A stretch of 64,000 nucleotides of DNA from Limnomonas spitsbergensis. Lineage: Eukaryota; Chlorophyta; Chlorophyceae; Chlamydomonadales. Each line of letters starts with the position of its first letter. Within the stretch, counting starts at the first letter, position 1. The DNA lies in the NCBI GenBank assembly GCA_037349105.1, contig JAYJMM010000063.1:248001-312000 (forward strand). Reading direction: 5' to 3'. Position numbers and translations under genes: made by a program. Of the stretch, positions 1-64,000 are shown one piece after another. The notes beneath the pieces are model-generated. The model saw only the letters and a list, made by a program, of their open reading frames with translations, did no database searches and was not told where the DNA came from.

Positions 1-1584
1 GACCGCATCCGCACCACCCACCCAATAGACTTTGCACGCCTCACTGACGGGTCCTTCGCACAAGACCTTGCCACCTTACTCCTCCGATACCGCCTCCCAA
101 CTTCCTCTGTCAAACGCCCCAACATCACTTCACGTACTGGCAAACATTCACCGCGTCTCCCCCCCCTTGCCATCAATGCCCACTGGGTCATTCCTCACAG
201 CCTCCACACTATTATCTCTGCCGTCATGCCCCTCACAGTCCACCGTTTCTCTTCACCCTTCTCCGTCCCTTTTTCAGCCCTTCAATATTCTTCACTCCAT
301 GAGAAGGACACTTTATTTGGGGCCTTCTATCAACCTTATTCCACCCCTTGGACAAGCACCTCCTTGGCACTACCACAATTTTCAGGTCTTGCTCTCCTCA
401 AGGCAATCCGATGGTCGCTGGCATCGCTACAGAAGCAACCTGACATACTTACATCGACCTTCATCGTTGTTCCCAATTGGAAACATGCCAAATTCATGAC
501 CCTCCTCCACTCTGGCCATCGCCATATTTCCGTCACAACCCTTGATGACCGCAACCATCTACCTTTTCTACCCACTGATCATTGATCTCACTCCGGCCGA
601 TATGGCTCACGCAGGCATGCCTAAATTTTACCTCCTCCTCCTCCTCCTCATCTCCAACACTCTTGTAGATACATCTCGTACTTTCCCATATGTGGCCCCC
701 ACTTTTGCTCCAGGCTCAGACTCCCACCCATCGCGCTTTTTGCTCCCAGCCGGTTTTGGCCAAGCTGATCTCCTTCCTCTGCCCACCACGATCCTTGCAC
801 CTCCACCCATAGCTCTACCATACACGGCAATCATTCCACCTTACGCCCCCTCATTCCCCCTCCGTTGGCACGATATACCGACATACCACACCGATGGCTC
901 GGCCATATCCACACCTGACAAAGGCACGGCCACGGGTGCGGCTTTCTATTATACTTAAGACACCACGACGTACCCTGTCCACCCTGATGGCCGAGCTGAA
1001 ACCAACACTATTACACGGGCTGAGCTTGCTGGTATTCATGTTGCCCTCACTCATGCAGCCTTACACCACACTGGTGATCTTACCATTTTCTCCGATTCCT
1101 TGGTTTCTCTCTATGATACTCAGAAGGCCCTTCGCCACCCCCACACTTTAGTTGAATATAAACACGCCCCATTAGTCCTCGACATCCGTGCTCTCATCCT
1201 CACCAAGCTTTGTCACCGCCACCATTTCCACATGTATAAGGTCAAATCTCACATCGGCATCATTGGCAATGAACTCGCCGATAAGGGTGTTGCCCTTGCC
1301 CTCCAATCCCCTGAACAATGCGATTTCACATGCAATTCGGATGTCCAACATTTCGCACACTTACCCGCATGGCCATGCCTCCCTCCGCCCCATGACACGG
1401 ACAAACCGTGGTTTGCATGGGACCTCACCCATTATTTGAAGGAACACATGTCCCGACACTGCCCCCTTGCTTCTCACCGATGGTCATACCTCTCCGCCCT
1501 TGCCCCTTCGTTATGTCCGCATGCAAGCCCTCGTTGCCTCTGCCCTCGCCTCCTACCTTCCCATCCTGTGGCACATGCGCTTGC
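1..1584 (+). pseudogene. Non-LTR retroelement, upstream part with RNase H domain (interrupted)
   Basis: The first 585 nt are open in frame 1 from the window edge. They hold a segment with motifs DTLFGAFYQPYSTPW and FIVVPNWKHAKF, which reminds me of PCIF1-like methyltransferase modules in algal elements (memory only). The frame then shifts. From about 890 to 1330 a type I RNase H is readable: TDGS (first Asp), TRAELAG (Glu), FSDSL (Asp) and GNELADKG (last Asp). An in-frame TAA at 956-958 interrupts it, and another frame change lies before 1584. The frame then continues after the gypsy insertion at 13392 when one copy of the CTTGC duplication is counted, which shows that the insertion split this ORF. 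The reverse transcriptase would lie upstream of the window. This is a decayed copy, and its family name is uncertain. Confidence 0.7.
1580..1584. repeat. Target-site duplication CTTGC, left copy
   Basis: CTTGC directly precedes the first LTR and recurs directly after the third LTR at 13392-13396. A 5-bp duplication is usual for Ty3/gypsy integrases. No such duplication flanks the middle LTR, so the double element behaves as one insertion. Confidence 0.9.
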
Positions 1585-1987
1585 TGAAGAGGTCCTAGGT
1601 GCCCTAGGGGGCAGGACTCTTATATCTAGACAGGGACTCACTAGTAGAGGAACGTGAAGGGGAGTCCGGGACGGTGTTGAGGGTAGACGAGTAGTCGGAG
1701 AGTTGACTGAGGGGGGACTAGGTGCTCACGAGGGGAGACTGCTGGAGACTAGAGATTTGATAGTGGGACAGTCAGGTATTGAGCCTGATGGATTGATCTC
1801 GTCTGAGACTTCCCGATGCCTAGCAGAGCTCGCTTATATGGGAGGTGCAGGGTTTAACCCGTGAGGGTTCTGGTCTGGGCTTGCCAGGCGATCCTGCAAC
1901 TTCCGTATGGAGCGTAAGCGCCGATAACGTAAGGCAGGTCGCGTCAGCGACTGGTAATTCTGGGGTACTGGTTACATGACCATTACA
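1585..1987 (-). repeat. LTR 1 (3' LTR of unit 1)
   Basis: This 403-bp repeat starts TGAAGAG and ends CATTACA on the plus strand, giving the canonical TG...CA ends. It matches 7287-7689 and 12989-13391 by eye. Confidence 0.93.
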
Positions 1988-1999
1988 TACCTCCCCCCT
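1988..1999 (-). promoter_or_regulatory. Polypurine tract of unit 1
   Basis: Read on the minus strand, AGGGGGGAGGTA directly abuts the TG of the 3' LTR, the expected place and composition for the plus-strand DNA primer. Confidence 0.8.
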
Positions 2000-2345
2000 A
2001 GGCTGCGTGCCGAGCGCGGTGGAAGGTAAATGTTAGTGAACTGGAACTCGGAATGTTGCAGTATTTAATCAATTAAATGCAAACATGAAATCTGGAGCAA
2101 GTTATCTTGGAACTGCTAGAGTACTTGATTGTCCGCTGGAAAAATTAACTCAAGTCTGGATCTAGGTTGAATTATAACGAGAAGTGAAATCTGAGCAGCT
2201 TGCCAGGCTGGGCAGTATCGGTTCTCAAAGGAATTCAAGACAAGGTTCAGAAAGAAAGAAAAAAAAAAATCTGACTGGTCTGGTTTAGAGTTAGGTCTCG
2301 ATCTGGGACTAGGGGTATGAACCTTGAATACTAGACAAGTGCTGG

Positions 2346-5300
2346 TTACTCAAAAAGGTTTTGAGCGTCAAGGAGTAATTCAGGAGTCAGGTTCTTGAGT
2401 GGCTCCCATGAATTGTGAGTGTCATCGTAACCAAGCCATTTGATTAGGACCTGCTTGACTCGCTTTTTGCCGACTCGTCGAATGCGATGTGACAAGAGCG
2501 ACTCGACCTGGTATAATGGTAAACCATCCACGACTTGAGGCTCGACAGGTACTGGGTTTGAACTGGTACTGGGCTTGAACTGTCGTAAGAGTGACACGTG
2601 GAAGACTGGGTGAACTCGAGTGTAATTCTCGGGTAGTTGCAACCTAGCAGCATTGCCACCAGAAGTTAAACTCAGGATTGTCACTGGGCCGATATACTTG
2701 GGATGAAGTTTCTTAACTCCGGTCTGGAACTTGAAGTTTCTTGTTGACAGGAGAACTTGGTCACCTGCTTGAAAAGTGTGAGGTGCTCGGAAGCGCGTGT
2801 CAGCGTACGACGACTGGCGATCCTGCGCAGCTCGTAATAGTTTCTGAACTTGAACTAGAGTGTCATCCAGGTCACTGAAGACTGAATCAAGAGCTGGAAT
2901 TTGCTTGTCTGGAATGTCGATTGACAAAGGGGTATACGGGTTGCGTCCACAGTTCAGGTAGAACGGGGTGTGCCTGGTCGTACTGGTCTTGGCATTGTTA
3001 ATGGACATAGCAACAACTGGTAGGAGTTCTTCCCAAGTGACATGGTTTCCATCAATGAAATGCCTAAGCACTTCTTCGACGACTCGATTCATTCGCTCTG
3101 TTTGACCATCTGTTTGGGGGTGGAAAGCAGTTGAAAATCTGGGCTGTACACCAAGGCGGTGACACATGGTCTTCCAGAATGACGAAGTGAATCGAACATC
3201 TCTGTCAGAAATGATGTTTCTAGGAAAACCGTGATGCTGGAATACATGTGAGATGAAAACTCGAGCAACATCTTCAGATGTGCTAGATTTCCTGACTGGG
3301 GCTAGACAAACAAACTTTGTAAGCTTGTCCACAATGACCATGATGCCATCATGACCACTGGCTGACTGGGGCAAGTCAAACACAAAGTCCATGGTGACAG
3401 TGTGCCATCTGGAATCAGGGATTTCTAGTGGCTGGTTTAGACCAAAGGGCCTCTTGTTTGCAGACTTGTTCCTCTGGCATGAGGCACATGATGAGACGTA
3501 CTTTTGTACATCTGCCTGGATTGAGGGCCACCAAAATTGGCGTTTGATGTGGTCCAGTGTTGTCTTCCAATTGAAATGTCCTGCAAGGGATGAATCATGG
3601 TGATCTCGAATGACTTCTTGTCGAAGTGCTGCTGGGATAATGACTAGGCCTGCATGAGACCAGTAGCCATTGCTAAAGGACCATTCTCGAGTTTTACTGG
3701 AAAGTTTGAATTCTGGATCAATGCTAGACTCGTTCTTGATTCTTTGCATGAAATCTGGGCATGACTCGTTAACTGTGATTGCAAATAGCATTGCAGCATG
3801 GGCAGGTCCTTGGTGTGGCAACCTGGAAAGGGAATCAGCTGGGTTGGTAGCACCTGGTCGGTACTTCACAGTGAACTCGAATCGAGATAGGAACTCGCTC
3901 CATCTTGCTTGCCTACGTGACAGGGTGGGCTGCTTGGAGAAAAATGTCAGGGGGTTGTGATCAGTCACAATGTTTAGGCCATTGCTGCCTTCTAGATAGC
4001 ATCGCCACTCCTTGAGAGCTTTGATAATTCCAAGGAGTTCTTGTTCGCCAGTAGTGTAATTGCGCTCGGCAGGTGAGAACTTGGCAGAGAAGTACGCGAC
4101 AGGTCGACCTTGTTGCGTAAGCACTGCACCACATCCAGTGATGGAGGCATCTGAAACGAGTTCGTACGATTGGTTTGGATCTGGGTATGCAAGAACTGGA
4201 GGCGAAGCTAACGCTTCCTTGATAGCTTGAAAAGCCAACAGAGCGTCAGCTCCTCCTGAGAACTGGACGGTTTTCTTGGTCAAATGGTACAAGGGTGTTG
4301 CCAGCCTGGAGAGGTTCGGAATGAATTTGCGAAAGTAATTTGCTAGGCCTAGAAATTGCAAGACACCTGTTGCACTGGTCGGGAATTCCCACTCGGTAAG
4401 CGCTCGAATTTTGTCTGGGTCAGCAGCCACACCTTCTTTCGAAAGAATGTGCCCTAGGTACTTGACTTGAGCCTGCAGAAATTTGCACTTGGAAAATTTG
4501 ACCTGCAGTCCTGATTCTCGTATTTTGTCAAACACTTGTCTTAAATGCTGGAGGTGCTGTTCTGGTGTCTGGGACAGGATCATGATGTCATCAATGTAAA
4601 TGAGGACGAATGCTAGATCAGCAAAGATTTTATTGACAGTGCTCTGGTATTGACTGGGCGCGTTCGAAAGACCCATTGGCAGGCAACGCCATGCATAATG
4701 GCCGAAGGGTGTAGCAAAAGCTGTCTTGGGCTGGTCTTCCTCGGAAATAAGCAGTTGGTGAAAGCCACCTGCCATGTCTAGACAAGAGAAACATGAAGCT
4801 CCGCGAGCTGCATCTAGAAGATCATCGATCCTTGGTAGTGGGTAGCGTAGTTTGACAGTTAGTTCGTTCAAGGCTCGGTAATCAAGGCAGAACCTAAGTC
4901 CTCCATTTGGTTTCTTGATGAACAAGACTGGGGCTCCATAAGGACTGTTGACAGGGGTGATGATTCCTTTGTCAAGTAGCTCGGCAACCTGTTTCTTGAG
5001 TTCTTCAGACTCGGCTGGAGAGAGACGAAAGTTCCTGCGAAAAGGTGGTTTAGCGCCAGCGACCAGATCGATCGTGTGCTCTAGAGGTGGGACTTTCGCT
5101 CCGCCAGCTCGAGGGGTTTCTGAAAAAATGTCATCGTACTCGTCGATCAGTGAAGTAATCGCTGTACGCTGGTCTGGGTGCACATGGTTCATGTTTGCTA
5201 GTTTTTCTCGACTGGTTTTATGGTCTAGTTCTCCTTCTGGATTTGGTACTGGTTGTAACTCCTCGTCTGGTTCGCTAGCCTGTGGTGTCAATACAGCTAA

Positions 5301-6422
5301 GAATGCTCGGTGGCGACCAGACTTGAGTAATTTGGCTGCAAGGCCAGCTGGGATTTGATCGGTCTTCGTACGTGTACGGCATGGTCGGGATTCGTCTTCA
5401 GCGTCACACTGTCCAGCGTTATTGTCATGGGTCGGATCGGCTGGGCTAGAAGTGGTCTTCACAGCATGAGCAACCTGTACTGCACCTGTGCCACGTAAAA
5501 CACACGAATTCAAGACCTCATGAACGACCCCGTCAGTGATGGTCATGAGACTAGACTGGTCTGGGCTGTACTGCAAATTACAAGAGTGTGTTTTCATGAA
5601 GTCTTCGCCAATGATTAAATCAATGGTATCGAGAAACGCTGGGAGGATGTGAACTGTAGCTTCAAAGTCAGTCCGGCCGAACGTAACAGTGAGACTCGCA
5701 GAACCTAGGACAGTACAGTCTCGACCAGCCGCAGTGGCCACTGCTCGATATTTACTTGAACGAATCTGGAGTCCGAGTTTCTTGGCAAGTTTGGCTCCCA
5801 TGAAACATGTGGATGCCCCCGAATCAAATAGACACTTGAGGTTTTTGCCATGTGCTTGGCCGTGGTAGGTTGCTGCTAGGGGCTGGTCATCACCATCTTG
5901 GTGATTTCCATCTTGTTTTACATCCTTGTCTTGGCTGGTATGCAATATCTGGACTCGATCATCAACTTGTATCTTGGCTAGAACTCGACACTGGGCTGTT
6001 TCTCTTGTATCAGCTGGGATTACAAAGGCAAGTACTGGGGATGGTTTCATACCCTTATTCATAGCGGTACCAAGCGCTGAACTGGATTCGTATTTCTTGA
6101 CTAGGAAAGAGTGTTGGAGTAGCGGTTGTAATCCTGCTGCTTGTCTGGAGGAAACTAGAAGACATGAACTGGTGTTGGGTCTGTTGTTCAAATAAAGCCT
6201 GGCTTGGCTTCTGGTTTTTGCAACGTAAATCTGGTGTTTGTCTGGAGAGTTGGAGTGAATGACTGGAAGCGTGCAGGTACAATTCAAATGTTCGTTACAA
6301 ATCACTCGGTCGTACGTCAGGAAGCTAGAGTTCATCAAGTCAGACACGTGATTCTCAACTGCAGTGCACACATGACATCTAGAGACAGGAGGGGGACCCG
6401 GGAATACCTCCTGCAAAAATTC
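2346..6422 (-). CDS. pol: Pol polyprotein of Ty3/gypsy chromovirus, unit 1 (intact)
   Basis: This frame of about 1,358 codons encodes the enzymes of the retroelement. Domains in order (residues approximate): aspartic protease with DSGAS near 198; reverse transcriptase with FIKKPNGGLRF near 495 and YIDD near 607; RNase H starting SDASITGCGAVL near 755; integrase with an HHCC zinc finger at about 935-982, then Asp (TMDFVFD, ~1008), Asp (SDRDVRF, ~1070) and Glu (QTERMNR, ~1107); and a C-terminal chromodomain with VLIKWLGYDDTHNSWEP near 1330. The chromodomain places it among chromoviruses, where it is thought to guide integration to marked chromatin. It has no ATG at its head: it is in frame with gag and separated from it by one TAG at 6423-6425. 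It ends at TAA 2346-2348. Confidence 0.95.
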   Translation of the reverse strand, partial: EFLQEVFPGPPPVSRCHVCTAVENHVSDLMNSSFLTYDRVICNEHLNCTCTLPVIHSNSPDKHQIYVAKTRSQARLYLNNRPNTSSCLLVSSRQAAGLQPLLQHSFLVKKYESSSALGTAMNKGMKPSPVLAFVIPADTRETAQCRVLAKIQVDDRVQILHTSQDKDVKQDGNHQDGDDQPLAATYHGQAHGKNLKCLFDSGASTCFMGAKLAKKLGLQIRSSKYRAVATAAGRDCTVLGSASLTVTFGRTDFEATVHILPAFLDTIDLIIGEDFMKTHSCNLQYSPDQSSLMTITDGVVHEVLNSCVLRGTGAVQVAHAVKTTSSPADPTHDNNAGQCDAEDESRPCRTRTKTDQIPAGLAAKLLKSGRHRAFLAVLTPQASEPDEELQPVPNPEGELDHKTSREKLANMNHVHPDQRTAITSLIDEYDDIFSETPRAGGAKVPPLEHTIDLVAGAKPPFRRNFRLSPAESEELKKQVAELLDKGIITPVNSPYGAPVLFIKKPNGGLRFCLDYRALNELTVKLRYPLPRIDDLLDAARGASCFSCLDMAGGFHQLLISEEDQPKTAFATPFGHYAWRCLPMGLSNAPSQYQSTVNKIFADLAFVLIYIDDIMILSQTPEQHLQHLRQVFDKIRESGLQVKFSKCKFLQAQVKYLGHILSKEGVAADPDKIRALTEWEFPTSATGVLQFLGLANYFRKFIPNLSRLATPLYHLTKKTVQFSGGADALLAFQAIKEALASPPVLAYPDPNQSYELVSDASITGCGAVLTQQGRPVAYFSAKFSPAERNYTTGEQELLGIIKALKEWRCYLEGSNGLNIVTDHNPLTFFSKQPTLSRRQARWSEFLSRFEFTVKYRPGATNPADSLSRLPHQGPAHAAMLFAITVNESCPDFMQRIKNESSIDPEFKLSSKTREWSFSNGYWSHAGLVIIPAALRQEVIRDHHDSSLAGHFNWKTTLDHIKRQFWWPSIQADVQKYVSSCASCQRNKSANKRPFGLNQPLEIPDSRWHTVTMDFVFDLPQSASGHDGIMVIVDKLTKFVCLAPVRKSSTSEDVARVFISHVFQHHGFPRNIISDRDVRFTSSFWKTMCHRLGVQPRFSTAFHPQTDGQTERMNRVVEEVLRHFIDGNHVTWEELLPVVAMSINNAKTSTTRHTPFYLNCGRNPYTPLSIDIPDKQIPALDSVFSDLDDTLVQVQKLLRAAQDRQSSYADTRFRAPHTFQAGDQVLLSTRNFKFQTGVKKLHPKYIGPVTILSLTSGGNAARLQLPENYTRVHPVFHVSLLRQFKPSTSSNPVPVEPQVVDGLPLYQVESLLSHRIRRVGKKRVKQVLIKWLGYDDTHNSWEPLKNLTPELLLDAQNLFE

Positions 6423-6842
6423 CTACTGGGAAGGAGGCTTGTTTTCCTTCTTTTCAGGGCAGTTCTTGGCTTGGTGGCAACCTGCCCGGCAGTACCAGCA
6501 CAGGTTGTACTCGTTCAATGACTGCTTGGCAGCGATGCTCAGTGCACCCACGTACTTGTAGTACGGGCAGGACTCGAACGGGGTCTTGAAGTTCTTGACC
6601 TCCTTGCCGGAGCTGGTCTGGGCGCTGGGCTCGTTCTTCCTCTTCGGAACGGACTCGGTGTGTGCCAGCCGAGCGCGTCGCGGCTGCTGGAAATCTAGTG
6701 TTTTTGCAGGGTACTCTGGTTTGTGCACTGGTCTGGTATCTGGGCGGTAGCTGGGCTTGGTCACTGGTCGGTAATGGGGCTTGGAATCTGGACGGTAACT
6801 GGAACTGGGTACTGGTACGACACACGTGCGTGCGCTAGTCAT
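6423..6842 (-). CDS. gag: Gag-like protein with CCHC zinc knuckle, unit 1
   Basis: The 139-residue frame starts MTSARTC and has a basic Pro/Tyr/Arg-rich N-terminal half with repeated YRPD/YRPV motifs. A CX2CX4HX4C knuckle (CWYCRAGCHQAKNC) lies near residues 113-126, typical of a nucleocapsid that binds the element RNA. It is short for a Ty3/gypsy Gag, so a capsid portion may be missing or start at a non-ATG upstream codon. It stops at TAG, and the pol frame resumes in the same phase immediately after, so Gag-Pol would need stop readthrough or another device. Confidence 0.85.
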   Translation of the reverse strand: MTSARTCVVPVPSSSYRPDSKPHYRPVTKPSYRPDTRPVHKPEYPAKTLDFQQPRRARLAHTESVPKRKNEPSAQTSSGKEVKNFKTPFESCPYYKYVGALSIAAKQSLNEYNLCWYCRAGCHQAKNCPEKKENKPPSQ

Positions 6843-7272
6843 TGTTCACTGCGCGTTTGGATTTGTTTCGTTTAGCGACCATTAGATTGTGAATTACTGC
6901 GAAAGTTCAGCAATCAGGAAGCTCATGACTGGTCTGGACTGGAGGGTACGGAATTCAAACCGTCGGAGTCGAACAACTCAAGTTACGACACATACTGGAC
7001 TCAGTCAACGCAACAAGTGCGTGCCTGGGACTCGGGACAAGGGCTGGAAATCCGTCGGCTCCGCCGAGCTTGTCAGACGAATAGTAAATACTGTCGAGTT
7101 GCTCTGGGGTTGGCCCTGATCCGGACACTGGACTGGGGTCGGTACTGGAATTCGAATAGTTTTAACCCTGACAGGTCTAAGGGACGCGACTGCCCAGCGC
7201 GCGTGTCTCAAAACTCTTTCGAGCCGACGGCAGGGTTCTGTCAATGAAACTGCGACAGGATCGAACCGATAA

Positions 7273-7285
7273 GGCTCTGAAACCA
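7273..7285 (-). promoter_or_regulatory. Primer-binding site, unit 1 (initiator tRNA-Met-like)
   Basis: On the plus strand GGCTCTGAAACCA lies one base from the 5' LTR and resembles the 3' end of plant initiator tRNA-Met (GGCTCTGATACCA) with one change. A second block, CAGGATCGAACC at 7256-7267, resembles the T-arm of the same tRNA, so primer contact may be bipartite. About 430 nt of untranslated leader lie between this site and gag. Confidence 0.8.
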
Positions 7286-7286
7286 C

Positions 7287-7689
7287 TGAAGAGGTCCTAG
7301 GTGCCCTAGGGGGCAGGACTCTTATATCTAGACAGGGACTCACTAGTAGAGGAACGTGAAGGGGAGTCCGGGACGGTGTTGAGGGTAGACGAGTAGTCGG
7401 AGAGTTGACTGAGGGGGGACTAGGTGCTCACGAGGGGAGACTGCTGGAGACTAGAGATTTGATAGTGGGACAGTCAGGTATTGAGCCTGATGGATTGATC
7501 TCGTCTGAGACTTCCCGATGCCTAGCAGAGCTCGCTTATATGGGAGGTGCAGGGTTTAACCCGTGAGGGTTCTGGTCTGGGCTTGCCAGGCGATCCTGCA
7601 ACTTCCGTATGGAGCGTAAGCGCCGATAACGTAAGGCAGGTCGCGTCAGCGACTGGTAATTCTGGGGTACTGGTTACATGACCATTACA
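7287..7689 (-). repeat. LTR 2 (5' LTR of unit 1 and 3' LTR of unit 2)
   Basis: This 403-bp LTR is shared by both units, with no target duplication around it. Confidence 0.93.
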
Positions 7690-7701
7690 TACCTCCCCCC
7701 T
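7690..7701 (-). promoter_or_regulatory. Polypurine tract of unit 2
   Basis: Same purine run as at 1988-1999, directly next to LTR 2. Confidence 0.8.
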
Positions 7702-8047
7702 AGGCTGCGTGCCGAGCGCGGTGGAAGGTAAATGTTAGTGAACTGGAACTCGGAATGTTGCAGTATTTAATCAATTAAATGCAAACATGAAATCTGGAGC
7801 AAGTTATCTTGGAACTGCTAGAGTACTTGATTGTCCGCTGGAAAAATTAACTCAAGTCTGGATCTAGGTTGAATTATAACGAGAAGTGAAATCTGAGCAG
7901 CTTGCCAGGCTGGGCAGTATCGGTTCTCAAAGGAATTCAAGACAAGGTTCAGAAAGAAAGAAAAAAAAAAATCTGACTGGTCTGGTTTAGAGTTAGGTCT
8001 CGATCTGGGACTAGGGGTATGGACCTTGAATACTAGACAAGTGCTGG

Positions 8048-11000
8048 TTACTCAAAAAGGTTTTGAGCGTCAAGGAGTAATTCAGGAGTCAGGTTCTTGA
8101 GTGGCTCCCATGAATTGTGAGTGTCATCGTAACCAAGCCATTTGATTAGGACCTGCTTGACTCGCTTTTTGCCGACTCGTCGAATGCGATGTGACAAGAG
8201 CGACTCGACCTGGTATAATGGTAAACCATCCACGACTTGAGGCTCGACAGGTACTGGGTTTGAACTGGTACTGGGCTTGAACTGTCGTAAGAGTGACACG
8301 TGGAAGACTGGGTGAACTCGAGTGTAATTCTCGGGTAGTTGCAACCTAGCAGCATTGCCACCAGAAGTTAAACTCAGGATTGTCACTGGGCCGATATACT
8401 TGGGATGAAGTTTCTTAACTCCGGTCTGGAACTTGAAGTTTCTTGTTGACAGGAGAACTTGGTCACCTGCTTGAAAAGTGTGAGGTGCTCGGAAGCGCGT
8501 GTCAGCGTACGACGACTGGCGATCCTGCGCAGCTCGTAATAGTTTCTGAACTTGAACTAGAGTGTCATCCAGGTCACTGAAGACTGAATCAAGAGCTGGA
8601 ATTTGCTTGTCTGGAATGTCGATTGACAAAGGGGTATACGGGTTGCGTCCACAGTTCAGGTAGAACGGGGTGTGCCTGGTCGTACTGGTCTTGGCATTGT
8701 TAATGGACATAGCAACAACTGGTAGGAGTTCTTCCCAAGTGACATGGTTTCCATCAATGAAATGCCTAAGCACTTCTTCGACGACTCGATTCATTCGCTC
8801 TGTTTGACCATCTGTTTGGGGGTGGAAAGCAGTTGAAAATCTGGGCTGTACACCAAGGCGGTGACACATGGTCTTCCAGAATGACGAAGTGAATCGAACA
8901 TCTCTGTCAGAAATGATGTTTCTAGGAAAACCGTGATGCTGGAATACATGTGAGATGAAAACTCGAGCAACATCTTCAGATGTGCTAGATTTCCTGACTG
9001 GGGCTAGACAAACAAACTTTGTAAGCTTGTCCACAATGACCATGATGCCATCATGACCACTGGCTGACTGGGGCAAGTCAAACACAAAGTCCATGGTGAC
9101 AGTGTGCCATCTGGAATCAGGGATTTCTAGTGGCTGGTTTAGACCAAAGGGCCTCTTGTTTGCAGACTTGTTCCTCTAGCATGAGGCACATGATGAGACG
9201 TACTTTTGTACATCTGCCTGGATTGAGGGCCACCAAAATTGGCGTTTGATGTGGTCCAGTGTTGTCTTCCAATTGAAATGTCCTGCAAGGGATGAATCAT
9301 GGTGATCTCGAATGACTTCTTGTCGAAGTGCTGCTGGGATAATGACTAGGCCTGCATGAGACCAGTAGCCATTGCTAAAGGACCATTCTCGAGTTTTACT
9401 GGAAAGTTTGAATTCTGGATCAATGCTAGACTCGTTCTTGATTCTTTGCATGAAATCTGGGCATGACTCGTTAACTGTGATTGCAAATAGCATTGCAGCA
9501 TGGGCAGGTCCTTGGTGTGGCAACCTGGAAAGGGAATCAGCTGGGTTGGTAGCACCTGGTCGGTACTTCACAGTGAACTCGAATCGAGATAGGAACTCGC
9601 TCCATCTTGCTTGCCTACGTGACAGGGTGGGCTGCTTGGAGAAAAATGTCAGGGGGTTGTGATCAGTCACAATGTTTAGGCCATTGCTGCCTTCTAGATA
9701 GCATCGCCACTCCTTGAGAGCTTTGATAATTCCAAGGAGTTCTTGTTCGCCAGTAGTGTAATTGCGCTCGGCAGGTGAGAACTTGGCAGAGAAGTACGCG
9801 ACAGGTCGACCTTGTTGCGTAAGCACTGCACCACATCCAGTGATGGAGGCATCTGAAACGAGTTCGTACGATTGGTTTGGATCTGGGTATGCAAGAACTG
9901 GAGGCGAAGCTAACGCTTCCTTGATAGCTTGAAAAGCCAACAGAGCGTCAGCTCCTCCTGAGAACTGGACGGTTTTCTTGGTCAAATGGTACAAGGGTGT
10001 TGCCAGCCTGGAGAGGTTCGGAATGAATTTGCGAAAGTAATTTGCTAGGCCTAGAAATTGCAAGACACCTGTTGCACTGGTCGGGAATTCCCACTCGGTA
10101 AGCGCTCGAATTTTGTCTGGGTCAGCAGCCACACCTTCTTTCGAAAGAATGTGCCCTAGGTACTTGACTTGAGCCTGCAGAAATTTGCACTTGGAAAATT
10201 TGACCTGCAGTCCTGATTCTCGTATTTTGTCAAACACTTGTCTTAAATGCTGGAGGTGCTGTTCTGGTGTCTGGGACAGGATCATGATGTCATCAATGTA
10301 AATGAGGACGAATGCTAGATCAGCAAAGATTTTATTGACAGTGCTCTGGTATTGACTGGGCGCGTTCGAAAGACCCATTGGCAGGCAACGCCATGCATAA
10401 TGGCCGAAGGGTGTAGCAAAAGCTGTCTTGGGCTGGTCTTCCTCGGAAATAAGCAGTTGGTGAAAGCCACCTGCCATGTCTAGACAAGAGAAACATGAAG
10501 CTCCGCGAGCTGCATCTAGAAGATCATCGATCCTTGGTAGTGGGTAGCGTAGTTTGACAGTTAGTTCGTTCAAGGCTCGGTAATCAAGGCAGAACCTAAG
10601 TCCTCCATTTGGTTTCTTGATGAACAAGACTGGGGCTCCATAAGGACTGTTGACAGGGGTGATGATTCCTTTGTCAAGTAGCTCGGCAACCTGTTTCTTG
10701 AGTTCTTCAGACTCGGCTGGAGAGAGACGAAAGTTCCTGCGAAAAGGTGGTTTAGCGCCAGCGACCAGATCGATCGTGTGCTCTAGAGGTGGGACTTTCG
10801 CTCCGCCAGCTCGAGGGGTTTCTGAAAAAATGTCATCGTACTCGTCGATCAGTGAAGTAATCGCTGTACGCTGGTCTGGGTGCACATGGTTCATGTTTGC
10901 TAGTTTTTCTCGACTGGTTTTATGGTCTAGTTCTCCTTCTGGATTTGGTACTGGTTGTAACTCCTCGTCTGGTTCGCTAGCCTGTGGTGTCAATACAGCT

Positions 11001-12124
11001 AAGAATGCTCGGTGGCGACCAGACTTGAGTAATTTGGCTGCAAGGCCAGCTGGGATTTGATCGGTCTTCGTACGTGTACGGCATGGTCGGGATTCGTCTT
11101 CAGCGTCACACTGTCCAGCGTTATTGTCATGGGTCGGATCGGCTGGGCTAGAAGTGGTCTTCACAGCATGAGCAACCTGTACTGCACCTGTGCCACGTAA
11201 AACACACGAATTCAAGACCTCATGAACGACCCCGTCAGTGATGGTCATGAGACTAGACTGGTCTGGGCTGTACTGCAAATTACAAGAGTGTGTTTTCATG
11301 AAGTCTTCGCCAATGATTAAATCAATGGTATCGAGAAACGCTGGGAGGATGTGAACTGTAGCTTCAAAGTCAGTCCGGCCGAACGTAACAGTGAGACTCG
11401 CAGAACCTAGGACAGTACAGTCTCGACCAGCCGCAGTGGCCACTGCTCGATATTTACTTGAACGAATCTGGAGTCCGAGTTTCTTGGCAAGTTTGGCTCC
11501 CATGAAACATGTGGATGCCCCCGAATCAAATAGACACTTGAGGTTTTTGCCATGTGCTTGGCCGTGGTAGGTTGCTGCTAGGGGCTGGTCATCACCATCT
11601 TGGTGATTTCCATCTTGTTTTACATCCTTGTCTTGGCTGGTATGCAATATCTGGACTCGATCATCAACTTGTATCTTGGCTAGAACTCGACACTGGGCTG
11701 TTTCTCTTGTATCAGCTGGGATTACAAAGGCAAGTACTGGGGATGGTTTCATACCCTTATTCATAGCGGTACCAAGCGCTGAACTGGATTCGTATTTCTT
11801 GACTAGGAAAGAGTGTTGGAGTAGCGGTTGTAATCCTGCTGCTTGTCTGGAGGAAACTAGAAGACATGAACTGGTGTTGGGTCTGTTGTTCAAATAAAGC
11901 CTGGCTTGGCTTCTGGTTTTTGCAACGTAAATCTGGTGTTTGTCTGGAGAGTTGGAGTGAATGACTGGAAGCGTGCAGGTACAATTCAAATGTTCGTTAC
12001 AAATCACTCGGTCGTACGTCAGGAAGCTAGAGTTCATCAAGTCAGACACGTGATTCTCAACTGCAGTGCACACATGACATCTAGAGACAGGAGGGGGACC
12101 CGGGAATACCTCCTGCAAAAATTC
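8048..12124 (-). pseudogene. pol: Pol polyprotein, unit 2, broken by one amber codon in integrase
   Basis: The sequence matches unit 1 except for one change in the coding region. Plus-strand G at 3476 is A at 9178, turning a Gln codon (CAG) into TAG inside the integrase zinc finger, right after the last Cys of SSCASC. Residues up to about 982 (protease, reverse transcriptase, RNase H) stay open. The rest (integrase core and chromodomain, 8048-9175) is open but cut off. The product would have no working integrase, although the enzymes of unit 1 could act in trans. Confidence 0.93.
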
Positions 12125-12544
12125 CTACTGGGAAGGAGGCTTGTTTTCCTTCTTTTCAGGGCAGTTCTTGGCTTGGTGGCAACCTGCCCGGCAGTACCAG
12201 CACAGGTTGTACTCGTTCAATGACTGCTTGGCAGCGATGCTCAGTGCACCCACGTACTTGTAGTACGGGCAGGACTCGAACGGGGTCTTGAAGTTCTTGA
12301 CCTCCTTGCCGGAGCTGGTCTGGGCGCTGGGCTCGTTCTTCCTCTTCGGAACGGACTCGGTGTGTGCCAGCCGAGCGCGTCGCGGCTGCTGGAAATCTAG
12401 TGTTTTTGCAGGGTACTCTGGTTTGTGCACTGGTCTGGTATCTGGGCGGTAGCTGGGCTTGGTCACTGGTCGGTAATGGGGCTTGGAATCTGGACGGTAA
12501 CTGGAACTGGGTACTGGTACGACACACGTGCGTGCGCTAGTCAT
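12125..12544 (-). CDS. gag: Gag-like protein with CCHC zinc knuckle, unit 2
   Basis: Identical by eye to the gag of unit 1: 139 residues, CWYCRAGCHQAKNC knuckle, and the same TAG (12125-12127) separating it from the pol frame in the same phase. Because the two units are almost identical, the shared TAG is not independent evidence that readthrough is functional. Confidence 0.85.
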   Translation of the reverse strand: MTSARTCVVPVPSSSYRPDSKPHYRPVTKPSYRPDTRPVHKPEYPAKTLDFQQPRRARLAHTESVPKRKNEPSAQTSSGKEVKNFKTPFESCPYYKYVGALSIAAKQSLNEYNLCWYCRAGCHQAKNCPEKKENKPPSQ

Positions 12545-12974
12545 TGTTCACTGCGCGTTTGGATTTGTTTCGTTTAGCGACCATTAGATTGTGAATTACT
12601 GCGAAAGTTCAGCAATCAGGAAGCTCATGACTGGTCTGGACTGGAGGGTACGGAATTCAAACCGTCGGAGTCGAACAACTCAAGTTACGACACATACTGG
12701 ACTCAGTCAACGCAACAAGTGCGTGCCTGGGACTCGGGACAAGGGCTGGAAATCCGTCGGCTCCGCCGAGCTTGTCAGACGAATAGTAAATACTGTCGAG
12801 TTGCTCTGGGGTTGGCCCTGATCCGGACACTGGACTGGGGTCGGTACTGGAATTCGAATAGTTTTAACCCTGACAGGTCTAAGGGACGCGACTGCCCAGC
12901 GCGCGTGTCTCAAAACTCTTTCGAGCCGACGGCAGGGTTCTGTCAATGAAACTGCGACAGGATCGAACCGATAA

Positions 12975-12987
12975 GGCTCTGAAACCA
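12975..12987 (-). promoter_or_regulatory. Primer-binding site, unit 2
   Basis: Exact copy of the site at 7273-7285, one base from LTR 3, with the same T-arm-like block about 17 bases further in. Confidence 0.8.
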
Positions 12988-12988
12988 C

Positions 12989-13391
12989 TGAAGAGGTCCT
13001 AGGTGCCCTAGGGGGCAGGACTCTTATATCTAGACAGGGACTCACTAGTAGAGGAACGTGAAGGGGAGTCCGGGACGGTGTTGAGGGTAGACGAGTAGTC
13101 GGAGAGTTGACTGAGGGGGGACTAGGTGCTCACGAGGGGAGACTGCTGGAGACTAGAGATTTGATAGTGGGACAGTCAGGTATTGAGCCTGATGGATTGA
13201 TCTCGTCTGAGACTTCCCGATGCCTAGCAGAGCTCGCTTATATGGGAGGTGCAGGGTTTAACCCGTGAGGGTTCTGGTCTGGGCTTGCCAGGCGATCCTG
13301 CAACTTCCGTATGGAGCGTAAGCGCCGATAACGTAAGGCAGGTCGCGTCAGCGACTGGTAATTCTGGGGTACTGGTTACATGACCATTACA
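12989..13391 (-). repeat. LTR 3 (5' LTR of unit 2)
   Basis: Third 403-bp LTR, with the same TG...CA ends, followed at once by the right copy of the CTTGC target duplication. Confidence 0.93.
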
Positions 13392-14328
13392 CTTGCCCTT
13401 TAGCGGCATTCGCAACATCCTCAAATCTCGCATCAATACTTTGTGGACCGCATCTACAGCCTTGCATGTGAACCGCCCATACAAAACAGCTGTAGGCACG
13501 CGCACCACCACCCACTGCCCCATCTGCTCACATCCCAACGATACCCCAGGCCACCTCCTGGGCGGTTGTGCTCATTCCTCCATGTCCGCCTCATACATAG
13601 CTCGGCACAACCGAGCTGTCTGCCTCATTCAGACCGCTATTGCTAATGGCTCCCTTGGCTCCTCCTTTACTATCATGGATGCCACTTCCCATGCTAATCT
13701 CCCCTTCGGTGTCTATGACACCCGTCTTCCTCGTTGGATGGTGCCCCGACAACCACCCACTTTTCCAGACTCCTTTGATTACCGTGTCAAACTGCGTCCG
13801 GATTTGCTCAATGTCCAAGGTCTCGCGCATTCCGAATTCCTTAGTCTTCACCGCGCTGGTCACCTCTCAAGCTCACACACTATGTCCCGCCTCCAGAGGA
13901 CTTCCATCGTACATGTCGTTGAAATCGGTTACACCTCTGAATTGTCTTTCCAACAATGCCATACCCGTAAATCAGAGCAACATTTACAACTTATCCTTCT
14001 CCTCAAACATAATGGTTGGACAGTTTCCTTAGCACCCGTCCTCCCTCCAGCCCCCCTACCTGATCGTCAGCCGACCGTGCTCATTCCACTCCCTCCTCCT
14101 AACCCGCCACCTTCCCATATCATCCTTCTGGGCACCTCAGGATTTCTCTTTCGCCATGCTGATAAAATTCGCAGTATGCTCGGTGTCTCCAAACATGGTA
14201 TCTCATCAGTCCTCAGCCATCTCACGCGACATACCATTCGCTGCCATGTTAACCTCTTGCGTCTACGCCGTCATTTGGAAAATTCCCATGCACATTATTG
14301 CCCTGTCCCCCTTAACGACCCTCCTTAA
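13392..14328 (+). pseudogene. Non-LTR retroelement, downstream part: zinc motif and PD-(D/E)XK-like endonuclease
   Basis: This is the continuation of the ORF cut by the gypsy block (the frame matches across the site when one CTTGC is removed). Near its start is CPICSHPNDTPGHLLGGC, the CX2C...H...C zinc motif that follows RNase H in many LINE ORF2 proteins. Further on, RPDLLN followed by VHVVEIGYTSE and LLLKHNGWTV matches the layout of a restriction-like (PD-(D/E)XK) endonuclease, as in R2/Dualen-type elements, with the usual Lys not obvious. The C-terminal ~70 residues (LGTSGFLFRHADKIRSMLGV...) fit the tail of that module. The frame is open for 311 codons and ends TAA. The element as a whole is broken upstream. 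Confidence 0.7.
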
Positions 14329-14767
14329 CGAACTTAATTCCTGTTTCCCGGTGTACGGCATTTCAAATGTCGTATTCCACAAGAAATGCTAAGGCGTTTT
14401 CTTTCTTTACTGGCGGCATCCACGGCACATGGTCGAGGGTTCGAAACTGCCGTTCGGCAACGCCATTTCGCCCTCACTCTCCGGAGGGACTTGAAAGACC
14501 CCTCTTCGTGCTCAGCAAGGAGAGTGTGACTAGTAGCGACAGGGTCCCGAGTGCACCACTTGGTGTGCGAATCGGTTGGTGAATAAAAAGGGACCCCATA
14601 ACCATAGGTTGCGGGTGCACAGGCCCTCTCTCGAGAGGCGATCGCTTAAGTGCGGCTAGTCTGTGAGCACACTTTGCCATCCTCAAATCCACGCCTGAAA
14701 ACGGAGTTCCTTCCTTTCCTTTCCTTTCATCATCACACAGTGTCAGTCATTGATAATATAGGGAGGC
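14329..14767 (+). other. 3' tail of the non-LTR element and spacer
   Basis: Non-coding sequence after the ORF stop. A CTTTC-rich tract near 14710-14730 (ccttcctttcctttcctttc) may mark the 3' end of the element. No poly(A) tail and no second target duplication were found. Confidence 0.4.
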
Positions 14768-14982
14768 ATGGATAATGCCGCTCACGAGTGCAGCCACTCC
14801 TGCACTGTAACGCACGAATTCGGCAACCTTTTCAAATGCCACACATCCGGCGTGCTACACGTCTGCGATATCAACTGCAACCAAAGGCTCTACCATGATC
14901 GATACAGCAACATATGTAGAGTCTCTAAAAGAGTCCTTGCGAACATCGATCCCGCGCACAACTCAGAAGCTCAGACGTTCAG
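14768..14982 (+). CDS. Cys/His-rich protein, first exon (function unknown)
   Basis: An ATG at 14768 opens a 72-codon stretch ending at a good donor (TTCAG|GTAAGG at 14983). It holds evenly spaced Cys and His: HECSHSC, FKCHTSGVLHVCD, NCNQRLYHD, NICRVSKR. This pattern looks like a zinc-binding segment and reminds me of the CDxxCNQRxxYD motif at the C-terminus of some plant F-box proteins (memory, unverified). I could not place later exons, so this may be a partial or dead gene. Confidence 0.4.
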
Positions 14983-15907
14983 GTAAGGTTATGACAAGCA
15001 AATGGGAAAGGCAAGCCTGAAGGCTGATGTATTCTTAAGGAGAGCGTCGAATCGATATTCACGGGGTACTAGCGGGGTACTAGTCCCTCAACATTGTGTC
15101 ACGGGTATTTTGTCGTTCAGAAGGCTTACAGCTATGGTTAGAGATATTTATAATTCAGTCGCATAAAAGCAATTTTTTGGTTAGGTGCTTCAGCAGCAGC
15201 CTCTCCTCATCCCTTTTCTGCTTTGAGGCTGCATGGAGGGCTGACGAAGATTAGTCACAACAAGCATGTCTTTCAGGATCACAACCATGTGCCATGCTGT
15301 TGGTTACTCATGCCTGTACTGCAATTTATTTTGGTGTCCTGAAGGTCTTTCGATGCTGTGCCGTGCTAGCCAAGCATGCCGTGGCTTCAAACTGCAAGCC
15401 ATGGCTACATGCCATGATGAGTGCATGTGATCAGTATGAGATTCTTCGGCACTCGCATGCTGATGTGTTGGCCTGGATTCACGAAAAATCTTTGGTACAG
15501 GTCTCACTATCCTGTAGTGAGAGTATCATGCTAGCCAGATCAGTGAACCCTTTCTGACATGGCTTCCGCGGGGATGCGTTGGCGCTGTAATGACAACGAT
15601 GTTGTTTGGTGGGGGTTGCTGTAGGGTGCACTAGACCACTTTAGGGGGACTGCTGCAGCCACCACTGGGCGGATTAGGATTTCACCTTGACCGGCCTATA
15701 GACAGTTGCCCAGGCAACAGGACTGACTAGCTGCACGAATATCTGCTAGCTGTACCTGCAGATCGTAGCTTAAGTGTACCTTAGGCACCCTACCAGTTAA
15801 ACTGGTGCAGCTAGCAGGATACGAAGTGACAAGCCTCCAAGCGGTAGTTCAAACAATGCATCTTCATGTGCGCGTGGTAACCAACAGTTGGTCTAAAGAA
15901 AGAAAGA
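14983..15907. other. No recognisable gene
   Basis: Probable intron or spacer. Short ORFs here show no family motif. There is a duplicated 'ggggtactag' at 15062-15085. Confidence 0.4.
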
Positions 15908-16143
15908 AAAAACAGGTCAATGAATCTCCCATGTGAATGACTGAATACCATACCTTCTTGGCCACCTGCTGATGGGGGAAAACTGTGTTGTGCGCACCGG
16001 GTATGTGGCGCGCAGGAAACGGAGAAAAAACAGGTCAATGAATCTCCCATGTGAATAACTGAATACCGTACCTTCTTGGCCACTTGCTGATGGGGGAAAA
16101 CTGTGTTGTGCGCACCGGGTATGTGGCGCGCAGGAAACGGAGC
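15908..16143 (-). repeat. 118-bp tandem duplication of an exon 3' edge plus donor
   Basis: Two copies, about 96% alike by eye, run from the 'caggtcaatg' at 15913 and at 16031. On the minus strand each holds the last ~55 nt of the neighbouring exon, its splice donor (AAG|GTACGG or AAG|GTATGG) and the start of the intron. Confidence 0.8.
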
Positions 16144-16292
16144 GTCAAGGTCAACGACGCGGAAGTATCGGCCAAACGTCAGTTCAGCTAGGGCATCGGC
16201 ATTGCTAGCAAGGGCGCGGCACTGATGCAGTGACAAAGGGCATGCAGGCAGAACGAGAGGTCCAGGAGACGAAACAAACGATTCGCTCCATG
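16072..16292 (-). CDS. Internal exon of an unidentified minus-strand gene, weak rhodanese-like signature
   Basis: On the minus strand the acceptor CGTTGACAG| precedes an open 221-nt exon, which ends at the donor AAG|GTACGG (16071). The peptide includes GRYFRVVDLDAPFPARHIPGA, then HNTVFPHQQVAKK. The 'VVDLD...HIPGA' spacing resembles the first half of a rhodanese domain, but no catalytic Cys is in view, so the call is weak. Both exon edges are echoed in the flanking introns: the 3' edge once (15908-16143) and the 5' edge several times (16293-16720). No other exon could be placed. Confidence 0.4.
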
Positions 16293-16720
16293 CTGTCAAC
16301 GCTTCGACCAGGTGCCACGAAATTTTCTTTGCATGCTCTCAACACATGAGGCGAACGGATCTGCGTTGTGCTTCATGCCCTCAGCCCTTCACCCTGGCTG
16401 GAGTCAGAAGAGCTTCAAAACTGCTTTGTATGCTATCAACAGTTGAACACCGGGATTCAGTGCTGTGAAACTTGTTGCATCTTGCCAACACTAAAGGTCA
16501 GTTGGTCGGATACTAGTTGCGCTCTGTATGTGCCCTCAACGATTCACAGTCCACACATGATGAGCCAGGCGAGTTGTACTTCTCGCTATGAACGCAGGAA
16601 GTGACGGGGATAAACAAGCGCAGTGTTTATGCTTTCAAATGATCACTGAAGTCACGTGAGTTGGGGAGGGATCAGTGCTGCGCTTCATGCTCTCCACGCT
16701 TCACCCGGAAGCCATGAGAT
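16293..16720 (-). repeat. Array of decayed copies of the exon 5' edge and splice acceptor
   Basis: Read on the plus strand, the exon start 'ccatgctgtcaacgcttc' recurs as 'gcatgctctcaacacatg' (16331), 'catgccctcagcccttc' (16375), 'tatgctatcaacagttg' (16431), 'tatgtgccctcaacgattc' (16527), 'tatgctttcaaatgatc' (16627) and 'catgctctccacgcttc' (16686). Spacing is 45-100 bp and divergence is high. Confidence 0.6.
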
Positions 16721-17837
16721 TTGTATTGCACAGTCTGTAGACCTCCACTGCTGCATTTGTATGCCCACCCACATTGTAAGTCCTTATGCCGGTGGGGTGT
16801 GCCTACTTCGGCCTTGCCATGCTTTTGGCTCAAATGGGCAATGCTTGAGTGCGTGCTATTGCATCCGGCATCAGCAGTGATGCCGCACATTGAATGCCGC
16901 CCATTGAAAGACGGGTTGCCAGTCCTAAACCTACCGATACTCGCGCGATACTCGGCATTTATGCATCAATTCTTAACCGACGCCCACCAGACTTGATTTT
17001 GATATTTATAGAGGGGACCCGCCAGCAATCTGCCTGGAGGGATACCAAGGATGAGGCCTCTCCAGTTTTCTAGCCCACGTCAATTTATGACTGGACAGAA
17101 CATTGGCTGGATTTTGACCCTCGCCGACTCGTGCCAGGTGAACAGTATTGGTTGGATCTGGGTCGTTCACTCCTCGGGGCTGACGTTTCAAATGTCCACA
17201 ATATGGACCTCCATAATTTCTAGTTGGAACGGGCTTTGAAATTGTTTATTTATCCTTACACCCAAGTAGTGCGTCTCTTTTCTCTCACTTCCTGGCTTTC
17301 TTTAAGGAAGATGTTTTGAATTTAAGATTGCATCCATGTGTTGCTGCGGTTTGCTTTTCTGGTACATTCGTTTTTTGCGTTCATGCCATTTTCCTGTAAT
17401 TTTAGGTAATTTAGCATGGATGTGTCATTCAAGTTGAATTATTGCCATGCCCATTGATTTGTCGGTTTTATTTGTGAACCCCTTTTTGGATCTTGGGACA
17501 AATAACACCTGGTCTTGGCTTTGTAGATCAATCATGCAATGTTTCTGATTGTTTGCAGATTGTTCTTCGTGTATCGAATGTACCATGCCAGACTCATCCA
17601 GCCAGGCAGCTGGCCTACTTTACCGGTTTACCCGGCCTTTTTGACCGGGTGCTCTTGACCTTGCCTGCTTGCTATCGAAATGGCATTTACCGGTAGACTG
17701 CATCACGCTTTTTGATTTCACATTGAAGTATTGTACTGCCGGCACTACGGTAGGTTACCCAGCTTTAATAGCTCATGCCCGATGTAAACAAGCAAGAGCT
17801 GTCAACTTTCCTTCCCTGGCACGATTGTCTGGCGCAA
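16721..17837. other. No recognisable gene
   Basis: Short ORFs only, AT-rich toward 17300-17500. Nothing identified. Confidence 0.4.
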
Positions 17838-17845
17838 GATGTGTC

Positions 17846-19008
17846 CAGGGTTACCCAGTACGGGCCGTATTGGCCTAAAATCCCGTACCGTATCCGTACC
17901 GTACCGTACCGTTTGCAACACGGCCAAGTACGGTCGCCATTTCCTGCACTGCATGACTGCATGAGAGCGATGGAGGTAGCGCTGCGAACAGGAATGCAGC
18001 GTACACGGCTGATTCGCATTGGATTTTGCAGCCGTCATCGAAGGCTGGCCAGGCCAAGCGTGGGCGATACAAATTTTGTAATTATATTATCGTCAACACT
18101 ACGCGATTTACCAATCACCTCGCGGGCATAACAGGACAAGTTGCGGCGTGTAAGACGTTAGGACGGGTGATACAGGCATATTGCGGTGATGTCGTGTGAT
18201 CGTCTCCCTCGTCTGGCAAATCCACACCGTCCACAGTCCACACATCCAGGGCATCAAAATCTACGTAAGCTCGCTCGCTTCCAGTGGTAAAGAGGCATTC
18301 GTTGCTCGTGAAAGTACAAGTCTAATCCAAAACCTAGTGGCAATAAGACAGAACTTGGCACCAAGTCACAATCCAAAGCTGCATAGAGGGAGGAGGGCAG
18401 GAGGCCAGGAGGAGTAGGAGCCCATGAGTCCAGGACTCCCAGGAGGGAGGCAAGACACAGGAGCTCCGTGTCTCCTTACGAAGTGATTTCCATGCATGCC
18501 ATGCAACTCAGCAACTATGCAAGGTGATTCTGAGGCCTCTTGTTTCTATTGCTATATTCATGCATGTAAAATTTCATGTGCCATGCTGGTGGGTAGCGTT
18601 TATATGGACTAGCTGAATTACTGAAATGCTGAATGGCATGTTGGAACATTGTAATGGCGATCTGTGAGGAGTTTGGGACTGCATCAATGATCATATTTTC
18701 TCCTATCATGTCAGCCTGGTAAATCTGCATGCATGCATGGAGATCCTTGGTGGTTATTTGGGGGCCATGCAAAAATTGCATGGGGACTGTCATGCAGCCA
18801 TGCAGTATGTCAGGATGTGCATGGGATCAAACAGTCATGTGAGTGTTGCATGCATGTCTTTCTCTGTGTGGATCCTGCTGTTCTGAGCCTTGAAAATGGG
18901 GAAAATCTTGGACCGTATTGGCCTACCGTAACGTCCCTTTTGTCCGTACCGTATCCGTACCGTACCGCACCGTATTCCCGTACCGTGTTTCCGTACCGGG
19001 TTACCCTG
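17846..19008. mobile_element. Non-autonomous hAT-type DNA transposon A
   Basis: The element is 1,163 bp. It starts CAGGGTTACCCAGTACGG and ends CCGTACCGGGTTACCCTG, which are imperfect terminal inverted repeats. The 8-bp duplication GATGTGTC flanks it at 17838-17845 and 19009-19016. A CAGGG terminus with an 8-bp duplication is the hAT signature. Near each end there is a block of CCGTA repeats (17868-17920 and 18918-19000), the kind of subterminal array that hAT transposases bind in known members. No transposase ORF is present. Confidence 0.85.
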
Positions 19009-19016
19009 GATGTGTC

Positions 19017-19481
19017 CCATCCATATGATTGGATAGTGGAAAGCGTGGTCAACAGCATGCCATGCATGCAGGCCATTGTAGGGATGGCGGGTGATGCTCA
19101 TATACAGATGTATGTCTGATTGGATTCCCTGGATTTGTAAGTGGTCACCAGCCATGCCGTGATCCAGGTTGGTATGGTATTCCACTATTCCCTCCCATCA
19201 CTGCAAACTAAATTTGATTTGGTCGCACATGTTGCCTTTACAAGCTGCCTTTAGCCCTTTATTTGCGGGCGTTTGGCACCTCAACCGACTCAGCCAAAGA
19301 TAGATGAGGAAGCAGTGACCAGGAAGTTGCCACCCCTGCGAGCCCCCATGGCCTGTCCGGGGGATCGGTCCTTGAGTACGGCAAATCTCTGCCGGCGCCG
19401 GACACTCGACCGGGTATCTCCTATTTATTGCAGCAGGTATAGAGTTAACAACCACGTTCTAATTTATTAAGTATTCATAAA
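19017..19481. other. Spacer upstream of the CDPK relic
   Basis: No gene seen. The sequence just before the ATG is AT-rich (aatttattaagtattcataa), but no clear promoter motif can be assigned. Confidence 0.35.
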
Positions 19482-20249
19482 ATGCCATCGGTCCCAAAGA
19501 AGGGGAAATGTGCGGTGACAAGCGAGGGGGGGGGGGAAAGCTGGGAACACAGAGGTGCCGCTGCCAGCCTCAACAGACCTCCAGAAAAAAGATACGAAAT
19601 TTGGAAAAAAAACTTGCCACTCGAAAGGCCGATGGGGAGCAGCTCGCTGTGAAGTCGATCGCAAAATCCAAGCTGATGTGCATAGAGGACGTTCAAGATG
19701 TCCAAGGCGAGGTGGCCATCATGAACTTGGTCGCGGGGCACAAGAATGTGGTGAGTTGCGTACTGAAGGTACGCCACTACGCACGAATGCATTACGGCAT
19801 TCGTCGGTTGACGCACCGGTTGACGTGTCTTTTCCCCGGCGATTTCTCTGATTTGTCCTGATGACAACCTTGTTCCATTCACTCGACCATCCTCAATCAT
19901 CGGCAACTTCCCCTCACAGACCACTCACGAGGACAATGAATCTGCACATCTTGTCATGGAGTTGTGCTCCGGCGGAGAGCTGTTCGACAGCATCGTGGAG
20001 GCGGGCAATTATTCTGAGAAGAAGGCCGCTCTGATTTTCCGACAGATGGTAGAAGTGATCAACCATTGCCAAGGGTTGGGTGTCATGCACCGCGATCTCA
20101 AGCCTGAAAACTTTCTGCTCACCAGCAAGGAGGCCGATGGCGAGCTGAAGCTGACAGACTTTGGGCTCAGCACATTCTTCAAGAACGGGCAGCGCTTTGG
20201 AGACCTTGTAGGATCTCCGTACTACGTAGCTCCTGAGGTAAGTCCTGCT

Positions 20250-20370
20250 GCATGCGTGAACAACCAGACCATGCATGCATGGTCTCTTCACATGCTAGTC
20301 CATGCATGCATGGTCTCTTTCCATGCTAGACCATGCATGCTGGTCTCTTTGCATGCATGGCCTCTCTACA
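20250..20370. repeat. ATGCATGC-rich intronic repeat
   Basis: Four imperfect units of CCATGCATGCATGGTCTCTT within intron 2 of the CDPK relic. Each is self-complementary at ATGCAT. Confidence 0.7.
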
Positions 20371-22401
20371 TGCTTATCTAACTAAAGGATTATTCAAATT
20401 TTCAAATGTCTGATCCCCTCGTGATATTTTCTAACGTCGCCCTCTACTTGTGTACATTTTCAGGTCCTGCGGAAAAACTATGGCCATGAAGCTGACATGT
20501 GGTCCCTACTCCCTCGGAGTCATCCTGTACATCCTCCTGTCTGGAATGCCGCCTTTCTGGGGCAATACCGAGGTACAACTCATGTTCAATGAAGAGAGCA
20601 GATGATGCAATCAGGGCCATCTTAATATAAACGTCGCTGACCCTGACCCTTGTCAATAAAGTACATTTGTATGTCACCGATGGCATGCCTGAATCAGCCT
20701 TTAACAAAAAATATCCTAACTAAGCTCCTTGTTATTGTGCAGGAGCAGATCTTCAAGATGGTGTTGCGCGGACATGTCGACTTCACACTTGACCCCTGGC
20801 CAAAGCTCTCTGAAGCTGCCAAGGACTGTGTCAAGAGGCTGCTTGATCAGGTATGAGCCGGAGTGCCTTTCTTTAATCCCATGGGGCGCCAAAAGGATGA
20901 CACATATTTTTCCGCTGGCCTGGTGCTTGGGACCTTCCCATGCTTGCCCCATGGATGCTGTGCCTCCACGGACGGCAGATCAAATCGCGTGTCTCATCAA
21001 TCGGTACTTCACCGGAGATTTAATTTGATGCCCCCAATCGTAATTTGTTACGTTTGTGTCTGGCTTCAATACTTTTCCTGGGTGACGGGTAGTTGTTATG
21101 TTGACCAGTATTTATATGGGGTTAAGTCTGAGTTCCCGATCTTCTTCATCCATCAGCAGCAGGGGGCAGGTCAGCTAGGTGCTGCGCCGAACAGATAATA
21201 CAGGATAGACCTGGCTGGATAGATCTGGCTGGATAAACCCGGCAGGGCAGATCCTGATAGATCCCGGATTTGTGAGGCACTAGAACACAGTCCAGCACAA
21301 CACATTGTGGCACCCTGCTGCTGCTGATGGAGGAGGTCAGATGCAGGAAGCAGCGCAGCTCTCACCACCCAATGGGATGCAGCTCTTTCAGCCAAAGAGG
21401 GGCATAGGTTCTTCTTTCAGTGTTCCATTTGCAAAACCTTCCGAGGTCGTGTATGGCAGCAAAACTGAAACTCAATGGTGAAACTGCTAACTAAGGGTAT
21501 TCAAAATTCTGTGCTCGACTTTGAAACCCTGCGAATGCTTGTACCAATGATGAGCCTCTGTTTTCTGTGTCGGAATAACCCCATGCAATTTTGCAGGATG
21601 TGTCCAAGCGTGCAACTGCTGCCCAGATCCTGAAGCACGAATGGCTGTCCGAGGGGGGAGCATCTGACACATCTCTGGACAGCGAATGAGGCAATTCGCC
21701 CAGGCCAACAAACTCAAAAAGATGTTCATGATGGTCGTGGGGCAGCACCTGTCGGTAGATGACATCACAGGTAGGCATTTGGCGGCTTCCTTCATCCACG
21801 CAATTGTTTGCGTATTGATTTATTTATGGCATGTGTCAGGTATCTATTACAAGGCATCTCACAAGGATTTGGACTTTGTCCACACCAAGCCCTATCTACT
21901 TGTTGAACGGGCATTGCCTACACATGGAGCATATAAGGCTCTAGCTAGGGTGGGCCTTTGTTTGAAAATAAATTGTTTGAAAATAAAGCCTGTTTTTGGT
22001 GCTGTGTTTTCAAACAGAAGCACCAAGAGTTCGCGACAGATTATGTTTTGAAGACTGCTTAAACTGACAATCTGGCTATCATATTTATTTTAATATTTGG
22101 TGCGTATGGATTCCAGAGTGAGCCATGAATCATGCACTTGCCCCGTCATGCATTCCCCAGGCCTCAAGTAGCTGTTCAAGAGCATCGATACAGACGGCAA
22201 CGGCACCATCACCATCGAGGAGATGCGCATTTCGCTCAGCAAGTGGGAGCACAAGATCGACGACCTTGCTGAATTGATGCGGATCGCAGATGTGGACAGT
22301 GACGGTCTGATTGACTACAATGAGTTTGTGGCAGCGACCATGCAGATCAGCAAGTTGAAGCAGGACGATCTCCTCCGCAAGGCATTCGCCCTGCTGGACT
22401 C

Positions 22402-22910
22402 GTGAGTGTCTTCACCCTTAACCCTAAACCATTCGCCCAGTTCCACTCGAGAGTGTCTGAACCCTAAACCATTCGCCCAGCTCCACTCGAGAGTGTCTGA
22501 ACCCTAAACCATTCGCCCAGCTCCACTCGAGAGTTTCTGAACCCTAAACCATACGCCCAGCTCCACTCGAGAGTGTCTGAACCCTAAACCCATTCGCCCA
22601 GCTCCACTCGAGAGTGTCTGAACCCTAAACCATTCGCCCAGCTTCACTCGAGAGTGTCTGAACCCTTAACCCATTCGCCCAGCTCCACTCGAGAGTGTCT
22701 GAACCCTAAACCCATTCGCCCAGCTCCACTCGAGAGTGTCTGAACCCTAAACCCATTCGCCCAGCTCCACTCGGGAGTGTCTGAACCCTAAACCCATTCG
22801 CCCAGCTCCACTCGAGAGTGTCTGAACCCTAAACCCATTCGCCCAGCTTGACTCGTGTAAGTTTCTAAACCCTGGACCCACATACCCAGCTTGACTCGTG
22901 AGTGTCTAAG
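22402..22910 (+). repeat. ~41-bp minisatellite derived from exon 6 edge and donor of the CDPK relic
   Basis: About 12 units of the form CATTCGCCCAGCTCCACTCG, then AGAGTGTCTGAACCCTAAAC. The exon itself ends GCATTCGCCCTGCTGGACTC|GTGAGTGTCTTCA followed by CCCTTAACCCTAAACC, so the unit is the exon's last ~20 nt, the donor and the first intronic bases. Each unit carries the telomere-like CCCTAAAC. The last unit (CTTGACTCGTGAGTGTCTAAG region, 22890-22910) keeps the original donor GTGAGTGTC. Confidence 0.9.
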
Positions 22911-23207
22911 CGGAACTGATATTTTGTGAGGGACGCATTGTTTTTTTCTCAATGCTCTGCCAGTGCTATTGTAATATAATCCCAGACTGGCGCTGCTGCA
23001 CCTGCCTTGTGCCAATCACTGCCTTGTATTAAAAATTACCACTGCCTTGTGTCCAGGGATCAAAGTGGAACCATCGACATGCCTGAGCTGACTGCGGCCA
23101 TGAAGCAGTTTGGGATCGTTGAGGAGGATGCAAGTGAGCTCATGAAGAGCGCCGACACGAATGGAGATGGCAAAATTGACTATAACGAGTTTGCCCTCCT
23201 GGTTTGA

Positions 23208-24239
23208 AGCAAGGAATCCGGTATCAAGAAGTCTAGGTCTGCCAAGAGGATGGCAGCACGGTACTGAGTGGTGCAGCTTGTTTCTGCTTATGTCACGTGT
23301 GCTTGCCAGTCTTGGCCGCCGCTGTTGGTTTTTAGGCAGCCCCCTATAAAGTGTGAGGATCAACGTTCCAGAGCAATGCATGATCACCGCCATCTGTTGC
23401 TCTGAAACGTTGCCGCTCCTCCTTTGGGGGGGGGGGATTCAGGTTTTCCTTTTGATCAATGCGTTGTGTTTAACTAAGATGTGACTTTCAATTGAAATAG
23501 GTCGAATAATCCTTCGGCATTCATGACCGCAGGAGGGCTTTTTCATAAAGAGTGATCATAGAATAATACGTACTGTATCCTTTCTTTACTCAAATATAAA
23601 ATATTTGATAACCTCTGTTGCACTAGGAAATGCACTTTGTCATGATGAGTTCTCCTTGTGCAACAGGTGTTTAATAAATTGTCCTTTTGATTGTGCATAA
23701 TTTGGACCAGTTGGGAAGGTTCGTGATTCTTGCTGTGTTGTCAACCCTTTTTTGGTAATCAAATATCATCAGCATAGAATAATATAAAAACGGTCTGAAA
23801 TATATCCAGACCCGCAAACAGCTTCTTCAGGTAGACCTGCTTGAATCTGCCTGCCCTTTGTAATGACTCGATGCTATCCCAGGCCGCTTTTAGAGGCTGA
23901 TGGCGTAAAAGCCAGGCCTTGTAAGCATGCATACCCAGCAGCAACACCGATTCAAACGCAAAGAAAAGCTGGTAGGTAGCTCCTCTCCCCATTTCTCGCC
24001 TCTAGACTAGTGCCCCTGACCGCTAAATGTATACCTTATGCCTCCTATCGGTAAAGGCTGTCACCTCCAGGCAGCGCTTGCTTTTGTGGACTTTTTTTTT
24101 CTCAGAGGCTTTGTTGAGGGCTACTCTCTAGTGGAACTAAGGTGTCGGACTGTCGGACTTGGTCTTCTCTGCCTTTCCGGCCTCTCCTTTTGTTCCTGCC
24201 CCCCCCTCTTCCTTCTAGTGTCTCCTTTACTCCCTTCTG
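23208..24239. other. 3' flank of CDPK relic and spacer
   Basis: No gene recognised. Possible polyadenylation-like AT-rich tracts at 23560-23600 and 23660-23700. The pyrimidine-rich tract at 24180-24236 belongs to dispersed repeat copy A. Confidence 0.35.
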
Positions 24240-24300
24240 AACAGTTGGGCACCCACGCGGCCGAGCATTGAGCGGGCCCAGAGGTGTAACGTTATTGACC
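24240..24300 (+). repeat. Dispersed repeat family R1, copy A (conserved core)
   Basis: Core reads CAGTTGGGCACCCACGCGG, CCGAGCATTGAG, GGGCCCAGAGGTGTAACGTT. It is preceded by a CT-rich tract. It shares the core with copies at 24835, 51476 and 63036. Confidence 0.75.
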
Positions 24301-24834
24301 TCCAGGCATATACTTTGGCCCGGACTAAAACCCAGATTATTCGAAACAGCATATTTACAAAGCTGCTGCTCAATTGTTTGCTGCAAGAAGGCACCCGACA
24401 ATTAGGTTTAGAACAGTGCATACCCGACAATTAGGTGGAATTGATTGTCCGGCCGCCTTCCGCTTACTGAAATGGATATGAATATATGATACTATCAAAG
24501 CAGCTTTTGTCTCTCTCTTACTTTCAGGGACGGGGATCCCTCAGTCCACCTTTCCGTTTTCTGGGGGGGGCTCTGTCATTTGTGCTCCTCTTTGTCTTTC
24601 CTCTTGCCTTGAATTCCTTTCCATTTTCCTTCCAACGAGACAGGAGAAAGGAAAGCCCGCAGACAAGAGTTGGAGGCCCTGGCTTTTGTGGATCTTGTAG
24701 TTGAGCTTTTTGAAGGCTAGTCTCTTCAAGGTCAAGGGATACAGTTTTCAAGACATTTTGGTGTGATGTTGTCTGGAAGGTGAACTTGATTTCCTTTCTT
24801 TCCTCTTGTGCCTCCTCCCTCGAGTTTCCCCACC

Positions 24835-24900
24835 TGCATGTTTGGTTGCCGACGTGGTCGAGCTTTATTTAAGCAGGGCCCAGATGTGTTACGTCATTAA
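24835..24900 (+). repeat. Dispersed repeat family R1, copy B (conserved core)
   Basis: Core reads TTTGGTTGCCGACGTGG, TCGAGCTTTATTTAAGCA, GGGCCCAGATGTGTTACGTC. It is preceded by a CT-rich tract as in copy A. Copies A and B also share 'gcttttgtgga' further upstream. Confidence 0.75.
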
Positions 24901-26037
24901 CATGAAATGGCCTCTCGTGTTTGCCAGCTATCTCATAGTGAGCATGCTGATGCAATGTGCATGCGGCATGTACATTAGTTGCATTAAAGCAGCAAGCATG
25001 CACATTGGTCAAAGCGTTAGTTAGCTATGTATTCCTCATCATTTCTATTGCCGTGACATAGGAGGCATCAGTAATCTGAGCCCCGGACCAGTAAACACCA
25101 AGCAATCAGGGCGGGAGCAATTGTGAGGGGACCTACCTTGGCTGGCTCCTTAGCGTCAGCAACATTGTTGCTGACTATATTGCATGATGGCTGGGGGTAT
25201 ACCGGATAGGGGAGAGACCGAGGCGTGATGAACACCAAACGCAAAGTAGTGTGCTAGGAGTAACCAACACCACTTGCTGATGTGGACAAAGTGATCCATA
25301 TTAAACAGTTACAGCTGATCTTCCTTCTGATCCGCCGAATGTTGCTTTACTTGCGCAACCTCATGTTGTTGCATTGTATATTACTAGTTTGATGTCTTAA
25401 GCAAGGTATCAGATACACTCAGTCCACTTCTACCGCAAACGGGACTATGATGCGCAACAGCAGGTGCAGCCCAATGTTAGGCAGTATACATAAAATGCAT
25501 GTAGGTAGACCTGGGGGCACTCGCCACCCATCAGATACGGGAGTGGCGGCTCACATGCCGGCCCTGACGCTTACCTCCAGAGATTGCTCACTTTTGAGTC
25601 CATTTACCTAAATCCAGCAACCAGAGTCTCAATGTTTTTTTGAAGCGATGCTCACTGACTACCACAACTGACGACAGGGGATCCAAGGGGAAGAACTTAC
25701 AAGCACCACGGGACCACCTTGCCGACTAATGACTTGTCTCTGTCGGTCTTGGAGTTCCTGGCCAAAGATGGAGATTAGCGGTACAAAGCGTTGTGCTCTC
25801 GATTGTACAATAAAAAGCTGACAGCGACAGGCTGCCTGATGGCCGCTGCCAAGGCTACCAGTCCATCAAGCAACCCTCAATGACCAGCGGGACAAAGCCC
25901 CCAATGGCCAATGGAACGTTTTGCTACCATCATGATGGTGGCTCAGACGCTCCTTGGAGTAGAGGTCATGATAATGACCAACAAGGGTGAGCCATTATAG
26001 TTATGAAGGCACACGCAAATGCGGGTGAGGGACCTCA
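24901..26037. other. No recognisable gene
   Basis: Only short ORFs without motif. The stretch 25640-25980 looks like decayed repeat sequence but could not be assigned. Confidence 0.35.
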
Positions 26038-26271
26038 CTGTCGCACCATAAAGCAGTAACTGCAATACTATGGTAAATACCGTAAACTCCGGTCAGGACA
26101 CCTTAGAGAGGTGTCCTCTACTCACAAATACGGTACATCACCGTACACTCATGCTCCTTGTACTACATACAAGAGCTTGTTAACAAGATGACTGTAACTG
26201 GAAGTCCCTAACTGGATGTCTCTGCCTAGAAGTCTCCGTCTCGTGGGTACCGCCCCTACTACTTTACTCGC
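26038..26271. repeat. 234-bp direct repeat, left
   Basis: Identical to 26897-27130 by eye, offset 859 bp. It contains an internal hairpin, GGACACCTTAGAGAGGTGTCC. Confidence 0.9.
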
Positions 26272-26896
26272 GATGTGCGCTTCAGGTCCGTGGCGGACTT
26301 CTTTCCTCACGGCAGTGATGGACGCCTACGGGCAGGCTCAGTGACTCTTCACTGGCTGCGAGTGCTCAGCGAGTTAAGCAGCTAAACTGGTTATTTGTAT
26401 GTATAGCAATTGACTTAGGTAGCGTAGGCCTTCTGGCCGTCTGGGCGCGATCCAGCTGGGCTATTTTAAGGGCACTTACCGCGCAACACGCGGTGAGGTA
26501 GACGGGACGTAGACTGCGTACTTCTTCTTCGGCAGGGTCTCGGTTCTCTACTGGGGTACTTGTCTCCAGCTAGATCAGCTGAGGCTGAGCTAGACTTGAC
26601 TCGGGTTAAGGTACTGACTTAAGTGAAAGCTGCAGGTCTCGAAGACGGCCGGTGCTTGTTACAAATAGAGGTCTGTCCTTTAGAAAGGGACGAAGTAACT
26701 AGTTTAGGCAATTGCCGGGATACAGGGACCCGGCAGGCCCAATTCAGAGTACGGATCATGCTCAATCACCCTGCGTAAGCGGGTTTCTAGGTCTCAGTTC
26801 AAATCCGGAGACTCCGCAGAGAAGCTGCGGAGGCCCCGAGGCCGCTAACTGCGGTCTAAACGGTTCTGTCACGTATACTGTAATATACTGTGACAG

Positions 26897-27130
26897 CTGT
26901 CGCACCATAAAGCAGTAACTGCAATACTATGGTAAATACCGTAAACTCCGGTCAGGACACCTTAGAGAGGTGTCCTCTACTCACAAATACGGTACATCAC
27001 CGTACACTCATGCTCCTTGTACTACATACAAGAGCTTGTTAACAAGATGACTGTAACTGGAAGTCCCTAACTGGATGTCTCTGCCTAGAAGTCTCCGTCT
27101 CGTGGGTACCGCCCCTACTACTTTACTCGC
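26897..27130. repeat. 234-bp direct repeat, right
   Basis: Identical to 26038-26271 by eye. Confidence 0.9.
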
Positions 27131-27793
27131 CCCCCGCTCCCCAGCGTTAAGCCCTCCAGGCATGCGCGGGGAGTCGGAAAAGGGGTGGTACTGAAAGAAC
27201 TTCTGGAAAAATATGTACGTAGAAGCTCAAATCGTCTCAGCAAATCTGCCTGGTTCAGGCCTTCTTCAATCAGAACTAAAAAAAATCCACCGAGTCTCAG
27301 CTGAAGCGCAATGCGCAGAATCCTACAAATTCAAGCTGTTCAGCCCACTACTGGCTAGCAAACAGAGAAATTGCAAAGTTATCAGGTCAAGCTAAGAACA
27401 ACCGCTGCTCTCGCCCCACTGCGCCATAGCCGCCTGGTCTTCAATGGCCACAGGAAATGTGCGCCGTAGCAGCGTGATCCGCTCCCTACTGTGTTATCAT
27501 TGCTCGAGTTGACTAATTCTCCTCGCTCATCATCTTCATAACATATGTACTACCGTAGCCTTGCTGCTATGGTGTTTTGAGAAACAAAATTTCACTATGC
27601 TGCTGCGATAGCTTTAACTCCACTCCTGCATCTTCCGTCTTCGGTCCGCTGGCTGCCGGCCCACTGCCTGCCGGGTACTAGGACAAGCCGCGCTGCGTCT
27701 GCCTTTCTGCTCTGTAGGCGCCTGCCCGCTCCTTGCCAGTTACGGCGTGGGTGACGTCACGTGCTCAGCGGCCTTGCCGCTCTGGGTTCGGCC
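27131..27793. other. Downstream flank of the giant retroelement
   Basis: On the minus strand this is the 3' side of the giant polyprotein. No LTR copy of this stretch is found upstream of the ORF (38852-39960), so the element ends are undefined. Confidence 0.4.
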
Positions 27794-30535
27794 TCAGGTC
27801 TCGGTAAGCTCCTCAAGGGCTGACTCCTCTTCTTCCTTTGCTGCTTCCTTGGCCACCTTAGCCCTTCTTGTAACTGCTCTCGGGGTGACATTGGCCTCTC
27901 CCCGGCCAGTGGTGTACGAGATGTCGTACAACCCGTTCGCCATTGGTCTTGCGATGCCCCGCTCCATTTGCCTTGTTGCTGGGTTGGTGGCCATGACTTC
28001 CACCTCAGGCCTGTCCATGACGTTGGCCTCCTGGGCTGTCCTGGCAGCCGCTCTGGCTGCTGGGCTCGGCCGCCCCTGGACCTGCAAACTGCGATCCTCT
28101 GTAGCGGGCCCTGCTCTTGCAGCGGGCCCAGCCCCCTTGTCCGCAGGTGTGCATTGTGGGCACACCCACTCGCCCTCAGGCACCTTCTCGAGTACTGGCA
28201 CCAAGCAATCCATGTGCCAACCTGTATTGCATGCATCACACAAAAGCATCACCTCTCCGCGATTAGGCAGCTGGCACACCTCGCATGACAGGCTGTTATT
28301 GGGTCTGGTTCCACTGAAATCAACCACTCCCCTGAGGTTGGGCAAGTGGCATGGAGAACAATTTACAGCATTCTCTGTTACTGTGAGGCCATCTGCCCCC
28401 TCCAACACCAAGGTTCCCGTCGCCCCCAGTGTTTTTACCCTTAGGATCTCAGGCCTGGCCTTGGGATCGAGGCTGCGTCGCTCTGATGAATACTTCACAT
28501 ACACGTAATCTCCCTCTGCAAAACGCCTGACCTGGGGGACATACCCTCCCCCACGAATGCGTGCATATCGCAGCTTGTCGCGGTGCTGCGCAATTTTTAG
28601 ATGCTCACCCGCGACTGGCAGTGCCTCTTTGATCCTGGCCACTCTGGCCAAGAGCAGGTCTGCTGCCTCCTCTGCTGTTGCCACCTTGGCTGTGCTCCAG
28701 AGGTCCGCCCCTACTCTGGAGGGGAAGGTGGGTCTCTGCCCGAACAGCACCTCGTACGGCGCCATGCGCGTGGCCTGCTGCGGCGAGCATCGGAAGCCTA
28801 GGGCTACCCAGGGCACCATCTTGTCCCAGGACTCGTCGCTGCTGCCCTCCTCGCAGCACTTGCGCAGGCCTGTCTTGAGGGTCTGGACAGCCCTCTCTGA
28901 TAGCCCGTCTGCCTGGGGGTGGTTGGCAGAAGTGGTGCGGTGGTCAATGAAGCAGTCCAACAACATGTCCTGAAATTCACCCTGGAACTCTGTTCCCTGG
29001 TCTGTCACCACTTCTGCGCATCCCCCGAATCGTGCAACAACATTTTGAAAGAACGCTAAGGCCGTCACATCAGACGCCTTGCTTGGAATGGGGATCAACT
29101 CCACCCATTTGGAGTAATGCTCCACACACACCATCACAAACCGATTGCCTCTGGAAGTGGTTGTGAATGGACCACACAGGTCCACTCCCCACCGGAAAAA
29201 CAACCCCTCGATGGGTAGCGGGTGCAGGTTGGGCTGTATGTGGTTGAATGTGGACGCCCTGGCCCTGTCACACACACCACATTCCTGCACTGCCTTCTTG
29301 ACTGCTGCTCTGAGCCCCCGCCACCAATGCTGCTGCATGACCATGAAAGCCGTGCGGTGGCTGACAAAATGGCCCGTACCGGCATGGGCTGTCTGGATCA
29401 CTGCAAGCCTGACCTCTGGCCTGGGCACCACACAACGTCTACCGTCAGGCATGAGTCTCATCAGTACTCCTCCCCTCTCTGATTCCCACTGGAATGGCGC
29501 CGCTCTGCGCTGTATTCTGGTCTGTTCTCCTAGCTCTGTTCCCTGAACATATGTCTTCTCACGGAGAAACCTCAATACAGGTTCATCTGCCCACACATCA
29601 ACCCTGACCGATGGTCCTGCAGGGCATCCTGGCGGGTCCTTCTCACCCTCTGTGTCCCTGGTCACCATGATTTCAACATCAACTTGTTCCTCAGGTGTGT
29701 TCCCACCTGGTTCCTTTGCCGCGTCGGCCCAGTCTGCCGCAGCCGATTCTCCCAGGCACTGCCTGTATGACGCGGCCACTTCTCCGCTGCCAGAGCATGC
29801 GTTTCCTGCAGTAGCAAGGGCATAGTGGCTGGACATTAAAGTTGCACCCAGCACTGGGTCCCTGTCCGGGCCTGGCAGCCTTGCCCTGCGTTTCAATTCC
29901 TCTGGTATGATTTTAGCACACTCAAGTGCCACATTGAGCCATGCACCTAGTGCCCACGAATCCATGCACCTGCCCAAGGCTGCCCTCCTGGCCGCCTCTG
30001 GGAAGTCTGGGCGCGGCAATGTGGACCCCACAGCGTACCCCATGGCTCGCTCACGCTCATTTGCATTGGGCTCCTGCAAGTCCCCCATGGGTCTGTACAC
30101 CATCCCATTTTGCCCGTTCCGAAAAGAGTATGATGAGGGCGTGGCCATCAGACACGGCAGCACCTTCCTGGGCTGTCCTGTTACGTTGATGCGGTACCCC
30201 CCATTGTCCGGACATGAGACTACCTGGGCCTTGCTGCCCTTGTCCAGAATGTCGTCTACTATCCCCCCGTGGGGTCTGGTCGACGCACGAATCACAAACT
30301 CAATATCTGCTGCAGGGGCGATATTCCCCCAATAGTTGCGGGTGCGATGGGCGTAAGACCCCACCTGCGCTGCGTCAAACAATGCCAGTGTTCCCAGAAT
30401 CCTGCACACCTCCTGAAAAGCCTCAACACTGGCCTTCACACTCTTCTGATTCAATTGCATTGCCACATTCTCAATCAGGTACGCTGGCGGCCTAGGCCCC
30501 TGCAGGAACTGTAGTGTACCCAACAGCTTGACTAA
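27794..30535 (-). pseudogene. Giant element segment 3: second half of C5-methyltransferase, integrase, PHD finger
   Basis: It continues the frame after TAG 30536-30538. The first ~200 residues complete the methyltransferase: AYLIENV (motif VI, ENV), GSYAHRTRNYW (motif VIII-like RxR), a target-recognition stretch with LMATPSSYSFRNGQNG, then NANERERAMGY and RRAALGRCMD (motifs IX-X). Next is the integrase: an H-H-C-C finger (HAGTGHFVSHR...QECGVCDRA), Asp in WGVDLCGPF, Asp in VVTDQGTEF, Glu in GLSERAVQTLK. Last is a PHD finger, CEVCQLPNRGEVMLLCDAC, then NTGWHMDCL and WVCPQC (C4HC3), followed by a basic tail with TPRAVTRRAKVAKEAAK. PHD fingers bind histone H3 tails, so it may guide integration as chromodomains do. 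This segment has no internal stop. Confidence 0.88.
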
Positions 30536-30538
30536 CTA

Positions 30539-31684
30539 CGGGAAGAAAGACTTGCTTCTCTCTCCCTCGAGCCCACGCCCCTTGCCTGCCGACGAGAGGT
30601 CCTGGCACTCCCAGCCTGCTACCATGAACCACTGGTGCCCATCCTGGGCGCCCGCCTCCTGGAGGTGCTCCGCCGTAATGGCATACACATCTTGGGGCAA
30701 CGCTCTGAAAGCTTTATCAAACGCCTTGACCGGAAGCAACTGAGGGTATCTCCTGTGCAACTGCACCAGGCGACCCCCTGCGATCTCTCTGACTTCCTCA
30801 CTGATATCAGCATACAAGTACTGCACCACTGGGATACCCGCCCTGAGTACCATTTCCAGCCCTGAGCACATACCTCCAAAGGGCTCGAAAAGGACGACTC
30901 CTTCGGTCTCCATGGCCCGCACAGCCCCACTCGACAGGCAAGCTGTGTCCAGGCCTGCATGTAAATGAGGGGGCGTCACCCGAGGCAGGTCAGCAAGAAC
31001 ATCACTGATCATTGTCCTGGCCCTTTCCCTGTTGCTGAACGCCTGTTCTGCCGTACTGACGGGCTGCGCCTGCTCATCATCGTCAGTGGCGGCAGAGGAT
31101 ATCTCCTGCCCCACCGGCGCTGTCACGCAAGCTGCCTCTGCAGCTCGCAGTATCTGCACTCTTCTTCTGCCCTCCTGCGCCATGCGCACTATCTGGTCTG
31201 CATGCCACTGGTTCACTCTGCCCAACCCCGTGAGTAAAGCTACTTGCTTCCCACCTGCCTCCTCCTGGACTGCTGGCTCGGGAGCTGCTGTATCAAGCCT
31301 GGCCCCCGTGCGGTCAGCTGAGGATGGGAGTGGCGATCTGGACGGGATGTCCGCATTCTGGTGGCATGCCCCTGAGCGGTGGACAATGGTAATGTCCAGC
31401 TCTTGAAGCATGAGAGCCCACCTAGCATGCTGGCCCACCAACGTCTGATTGTCCATGAGGTAAGTGAGCGGCTCATGGTCAGTGATGAGATGCACCTTGC
31501 ACCCAAACAGCATGTGGCGGTATGTGCGTGCTGCATACACTGCGGCCAGCATCTCCCCCTGGAACGAGGAATACTTCCTCTCGCTCTTGTTCAGGGATCT
31601 GGACGTGCATGCCACCATATACTCCCGCCCGCTGTCATCACACTGCCCTAGCACGGCGCCTATGCCTTGCTTAGAGAAATCTGT
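30539..31684 (-). pseudogene. Giant element segment 2: RNase H and first half of C5-methyltransferase
   Basis: It follows the TAA at 31685-31687 in the same frame. The RNase H starts TDFSKQGIGAVLGQ, where a Tyr is usual just before and the TAA now sits, and includes EMLAAVYA and ITDHEPLTYLMDNQ. After a linker comes VVLFEPFGGMCSGLEM, the motif I SAM-binding loop, then YLYADISEEVR (motif II-like acidic residue), then VAGWECQDLSSAGKGRGL. The last matches motif IV, with Glu-Cys-Gln replacing the usual Pro-Cys-Gln but keeping the catalytic Cys. The methyltransferase is cut by TAG at 30536-30538, just after GERSKSFFP, and resumes in frame (LVKLLGTLQF). It would methylate cytosine at C5 using S-adenosylmethionine. 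Whether this copy was ever active is unknown. Confidence 0.85.
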
Positions 31685-31687
31685 TTA

Positions 31688-34600
31688 CAACAAGAACAGC
31701 CTTGGCGGCCCCTTGCCGTCTGGCCCTGTCCCACTGTAATCTGGTCTGCGCAGGACTCTTCCGCCCTCGCACATCTCTGTTTTGATCAACTGGAACGCCT
31801 GCGACTGCTCTGGCCCCCACACAAACGGGACCCCCTTGACCAGCAATGCGTTGATGCATGCCGCCTTTTTCGAGAAATCCGGGACGTAGCACCGGTAGAA
31901 ATTCAAGAATCCCATGACCTCCTGAATGTTTTTCACCGATGTGGGCTCTGGCAGCGCCATAACCGCTGCTATCTTGGCTGCGTGCGGCGTGAGCCCCTGG
32001 GCCGACACATTGTGACCCAGGTACTCTACCGTTGCACACCCAAACAGGGACTTGTCGGGGTGCGCCCTTAATCCTACACTGTGGAGCATGTCCAACATCA
32101 GCTCCACATGCCTGATGTGTTCTGCCGGTGTGTCACTGTACACCAGTAGGTCGTCAATGAATGCCACGCAGAACGCACTCAGGCCTGCCCTGGCAATCTC
32201 CTCTTCCATCATACGCTGAAAGAAGGGAGGCCCATTGCGCAGACCGAAGTTGAGCTTTGTGTACATCCAAAGCTCAGGTCCCATCCAGAAAGCTGTCTTA
32301 GGCTGGTCCTCGACCTTCATAGGGATCTGCATGAACCCCGACCGGAGATCAACCTTGCTGAATATCTTGGCAGTTCCCAGGTTCTGAAAAATAGTCTCCA
32401 TCCTGGGGATTGCAAATTCCTGCTTAGCCGTACGCAGGTTTAACCTGCGCATATCGTGCGCTATCCGGTGGTCTGTCCACTCCCCAGTCTCAGCACTCTT
32501 CTTGGCTGCTACTACTGAGTTGGCCGCAAACTTGATAGGCCCCCCCTGGGGCACCTTGACTATGATGCCTGCCTCAATCATCGGCTGACACTTTTCCTTA
32601 AAAATCGCCGCCTTAGGCGGTGGCATATCCCTGGACTTCTGAAAGCATGAACTGACCTCGTCTTCCAATGCCAGTGTAAACTCACCCTGTGTACCACAGT
32701 AGCCGGGTAAGTCCTCCATGGAGTAAGCGAACGCTCCTTGGCGATCCCTGAGGCTCTGCTCGAGGGTCTTCTGCTGGTCCGCCGTGAAGTCGGGGTGCTG
32801 GCCCAGCAGCCACCCCTCCTTAGTCTTGACGTACTCCGAGGGTGGTTCGACTACTCCCCCCGGCTGGAACATGTCAATCATCTCCGCCGCCTGCGGGTTG
32901 TCCTCCGCGGGCGGCGCTTCCTCGCCTGTGCTGTTGCCGTGCTGCCAGTCTTCCCGCTGGCTGTACTCGCCCCCTGTCCTTCTGGCGCCCCCCATAGGGC
33001 TGACTGCTGGTGGGCGCAGCCAGCCTGACGTGAGCTTTGCTGTGGCTTCCTGGCTGGACACAAAAGCTCCTTGGCCTGCTGTAAATCCTCCTCCTCTCAC
33101 TCCCTGCCCGGTGGCTCGCGCACCCGGGATGCATACAGACAGCAGGAGCCATACCAGCACCAGCTGGAGCGTCCCCATAAGGAACCCCTTAAAAGCCGTA
33201 CTAGTGAGGAGCCCCCTGCAGCATGGCAGCCGTCTTGTAGGCTCCTGCGGCTGGTGCGCTGCAGATTGTTTGCGTGGCCCTGCACTCTGCTCTGGCCTCT
33301 GCTGCTCCGCTTCCCATGTTATCTCCAAGTCCACCTGGCAGCTCCTGGAAGGTTGGCCTGGGCAGTCCATGCCTGGCCTGATGCCGCGGTCCCTTTCCGC
33401 GGCTGTCCTCTGCTTCGCTCCTGCGCGTCGCCTGGCCTTCTTGGACTTCTTGCCTTGTAACTTGGCTGTGTCAGCCCAAGCTGCACCGGGCCTCTCTTGC
33501 CTTGCTGCTGGGGCGTGTCCCCTGCTGTCCTGCGCCTGTTGCTCCTGCCCGAGGGTGGTGTGCTGCGCAGCTCTACTGACTCCTGCGCGCGTGGCCCTTG
33601 CTGGTCCTCCGCACTGCCTCATGCCTCTCCTGTCATCGGCCATCTGCCTTGCTTGGCCTGCCTGCCCGCTGCTGGTGTGGCTGTTTTCTGCAGTAGCCGC
33701 TCCGCCAGCCCTATCCACTGGCCGCGACTGCTGCACACCTGGGGCCTGGCTGCTGTGACTGCCTGCGGTTTGCTGTGCAGCACCTGCGCTGGCCCTTGTT
33801 GCCCCAAGGACTGATATCCTTTCCGTCGTCTCCTCCTGTAGATCTCTGATTGCCCTGCTGTAACCTGCCATCCTGGGGTTAGGGTCGGGCTGTGGCAGCA
33901 TTCTGAGGCGGAAAAGCAGGCTAGCCTCCTGGTCTGCCTCTTGCTGCCCCATGTCCTGTCTTCTCAGTACGTCCAGCTGATCTACGAAATTCCTGAGTAC
34001 TGCCATCCAGCACCCCGTACTGTATGATGCCGGGTCACCCCAGGGCTCCCTTGCCGCTCCCTGCACCGGCTGGCTGATCTGGGCGTCCCCTGGGCGCCTG
34101 CTGCCAGCCCCGCTGGCTGCTGCCTCCTTTGGATTGCGCGCGCACTGGTCTGCTGACTGCCGCGGGCTGCCCCTGACCGCGGCCCGGTACGTCCTCTCGC
34201 CCCGTGTTATCTCGTTACTGCGCTCTATCGCGGCTCTCCTGGCTCTGCGCTCCTCCATTGCTGCTTGCTCCTGAACGACGCTGCGCATCCACTCGTGACG
34301 CAGCTGTGTCAGGTCGTCCTCGAGGTCGTGCCCCGGACTCCCTGGTCCTGGGACTCTGTTGGATGGCAGATTATCTCCTTCTGCATCCTGAGCCTCTGCT
34401 CTGGCGGCGTTATCCTGGTCCGGGGGTATGGCTCCTCCCTCGTACCACTCCTCTTCTGACCCCGTAATCTCCACCAGTGGTGGCGGCTCCTCCGAAAGGT
34501 CGTCGCTGTAACCAGGGTTCCTGCTGTCCAGGTCCTCTGCAAGCAGGGCACCGGTACTGTATCGGGGTGACTGGGGCTCTGCCCGTCCCCTAGGCTCAGA

Positions 34601-37600
34601 TTCCGGTGCAGACCCTCCCATTCCTTCCGCGGGCTCCAGCCATTCCCATGAGGATGCGGCTGCCCCGAATGTGGTGACGAATGCTGCCTGGGTCCATTCT
34701 GGCTCTTCTTCCTGGGCAGGACCGTTGGTGGCGGCCGCAGGTTCCTCCGAGACGGGACCGCGCCTGCCCACCAGCCAGTGTCCTATCCTTGGCTGGTTCC
34801 CCAGGGCCTCCAATTCCTCCTCAATGCCGACCTCCCCTGCTCCTCTGAACAGGGGGTGCAGCGTGCGCACCCCTGCCGGATGCGCCTGTCTCCACAACTG
34901 CATTGTTATGACGTCTGCCTGCCAATAGGGTAGCACGCTGCTTGCCCTGTTGTCGTGCCACGCTCTCCTCTCCTGACGCACCCACTGGAGCACGCATGCT
35001 TCCAGTTGTTCTACTGCGAACGGCGAGCGCGCAAGCTCCTCCTCTCCTTCCCACATGGCTCCCGATGCTGGCGTCCTTTGTGGCCCGTAAGGCCAGGTGG
35101 GACAGGCTGTTATGGCAATAGGAGCCCACTGCCCCTCTACACCCCACACGTGCCGCATGGCCGCTGACAGCTGTCCTGGGAGCAAGACTCGCTGCAGCGC
35201 CAGAAGCATGAGCGTCCACACTGTTGGGTCTGCGCCCCTGGCGTATGTGTAGGCGTGGAACTCTGCCTCATCCACCGACGCGCATTTAGTGATTGCCACG
35301 TTGTCCTGGTGCCTTGCGAACATGTAGACGGGCTTGTCGTCCTGAGTGGCGTGCATGTGGATCCATGCTGCTGAAACAGGTACCTCCCCATCTTCCACCT
35401 CCTCATAGTAGTAAGTTACTAGCTGCTGGACCGGGATGGCCGACCTGGCCTCCCCGGGTGCCGTCCCCCATGGCACGGCCTGTCCTGCGACCATCCTGGG
35501 CATGACGATGGACGCCTCAATGGTCGCCTCACACCGCCTTGGCCTGCCCGGATGGCACAGCCCTGCCTCGGCTGGGGCTTGCACTGCTGTCCCCTCAAAC
35601 CCTGCGTACTCGCCCATGGCTTGCACTGGCACATAGAATGCGCGGTCTCTGAGAGCTATGCTCCCCATCAGCTGACGCACGCAGTCCTGCGCCCATGGTG
35701 AGCGCATGAACCCGGGCTGCGCACCCTGCCACAGCCCCTCTGTGCACGCGCTGTTGGGCACGTCCGGGTGCGCCCTGGCTGCCGCCTCCACCGCTGTGAT
35801 GCCCTCCGCGACTGCCAGAGTCACCATTTCATGTACGCAGCATACATAGATGGGGTGCCGTTCCCACCTGCGCGCCATGTAACTGGGCATGTTTGTGCTG
35901 GGCCGTATGTACCCTTTGAGTGCTGCCAACAGTAACACCGCAGTCACAGCATCCCCCGGGAAGATCATCCGGGCCACCGCCTGACTGGCTGCCCGCCTGT
36001 TCACGCACATCTGCACGCCGCCTTCCTGGAGCCTGTGGTTTTGCACCCTACACAGCCCGTCCAAGCAATCTGCTGGCATGGTGAGCATGGCCATGGAGGT
36101 GGACGCCTCTGGCATCTCTTCCCCCAGGCGGTAATACTGCACAAAGGGTTCGCTCTCTGGTGGAGTTGGCGGATACGGCTCTATGTAGGCCCGCTCTCTG
36201 CTGTATGATCTCTCTCTGCTGAAGGACTGGTCAAGCTGGCTGTCCTCGCCCCCTGCGTCAGACCTCCCTCCCCTCTCACTGCTGCGCTGCGTCTCTCCAT
36301 CCTCGTTTACTCCTACCCAAGCATTGCACCGAGAGGTAGTGCCTTTATGGGTCCTAACGGGCCCTGCTGGGCTGTCCTGCTGGCTCAATGCCGCGGCCCC
36401 CCTGGCCCCTGGGCGGCGACCACGCTCGCTGGCTGGGGCCCTCCCGGTGGCTGCTCCTGCTACCCCTCTTCCTGTGTCGCGCTTGCCCTCCGGGGTACCT
36501 GGACATAACACGGCAAACTCTGCCTCACGCAATGGTGATGGTTCCCGAGGTTCATATTCAGGTTCATAACCTCCTTCTGAAAGGTTGGAGCCGTCCCAAC
36601 TGGAACTGGTCTCCCACCCGTCTACGCTGTGCTGGGGCAATGCCCCCTGCTCGCGTCTCTCAAACTCATCCCACTGTTCATTGTACTTGTCCCACTCCAC
36701 GTCGAGGAACCTCTGCAAAATACACGGCCAACCTTCACACGGGGCTGGGCACCCCCTCCGCTGGAGGTCCCTCAATAATCCCATCGCATGTGTCACTGAT
36801 CTGGCCGACCCTGCTGGCATGGTCCCATAATGGTTCATGGCCAATGCCTCTACTGCCATTGCCCAGTGGTTTACCTGCCTGGCCACCTGCCCTTCTGGCA
36901 CCCTCTGTGGAGTCACCTGAACTGGTGCTGTTTGGTTGACCTCAGCCTGGCTGGCACCCCTGTCCTGGCTAAACCCCATGTGGCTGGTCATGAAACACGT
37001 GTGGTTTCCTGTCCCACCCCACCTTGGTTGTTCGCCTTGGCCCGTTGTTTCCTGCCGCTCCGGTGGTCCTGGCCATGCGCTTGAGCCCGCTGCTGCCTGC
37101 TGGCGGTCCCCTTCGCGGGGTGTCCCCATAGCAGTCTCGAAGTTCCGGCGCCGGTTCCCCTCGGGGGCATCCTGGCTTCTGCCAGGCCCTCTGGCCCCAT
37201 AGCCCCGTGCTGGTCCTGCAGGTACTCCTGGCCTGTCGCCTGTTTGTACGACTTGCTCGGGGTTGGTGCATTCGTTGGCAAAGTGCCCTGGCTGGCCGCA
37301 CCTGTAGCAGGCTCCACCGTGGCGGGGTCCTAGATTGCGTTTTGGCTCCGCCATCCCACTGCCTCCTGCCTGGGCCCTGCCCGGCGGACTCAGGCCTGGG
37401 CCTCTCTGGTGCCCCGGCCCCTGCCTGTAAGGCCTTGCAAACTCCTCTGGTCGCCGCTCCCTGGACCTGCCCCTGGGCTGTTCCCTGCTGGGTGACTGGT
37501 GCCTGCGGTCCCTTTCGGGAGACTGCCGCCTGCGGTCCCAGCCCCGCTCCTCGCTGGTGTTGCGCTGCTTTTTGCCCTGCCGCTGGGCCCTGGCTTCCGG

Positions 37601-38851
37601 TGTGGGCACCACCCCGTGGCGCTCCTCACTGATGGCCCTTTGCGCGCTTCTGCTGCGCTGTCGGAGTCTTCTGTTCCCTGAGTCGCTGGAGCCGTTGCTC
37701 CTAGCTTCCTGCTGACCCGCTGCCTGTTGCTTTTCTCCCTGCGGCTCCCCCTGGTCGGAATGCTCGCTCTCCACGTTTGATAACGGGGACGGGGTCGCCA
37801 TCATTTTCCTGAAGCATTCTGCCGTCTCTGGGTCCACTGCAACTGGGAGCGGCTGCCCGTGGTTTGGCAACCCCCCCAAGTGCTGTGTTCCTAGGGCTTC
37901 TTGCAGCTTGGTCAGCTCATCTGCACGCAGGATGTACTGCTGATGGACCTCTGCCATGGCTTGCTGAGCATCCTGGATGCTCTTCCACCTGCCCAGCTGG
38001 CCTCCTAGGTACTCGACGATTCCTGCTGCCTGCTTCCACATCTGGTTTTCTCTCCACTTGAGAGCTTTTTTCAGCCCGTCAACTTGCCCGGTCAGCCTGC
38101 CGATGTGCCTGTCTTGACTGCTGGTCCCTGGCTCTGGAACCTTTCCGACGCTGCGCTCCTCCTCCTCCTCTTCCATCTCTTCTTCCTGCGCCTCGCCAGC
38201 GCTGCCGCTTGCTTGTTGCGCAGTAGGCCTTGCTACCTTTGGCTGCCCTTGCAGCTGCTGCTTTTGCGCCTGCCTGCCAGCGCCGCCGCTTGCCTGTTGC
38301 GCACTAGGCCCTGCCACCTGTGGTTGCCCTTGCAGCTGCTGCTTTTGCGCCTGCCTGCCAGCGCCGCCGCTTGCCTGTTGCGCACTAGGCCCTGCCACCT
38401 GTGGCTGCCCTTGCGGCTGCTGCTTTTGCGCCTGCTCGCCCCTGCTGGGCACTGATTTTACTTGTGCAGCTCTGTCAGCTGCGGCTGTGCCGTATCCCCT
38501 CTGCTTTGCGACCGGCGGTGCTGCCTGCACCGCAGGCGCTGTCCCTGGGATCCGCGAAAGATCCTGAATCCTCCTCTCGCACTCCTCTGCCGAGTGCCTG
38601 GCTGGCTTCCCGCACAAGGCGCACGGGTGGCTGGGGCATGCTGGCAAGCAGCTCCTGACGAGCTCTCTATCCTTGTCAGAGACTCCCACGGCTCTGCGCG
38701 CTCTGGTCACCTCCTCTGGGGTTGCTGTGCCGGCCTCTGCCTGTGCTGCCTCGATCGGTACCAGCCTTTGTCTTTGGAGCCTGGGGTGTACCGTGTTGCC
38801 CGGTCATGCGTCCTGTCCAGCTCTCAAAGCGGTACCTGCGCGTGTGGCCAT
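31688..38851 (-). pseudogene. Giant element segment 1: Gag-like region, hydrophobic segment, reverse transcriptase
   Basis: The frame runs from ATG 38851 (MATRAGTALRAGQDA), is cut by TGA at 38804-38806, then is open for about 2,370 codons. Counting from 38710: a Cys/His motif CALCGKPARHSAEEC near 30; three ~27-residue repeats (QAQKQQLQGQPQVAGPSAQQ...) near 90-175; CCHC knuckle CYRCGQPGHFANEC near 466; Arg/Glu/Pro-rich low complexity; a well-structured unknown region near 900-1250 (CVNRRAASQAVARMIFPGDA); a hydrophobic stretch FLMGTLQLVLVWLLLSVC near 1835-1855; and reverse transcriptase from ~2000 with HDMRRLNLRTA, FSKVDLRSGFMQIPM, AFIDDLLVYS (catalytic Asp pair) and VEYLGHNVS. No protease motif was found. 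It is unusually long for a Gag-RT segment. Confidence 0.82.
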
Positions 38852-39959
38852 GGCATGCTGTAAGAGCGGCTCGTGCTCTGCCTCAACTGTTGCAGCGGGC
38901 CACCCTTCTCTTTCTGCGAACCCACACTGGATTCCTGCCCACGCCACTGCTGCTGCCTGGTACCCATGATGGCTGTCTTTCTTCTGTTCTTCACGCCACC
39001 TTGGATCTTCAAGGGCTCCTTCTTGCCTTTGCTACCCTGTGAGTGGACATTGTGAATACCTTTACATTCGGGGCGATGAGGTTGGCGTTCATGTTCGTGC
39101 TCATGAACATGGACCATGCCTTGCAATCGCATGACCATAGTGTGTTTTGACAGATCTTCCCAATCTGTCCATGCAACACTAGTGTGGGAGTCGACCTTGT
39201 CTCTTTCTTGAGCCCTCGCCTATACATCAAGACCCGATCAGGTGGTGATGGGGCTGGTGGGCCCGCCCTAGTAGGAGTCCTGGTTGTAACTTGCCAGGGC
39301 AGTACAAACATCAAGTCATCAACTCACCCGCAAAAGCAGGTCAGACACCTTCAAGTTAGGTTAAAGTCATGTGTGACTGGCGAGTCAGCGAGGGCCTGGC
39401 ATGAAAGACGTGGTTAGGCATACTCATAGACACACTTAGGAAGAAACCACTGGCAGCACTGGTGGTACTAAAAGTACTGGCAGGAGCTACTGGTGGTGCT
39501 AGTAGTACACGTAGTAATAAAAGTACGAGCCGGAGCTGCATGTGGTAGTGTGGTACCAACAGTAAACACAGTATTGGCCGGGGTCGGTTAGTCGTAGTAC
39601 TGGGAGGACTCACCTTGACAGGAGACATGCTCCTGGGCCAGGATCTTTCTCTTGCATTTGGTGGCCCCACGCTGTGACAAAGGAAGGTGCAAAAAGTGCC
39701 GGAGTTAGGATTTAACATCGCAAGTAAGGTAAGCAAGGGGGCAGTCGGGGGAGGGCTAGAGGGGAACTGCAAAGCAAGCCAAAATAATGGACCTTAGATT
39801 CAGCATTTACATATCTTGAGGCAGATCTATGATGCGCAATACTCCCTAAACCCTGCATCCTTTATCCACTTCCAACAACAGCACCACCATGCCCGCGTGC
39901 CCCATGTTTTGAGCCCAGTGCTAGGGGGTGTCCCCAGCCCTGTTACTGGCATTGACCTT
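38852..39959. other. Upstream flank of the giant retroelement
   Basis: The frame extends upstream of the ATG to a TAG near 39019 without a clear family motif, so the N-terminus may lie further up. No LTR recognised. The rest holds short ORFs only. Confidence 0.4.
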
Positions 39960-40840
39960 GGCCCCCAGGCCCAGCAGCAGGTCAGAACCCTCCTGGCATT
40001 GGCCACCAGGCCCCCAGGCCCAGCAGCAGCTCAGAACCCTCCTGGCATTGGCCACCAGGCCCCCAGGCCCAGCAGCAGCTCAGAACCCTCCTGGCATTGG
40101 CCACCAGGCCCCCAGGCCCAGCAGCAGCTCAGAACCCTCCTGGCATTGGCCACCAGGCCCCCAGACCCAGCAGCAGCTCAGAACCCTCCTGACATTGGCC
40201 CCCAAGCTCCCAGGCCCAGCAGCAGCTCAGAACCCTAAAACCTAAACCCTACGCCCCCAGGCCCCCAGACCCAGCAGCAGCTCAGAACGCTCCTGGCATT
40301 GGCCACCAGGCCCCCAGGCCTAGCAGCAGCTCAGAACCCTCCTGGCATTGGCCCCCAGGCCTCCAGGCCCAGCAGCAGCTCAGAACCCTCCTGGCATTGG
40401 CCCCCAAGCCTCCAGACCCAGCAGCAGCTCAGAACCCTCCTGACATTGGCCCCCAAGCTCCCAGGCCCAGCAGCAGCTCAGAACCCTAAAACCTAAACCC
40501 TACGCCCCCAGGCCCCCAATCCCAGCAGCAGCTCAGAACGCTCCTGGCATTGGCCACCAGGCCCCCAGGCCTAGCAGCAGCTCAGAACCCTCCTGGCATT
40601 GGCCCCCAGGCCTCCAGGCCCAGCAGCAGCTCAGAACCCTCCTGGCATTGGCCCCCAAGCTCCCAGGCCCAGCAGCAGCTCAGAACCCTCCTGGCATTGG
40701 CCCCCAGGCCTCCAGGCCCAGCAGCAGCTCAGAACCCTCCTGACATTGGCCCCCAAGCTCCCAGGCCCAGCAGCAGCTCAGAACCCTCCTGGCATTGGCC
40801 CCCAAGCCTCCAGGCCCAGAAGCAGCTTAGAACCCTCCAA
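39960..40840 (+). repeat. ~49-bp minisatellite with telomere-like interruptions
   Basis: About 17 units built on CCCAGCAGCAGCTCAGAACC, then CTCCTGGCATTGGCCMCCAGGC. The unit often runs in register as an open frame, but third-position and frame variation give no sign of a conserved protein. Two units carry CCCTAAAACCTAAACCCTAC in place of part of the unit (40234-40254 and 40486-40503). Confidence 0.9.
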
Positions 40841-40919
40841 CCAGCCCTCATAAGCCACATTGTGCACTGCGGGCAGGTGTGGCAGTTTTTTTGATTACAT
40901 AGATGAAAGCAGTATGGTG

Positions 40920-41719
40920 CAGGGCAGTTACAGCCGATCGGCGCCCGACCAGAATGGCCAGAAAATAAATATGGCCGATCGCCCCGCTAGGGGCGACTCG
41001 GCGATGGCCGAAAGAAAAAGAAGGGGGGGGTCGGCCGAAGGCAGGCTGCAGCCGAAGGCTGCGGAAGGGGGGTTCGGCCGAAGGCCGAATCTGAGGTGGG
41101 GGTTCGGTCGAAAGCAGGCCATATTAGGCCTCTTTGAATTCGCGTGTGGCTGCCATTGGTGAAGACTCAATAGCAATCGAACTATCGAAGGCTGTCCCCA
41201 CGACCAGGCCCACGCTTTCCATTTCAAAATCGGCGGTGAAGCGACCACAACAACAGGTGTGCGACTCGCGCAACCATGCCGAAGGAATTTCGGGAGCTTT
41301 CTTGACGGAAATGTTGCTTGGTTCAATGCCTTCTTGTGATAAAACTTTGCAGTTCAACGGCCATGTGTCGACGAAGGCATGACAGAATTTGTGCGTGTTC
41401 CAACACATTCAAAATTCAGCACACACAAAACAGCTCACGGCGTATTTGAATGTTAGCGGAGAACGTCAAGATATAGAGCAAACGACATGATGCACGTAGG
41501 TTTACACCGCCGAAAACAGTGTGGGCCTGGTCGTGGGGACAGCCAGTATAAGTGTCCACCAGGCCAAAGAAAAAACAGATCGATTCGGCAGAATACAAAA
41601 AAATATTACGGCCGACCAAATTTGGACGGCAGTTCGGCCGGCCAGCCGGCCGGCCGACCGAACTGCCGAAGGCCGTTCGGCTTCGGCCGAGTAGAATTTT
41701 AAGGTCCGTAACTGCCCTG
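40920..41719. mobile_element. Non-autonomous hAT-type DNA transposon B
   Basis: Exactly 800 bp. It starts CAGGGCAGTTACAGCC and ends GTCCGTAACTGCCCTG, flanked by the perfect 8-bp duplication GTATGGTG (40912-40919 and 41720-41727). Subterminal regions are full of the palindromic motif TTCGGCCGAA and relatives. An internal perfect 24-nt inverted repeat pairs 41191-41214 with 41521-41544. No transposase ORF. These features indicate a hAT non-autonomous element unrelated in sequence to element A except for the CAGGG end. Confidence 0.9.
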
Positions 41720-41774
41720 GTATGGTGGGTGGCCGAGAGCAGTGCATGAGAGAGGGGCAAAGTGGGGGGGGATG

Positions 41775-42200
41775 AGAAGGCGCTCAGTGCCAGTGAAAGG
41801 AAGCTGCTGATGCAGCCACACCGCTCTTACATCATGCTGTCATGGCGTATTGCCCGCTGCCTCCACCTCTGTAACCGTAGGGGTGGTAAGCGCTCAGTTA
41901 AAGTGACAGGAAGCTGCTGATGCAAACACACCGCTCTTCCATCGTACTGCTGTCATGTGTATTGCACAATTGCCACTCAGCCGCCTCCACCTCTGCAACA
42001 AGTGGAGTGGAAAGCGCTCAGTGACAGCGAAAGGAAGGTGCTCATTCAACCACGCCGCTTCTCCATCATGCTGTCATCGTGTATTGCCCGCTGCCTCCAG
42101 CCACCTCGATTACCGGATGAGAGTTGAGGAAGGGCAGCCGTGCAGGTGCAGGTGTGCAGCTAATGCAACCACACCGTTTCCATCATGCAGTTGATTCATC
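41775..42200 (+). repeat. ~110-125-bp diverged tandem repeat, about four units
   Basis: Units begin around GCGCTCAGTGCCAGTGAAAG (41781, 41890, 42014, last one partial at ~42140) and each contains 'gctgctgatgcaaccacaccgc'-like and 'catcatgctgtcat'-like stretches. Non-coding. Confidence 0.7.
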
Positions 42201-43011
42201 ACTTACAAGGCGAGTTGCTCGCAGCCTCCACCTCATTCACACGTAGGCCTGCCGCCATGAGCCACAAAGAAGACACCTGTCACGTCTTGACAAGTGCTCA
42301 GCAGTTCGGGCCCTCAGTTTTATCTTTCGGAAAGCTGCAGCTCCTCAGCATCACGGTTCCTAACGGCCTGGTGGACCCTATTAGCCTGGTGGGCCGCATT
42401 GCTCATGCTGCCAGCCTGCCACTCTGAGTCTCTGACCCGCACCTGGCCTGCACGTTCGTAACTCACAGCCGCGTTGACGATTCTCTTGCTGTGAGCGTTT
42501 GGCAAGCCAACTGTGCAAGGCGGTTCGTTGTGGTTCGAGGTGGGGCTGGCGAGTCCGGCCCCCTAAACAATACATAACATCTTATGCCGTAGCCGGATGT
42601 TGCGAGGCAGGCTGATTGACGGCACTAGCCTACAGCGTGCAAGGTGCAGTACACAGCCGGAAGTAGCTTGATGATGCAAGTAGTCCAGACGTCGCACATC
42701 AGCAATCAGAAATTCAGAGTACTCACATGGCGGCCGATGAACAACGCGAACATGTGTGCAGGCCATTCAAATGTGTGTCATTCATGGGGAGTATAAGAAT
42801 TTATGCATTTGTCCACGCCCTCACATACCCTGGTACCCCTCTGCTGGTACCAGCACATTTTCAGCAAGCAAGCCCGCATGTTGACAGCTAGGCTTCATGC
42901 ATGACCAGTTTGGGTTGTGAACCACTGCAATATCTACTGGTCTCACAGCCTCACACAAGTGAATCAGCATTTATAAACTTGGTAGCCACAGCATCTGCAA
43001 CCAGAGAGTCT
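42201..43011. other. No recognisable gene
   Basis: Short ORFs without motif. Nothing assigned. Confidence 0.35.
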
Positions 43012-43019
43012 GCAACGAT

Positions 43020-43613
43020 GGCTGTGCCTAAACTGCGGTCATGTTGGCAACCAACTCTGGCAGTTGCGTATCAAACCTGCCATGCTGGCTGACAGCCTGG
43101 CCGACAGCTCACTGCGCGTTATCTCCTCGTCTTTACGCACTTTCCTCGTGCCCTTCTACCTCAGCCCTCCTTATTACCTGTCCTCCGTTATCACCTGCCC
43201 TCCGACTCGGTGCACATTTACGTGCTCGTACGGTGGGAGGCAGCACCTCTGCAAGCTGCTCAGATCCAACTCTGCGACTCGTGGATCGACCACGAGTTGA
43301 GGGACCGTGGGTAAAAGGGTCGCCTGGATTATTAACCTCGTCGCCGTCGCTCAAATCCATATTGAATTCCTGGGCATCTTGGCACCTTCGGCTTTTATTA
43401 CCCAACGTAGCCAAGGCATACAACTGCAGCCAACGCAGCCAACTGGAGGGCAGGTGATAAAGGAGGGCGGAGGTAGCAAGGGCACGGGGACGGTGCGTAA
43501 CGACGAGGCGATAACGCGCAGTGAGCTGTCGTCCAGGCTGTCAGCCAGCATGGCAAGTTTGATACGCAACTGCCCGAGTTGGTTGCCAACATGACCGCAG
43601 TCTAGGCGAAGCC
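43020..43613. mobile_element. Fold-back (MULE-like) element with ~170-bp inverted arms
   Basis: The left arm starts GGCTGTGCCTAAACTGCGG and the right arm, reversed, starts GGCTTCGCCTAGACTGCGG. The arms stay similar for about 170 bp (43020-43200 and 43445-43613). The 8-bp duplication GCAACGAT flanks it (43012-43019 and 43614-43621). Long terminal inverted repeats with an 8-9 bp duplication fit the Mutator-like class. No transposase is encoded. Confidence 0.85.
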
Positions 43614-43621
43614 GCAACGAT

Positions 43622-44367
43622 GGCTCTCTATCATATCGACCGATTCACACTCCAGTTGGCGTTCGCACCCAAACCCCGCAATTGTCCACCGTAGGGCAAG
43701 GCCTAATTTGAGGATGCTAAGACATATTTGCTCCTAATCATTTAACCTGAACATCCGCTACCCGTGTGCGGTACATCAGCAACGCCTATCGCCCATCCGC
43801 CCAGCACCCTGCCCAACGCATCAGAAGTCTCGATATTGCATTCATCGCTGCTCTAGTACACCGATTCTACTTCGAACCTCATCGAATAAGGGTTCATGGC
43901 ACTGTCTCACGCTTTCTCCGATTCTAAAAATATCGCCCCCAAAGCCGCTAACTCAGGCCTGGCAATTATCTTCGAGACAGGGGACGCAGGAACCTGCGAA
44001 GCCAGCAGGGATCAGCGTAAGTAGGCCTGCCATGCCAGCTACTGCATGCCACATGGTGCACGCGCCATACTTTCCAGCCTCCGACCCCAGGGGCTAACTG
44101 CTACCGGTGCCCTACAGACATGCAAGAAACTACAGCATGAATATTGCACATAAATTTTAAACTTCAGGCGCCAGGTCCAAGGCTCCAGTCCATAAATACC
44201 CATGCACAGGCTCATGTGCACGCACTTGCATGGCGCCATGCCCTGGCTAACTTCCTCCTGCTCCTGTGGCTCTGTTCCGGTAATTATTTTGGTTCACATC
44301 AGATAAACTTTGCACTCTGATGGACTGCCACCACTAAGCCAACGGGAACCAAACCCACCTGCATCCG
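43622..44367. other. Spacer upstream of the eIF2B-alpha gene
   Basis: Nothing recognised apart from 'ggtggctcaagcagcagggc' at 44379 just inside the presumed first exon region, which also belongs to dispersed family R2. Confidence 0.35.
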
Positions 44368-47300
44368 GTGGCTCAAGCAGCAGGGCTTAATGCACCAGCA
44401 GGTCACCCCTTAACTGCAGGCTCGCTCAATGAGATCGCCGTGAAGGAGTTCCACCATGCGCTGTCGAGGACCAAGGATGTTGCCGTGGCTGTGGCGGCCA
44501 TCCGTGCACTCACTGTGGTCATCCGCAACAGCCAGGCTCAGACCATCATGGGCCTGTCGAAGGACCTGGAGGCCGCTGCCATGGCGCTGCAGAAGTAGGT
44601 GTGGGACAAGGCTGCCACAACGCCCTCCACCCTTCCCCCTTTGAATGGGTGGATTGATTGGTTTCACTCCTCTGCTACCCATGGGGAGTGAAATTAACTA
44701 ACCAATTATTTTCCCCGGGGTGCGTAATGCTCTTCCTGTTCTTTCCACTTGTTTGGGCACCTGTGCAGATTGCTGGAGGACGACAAGTACATTGAAACAT
44801 CATGCACGCATGCCACGCACGGCGCCCATTTGTTCAGAAGCTTTTGCATAATTGCATGCCTTGCAGTCATAGAAATAAAAATGTCTTTATCATGTACTGC
44901 ATGCGCAGAAAAAGTGGGAGCCTTCATGATGCAGAACTTGCAGAAGCTTTCAAAAATCATACGTGACTTTGTAGAAGCATAGAGGCCCATGCCCATGACG
45001 TTTTTGCTATGCATCAGTTGCCATAGGGAACACTTACAATATAGGAACCCTACCATAATGGGTTTAGGGTTAAGGGTTTATCCATGAATTTAAATTCCTT
45101 TCATAGATCCACGCTTAACAAAACTCTGCCCTCTCATCCATACTCTAACTACTGTACCCAACCTTGACAAGTAAATGTATATGCCTCAGCCATGCTGTTC
45201 TGTCTTGTCTTTGCAGCGTCTCCGCATCCACCCAAAGGCCTTTTGCTCTACATAAAGCTGCATTGTCTCTTTAGGCAGCAACAGCTGATACTGCTTATGT
45301 TTCCCTCAGGGACTGTCTGGCAATCGTATCTTGGCTTATAAATTGCGCGAATCCCATGCATGCCTCTTTGTCTCTCCCATGCATGAGTCTCTCATGCATC
45401 ACTCTTTCATGCATGTCAACTTACCTCTCCCATGCATGTCTGTCGCCTCTCCCATACATGCCTCTCCCATGCATGCCTCTCCCATGCATGCCGCTCCCAT
45501 GCATGCCTCTCCCATGCATGCCGCTCCCATGCATGCCTCTCCCGTGCATGCCTCTCCCATGCATGCCTCGCCCATGCATGCCTCTCCCATGCATGCCTCT
45601 CCCGTGCATGCCTCCCCCATGCATGCCTCTCCCATGCATGCCTGTCCCATGCATGCCGCTCCCATGCATGCCGCTCCCATGCATGCCTCTCCCGTGCATG
45701 CCTCTCCCATGCATGCCTGTCGCCTCTCCCATGCATGCCTCTCCCATGCATGCTTGTCGCCTCTCCCATGCATGTCTCTCCCATGCTTTTTACTGCAGAG
45801 TAAACCCAACTGCAATGTCCCTCAAGGCGGGGTGTGAGCTTTTCCTGCGCTACACGACACGCACCTCGGCTCTTGAGATGCACGACTTCGATAAGGCCAA
45901 GGCTTACCTGATAGAGGTACGGGGTGCATGGGGGCCTGTAAGATTTCACTCCTGCCCTACCAGATGCTCAATGCTGTGAACAAAGCCAAGAGTGCCCTAT
46001 CAAAAAAATGCTCGACCAAATATGGTACTTGATGTTCTGTTTCTTGATGTTAAGTGTTAGGAGTCTAAGGAAGGTACTGCTCCAGGGGATGGTGCGGGTA
46101 GGAATGAGTTGCGCTGACCTTTCCTAGCACAAAGAGCACGGGAGCCATTGTTTGAGAGCGTGATCGGGAAGTAATGAGTTATACTTCACTTTCTTGGTGT
46201 AGAGTGTGGAAGGCACTGCTGAAGAGTGTAGTAACTAGTAAGGTGTGGCCAGCATCCAGTTCAAGTTGGGCCTGGCAGCGTTATAATGGCTGACGATGAT
46301 GGCGGTGGCATGGCAACTGAATCGGACAGACAGGCATCAACCAAGCCCGGTGTTGCCATGATGGCATCCCAAGTTATCACTGTAGCACAGGTTTAAGAAA
46401 ACAGCTGTAGCACAGGTTTAACAATACAGCTGTGGAAGCTTCGTCTTTACGTGCATCCATTTAGAGCCAGGATAGCGTTAGCTGCAACCATCTCAAGACA
46501 GCACCTCAGAATGGAAGAGAAGAACGGGATAGCTTGGCAGTTATGGAGGGCGATGCAGCCTATCTTGTGTGAACTTGTCCACCACGGGGGGCTACCGGGC
46601 AGCTACCACTGAGCCGATGGGGGCAAACATCTACTGGCTTGCGGCCCTCTACTGACCGGCGTCCCAAGCAGCAAGGTTAACTGCACCTGCCCTGCAGGCC
46701 ATAGGCTGGGTTATACTTTTAAAAGTGTGCATTGCTAGTACCTGAAGAATACCTGCTGTTGCCCAACAGCAACCAGCCTAACTAAATGGCACCCAGCCAA
46801 AGTATATGGTGCAAGGCTGAGGAGCCTGAAGCAGGTGCCTCAGGCCTCGATGATCAAACCCTTTCTCCCTATCCGCAGTGTGAAACCTAAACCTTAAGCC
46901 TGTTCAGGATGCGACCAACCGTGCTGACCCTGAACCTTGAACCCCAAGCTTGTTATCCTAAACCCTGATCCCCAACCTCTAGTCCCTTGGAGGTTAGCTT
47001 CAGCCCTAAACCAGTGAACCCTGGGCAATCAAACCCTCTCATCCGATCCGCAGCGCGGGAGCCACTTTGCCGACATCTCCACGCGTGCGCGGGTGACCAT
47101 CGCGGAGCTGGGTTCCCGCTTCATCCGGCCTTCCTCCGTGGTGCTTATCCACGGCTACTCGCGGGTGGTGCTGTCGGTACTGCAGCGGGCACAAGCACAG
47201 GTGGGAGTGACAGAGTGGGTACAGGTGGGAGTAAGAGAGTGGGTTCAGCTGGGGGATGAAGAAGTGGGCACTGGCGGGGGTTAATTGCAGTGGGCACGAG

Positions 47301-50017
47301 TGGGTGGTGCTGTCAGTACTGCAGCGGGTGCAAGCACAGGTGGGAGTGTCAGAGTGGGTTCAGCTGCATCCTCCTCCTCATGCAGGGGACTCAGTTCAGC
47401 GTCTTTGTCACCGAGGGCCGGCCCAATGCCTCCGGAATCAAGATGTGCTGGGCTCTCTACAATATGTGACCACCCTGCCTCATTTATCATCCATTCTCAT
47501 CCTTCGCCTCATGCAGGGGACTCAGCTCAGTGGCAGTGTCACAAAGAGCCGGCCGTATGCCAGTTTGTAGCTGAATTGTAGCCGAAACACCCTGTCAATA
47601 CCGGTTAGTCATTGAACAATGGTCTGCATTCATCCTCCGCCTGATGCAGGGGACTCAGTTCAGTTTCATTGTCACAGAAGGGCAACCAGATGCCAGGTTG
47701 TAGCTGAATCCCAGCAGAAGCACCCTTTCAATAATTAATTGACCAATTGTTTGCGTTCATCCTCCTCCTTAAACAGGAGACTCAGTTCCGTTTCATTGTC
47801 ACGGAAGGGCGGCCAGATGCCAGGTTGTAGCTGAATCTCAGCAGAGCACCCTAACACTAATTAATTGGCCAATGGTTTGCATTCATCCTCCGCCTTATAC
47901 AGGGAACTCAGTTCAGTGTCATTGTCACCGAGGGGCGGCCAGACGCCTCCGGGGTCAAGATGTGCAAGGTGCTGGACGAGATGGGCATCCCAACAAGGCT
48001 GATATTGGACAGTGGGGTGGCCTACTCAATGGAGAGGTGCGAGGGTTTAGGGTTTAGCAGTGTGGCCTACTCAATGGAAAGGTGCGAGGGTTTAGGGTTA
48101 AGCAGTGTGGCCTACTCAATGGAGAGGTGCGAGGGCTTAGGGTTTAGCAGTGAAGCTTACTCAATGGAGAGTTGCGAGGGTTTAGGGTTAAGCAGTGTGG
48201 CCTACTCAATGGAGAAGTGTGAGGGTTTAGGGTTTAGCAGTGTGCCCTATTCCCTACAGGGGTGTGAAGGTCACGGGTTGAGGGTTCATCTAAGCCTTGC
48301 ATGGTCTACCATGCAGATGTGAACTGCAACATTGAGGTAGCTCTCAGCTATTTTTAGCTACAGGTCACATCTGCATGGCAGACAGCCACACATGGTCTGC
48401 CATGCAGATGTGACATGTAGCTGAAAGTAGCTAAGAGATACAGGTCACATCTGCATGGCAGGCCATGTGAGGCTTACAGTTCAGCGTTTTGGCCCACTCC
48501 ATGGTGTGGTGCAACCCTGCTGTTCTCTCATGCATGCACCTGACCAGCTTTGGGGGCGGCTGGCATGTTGCCACCTGCTGGGGCAAACTGGGACAAAACC
48601 TTGATGGCATATGTGAAAGTGACCTGAGCAACAGGGCTTGCTGCTTTAGACCCCCCCCCCGGCGTTTTGGGGCGTAGTTTCAGTGCTGCTGAGGTGTGCC
48701 AGAAGCAACAGTGGAAGGTGCATGGATGGTATGGCGGGCATGGCATGGATGGCATGGCATAGCGGCGTGACATTAGAGAGAGCACATGGATGGCATGGAT
48801 GGCATGGCGTCCAGCGGCGTGACCTTAGAGAGGTGTGACCAAAGAGGTGTGACCCTATGTTTTCAATCCCAAGTTCCGGGTTGACCCTTAACCCTGAACT
48901 AGTGAGACACCATTGTGTAATCCCTTTCAAGCTGTCTCCTCAGGAGGCAAAGTAGCGCTAGTGCACCATGGACCATGCGGGATGAAACCTGTTGCATTAT
49001 GACTTGCAACAACGAGCTTGGAACCAGCTTGGAACATGCTGCATGAAACTCAGAACATGGAACTTGAGCCATGGAACATGCTGCATTATGACATGAAACA
49101 TGAAGCATGAAACTTGACACCATTAAACGTTGATCATGGAACATGGAAGTTGCAGCATGAAGCATGAACCCTTACAACACTTGCTTCAGGGCGGACATGG
49201 TTATGGTGGGTGCCGAGGCCGTGGTGGAGAATGGCGGGGTGGTCAACAAGCTGGGAACGTATCAAATTGCGGTGTGCGCCAAGGCCTGCAACAAGCCTTT
49301 CTATGTGGCGGCAGAGTCGTACAAGTTCTGCAGGATCTACCCGCTGACTCAGAAGGTGTGAATCCGAATCAAGGGTTGATTCAGAGGTGTGAACCTGGAC
49401 CCCGGGCTGACTGGGGAGGTTCGGACATGAACCAAGGGCTGACTCAAAGGGTGTGAACATGATCCAAGGGTAGATTCAGAAGGAGTAAACCTGAACCAGG
49501 GGCGGAGTCAGAAGGTGTCAACCCGAAAGAAGGGCTGGTCCAGACTCCAGAGAGAGAGGACATGATGTCATGAACCAAGGGCTGTCGCAGAAGTCACAAA
49601 GCAAGAGCATGAGCCAAAGGCCAGGTCACATGGTGTGAACGTGAAAATAGGGCTGTGTGGACATCAACAAATGGCTGAACTAGAAGGTGTGAACATTAAC
49701 CAGGGTTTGAGTCATGAGGTGTGAACATGCACCAAGGGCCGACTCAGACACCTCTTGTGTGCGTGGCTAGTAGTGGATGTGCTTAGACCATACAATCAAT
49801 GCCTGATTCCCCTGCACTCCTATTTACCTCTTTTATCCAGGACCTGCCCGAGGAGCGGACGCCGAGCGATCTAGGGCCGCTGGTGCCGCAGCGGGTGACA
49901 GTGGACACTCCGTCGCGAGACTATACACCACCGCTGTACATAGAGCTCCTCGTGACAGATTTGGGGGTATTGACGCCTGCAGCGGTATCAGACGAGCTGA
50001 TCCAGCTGTACCAGTAG
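44368..50017 (+). CDS. Translation initiation factor eIF2B subunit alpha, seven exons
   Basis: eIF2B is the guanine-nucleotide exchange factor of eIF2, and alpha is the regulatory subunit that senses eIF2 phosphorylation. Exons: 44368-44594 (start uncertain; an acceptor at 44419 allows an upstream exon), 44769-44786 (18-nt microexon), 45799-45916, 47054-47200, 47903-48036, 49190-49355, 49841-50017. Joined frames give [106 protein letters not shown] and [20 protein letters not shown], ending SDELIQLYQ then TAG. These are family hallmarks in the right order, and the length is near the usual ~300 residues. No disabling change. Introns 4-6 and the 3' flank carry exon-edge echo arrays, listed separately. 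Confidence 0.9.
45355..45790 (+). repeat. 15-bp CCCATGCATGCCTCT minisatellite
   Basis: About 27 units, nearly exact, ending a few bases before the splice acceptor of eIF2B-alpha exon 3. The unit contains the self-complementary ATGCAT. Confidence 0.95.
47201..47385 (+). repeat. Echo of eIF2B-alpha exon 4 3' edge and donor
   Basis: The exon edge GTGGTGCTGTCGGTACTGCA...CAAGCACAG|GTGGGAGTG is repeated once at 47305-47352 as GTGGTGCTGTCAGTACTGCA...CAAGCACAGGTGGGAGTG. The first intronic bases 'gtgggagtgacagagtgggt' recur as well. Confidence 0.85.
47386..47902 (+). repeat. Four decayed copies of eIF2B-alpha exon 5 start and acceptor
   Basis: The real exon starts ACAG|GGAACTCAGTTCAGTGTC. Upstream, GCAG|GGGACTCAGTTCAGCGTC (about 47386), GCAG|GGGACTCAGCTCAGTGGC (~47515), GCAG|GGGACTCAGTTCAGTTTC (~47650) and ACAG|GAGACTCAGTTCCGTTTC (~47777) precede it at ~130-bp spacing. 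The first copy keeps an open, exon-like frame ([13 protein letters not shown]) and a usable acceptor. The middle three read into TAG soon after. Confidence 0.9.
48037..48285 (+). repeat. Echo array of eIF2B-alpha exon 5 3' edge and donor
   Basis: The exon edge GTGGCCTACTCAATGGAGAG|GTGCGAGGG is followed by about five more units of ~46-60 bp, each of the form GTGGCCTACTCAATGGAAAG, then GTGCGAGGGTTTAGGGTTTAG. The intronic half of the unit is the telomere-like TTTAGGG. Confidence 0.92.
48296..48465. repeat. Cluster of inverted repeats
   Basis: The 20-nt word GTCACATCTGCATGGCAGAC and its complement alternate four times (about 48305, 48365, 48395, 48445). 48365-48419 forms a near-perfect hairpin. 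Lies in eIF2B-alpha intron 5. Confidence 0.8.
48980..49180 (+). repeat. ATGAAACATG-rich imperfect repeat
   Basis: Degenerate short units such as GGAACATGCTGCATGAAAC and GAAACATGAAGCATGAAAC, about 20 bp each, directly before the exon 6 acceptor. Confidence 0.6.
49356..49765 (+). repeat. Echo array of eIF2B-alpha exon 6 3' edge and donor
   Basis: The exon ends CCGCTGACTCAGAAG|GTGTGAATC. About 12 diverged ~32-bp units follow, consensus GGGCTGACTCAGAAGGTGTG, then AACCTGAACCAA (for example at 49434, 49468, 49501 and 49675). The unit again spans the splice junction. Confidence 0.9.
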
Positions 50018-50235
50018 AAGATCCACTGTGCTGGCTGGGATCCAGTGCTGATCCAGCTGTGGCAGCAGTAGATCCTGGCCTGGCCCAGATCTAATACAGA
50101 TCTAGCTGCACCAGTAGTAGATCCACCGTTTTGGCTGGGATTCAGTGCTGATCTAGCTGTACCAGTAGTGGATCCACTGCACTAGCTGAAAGCCAGTGCT
50201 GATCCAGCCGTACCAGCAGTAAATCCACAGGACTG
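50018..50235 (+). repeat. Echo array of eIF2B-alpha stop-codon edge
   Basis: The coding end GAGCTGATCCAGCTGTACCA, GTAG, AAGATCCAC recurs four times at ~48-bp spacing (50049, 50094, 50145, 50194), e.g. GTGCTGATCTAGCTGTACCA, GTAG, TGGATCCAC. This shows that the arrays are not limited to splice sites. Confidence 0.88.
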
Positions 50236-50881
50236 TCCGGGTTCCGGTGCTATATTCCAATATTTGATATTAAATAAAAGTGTTCCTACCAGAGGTCCAA
50301 AAATGTGTATACCGAGACTCAGCAGCCGAATGATCGGAATGGAATATGGAATATAGGGATAAGGACACATGGTGGCGAGGTGGCGAGGGATAATGATGGG
50401 GCCATAATGATGGGGCAAGAGGCACATGGGACACGTGTCGGCAAATTGTGTTTGTTTGTGATTTATTTTTATACCGGTTGCAGGCACACATGTGTAGTTC
50501 TGTAACCCCGAGTGCTGGTTGTCCAATGCATGTATTTACTCCTGTGCCAGGATACGGCACGCATGCCACTCCAGGTTCAGTGTCATGCTGACCCCAGCTC
50601 GACCAGGGTGGGAAATCAATTCAAAAACGAGTATTAACAGGCTGACTGATAGTCAACCTTGACAACTGGCTACAGGGCACAGCGTCCGCCCTCTGGCACG
50701 CACAGCCTGTTTATGGATCGTAAATTGGTCAATTGTGGAAGGACCAATCTCATAAAGTTCTTGTCAGGAAATAAGGCAGCAACTCAAACACGATGTGTCA
50801 GAGATGGCAAGCATGTGGAGGATGCGCCACATAATTGTGTCCAATGCCATACCGGTAGTGTCAAGGACAAACATATGGAGA
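50236..50881. other. No recognisable gene
   Basis: Intergenic sequence after eIF2B-alpha. AT-rich 'ttccaatatttgatattaaataaaag' region near 50255-50281 may hold the polyadenylation signal. Nothing else seen. Confidence 0.35.
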
Positions 50882-50889
50882 GGGATGGG

Positions 50890-51131
50890 AAGGGGCCTGC
50901 TACTAGGGGGTTCGGACTAGTCCCCTGACACCCCCCTGGATTATAATGCAACCCCATGGTTGGCGCCTTAGCACTCGGAAGAATCGACTGGCGTCCAGGA
51001 CTTAAGCCATTGAATGCAAAATGGAACATCGTTTTTTTCCTGGTCAATTCTTCGTTGTGCGAAGGCGCCAACCGGGCACTGAAGGCCCCTGTTTGGGGGA
51101 CTAGTCCGACCCTCCTAGTGACAGGCCCCTT
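50890..51131. mobile_element. 242-bp MITE with extended inverted termini
   Basis: It starts AAGGGGCCTGCTACTAGG and ends CCTAGTGACAGGCCCCTT, with inverted arms continuing through GGACTAGTCCCC and GGTTGGCGCCTT. Flanked by the 8-bp duplication GGGATGGG (50882-50889 and 51132-51139). Superfamily uncertain (hAT or Mutator by duplication length). Confidence 0.8.
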
Positions 51132-51139
51132 GGGATGGG

Positions 51140-52490
51140 GCATGACCACGGGAGGCCGGGAGGGAGCCACGGACTGTCACCAGTTGCAATAGGGCAGACA
51201 GTCGCACCAGGGCAGACATGGGTGGGGGGGGGGCTACTTTTTGTGGAGGATGTGGTACACATTGACGAGGGCGATTTTCTAGATGGCATGGGACTCTGAT
51301 TTATTTTCTTTAGGGGGGAAGAGACTTTTCCTTTTTGACTACCGGTAATTCAAGGCTAGACCTTGGAGGAGCTGGTGAATCTTTGGACAGCCTACCCTTC
51401 TTTTGGGTGGCGTATTATTCTTTTTGTCTTCCTTCCTTCCTTTTTTCCCCCTCCTGCTTTCAGTTTTCTTCTTACCCGACAGTTGGGTGCCCATGCGGCC
51501 GAGCCTTTGTTCAGCAATAATCAGCAGGGCCCAGAGGAGTTATGTCATTGCCATTGTGGCAGAGGAAGAGATGGAAATGCAGCCCTTTTTTGGCCAGACC
51601 TTGGTCAGACACTAGCTCGCAGCTTTGTTTAGCCCATTCGGCAAAAGAATGCATCCCTCTGGTTTGCCCTCTGGTTGCAAGCATCCCCTTGACTCAGGCA
51701 GATGACATGCACCCGTCGTGCCTCCATTATGCTAGCACCCACTCACCCAGGCAGTACCCCGCAGCGCCCCTTCCCCCTTCCTCAGGATTCAACTGGACAA
51801 ATCGACACTCACGCCTTAGGGACTCCCCTCTTCAAGGCTTCAAGCCCCACCCCCCTCCCCCCAAGCTGCCCACGCAAAGAGCAGGTGGATGAGAAGGGTG
51901 ACGGGTGCGGACTGAGGGGCAAGACCTTCAATATCAGAGTTCATGAGCAGCTACGGGCGAATCGAAGGGAGAATTGGATTCTGACGATGTCCTCAGAACG
52001 GTTGGAACCGATGGCTGGAATCCTGGGCCTAAGATGGCGGAGGAGCGGTTGGGGTCTCTGCCTGGCCCTTATCGGAGCACGTCGGAGCTACTCGAGGAAG
52101 ACGAACGATTCCGGAAATTAACTAGCCCCCGTGACAGCACATAGCTTTCCAATGTCGCAAAATACATTATAATGCACTGTTTTTAAACAGTGGGAACAAT
52201 CACCGGCCTCGAAGCACCCGGTCTCGCAGTTCTGCTCACCCGACTTCTGCTCCGACTTCTACTCCAAGTTCCCCCAATGCTCGTATGTGGTCGCTTCTGA
52301 GTTTACAAGTCCACCCAATTGTTTTCGAAGGGTCCAGGAAGTGCAGAGGGGCAGTGCATACCGGACGAGCAGATGCCTAATAGGCAGCTTCCTTGAGCAT
52401 AAGCGGCGCGGCTCTTCTTTGCCGTGAAGTGGCCCTGGAATGGACGCGCGTGAAGGGCAATCGCACATTGGTTGCTAACACGGCTGCCGA
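51140..52490. other. No recognisable gene apart from a dispersed repeat
   Basis: Contains copy C of family R1. The open stretch at 51542-51892 is CT-rich and lacks motifs. 51890-52120 is GC-rich and may be decayed coding sequence, not identified. Confidence 0.35.
51476..51556 (+). repeat. Dispersed repeat family R1, copy C (conserved core)
   Basis: Core reads GACAGTTGGGTGCCCATGCG, GCCGAGCCTTTGTTCAGC, GGGCCCAGAGGAGTTATGTC, with a CT-rich tract just upstream as in copies A and B. Confidence 0.75.
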
Positions 52491-55400
52491 ATGGCACATT
52501 CTGTAACTCTTAGCGCCATGTACGATAGTGCAATCAGTGCGGCCAATGCAGCCAATAGCTGTGTCCCTCCAGCCAACACGAAACTGGACTTGAGAGAGTT
52601 CGACTGCAACTTGCACCTGATTATCGCAAAGTGGCTCAAGAAGCATGGCAGGGTGAGTAATTCGCAGCCTCGAATGCATACGTCATCGTTAGAAGGCACA
52701 TGGGTGATGCGGTCACATGCTGTAGTGACCGCATCACCCGCGTCACGTTTCACATGCCCACTGTGTACTATGCTTGATATGAACTGAATGTTCTTATATA
52801 TGCTTGCAGCTGGTCAGGCCGAAGCTCACAGATAATCAGAAAGAGGAGCTCAAGGTGGGTGCGCTGGATGAGCATTTCAGCCCTATCGAGACCTACTTAC
52901 AGGCTACAGCCAAACTACCATGCCCATGCAGTTACCCATGGAAATATGCCACGTAATGATGCTCCACTCCGACTGACAAAATCGATGCTCTCTGTCTTGC
53001 CTTTGCAGCAAGTCTTCAAGCTCATGGATGGTGAGAGTGGGTGGTTTGGGCGGCGATGACATGACGGAGAAGGCTTAACGATTGCACTGTGGGCCTTTGA
53101 CTGTTGCAGGGCACGCATGACAGGCTCTGTTTGCATGGCATGCAGCATGTGATCTTCTTGCATGGCACACTGCTGCGGAAGATCTATGTCGCATGGCATG
53201 CAGTGCCCATGGGATGCAGCAGGCCTGCTCGTAGCTGCATGGGAACACGCGGTGCCCATGCCATGGACCTTCTGCTGCAAAAAAATAAAGCTTCGCCCTG
53301 CATGAGTGTTGAGGGTTCAGGCCCCACGTTGATAGCTAGGAGGCAAGCAAGCAGTGCTCATAGCACGATGGGCCCTGCGCCAGCTGCATGGCAAGGGATT
53401 TCCCAAAGCATTCCTGATCTGAATCACGTGTATGAAGTGCACCCGTGTCAAGGATGTCCTATCCTCAGGGAGGATAATTCAGTGATGATGCTGTACGGCA
53501 TGCCTCCCCCCTGGTTTGCAACTGTTGTCTGACCCTGTCAGCAGGGGACGTAACTTGTGCGGCTCATGAATTGCAGTTCATTAAACGTTGCTTCAGCTAC
53601 GATTCAGCTGCATCATGGCTTACGGCAGCAGGGACTGGTGCAGCAAGCCCTGCTACTTGGGCCACCGGCCGTAGGCCAGTCAAGGCTTAGTTCCCACCAG
53701 CCCAAGGTAGCCTGGTGCACACACTAATAAAAAACAGTGTTGTATCCCGTTTTCACCCTTGCCACCATTGCGGACAGATGCTTTTTTTTTGTCTGATCAG
53801 AATTGTATAATACGATCCCATGCAGACGATGGCTCAGGTGCCATTGATATTGAAGAGCTGGGGGCAGCCTTCAAACTACTGGGTGAGGAGATGGCAAAGT
53901 GTGCTTAGACGAAAGAACTTCATGTGGATGATTACATTCCAACCGGTTTCCAGTTTTGCAGGAGATTGGTAGGATTGCCCGGTTTTGTATTTGTTCGAAT
54001 CTTGCATTTAGGAGATGGGGGCAGCCTTTGAGCTACTTGATAAGGCCTCTGTCGCGATGAGATGACTATAATACATGATCGGCATCTAACTTATTTGCAT
54101 CTGTCATTACTTCTAAAAATAACATATTGCTGGAAGATGACTAGATGAGCATGGTGTATTTGCCAACATTTTCAGACTGAGAGGGAGATGGCTTGCCTCC
54201 TAAGGGCTGGGTAGAGAGAGGGGGGTGAGAAAAGGACTTTGTGAACAGGAAGGTAGGCTGGGTAAGGGGCTAAGGGCTGTGATGTGGATTAGAAGGCTAT
54301 GAAGGGGAGAGGAGACTCGTGACAAGGGTCGTTGAGGGGAGGGTGAAGGCTTAGAAGAAGGATGAGAGTCAACAAGCGAGGGGGATGTGAGCTAGGCTGA
54401 CAGAATCAAGACATAGCTTTGTGCGACCAAATAAGGCTAGTTGGACGCAACCAATCAATTGTTTTTTTGTTTAAGGGGCCAGACAGTGCGATCCGATTGG
54501 GTATATAAGTATATTAATTAAATGCCGCCCAGAAAAGGTGGTTTTCCACACAAGTTATAAGCCTGGCACTGCTCACTCTGTTTTGCTGCTCTGCTGATTT
54601 TGGCCCCTTGATTTGCCCCTCCGTCAGGCTTCCAGTTATCAAGAGCTGAGTGCCACACTTAAGCTGATCTGTTGACCCCCCTTTGATTTCACCCCTCTGC
54701 CAGGCTTCCAGCTTTCAAGATCTGAGTGTCACACTGTGGTGTTGCTCTAGTTATTCCCCCCTTCCTTATTTTGCCCTGCCATCAGGTTTCCAGCTGTCCA
54801 GAAATGAGATCCAGCAGCTGGTGGAGGAGGTGGACGAGGATGGCTCAGGTGGGCAACAGCCTTTCTTGAATGGATCAGCGTAGCTTAGAGAGGGAGGGCA
54901 CTCATTTCAAAATCCATGTAGCACTGGTGTGTCGAATGTGCGGGTTCAGCCTTATTCTCAGGATTATTTAGGGTTTCAACCTGCCCAGGAGGTGTGTCCC
55001 CCAGCCCTGAAAAAATCCTGGGGATCTTTGGCACCCGTCAGGTTAATTTTCCGAAGGCTGGAAGTTGGCTTGGAAGAACTGTAAGGTGTGGCCATTAAGT
55101 TGATGGTTAGGAAAGATGCTCAAGAATTGGGCGAACTGCTTGTTATGGTGGCTAGGATTGTAAATGTAGTGTTGTATGTAAATGTCTGTATTGCAAGTGA
55201 GGTGCTGTGGCTGATGAAAGCCTGAAGGTTTAAAGTGGATGTGTCACAGAAGGGATTGACTGAACCTGGTTGTATTGTTAAAATCGATTGGCCCTTGTGT
55301 AATGTTGTAAAACCAGGCCTGACAGTTTTTAGGGTGGGGATCTTTGCCACATTCCCCGGGTTTCTTTTTGTGTCTTTTCTTTTCCTTGAACCCTTCGCAC

Positions 55401-58400
55401 TCTTTCAGGGTTGAACAACCATCGACGTGTCAGTGCTATAACGCACAGTCTGCGATAATTATTTCTGCAACCGGCAGGTATCGAACTCGCGACCTTGATC
55501 AGTCTTGTCTGTGCGAGGCGATAAGCGACTGACACCAGTACGGCATTACTCACGGGCAGTTAGTTTCGGTGGGTGGGTGGCCGGTGAGCGACGTCATCGC
55601 CGCGCAGCGCATAATGTGCGATTGCTTTTCGAATACTCATCGTCTACACCCGACGTTGATTACAATATAACCACATTGCTAATGCGCTGCTTTCAATCGA
55701 GGGCGCACTTACGGCGGAACACTGCGTAGCATCAAGGGCCGTGCATGCCGAGCGTCGCCACTCGTTTCGGTATGTAGCATGGGTGGTTGGCCGGCGAGAG
55801 ATGTCATCGGCCCCCAATTCGCAGCGACTGCAATAACTTTTCGAATACATATCGCCTACACTCGACGTTGAGTGCATTATAATCACAATATCAATGCGCA
55901 TCTTTTGATCGCCTGCCCGGTGCCTGCTGAGCGTCGTGAGCCGTCCAGGCCGGAATAGTAGGTTCTGCTGCGCGTTTTTTTTTTTTTTTTTTTTTTTTTT
56001 AGTCACTTTTTTTTTTCTAGGCACACTTTTTTTACAGTCTCTCATGAAGGAGATCCCTAATAAAAAAACTTGCACATCACTGTATACGCTGAGGGTGTCC
56101 AGGGTATGACTCCGAGAGGGGATACGGAGCATGCCGGGGTCATTTAAGGGGGAGGGAAAAACATGGCAAAGATTGTTGAGAAGTGGATGGGACCTTGGAT
56201 AGTGGAATCCGGGGGATGACTGCCTGACCATGTACCATTCAAGGGGCATGGTATTCCATGAGGACCGAGAAAGAATCAGGGAGGTAGCCAGAGGCCTGAA
56301 TGAGGGCAGAGGTGAGGCCCTGATGATTTTTTTGATTTTGATAACAACGGGGTGCCAACCGCTAAGCAGCCAGTATCCCTACTGCTAGATCTGGAGAGCC
56401 AGATACCAGAAAGGCAAACCGAAAATTAGCTGGAGGATGAGCATGGAGGCCTCCTATATAGGTATGGAGCGGGTCGATCAGACATGCAAAAGAGCTCTTC
56501 ATAGCTCAGTTGGTAGAGCACTGGACTGTAATAGGTCTGCCGCAGCAGCATGCTGTCATCCAGGTGTCCCCAGTTCGATCCTGGGTGAGGAGATTTTTTT
56601 CTGCGTGCCGCGGAATTGCTAAAAGACACCGACACGTCAGCCGGCACGTATGATATTGTAACACAGCTCATGGGTATGCACTTCGAACGCCTGTACTCAA
56701 TACAACTTTGGCGTATGTCAATGCTGCACTCTTTGTATGCTTTTATGTCCCGACCTGGTCCGCCTTGCTGGCTTGCTCAGAGGTGGGCGAGGTGCCTGGG
56801 TCACTCGAGTTAGTGGGCGCTGGTCCCATTTGGTTCTTGGTGCTTTGGATGACTGGAAATGAGAGACCTCAGAATACCCCTGCCCCTCTGATTTCATCGC
56901 TTGTATTCAAGATCGTATACTCGATCAAAGACTTAAAAGACAATTCTAAGTGAATTGCCCACCAATCGTTTGGATCCTCCATTTGTTGCCACTTGCCAGG
57001 GGACATTATGTCTTTTGATGCGTCCCCATTTTTATTTCCAAATTTAAAATTTATTTAATACCTGCTTTCTGTTTCCTAATTGATTAACCCCTCCCATTTT
57101 ATATTTCAAGTTTATTTTGTCCTAGCAAAAAGTAGATGTGTAATTTTAACTGTTTGTTTATAACCTTCTCCTGTTGCCGCTTGCCAGGGGAACTCGAGTA
57201 CCCCGAGTTTCTCGAGATCATGACAACAACGCTGAACAGGATAGCCTTGGAGAAAAAGAGTGGCAGTCAGGTGTGGGATTAAAACAGTGAATAGAAGGGG
57301 CAGAGCGGCAGCGAGACGGGGGATGTAGCAACCGTGAAAATTATGGGCAGAGAAGCAGCAAGATGGAAAGGCATGGAAGCTACATGTGGACGACGCAGTG
57401 CCGACACAGCAGAACAGCCTTGGAGAAAAAGAGCGGCAGTCGGGTGTGGGATGTTCAAGCAACAGTGTACATAATGGGCAGAGTGACAACAGTGAACATA
57501 ATGGATAGAGCAGCAACGAGGGGGGGGGGAGGATGGAAGCTACATGTGGATGATGCAAGGCCGACATTGAACCGAGTAGCCTTGGAAGAGAAGAGTGACA
57601 GCCAGGTGTGGGATGGTGCACGTGACGCTTCACACTTGGCGTGAGAGCCCCTCCTTGGAGGTTGAATAAAAGATTGTAGGGTCAAGACCCCAAACCCTGG
57701 ATTAGGACAGCTGGACTCGTGCAAGCCCTGGGCGCTTGCGGCTTGGGGGCAGGCGCATGTTCATGAGATGTAGAGAGAGTTATTGAAACGGAGGTCCCTG
57801 AATGGGTGGCGCCGGCGAGTCTCTGCATGGGGGACTGCCACGTAGGATGGGCTAGCATGTGCAGCTGCCCCTTTTCGTAACGTCTGCTGCACCTCTTATC
57901 TTTGCCACCATGCTCACTTGCCATTTACGAACACGGTTCTCAGGCTCCTTTGTGGCCCCCCATGCTCTCACAGGCTGTCAACCTTTCAAATGTGAGCCCT
58001 GCCCTGCTCCTCACCCCACCCCGCCTTTCCCCATCTTGCCCCACCCCATCCGAGCCCTGTCCTGCACCCCATGGCATTCCACTGGTGCAGATACCGTTCG
58101 CTCTCATGGCCACGGCATACCGTAGAAAGAAGATATTGGGTGAGTCATAGAGCTGGGTTTAGTAAAGGATCTAGGATGAATCATAGAAAAAGGGCCAGTC
58201 ATAGATCTAGGGTGTGGAAATTATTAAGGGTGAGGCATACATGTTGGGTGAGGACTGAGGAATAGGTATAGGGTGTGGAAAATGGACTGGGTGAGGAATA
58301 GATATAGGCTGGGTCACACAACCTCTCAGTCGATTGGTAAGCTAAAATTCCAACTGGCTCGCACTGCCTGGCCCTTTAAAGAAGGCTCTGGGGTTGATGC

Positions 58401-61400
58401 GTGGCGCTGCAACATTGCGCAGTCCACCTGCCTGCCCGCCCCATTGCCCCTGGGCCTGCCCGTCTCTCTGCCCTTGGAACTGCCTCCCCACCGCCCTTGG
58501 GGGCCTGCGCGCAGACGTGCTATGCCACCTGCTGCCCAGCTTGTGTGAGGGTTGATGCTTGGACGTAGTAGCGAGGTTGCAAGGCGCGGTTCACCTGCCC
58601 ATTGGCCATCCCGCCTTCGGGCCCTCGTGCAGGCGCGCGCTCCCTGGCCCTGTTGTTAATAAATTGAGGGTTGATGCTTGGACGTAGTAGCAAGGTTCAG
58701 TTCACCTGCCTGTCCGCCATCCCGCCCTTGGGCCTCATCTCCCGAGGGCCTGGATAGTATGCAGGTGTGCGCTCCATGGCCCTTTCGAAAAGGCTTGAGG
58801 GTTGATGCGTGGCTGCTGTCAAAAGGCCCAATGTACCTACCTGCTCGCCCGCGGGTCTGCGTCCAGAGGCGCACTGTCTGGTCATGTCAAAAAAGGCTGT
58901 TGGGCATATGTTCTGTGACAAGGCTGTTGTGCATATGTTCTGTGACAAGGCTGTTGGGCATATGTTCTGTGACAAGGCTGTTGGGCATATGTTCTGTGAC
59001 AAGGCTGTTGGGCATATGTTCTGTGACAAGGCTGTTGGGCATATGTTCTGTGACAAGGCTGTTGGGCATATGTTCTGTGACAAGGCTGTTGGGCATATGT
59101 TCTGTGACAAGGCTGTTGGGCATATGTTCTGTGACAAGGCTGTTGGGCACATGTTCTGTGACAAGGCTGTTGGGCATATGTTCAAAGGATCTACCAGATT
59201 GGTCTTTTGAATGAATTTCTTGTTTCGGGAGGGGAAAACATTCCCACCACAAAATGGTAATGAAACAACAAGTCACGGACCTGCAGCTGCTACAAGGAGT
59301 CATGATGCCAGTTGGAAAACTGCTCTACCGGTAGCGAGGGAGGCCTATAAGTGTTTATTTTTATGTGCATCAGACAGATTTTGGCAGCCACCAGCCCACC
59401 ACTCGGCGCATCGGGACCAAGCCTTGACCTGGCTACAGTGGCTAAGGCCTGTGGCCTAAGCAGCGGGGCTTGCAGCACTAGGGCCTGCCTGCTCCGCAGG
59501 TGGGGGTGTAGCTGAACTGTAGCTGAAGCATCCCAATTTTTTTGTGGGGGGGCTCTGTAGCTGCGATGTCATGCCTGCAAGCTCAAAGCCTGAAATAGGC
59601 CCTGACTAGGGGGGAAAGTACGCAATGTCTCTTTTAGTGTCAGCCCGGCATTGAAGCAAGTGAAATTCCAACTGTTTATAAATTCATCTTCTAACACGAA
59701 GTACCGGTAATTGAGTTTGAAATTGTTAAGTGCCGGTGCATTGCCGTTACCGGGTGAAATTCAAGCTTTGTTTTGCTCGACTCTCCTCCCACAGGTGACG
59801 TGCTGGAGAACACGACGGCATCGCTGGCAGGCGTGGTGAAGACCGGGGAAGAGGAGCTGGAGCGCGCCAAGGAGAGGAATGCTGTGAAAGAGCAGGACAG
59901 GCTGGACACAGGTGTGAAGTGTGAACATGTGTGAAAGTCTCCAGGTGGTGTGGAACGTTCAGTCTGGCTGAGAGGTTTGGTGGAAGGCACCGTTGTGCAA
60001 AGTTCATGCTGTTTGAATTCATCAGCTTGTTTACGCCCCCGTTTGATCTTGCTGGCGTGAACGGCCTTTCTGTTGTGGCTGTTGTGGTTTAAATTGAGAC
60101 GTCCATGACAAAGAAAAAACACATAACTATTGGTAGTACCGTACAGCAAGAAATGCTTGAATAATACTTTCTGTAGATTTGCTTTGCCTTCCCTCATAAT
60201 TAACGTTGTTTGGGGTTTAGGATTCATGAATATACTAATGATTGTTTGTCAATGCCAGTTTTCAGTCAGAAATTAGGAGCTTTTGTCGATAATCTATCCT
60301 GAGGGCAGAATGAAAGGAAATCGTTATTTTATACAGTCTGAGGGAAGGCAAATCTAATCGCCCGCCTAGCACAGGTTAGGTGAGTAGGTGCCTCAGTTAC
60401 AGGCAAGGAACAGAAGGTGATCGGAGAAAAGCATACAGAGGCCCTCATCCTTCTCTTACCCCTAATGCCCCCACTTATTGGGGCAATTGTGAGCTCCTCT
60501 GTGCCTCCAAATGCTGTTAAATCTTGACTCCCCCTTCATCCCCATTAACCCCCCCCCCGGCTCAGCTTCAGCAGCCTGCCCAGTCCTCCTCAGAACCCCC
60601 GTCCCACCCAGTCCTCAGAACCCCTCTTTCGCTTTAAGAAGTCTAAACCCTGCACCAGAAGCCCTAACCCTTACCCCTACATCCTGGACCCTAAACACTG
60701 AACTCGCAGAAACGCGCCTGAGCCTCGGCGTCCTGGCCAACGCGCATCGCAGCGGCGCTCTGATGCGGACCGCCGAGCTCTCCCAGGTGCACCCTTTGCT
60801 GCTGGCGAGCACCTTCGGCGCCCGGGAACTGCGCGCGGTGGCCGAGCTGTTGTCAAACAAGTCGGCCACGTGGCAGCCCGGGGCGCCCAGGCAACCGCCG
60901 AGGAAGTCGTGCAGCCAGCACCACCTCCCGCCCATCTCGGTGAGCAAAGCCGCCAAGTGGGATGGCATGATGCCATTATTTTGTGTATTAATTGTTGAGG
61001 GTTGAAGCCTGAAACATCATAAAGCGCCACCTGCCGCCCTCTCAGAGAGAGAGAGAGAGGAGTGGTTGCACATCGCAATTGGTTGAAAGGATAACCCGTG
61101 TCAGAAGGTTCAACCCCTGAACCATAAATCCAAACGCGCACTACCTGTCTCCCTTCCACATCTCTCAGAGAGGAAGAGGCAAGTGGGTTCGTAACAAATT
61201 TTTGTTTCAGACAAAAGATCCCACCCTGAATCCGAATCTAACATCACCTGCCACATTTTCCAGGGAAGGGGTCCCCCAGTCATATCAATATTTGATGGGA
61301 GGGAAATTACCCAGGATTCAGGTTGATAAGGTCAGGTTGGCAGGCCAAGGGGTTTTGGCTGGCTCTCAAGGCATTTCTACATAGATCCTGGTGGGCTGAT

Positions 61401-62283
61401 TTGGATCCAGATCCACTCGATGGTACATTTGTTATGTTTTGACTTGCAGGATCTAACCTTCGGATCTTCATGTCTGATCTATCCTTGGGATCTGAATGTT
61501 TGACCCATTCTTGGGATCTACCTGTCTGATCTTCTCTTGGGATCTGTCTCTCTTATCCATACTTGGGATCTGCGTGTCTGATCCACATTTGGTATCTGCC
61601 TGCCTCATCTTATAAACCCTGTTTTTATCTGACTGTTTCCACTACCTTGCCCGACTCCCCGGACGGCCTCTCAGTCCCTAGTCACAGTCCCTAGTCACAG
61701 TCCCTAGACAGTCCCTCCCTCAGTCCCTAGACATCAGGCTCGAGGGTTTAGGTTGGGGCTTAGACCGCGTACAATATATATACCGTAATTAAACCAGTCG
61801 CCTCTTCCCTCCCAGCCCCCAGACGTAATGCTCCAGCGCCGCAAGTCCAGCCACGACGGGCCGGTGATTCGCTTCAACGGCGGCAACGCAGATCACACCT
61901 CCAGATCAAGCAGCAGCAACAGTGTGGCCTCTCCGGGCAGGCAGCATTCGCCTCACAGGGGCGGTTTGTTGAGGAGGTTGATCCCCCCCAACCCTCAGAT
62001 CAGTCCCCATGGGGGTGCAGCAAGGACCAACCTCCACGCCGACAAAGGGCCGACACCATCAGCGGCGCGGGCGCCGGGTGCCGCCGCCCGGATCTCGCCG
62101 AACGGCGCCGCCTCGCCGTGCGGGAAACCGAGGCTGCTGACCGGAATCGAGGAGATCCGCGTAGTCAGGAGGCACATGGGGCCTACCAGCGACGTTTTCA
62201 TGCCAGTGAAGGGCTGCAGGCTGCCGGCGGCGGTTCGGGATAGCATGCCGGCCGCTCTGCCGCAGATCAATAAACGGAGGTGA
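52491..62283 (+). CDS. Two-EF-hand protein with long basic C-terminal extension, ten exons
   Basis: Exons by frame and GT-AG sites: 52491-52652 (start could be 52518), 52810-52854, 53009-53030, 53826-53882, 54786-54848, 57188-57270, 58091-58139, 59795-59911, 60710-60939, 61816-62283. The phases agree throughout, giving ~430 residues. The EF-hand pair is centrin/caltractin-like: KLTDNQKEELKQVFKLM, loop 1 DDDGSGAIDIEE (split between exons 3 and 4), GFQLSRNEIQQLVEEV, loop 2 DEDGSGELEYPE (exons 5-6), FLEIMTTTLNR. Both loops keep the Ca2+ ligands. After IPFALMATAYRRKKILG there is a charged helix (KTGEEELERAKERN), an unknown GC-rich part, and a Ser/Arg/Pro-rich tail (MLQRRKSSHDGP...). The function of the tail is unknown. 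The boundaries of exons 9 and 10 are less certain. Confidence 0.75.
52702..52739. repeat. Perfect 15-bp hairpin in intron 1
   Basis: GGGTGATGCGGTCAC and GTGACCGCATCACCC are separated by 8 nt within intron 1 of the EF-hand gene. Confidence 0.9.
53585..53700 (-). repeat. Dispersed repeat family R2, copy 1
   Basis: Read on the minus strand it shares, in order, AAGCCTTGACTGGCC, GGTGGCCCAAGTAGCAGGGC, TTGCTGCACCAG and GTAGCTGAAGCA with 59415-59545. Fragments occur near 44366-44400 and 46655-46700. Confidence 0.65.
53940..54045 (+). repeat. Decayed echo of EF-hand gene exon 4
   Basis: 'gatgggggcagcctttgagctacttgat' near 54013 matches the exon end GCTGGGGGCAGCCTTCAAAC, TACTGGGTGA. One copy, in the following intron. 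Confidence 0.6.
54610..54785 (+). repeat. Two decayed copies of EF-hand gene exon 5 start and acceptor
   Basis: The real exon: TGCCATCAG|GTTTCCAGCTGTCCAGAAAT. Upstream copies: CTCCGTCAG|GCTTCCAGTTATCAAGAGCT (54627) and TCTGCCAG|GCTTCCAGCTTTCAAGATCT (54703), each with a pyrimidine tract before it. Spacing ~75-85 bp. Confidence 0.85.
55471..55545 (-). repeat. tRNA-derived (SINE-like) sequence
   Basis: On the minus strand AGTTCGATACC matches the RNA polymerase III B box (GGTTCGANNCC) with one change, preceded at tRNA spacing by TGGTGTCAGTCGC, a weak A-box candidate. No full tRNA fold could be drawn, so this is a relic or SINE head at best. Confidence 0.35.
55564..55920 (+). repeat. ~200-bp tandem duplication (two diverged copies)
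   Basis: Copies start TTTCGGTGGGTGGGTGGCCGG (55564) and GGGTGGTTGGCCGGCGAGAG (~55780), and both contain 'cttttcgaata' and 'acgttga'. Roughly 75-80% alike by eye. Non-coding. Confidence 0.7.
55975..56000 (-). repeat. 26-nt poly(T) tract
   Basis: A run of 26 T followed by two shorter T-runs. On the minus strand it would be the poly(A) tail of a retroposed copy extending from about 56300, but I could not identify the source. Confidence 0.5.
56495..56593 (+). tRNA. tRNA-Tyr(GTA) with a ~26-nt intron
   Basis: Acceptor stem CTCTTCA/TGAGGAG (one G-T pair), D-arm GCTC...GAGC with the A box TAGCTCAGTTGG, anticodon stem CTGGA/TCCAG, anticodon GTA at 56528-56530, T-arm CCCAG TTCGATC CTGGG, discriminator A. 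An intron of about 26 nt (roughly 56532-56557) follows the base 3' of the anticodon, the canonical place, as in most eukaryotic tRNA-Tyr genes. A run of seven T follows. The gene lies in intron 5 of the EF-hand gene on the same strand. Confidence 0.95.
56594..56600 (+). terminator. RNA polymerase III terminator
   Basis: Seven T directly after the discriminator base of tRNA-Tyr. Confidence 0.85.
57405..57625 (+). repeat. Two echoes of EF-hand gene exon 6 3' edge and donor
   Basis: The exon ends ATAGCCTTGGAGAAAAAGAG, TGGCAGTCAG|GTGTGGGAT. Copies follow at ~57416 (CAGCCTTGGAGAAAAAGAGC, GGCAGTCGGGTGTGGGAT) and ~57578 (TAGCCTTGGAAGAGAAGAGT, GACAGCCAGGTGTGGGAT), about 160 bp apart. Confidence 0.88.
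58140..58320 (+). repeat. Degenerate echoes of EF-hand gene exon 7 donor
   Basis: The donor context ATTGG|GTGAGTCATAGA recurs as TTGGGTGAGGACTGAG (58239), CTGGGTGAGGAATAGA (58288) and weaker copies containing TCATAGA (58182, 58200). Divergence is high. Confidence 0.55.
58365..58890 (+). repeat. ~125-bp tandem repeat, four units, in intron 7
   Basis: Units share GGGTTGATGCKTGG and 'cacctgcctgcccgcc'-like cores (58392, 58552, 58668, 58799) and end in CCTGGCCCTTT-like sequence. Non-coding. Confidence 0.75.
58895..59180 (+). repeat. 27-bp minisatellite, ten units plus a partial
   Basis: The unit TGTTCTGTGACAAGGCTGT, TGGGCATA is nearly exact throughout. Because 27 is a multiple of three, the array is open in several frames on both strands and yields spurious repetitive ORFs. 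Confidence 0.95.
59415..59545 (+). repeat. Dispersed repeat family R2, copy 2
   Basis: Contains AAGCCTTGACCTGGC, GTGGCCTAAGCAGCGGGGC, TTGCAGCACTAG and GTAGCTGAACTGTAGCTGAA in the order seen in the minus-strand copy at 53585-53700. Confidence 0.65.
61440..61730 (+). repeat. Two short tandem arrays in intron 9
   Basis: At 61448-61600 about five or six ~32-bp units of TTGGGATCTGCCTGTCTGAT, then CCATTC. At 61670-61735 several units of CAGTCCCTAGTCA. Confidence 0.75.
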
Positions 62284-64000
62284 AATATAAGGTGTGTTTA
62301 GAGTAGCTAGTCCAGCCACAGCCCTGACCAGACCCACAGATGAGCCTGGTCAGGGCTGCAGCTGGACCAGGAGGAGCGGTAGCAGCAGCATTAGCATGAG
62401 GAGGAGATACAGCGGCTGAAGCAGCAGCAAGGGGGCCTGGCCAGGACGGGCAGCGGCAGATGAAGAACATGAGGTCCAGGACATGGCGCTGGAGCAGCAG
62501 CAGCAGCAGTTGGCCGCCACTGGCTGACAGAACCAAAGCTTGATCGGCCTGTGGCTGGTGGCATAACCAGCAGGGCTCGCTGCACCAGACCCCTTCGGCC
62601 GTAGGCTTTGATGAATTGCTGAATTGTTTGTTTTGTTTAAATTATTCAACGCATGTCACAAATGCGATCAAAATGCGAGGACTTGCGTTTCATTTCCCTT
62701 CTTGCTTCAGCACATCAGCAGCGATGCCTGATAGGACGCCGTGTGCTGCTAATTACCTGGAAAACAAAACAAATTCAGGGGGCGGGTGTCTGTTTGCACT
62801 TGCTGTGATATCTTCTTCCTGAATTATTGGGAGCAATTGAGGCTTGTTTTTTGCATGTCGTCACAACCTGGGGGGCACAAGCCAGGAAAGCCTATACCAA
62901 ATGAAGTAATGTACCGGTTCTTGATGGAAAAGGTTAGGTCCGTAATTCCATCACCGATTCCAACCTGGTCAAGTTTGTCTGATTCTAGGGGGCATCTATT
63001 GTTTAGAAACGATTTCTTATATGTGCTCAAGTCGTTGACAGTTGGGTGCCTTTGCGGCCGAGCCTTTTTGAGCAAGGCCCTGATGTGCCACGTCATTATT
63101 TTATAAAAATGAGCAGGCTGAGGTCTAACGTCTTTCACAGTGAGGTGACACCTATGGTGACACGGTTATTTGCAGTATCCCTGTATCCTCTGCAGTATCC
63201 CTCTCCCGGTCTCCCCTCCGCACTTTCCCAGTGCAGTATCCCTTGCAGAGCCGCAGGCGTCCTCTGCCTTAACACTGTTTGATGCTAATCAGCCCCCACG
63301 GAATAAAATGCGATTATAATTACTAATATTTTACCGGTGAGGGTTGCGGGGCTGAACTTCATAAATAAAATCTGAAATGTTCGCCTGTGAGATAGCCGAT
63401 ACAGCCCACATTCCCCACACTTTTCCACAACACCGGTATTCTTACCGGCATGCTCTCTGCGGTCCCACCTACCCCTGCAGTTGCTATGCCTTATCTCACT
63501 AGCGAAGCGCCAGTTTCCATTTAGGATGCTTTGCAGATTTAAAAAATACGTTTTGGCCCAGCGGTGTTAAGCTATCATTAAATGCCTCATGCGACGGCAG
63601 AGAACGTCTGCGGCATCCTGTTTGTAAATACACATTAAATTGTGTTTCAAGGACCCCTGGCCCCTGCCCACCCTGTCTGCCACGATGTATAGTGACGGTG
63701 ACTAAGCTTACTCAATGAACCCACCCCAAAGTTATTTAGTGCAGGGGATAATATCTTAGGTAGTGGGTGAGAGCTCACCACCCGCCCCCAAGTACCAACG
63801 AATACTGTGCTCAGCAGACGTTCTAAAAGACGTGTACCGCTGGCTTCCAATGCACTGATGTAGTACTCGGAGCCACTAAAGCTTGTGAAAAGGTCTGCAT
63901 ACGGTACACCACCCAACCTGCCCCTGATTTTGACCTCCCTGGCACAGAGCTGGTTCTATACCTAAGGCAACAACTGCGTTTCAAATGAGTTTGAACGTTT
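62284..64000. other. 3' flank of the EF-hand gene and terminal spacer
   Basis: 62300-62380 holds an imperfect palindrome (CAGCCACAGCCCTGACCAG / CTGGTCAGGGCTGCAGCTGG). 62390-62520 is rich in CAG triplets. One R1 copy at 63036. No gene recognised. Confidence 0.4.
63036..63096 (+). repeat. Dispersed repeat family R1, copy D (conserved core)
   Basis: Core reads GACAGTTGGGTGCCTTTGCG, GCCGAGCCTTTTTGAGCA, AGGCCCTGATGTGCCACGTC. All four copies in the window are on the plus strand. Confidence 0.75.

Follow-up and report, generated by a model that had tools for sequence, protein, structure and literature searches.

A DNMT3-type methyltransferase domain and a PHD finger in the polyprotein of a split-repeat, Gypsy-type retroelement family of Limnomonas spitsbergensis

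Introduction

Does a retroelement of the green alga Limnomonas spitsbergensis encode a cytosine methyltransferase and a PHD finger in one polyprotein, and what would such an element do with them? The question was raised by an earlier note on a minus-strand frame in the 64,000-nucleotide stretch of DNA that was analysed here (the window). It is thought that a captured DNA methyltransferase (DNMT) allows a retroelement to mark its own DNA, and few described cases were found. For example, De Mendoza et al. (2018; PMC5890265) described DNMT capture in Symbiodinium elements and in KnitGypsy-Dnmt3 of Klebsormidium nitens. According to the available text of two further articles, DNMT3 occurs in retrotransposons of streptophytes and dinoflagellates (PMC12344493, 2025), and Ty3/Gypsy and DIRS elements that encode DAM or DCM have green algae among their hosts (PMC6338049, an opinion article of 2019).

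Results

The window copy and its family

The window copy lies on the minus strand at 38965-26039, as do all its parts given below, and is a 5'-truncated member of a large family with hundreds of copies. Its gag-pol frame (27794-38803) holds a gag-type CCHC zinc knuckle (37262-37312; PF00098, 29.9 bits, cut-off 20.8), followed by reverse transcriptase (RT; 32006-32470; PF00078, 80 bits, cut-off 29.6), RNase H (31400-31684; PF17917, 96.5 bits, cut-off 24.8), a DNMT3-type C5 cytosine methyltransferase domain (29810-30937), the H2C2 zinc domain (29255-29419; PF17921, 38.5 bits, cut-off 25.5) and core (28916-29191; PF00665, 39.5 bits, cut-off 32.6) of a DDE integrase and, C-terminal to the integrase, a C4HC3 PHD finger (28151-28285; PF00628, 40.3 bits, cut-off 24). 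The earlier note had placed RT, RNase H, methyltransferase, integrase and PHD finger in one frame. The order was right, but the frame of the window copy is broken by in-frame stops at 31685-31687 and 30536-30538, the second inside the methyltransferase domain. The note's RT, integrase and PHD assignments held in the profile searches, with all three above cut-off on the window frame. A weak DSA motif (E 0.33) was the sole protease candidate. Homology to the polyprotein of a full-length copy on contig C4 could be followed by tblastn as far as 38965 (38450-38965, 43% over 210 aa), where it stopped; the remaining 5' part and the left-hand repeat A1 were absent from the window copy in this comparison. 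The similarity of the two copies at the DNA level was 74-81% upstream of RT and about 93% downstream.

The genome (260 Mb, 124 contigs) was searched with the RNase H-DNMT segment, and the best 108 of 1318 candidates were scored. These 108 matches were 96-100% identical; 15 of them lay in open frames of more than 5,000 aa, and nine had a stop within the segment. The C4 copy measured 18,983 bp and holds the domains in one unbroken frame of about 5,300 codons, running from an ATG 719 bp past A1 to a stop 698 bp ahead of B1, and is thus a further genome copy with the domains in the same frame. Judged from sequence, the enzymes of this large retroelement are of the Ty3/Gypsy type and the family has been active recently; the window copy is a truncated member of it.

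Split direct repeats and element ends

Piecewise comparison of full-length copies revealed split direct repeats in the order A1-body-B1-A2-B2 instead of paired LTRs. Repeat A (about 636 bp) forms the left end and appears again near the right end, where repeat B (about 233 bp) flanks it on both sides. In the window, B1 was located at 26898-27130 by direct-repeat and copy comparison, with a purine-rich run ahead of it, as in the family. It is followed by a GC dinucleotide at 26896-26897 and by A2 at 26269-26895, which starts with TGTCACAG and is 88% identical to repeat A of the C4 copy; the B1|A2 junction reads GCGACA-GC-TGTCAC, the internal junction of the other copies. B2 (26039-26271) is 100% identical to 26897-27130, matches B2 of the full-length copies and ends the element with GGTGCGACA. 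The left end of full-length copies is TGTCACAG and the right end GGTGCGACA, giving TGTC...GACA termini. Inspection by eye showed a 4-bp target duplication in 6/6 copies with both ends read (TGGT, TGTC, CCCT, AGCA, CAAA and CCTA). Within copies, A1 and A2 were 99.5-100% identical and B1 and B2 99.6-100%, and the insertions are therefore recent.

With up to two mismatches, the genome held 668 B|A, 381 A|B and 574 A|body junctions, and reversed-pattern controls gave 0 for each of the three. Spacings were taken from exact matches on contigs C3-C35. There, at least 43 of 77 exact A|body junctions had a B|A junction no more than 25 kb away on the same strand; at least 29 of the spacings were 15-18 kb, at least 18 of these being 17-18 kb. 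The ordinary LTR order, B-A-body, was seen at one of the 77 junctions among the matches listed. The split direct repeats were not mentioned in the earlier note.

The methyltransferase domain

PF00145 stayed below cut-off on the split pieces of the window copy and passed on the C4 copy (24.8 bits, cut-off 22), whose DNMT segment is unbroken and 97% identical to that of the window as protein. The earlier note was therefore right about the methyltransferase, which it had read from a damaged copy. In a comparison with solved structures the domain was nearest to DNMT3 among C5 methyltransferases, and a DNMT3 fold was predicted at high confidence for the C4 methyltransferase. The conserved blocks, which we take to be motifs I, IV, VI, VIII and IX/X, follow in order. 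A 24-row alignment showed no variation at the catalytic Cys, at Glu-Asn in motif VI or at either Arg of motif VIII, and dN/dS of the DNMT was 0.11, calculated from copies covering at least 90% of the segment, with numbers of copies that differ by domain.

The usual motif IV of DNMTs is Pro-Cys. Among matches to a loose motif-IV pattern, the catalytic Cys was preceded by Glu in 70/81, by Pro in eight and by another residue in three; the C4 copy has Glu-Cys, and a second family of the same genome, L197, has Met-Cys-Thr. These substitutions would be expected if the DNMT were catalytically altered or dead and had been retained for structure or for binding nucleic acids. We consider this quite improbable, as the invariant residues, the low dN/dS and the confidently predicted DNMT3 fold argue against it. 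By its closest structures and motif order, and with a motif IV that departs from Pro-Cys, the predicted domain is a DNMT3-type C5 methyltransferase.

The PHD finger and the spread of the fusion

All eight C4HC3 ligands are present in the PHD finger of the element, and PF00628 was over cut-off in the window copy, the C4 copy and the L197 family. The complete C4HC3 pattern occurred in 141/204 collected proteins, many of which are partial. With the C4 copy as query against solved structures, the nearest PHD sequences were those of CHD4, ATXR5, KDM5-type demethylases, WSTF and BAZ2A, several of which read the unmodified H3 tail. Constraint was weaker on the finger than on any other named domain (dN/dS 0.28, 60 codons). 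A Pfam scan of the window and C4 pieces found no chromodomain at the integrase C-terminus, and precomputed Pfam lists placed PF00385 beside the PHD finger in 2/76 relatives (P0185 and P0188).

In protein searches the best 8000, 8000 and 7999 candidates were scored. Among 75 further public DNMT-bearing proteins, the order RT-RNase H-DNMT-integrase-PHD was found in 43, DNMT-integrase-PHD in 12 and DNMT-RT-RNase H-integrase-PHD in two; the other 18 were shorter or were without some part. The joining of a DNMT to a C4HC3 PHD finger in one retroelement polyprotein, as the earlier note had claimed, is thus found in many different elements. The same genome holds the fusion again in L197, where a single open frame has matches over cut-off to DNMT, H2C2, integrase core (rve) and PHD. 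A search for L197, in which the best 123 of 664 candidates were scored, found frames of 2,253 aa in seven places among the matches listed, and the L197 DNMT is 42% identical to that of the first family. This second family was not mentioned in the earlier note.

The interruption of the window copy and the failure of PF00145 on its pieces could have pointed to an artefact of assembly or chance, such as a row of unrelated genes or a retroelement that happens to lie beside a cellular DNMT gene. We judge this refuted by the closely similar genome matches and their long frames, by L197 and by the 43 public proteins with the same order.

The integrase-PHD region gave 120 listed matches, of which 93 had both domains, including proteins of Volvox africanus, Haematococcus lacustris, Tetrabaena socialis and Chromochloris zofingiensis and one liverwort record, Calypogeia fissa. 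DNMT-integrase-PHD was found in nine of the 120 and DNMT-integrase in six, one of the latter being P0111 of Volvox reticuliferus. In Chromochloris, the gene models P0002 (DNMT) and P0049 (integrase-PHD) are numbered consecutively, and we infer from this that they are neighbours. No named match was from K. nitens among the scored candidates, most of which are without a name. Furthermore, P0025, P0042, P0046 and P0085 have the integrase-PHD fusion with no DNMT in the interval from RNase H to integrase, and the PHD finger may therefore be the older feature of the integrase. Fusions free of DNMT were not mentioned in the earlier note.

Median DNMT identity between members of the lineage was about 44%. 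Distances in RT, DNMT, integrase and PHD were correlated over 43 complete rows (42 public proteins, two of them DNMT-first, and the C4 copy), with Mantel r 0.33-0.69 and 0/999 permutations as high. An integrase tree was built from 81/131 rows, with 50 rows of unknown DNMT status left out and the DNMT label of the window row set by hand. The DNMT label needs four changes on this tree, and one side of a weak fork (65/66; the root is arbitrary) holds 66/73 DNMT-bearing and 1/8 DNMT-less rows. Our own reading, which goes further than the tree, is that the integrase-PHD fusion came first, followed by an early insertion of the DNMT in one large lineage and by a few later moves or losses of it.

Test for a self-methylation footprint

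CpG observed/expected was 0.56-0.60 in the element vs 0.54-0.69 in the rest of the window, and relative to CHH sites, CpG sites showed a 2.4x rate of C-to-T changes and a 2.2x rate of transversions. CpG depletion was no stronger in the element and the transversion excess was about as large as the transition excess, and thus these tests of element and window gave no element-specific CpG loss and no self-methylation footprint. This result counts for a DNMT that acts mainly on targets other than the new insertion, shielding cDNA or an RNA/DNA hybrid from host defence or altering host chromatin in trans, with the PHD finger alone responsible for targeting; the DNMT-free integrase-PHD proteins, which indicate that the modules are separable, point the same way. 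However, DNMT distances track RT and integrase distances within the lineage, and the position of the DNMT within pol, where it separates RNase H from integrase, fits action on cDNA. We regard such other targets as rather unlikely.

Discussion

A full-text literature search, with subscription papers and preprints largely outside it, found no report, among the papers listed, of DNMT and PHD combined in a retroelement, in agreement with the novelty that the earlier note had supposed. The nearest described element found was KnitGypsy-Dnmt3, which by its published description matches the algal element in its Gypsy-type pol, in-frame DNMT3 and DIRS-like repeats (PMC5890265). It differs in its charophyte host, and a PHD finger appears nowhere in the main text of that article. 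Its DNMT was under purifying selection and a yeast assay of the methyltransferase was inconclusive; both tested copies of SymbioDIRS-Dnmt3 methylated CG in yeast (PMC5890265). SymbioDIRS-Dnmt3 and SymbioLINE-Dnmt of Symbiodinium are likewise retroelements with a captured C5 methyltransferase, but they have a tyrosine recombinase or a LINE endonuclease, not a DDE integrase, and a PHD finger is unmentioned in the text available (PMC5890265).

Judged by domain order, the algal element resembles Ty3/Gypsy LTR retrotransposons in its RT-RNase H-integrase order with H2C2 and DDE core, and it has the same TG...CA ends and short target duplication. It differs in the DNMT inserted between RNase H and integrase and in having split repeats, where Ty3/Gypsy elements have an identical LTR at each end. 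Chromoviruses, which belong to Ty3/Gypsy, likewise have a domain of histone-reading type at the C-terminal end of the integrase, a chromodomain where the algal element has the PHD finger. One chromovirus lies in the same window at 2349-6422, with a chromodomain, LTR-like 300-bp repeats and no DNMT. Split direct repeats in the order A1-body-B1-A2-B2 are shared with DIRS-order elements of the PAT/Ngaro/VIPER type, for which we know of no target duplication. CR1-like LINEs with a PHD finger were reportedly described by Kapitonov and Jurka in 2003; they share a retroelement PHD and are, unlike the algal element, non-LTR elements. PAT/Ngaro/VIPER-type elements have a tyrosine recombinase (PMC6681497), whereas the algal element has a DDE integrase and 4-bp duplications. 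Pfam scans found no tyrosine recombinase (PF00589) in the window pieces (E<=0.1) or the C4 pieces (E<=1), and rve was present instead. A Gypsy-type integrase with a C-terminal PHD finger is also known from Ginger1, as in Ginger1-9_HM, but Ginger1 elements are DNA transposons with terminal inverted repeats, and a DNMT is unmentioned in the text available (PMC2836005). Apparently, the green algae harbour a widespread and undescribed lineage of DNMT-PHD retroelements.

The best explanation, which we consider fairly probable, is a split-repeat Gypsy-type element whose PHD finger tethers the integrase and whose DNMT methylates the element's own DNA. The Glu ahead of the catalytic Cys, the missing CpG footprint, the yeast result on KnitGypsy-Dnmt3, the weakness of the protease candidate and the comparatively low constraint on the finger weigh against it. 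The transcript would start inside A1 and end inside B2, and the internal B1-GC-A2 junction would supply the missing terminal letters and restore the outer ends. The DDE integrase would then trim the junction and insert the DNA with a 4-bp stagger. By likeness to the supposed role of the chromodomain in chromoviruses, the PHD finger, which holds the chromodomain's position, would bind nucleosomes whose H3 tail is unmodified and so tether the integrase to them, and the DNMT would methylate the element's own cytosines, either inside the particle or when the DNA is inserted. We infer that the finger most likely guides integration and that element DNA is the substrate of the DNMT; both roles had been proposed in the earlier note.

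It is possible, and in our opinion doubtful, that the lineage rebuilt the reader-plus-writer logic of cellular DNMT3, in which an H3-tail reader is joined to a de novo DNMT. The PHD finger would then lead the integrase to nucleosomes that lack H3K4 methylation, and methylation of the incoming element by the DNMT would at once silence or hide it, so that the host tolerates it; replication would be DIRS-like, with DDE integration at a circle-type B|A junction.

In the lineage analysed here, the DNMT is retained and joined to an integrase-borne finger of histone-reading type. Because split direct repeats occur here together with a DDE integrase and 4-bp target duplications, the element falls across the line between LTR and DIRS-order elements and bears on how split-repeat elements replicate. 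The finding suggests that the element may mark its own DNA and choose its insertion site, and since DNMT and PHD are small, separable domains, the ideas of self-marking and target choice are testable.

Relatives with other domain arrangements

Among the public proteins related to the element, P0197 and P0202 carry the DNMT ahead of RT, whereas in the usual order it follows RNase H, and in the integrase tree (81 rows), the root of which is arbitrary, both group with elements that lack a DNMT. A chromodomain and a PHD finger occur together in P0185 and P0188 according to precomputed Pfam lists, and a DNMT is present in both proteins as well. Two further proteins of the same retroelement kind, P0014 and P0052, are assigned to Spirochaetia and Burkholderiaceae metagenome bins; these probably reflect algal contamination of the bins.

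Other methyltransferase frames in the genome

The L. spitsbergensis genome contains a second DNMT-IN-PHD retroelement family, represented by locus L197 (contig C3, 766000-769999, minus strand), in whose DNMT motif IV reads Met-Cys-Thr. Three other cytosine methyltransferase frames, L198-L200 (C30:293433, C93:390191 and C14:272908), lie outside the retroelement families and resemble the phage or giant-virus type (PCQDIS, PCTTFS). They are possibly endogenised viral genes, although this origin is a guess.

Other elements and tandem repeats in the window

The window also holds a chromovirus tandem (1584-13287) with RT, RNase H, integrase and chromodomain. Its 300-bp repeat occurs at 1584, 7286 and 12988 in three copies that are 100% identical, equally spaced at 5702 bp, and enclose two bodies, of which one has an unbroken frame and the second a split one. 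The tandem is either the product of a recent insertion in tandem or a duplication introduced by the assembly. At 22420-22907, a 41-bp unit including AACCCTAAACCC is repeated 12 times; it is telomere-like and contig-internal. A 49-bp tandem array (39862-40934), seen as 17 overlapping 277-nt copies at 49-bp steps, lies a short way outside the truncated 5' end of the retroelement.

Unusual repeat arrangements and size classes

Spacings from A|body to B|A, the junctions of the split direct repeats, were taken from the exact junction matches listed on contigs C3-C35 only of the window's own genome. Among these, 4 of 43 formed a shorter class of 7.7-7.9 kb, perhaps internally deleted derivatives. 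The junction matches listed also revealed B-A-B-A tandem arrays and one B-A-body case (C22:250898-252404, C28:3836379-3837896 and C9:3186864-3187494), and it is possible that these arose as circle or concatemer insertions.
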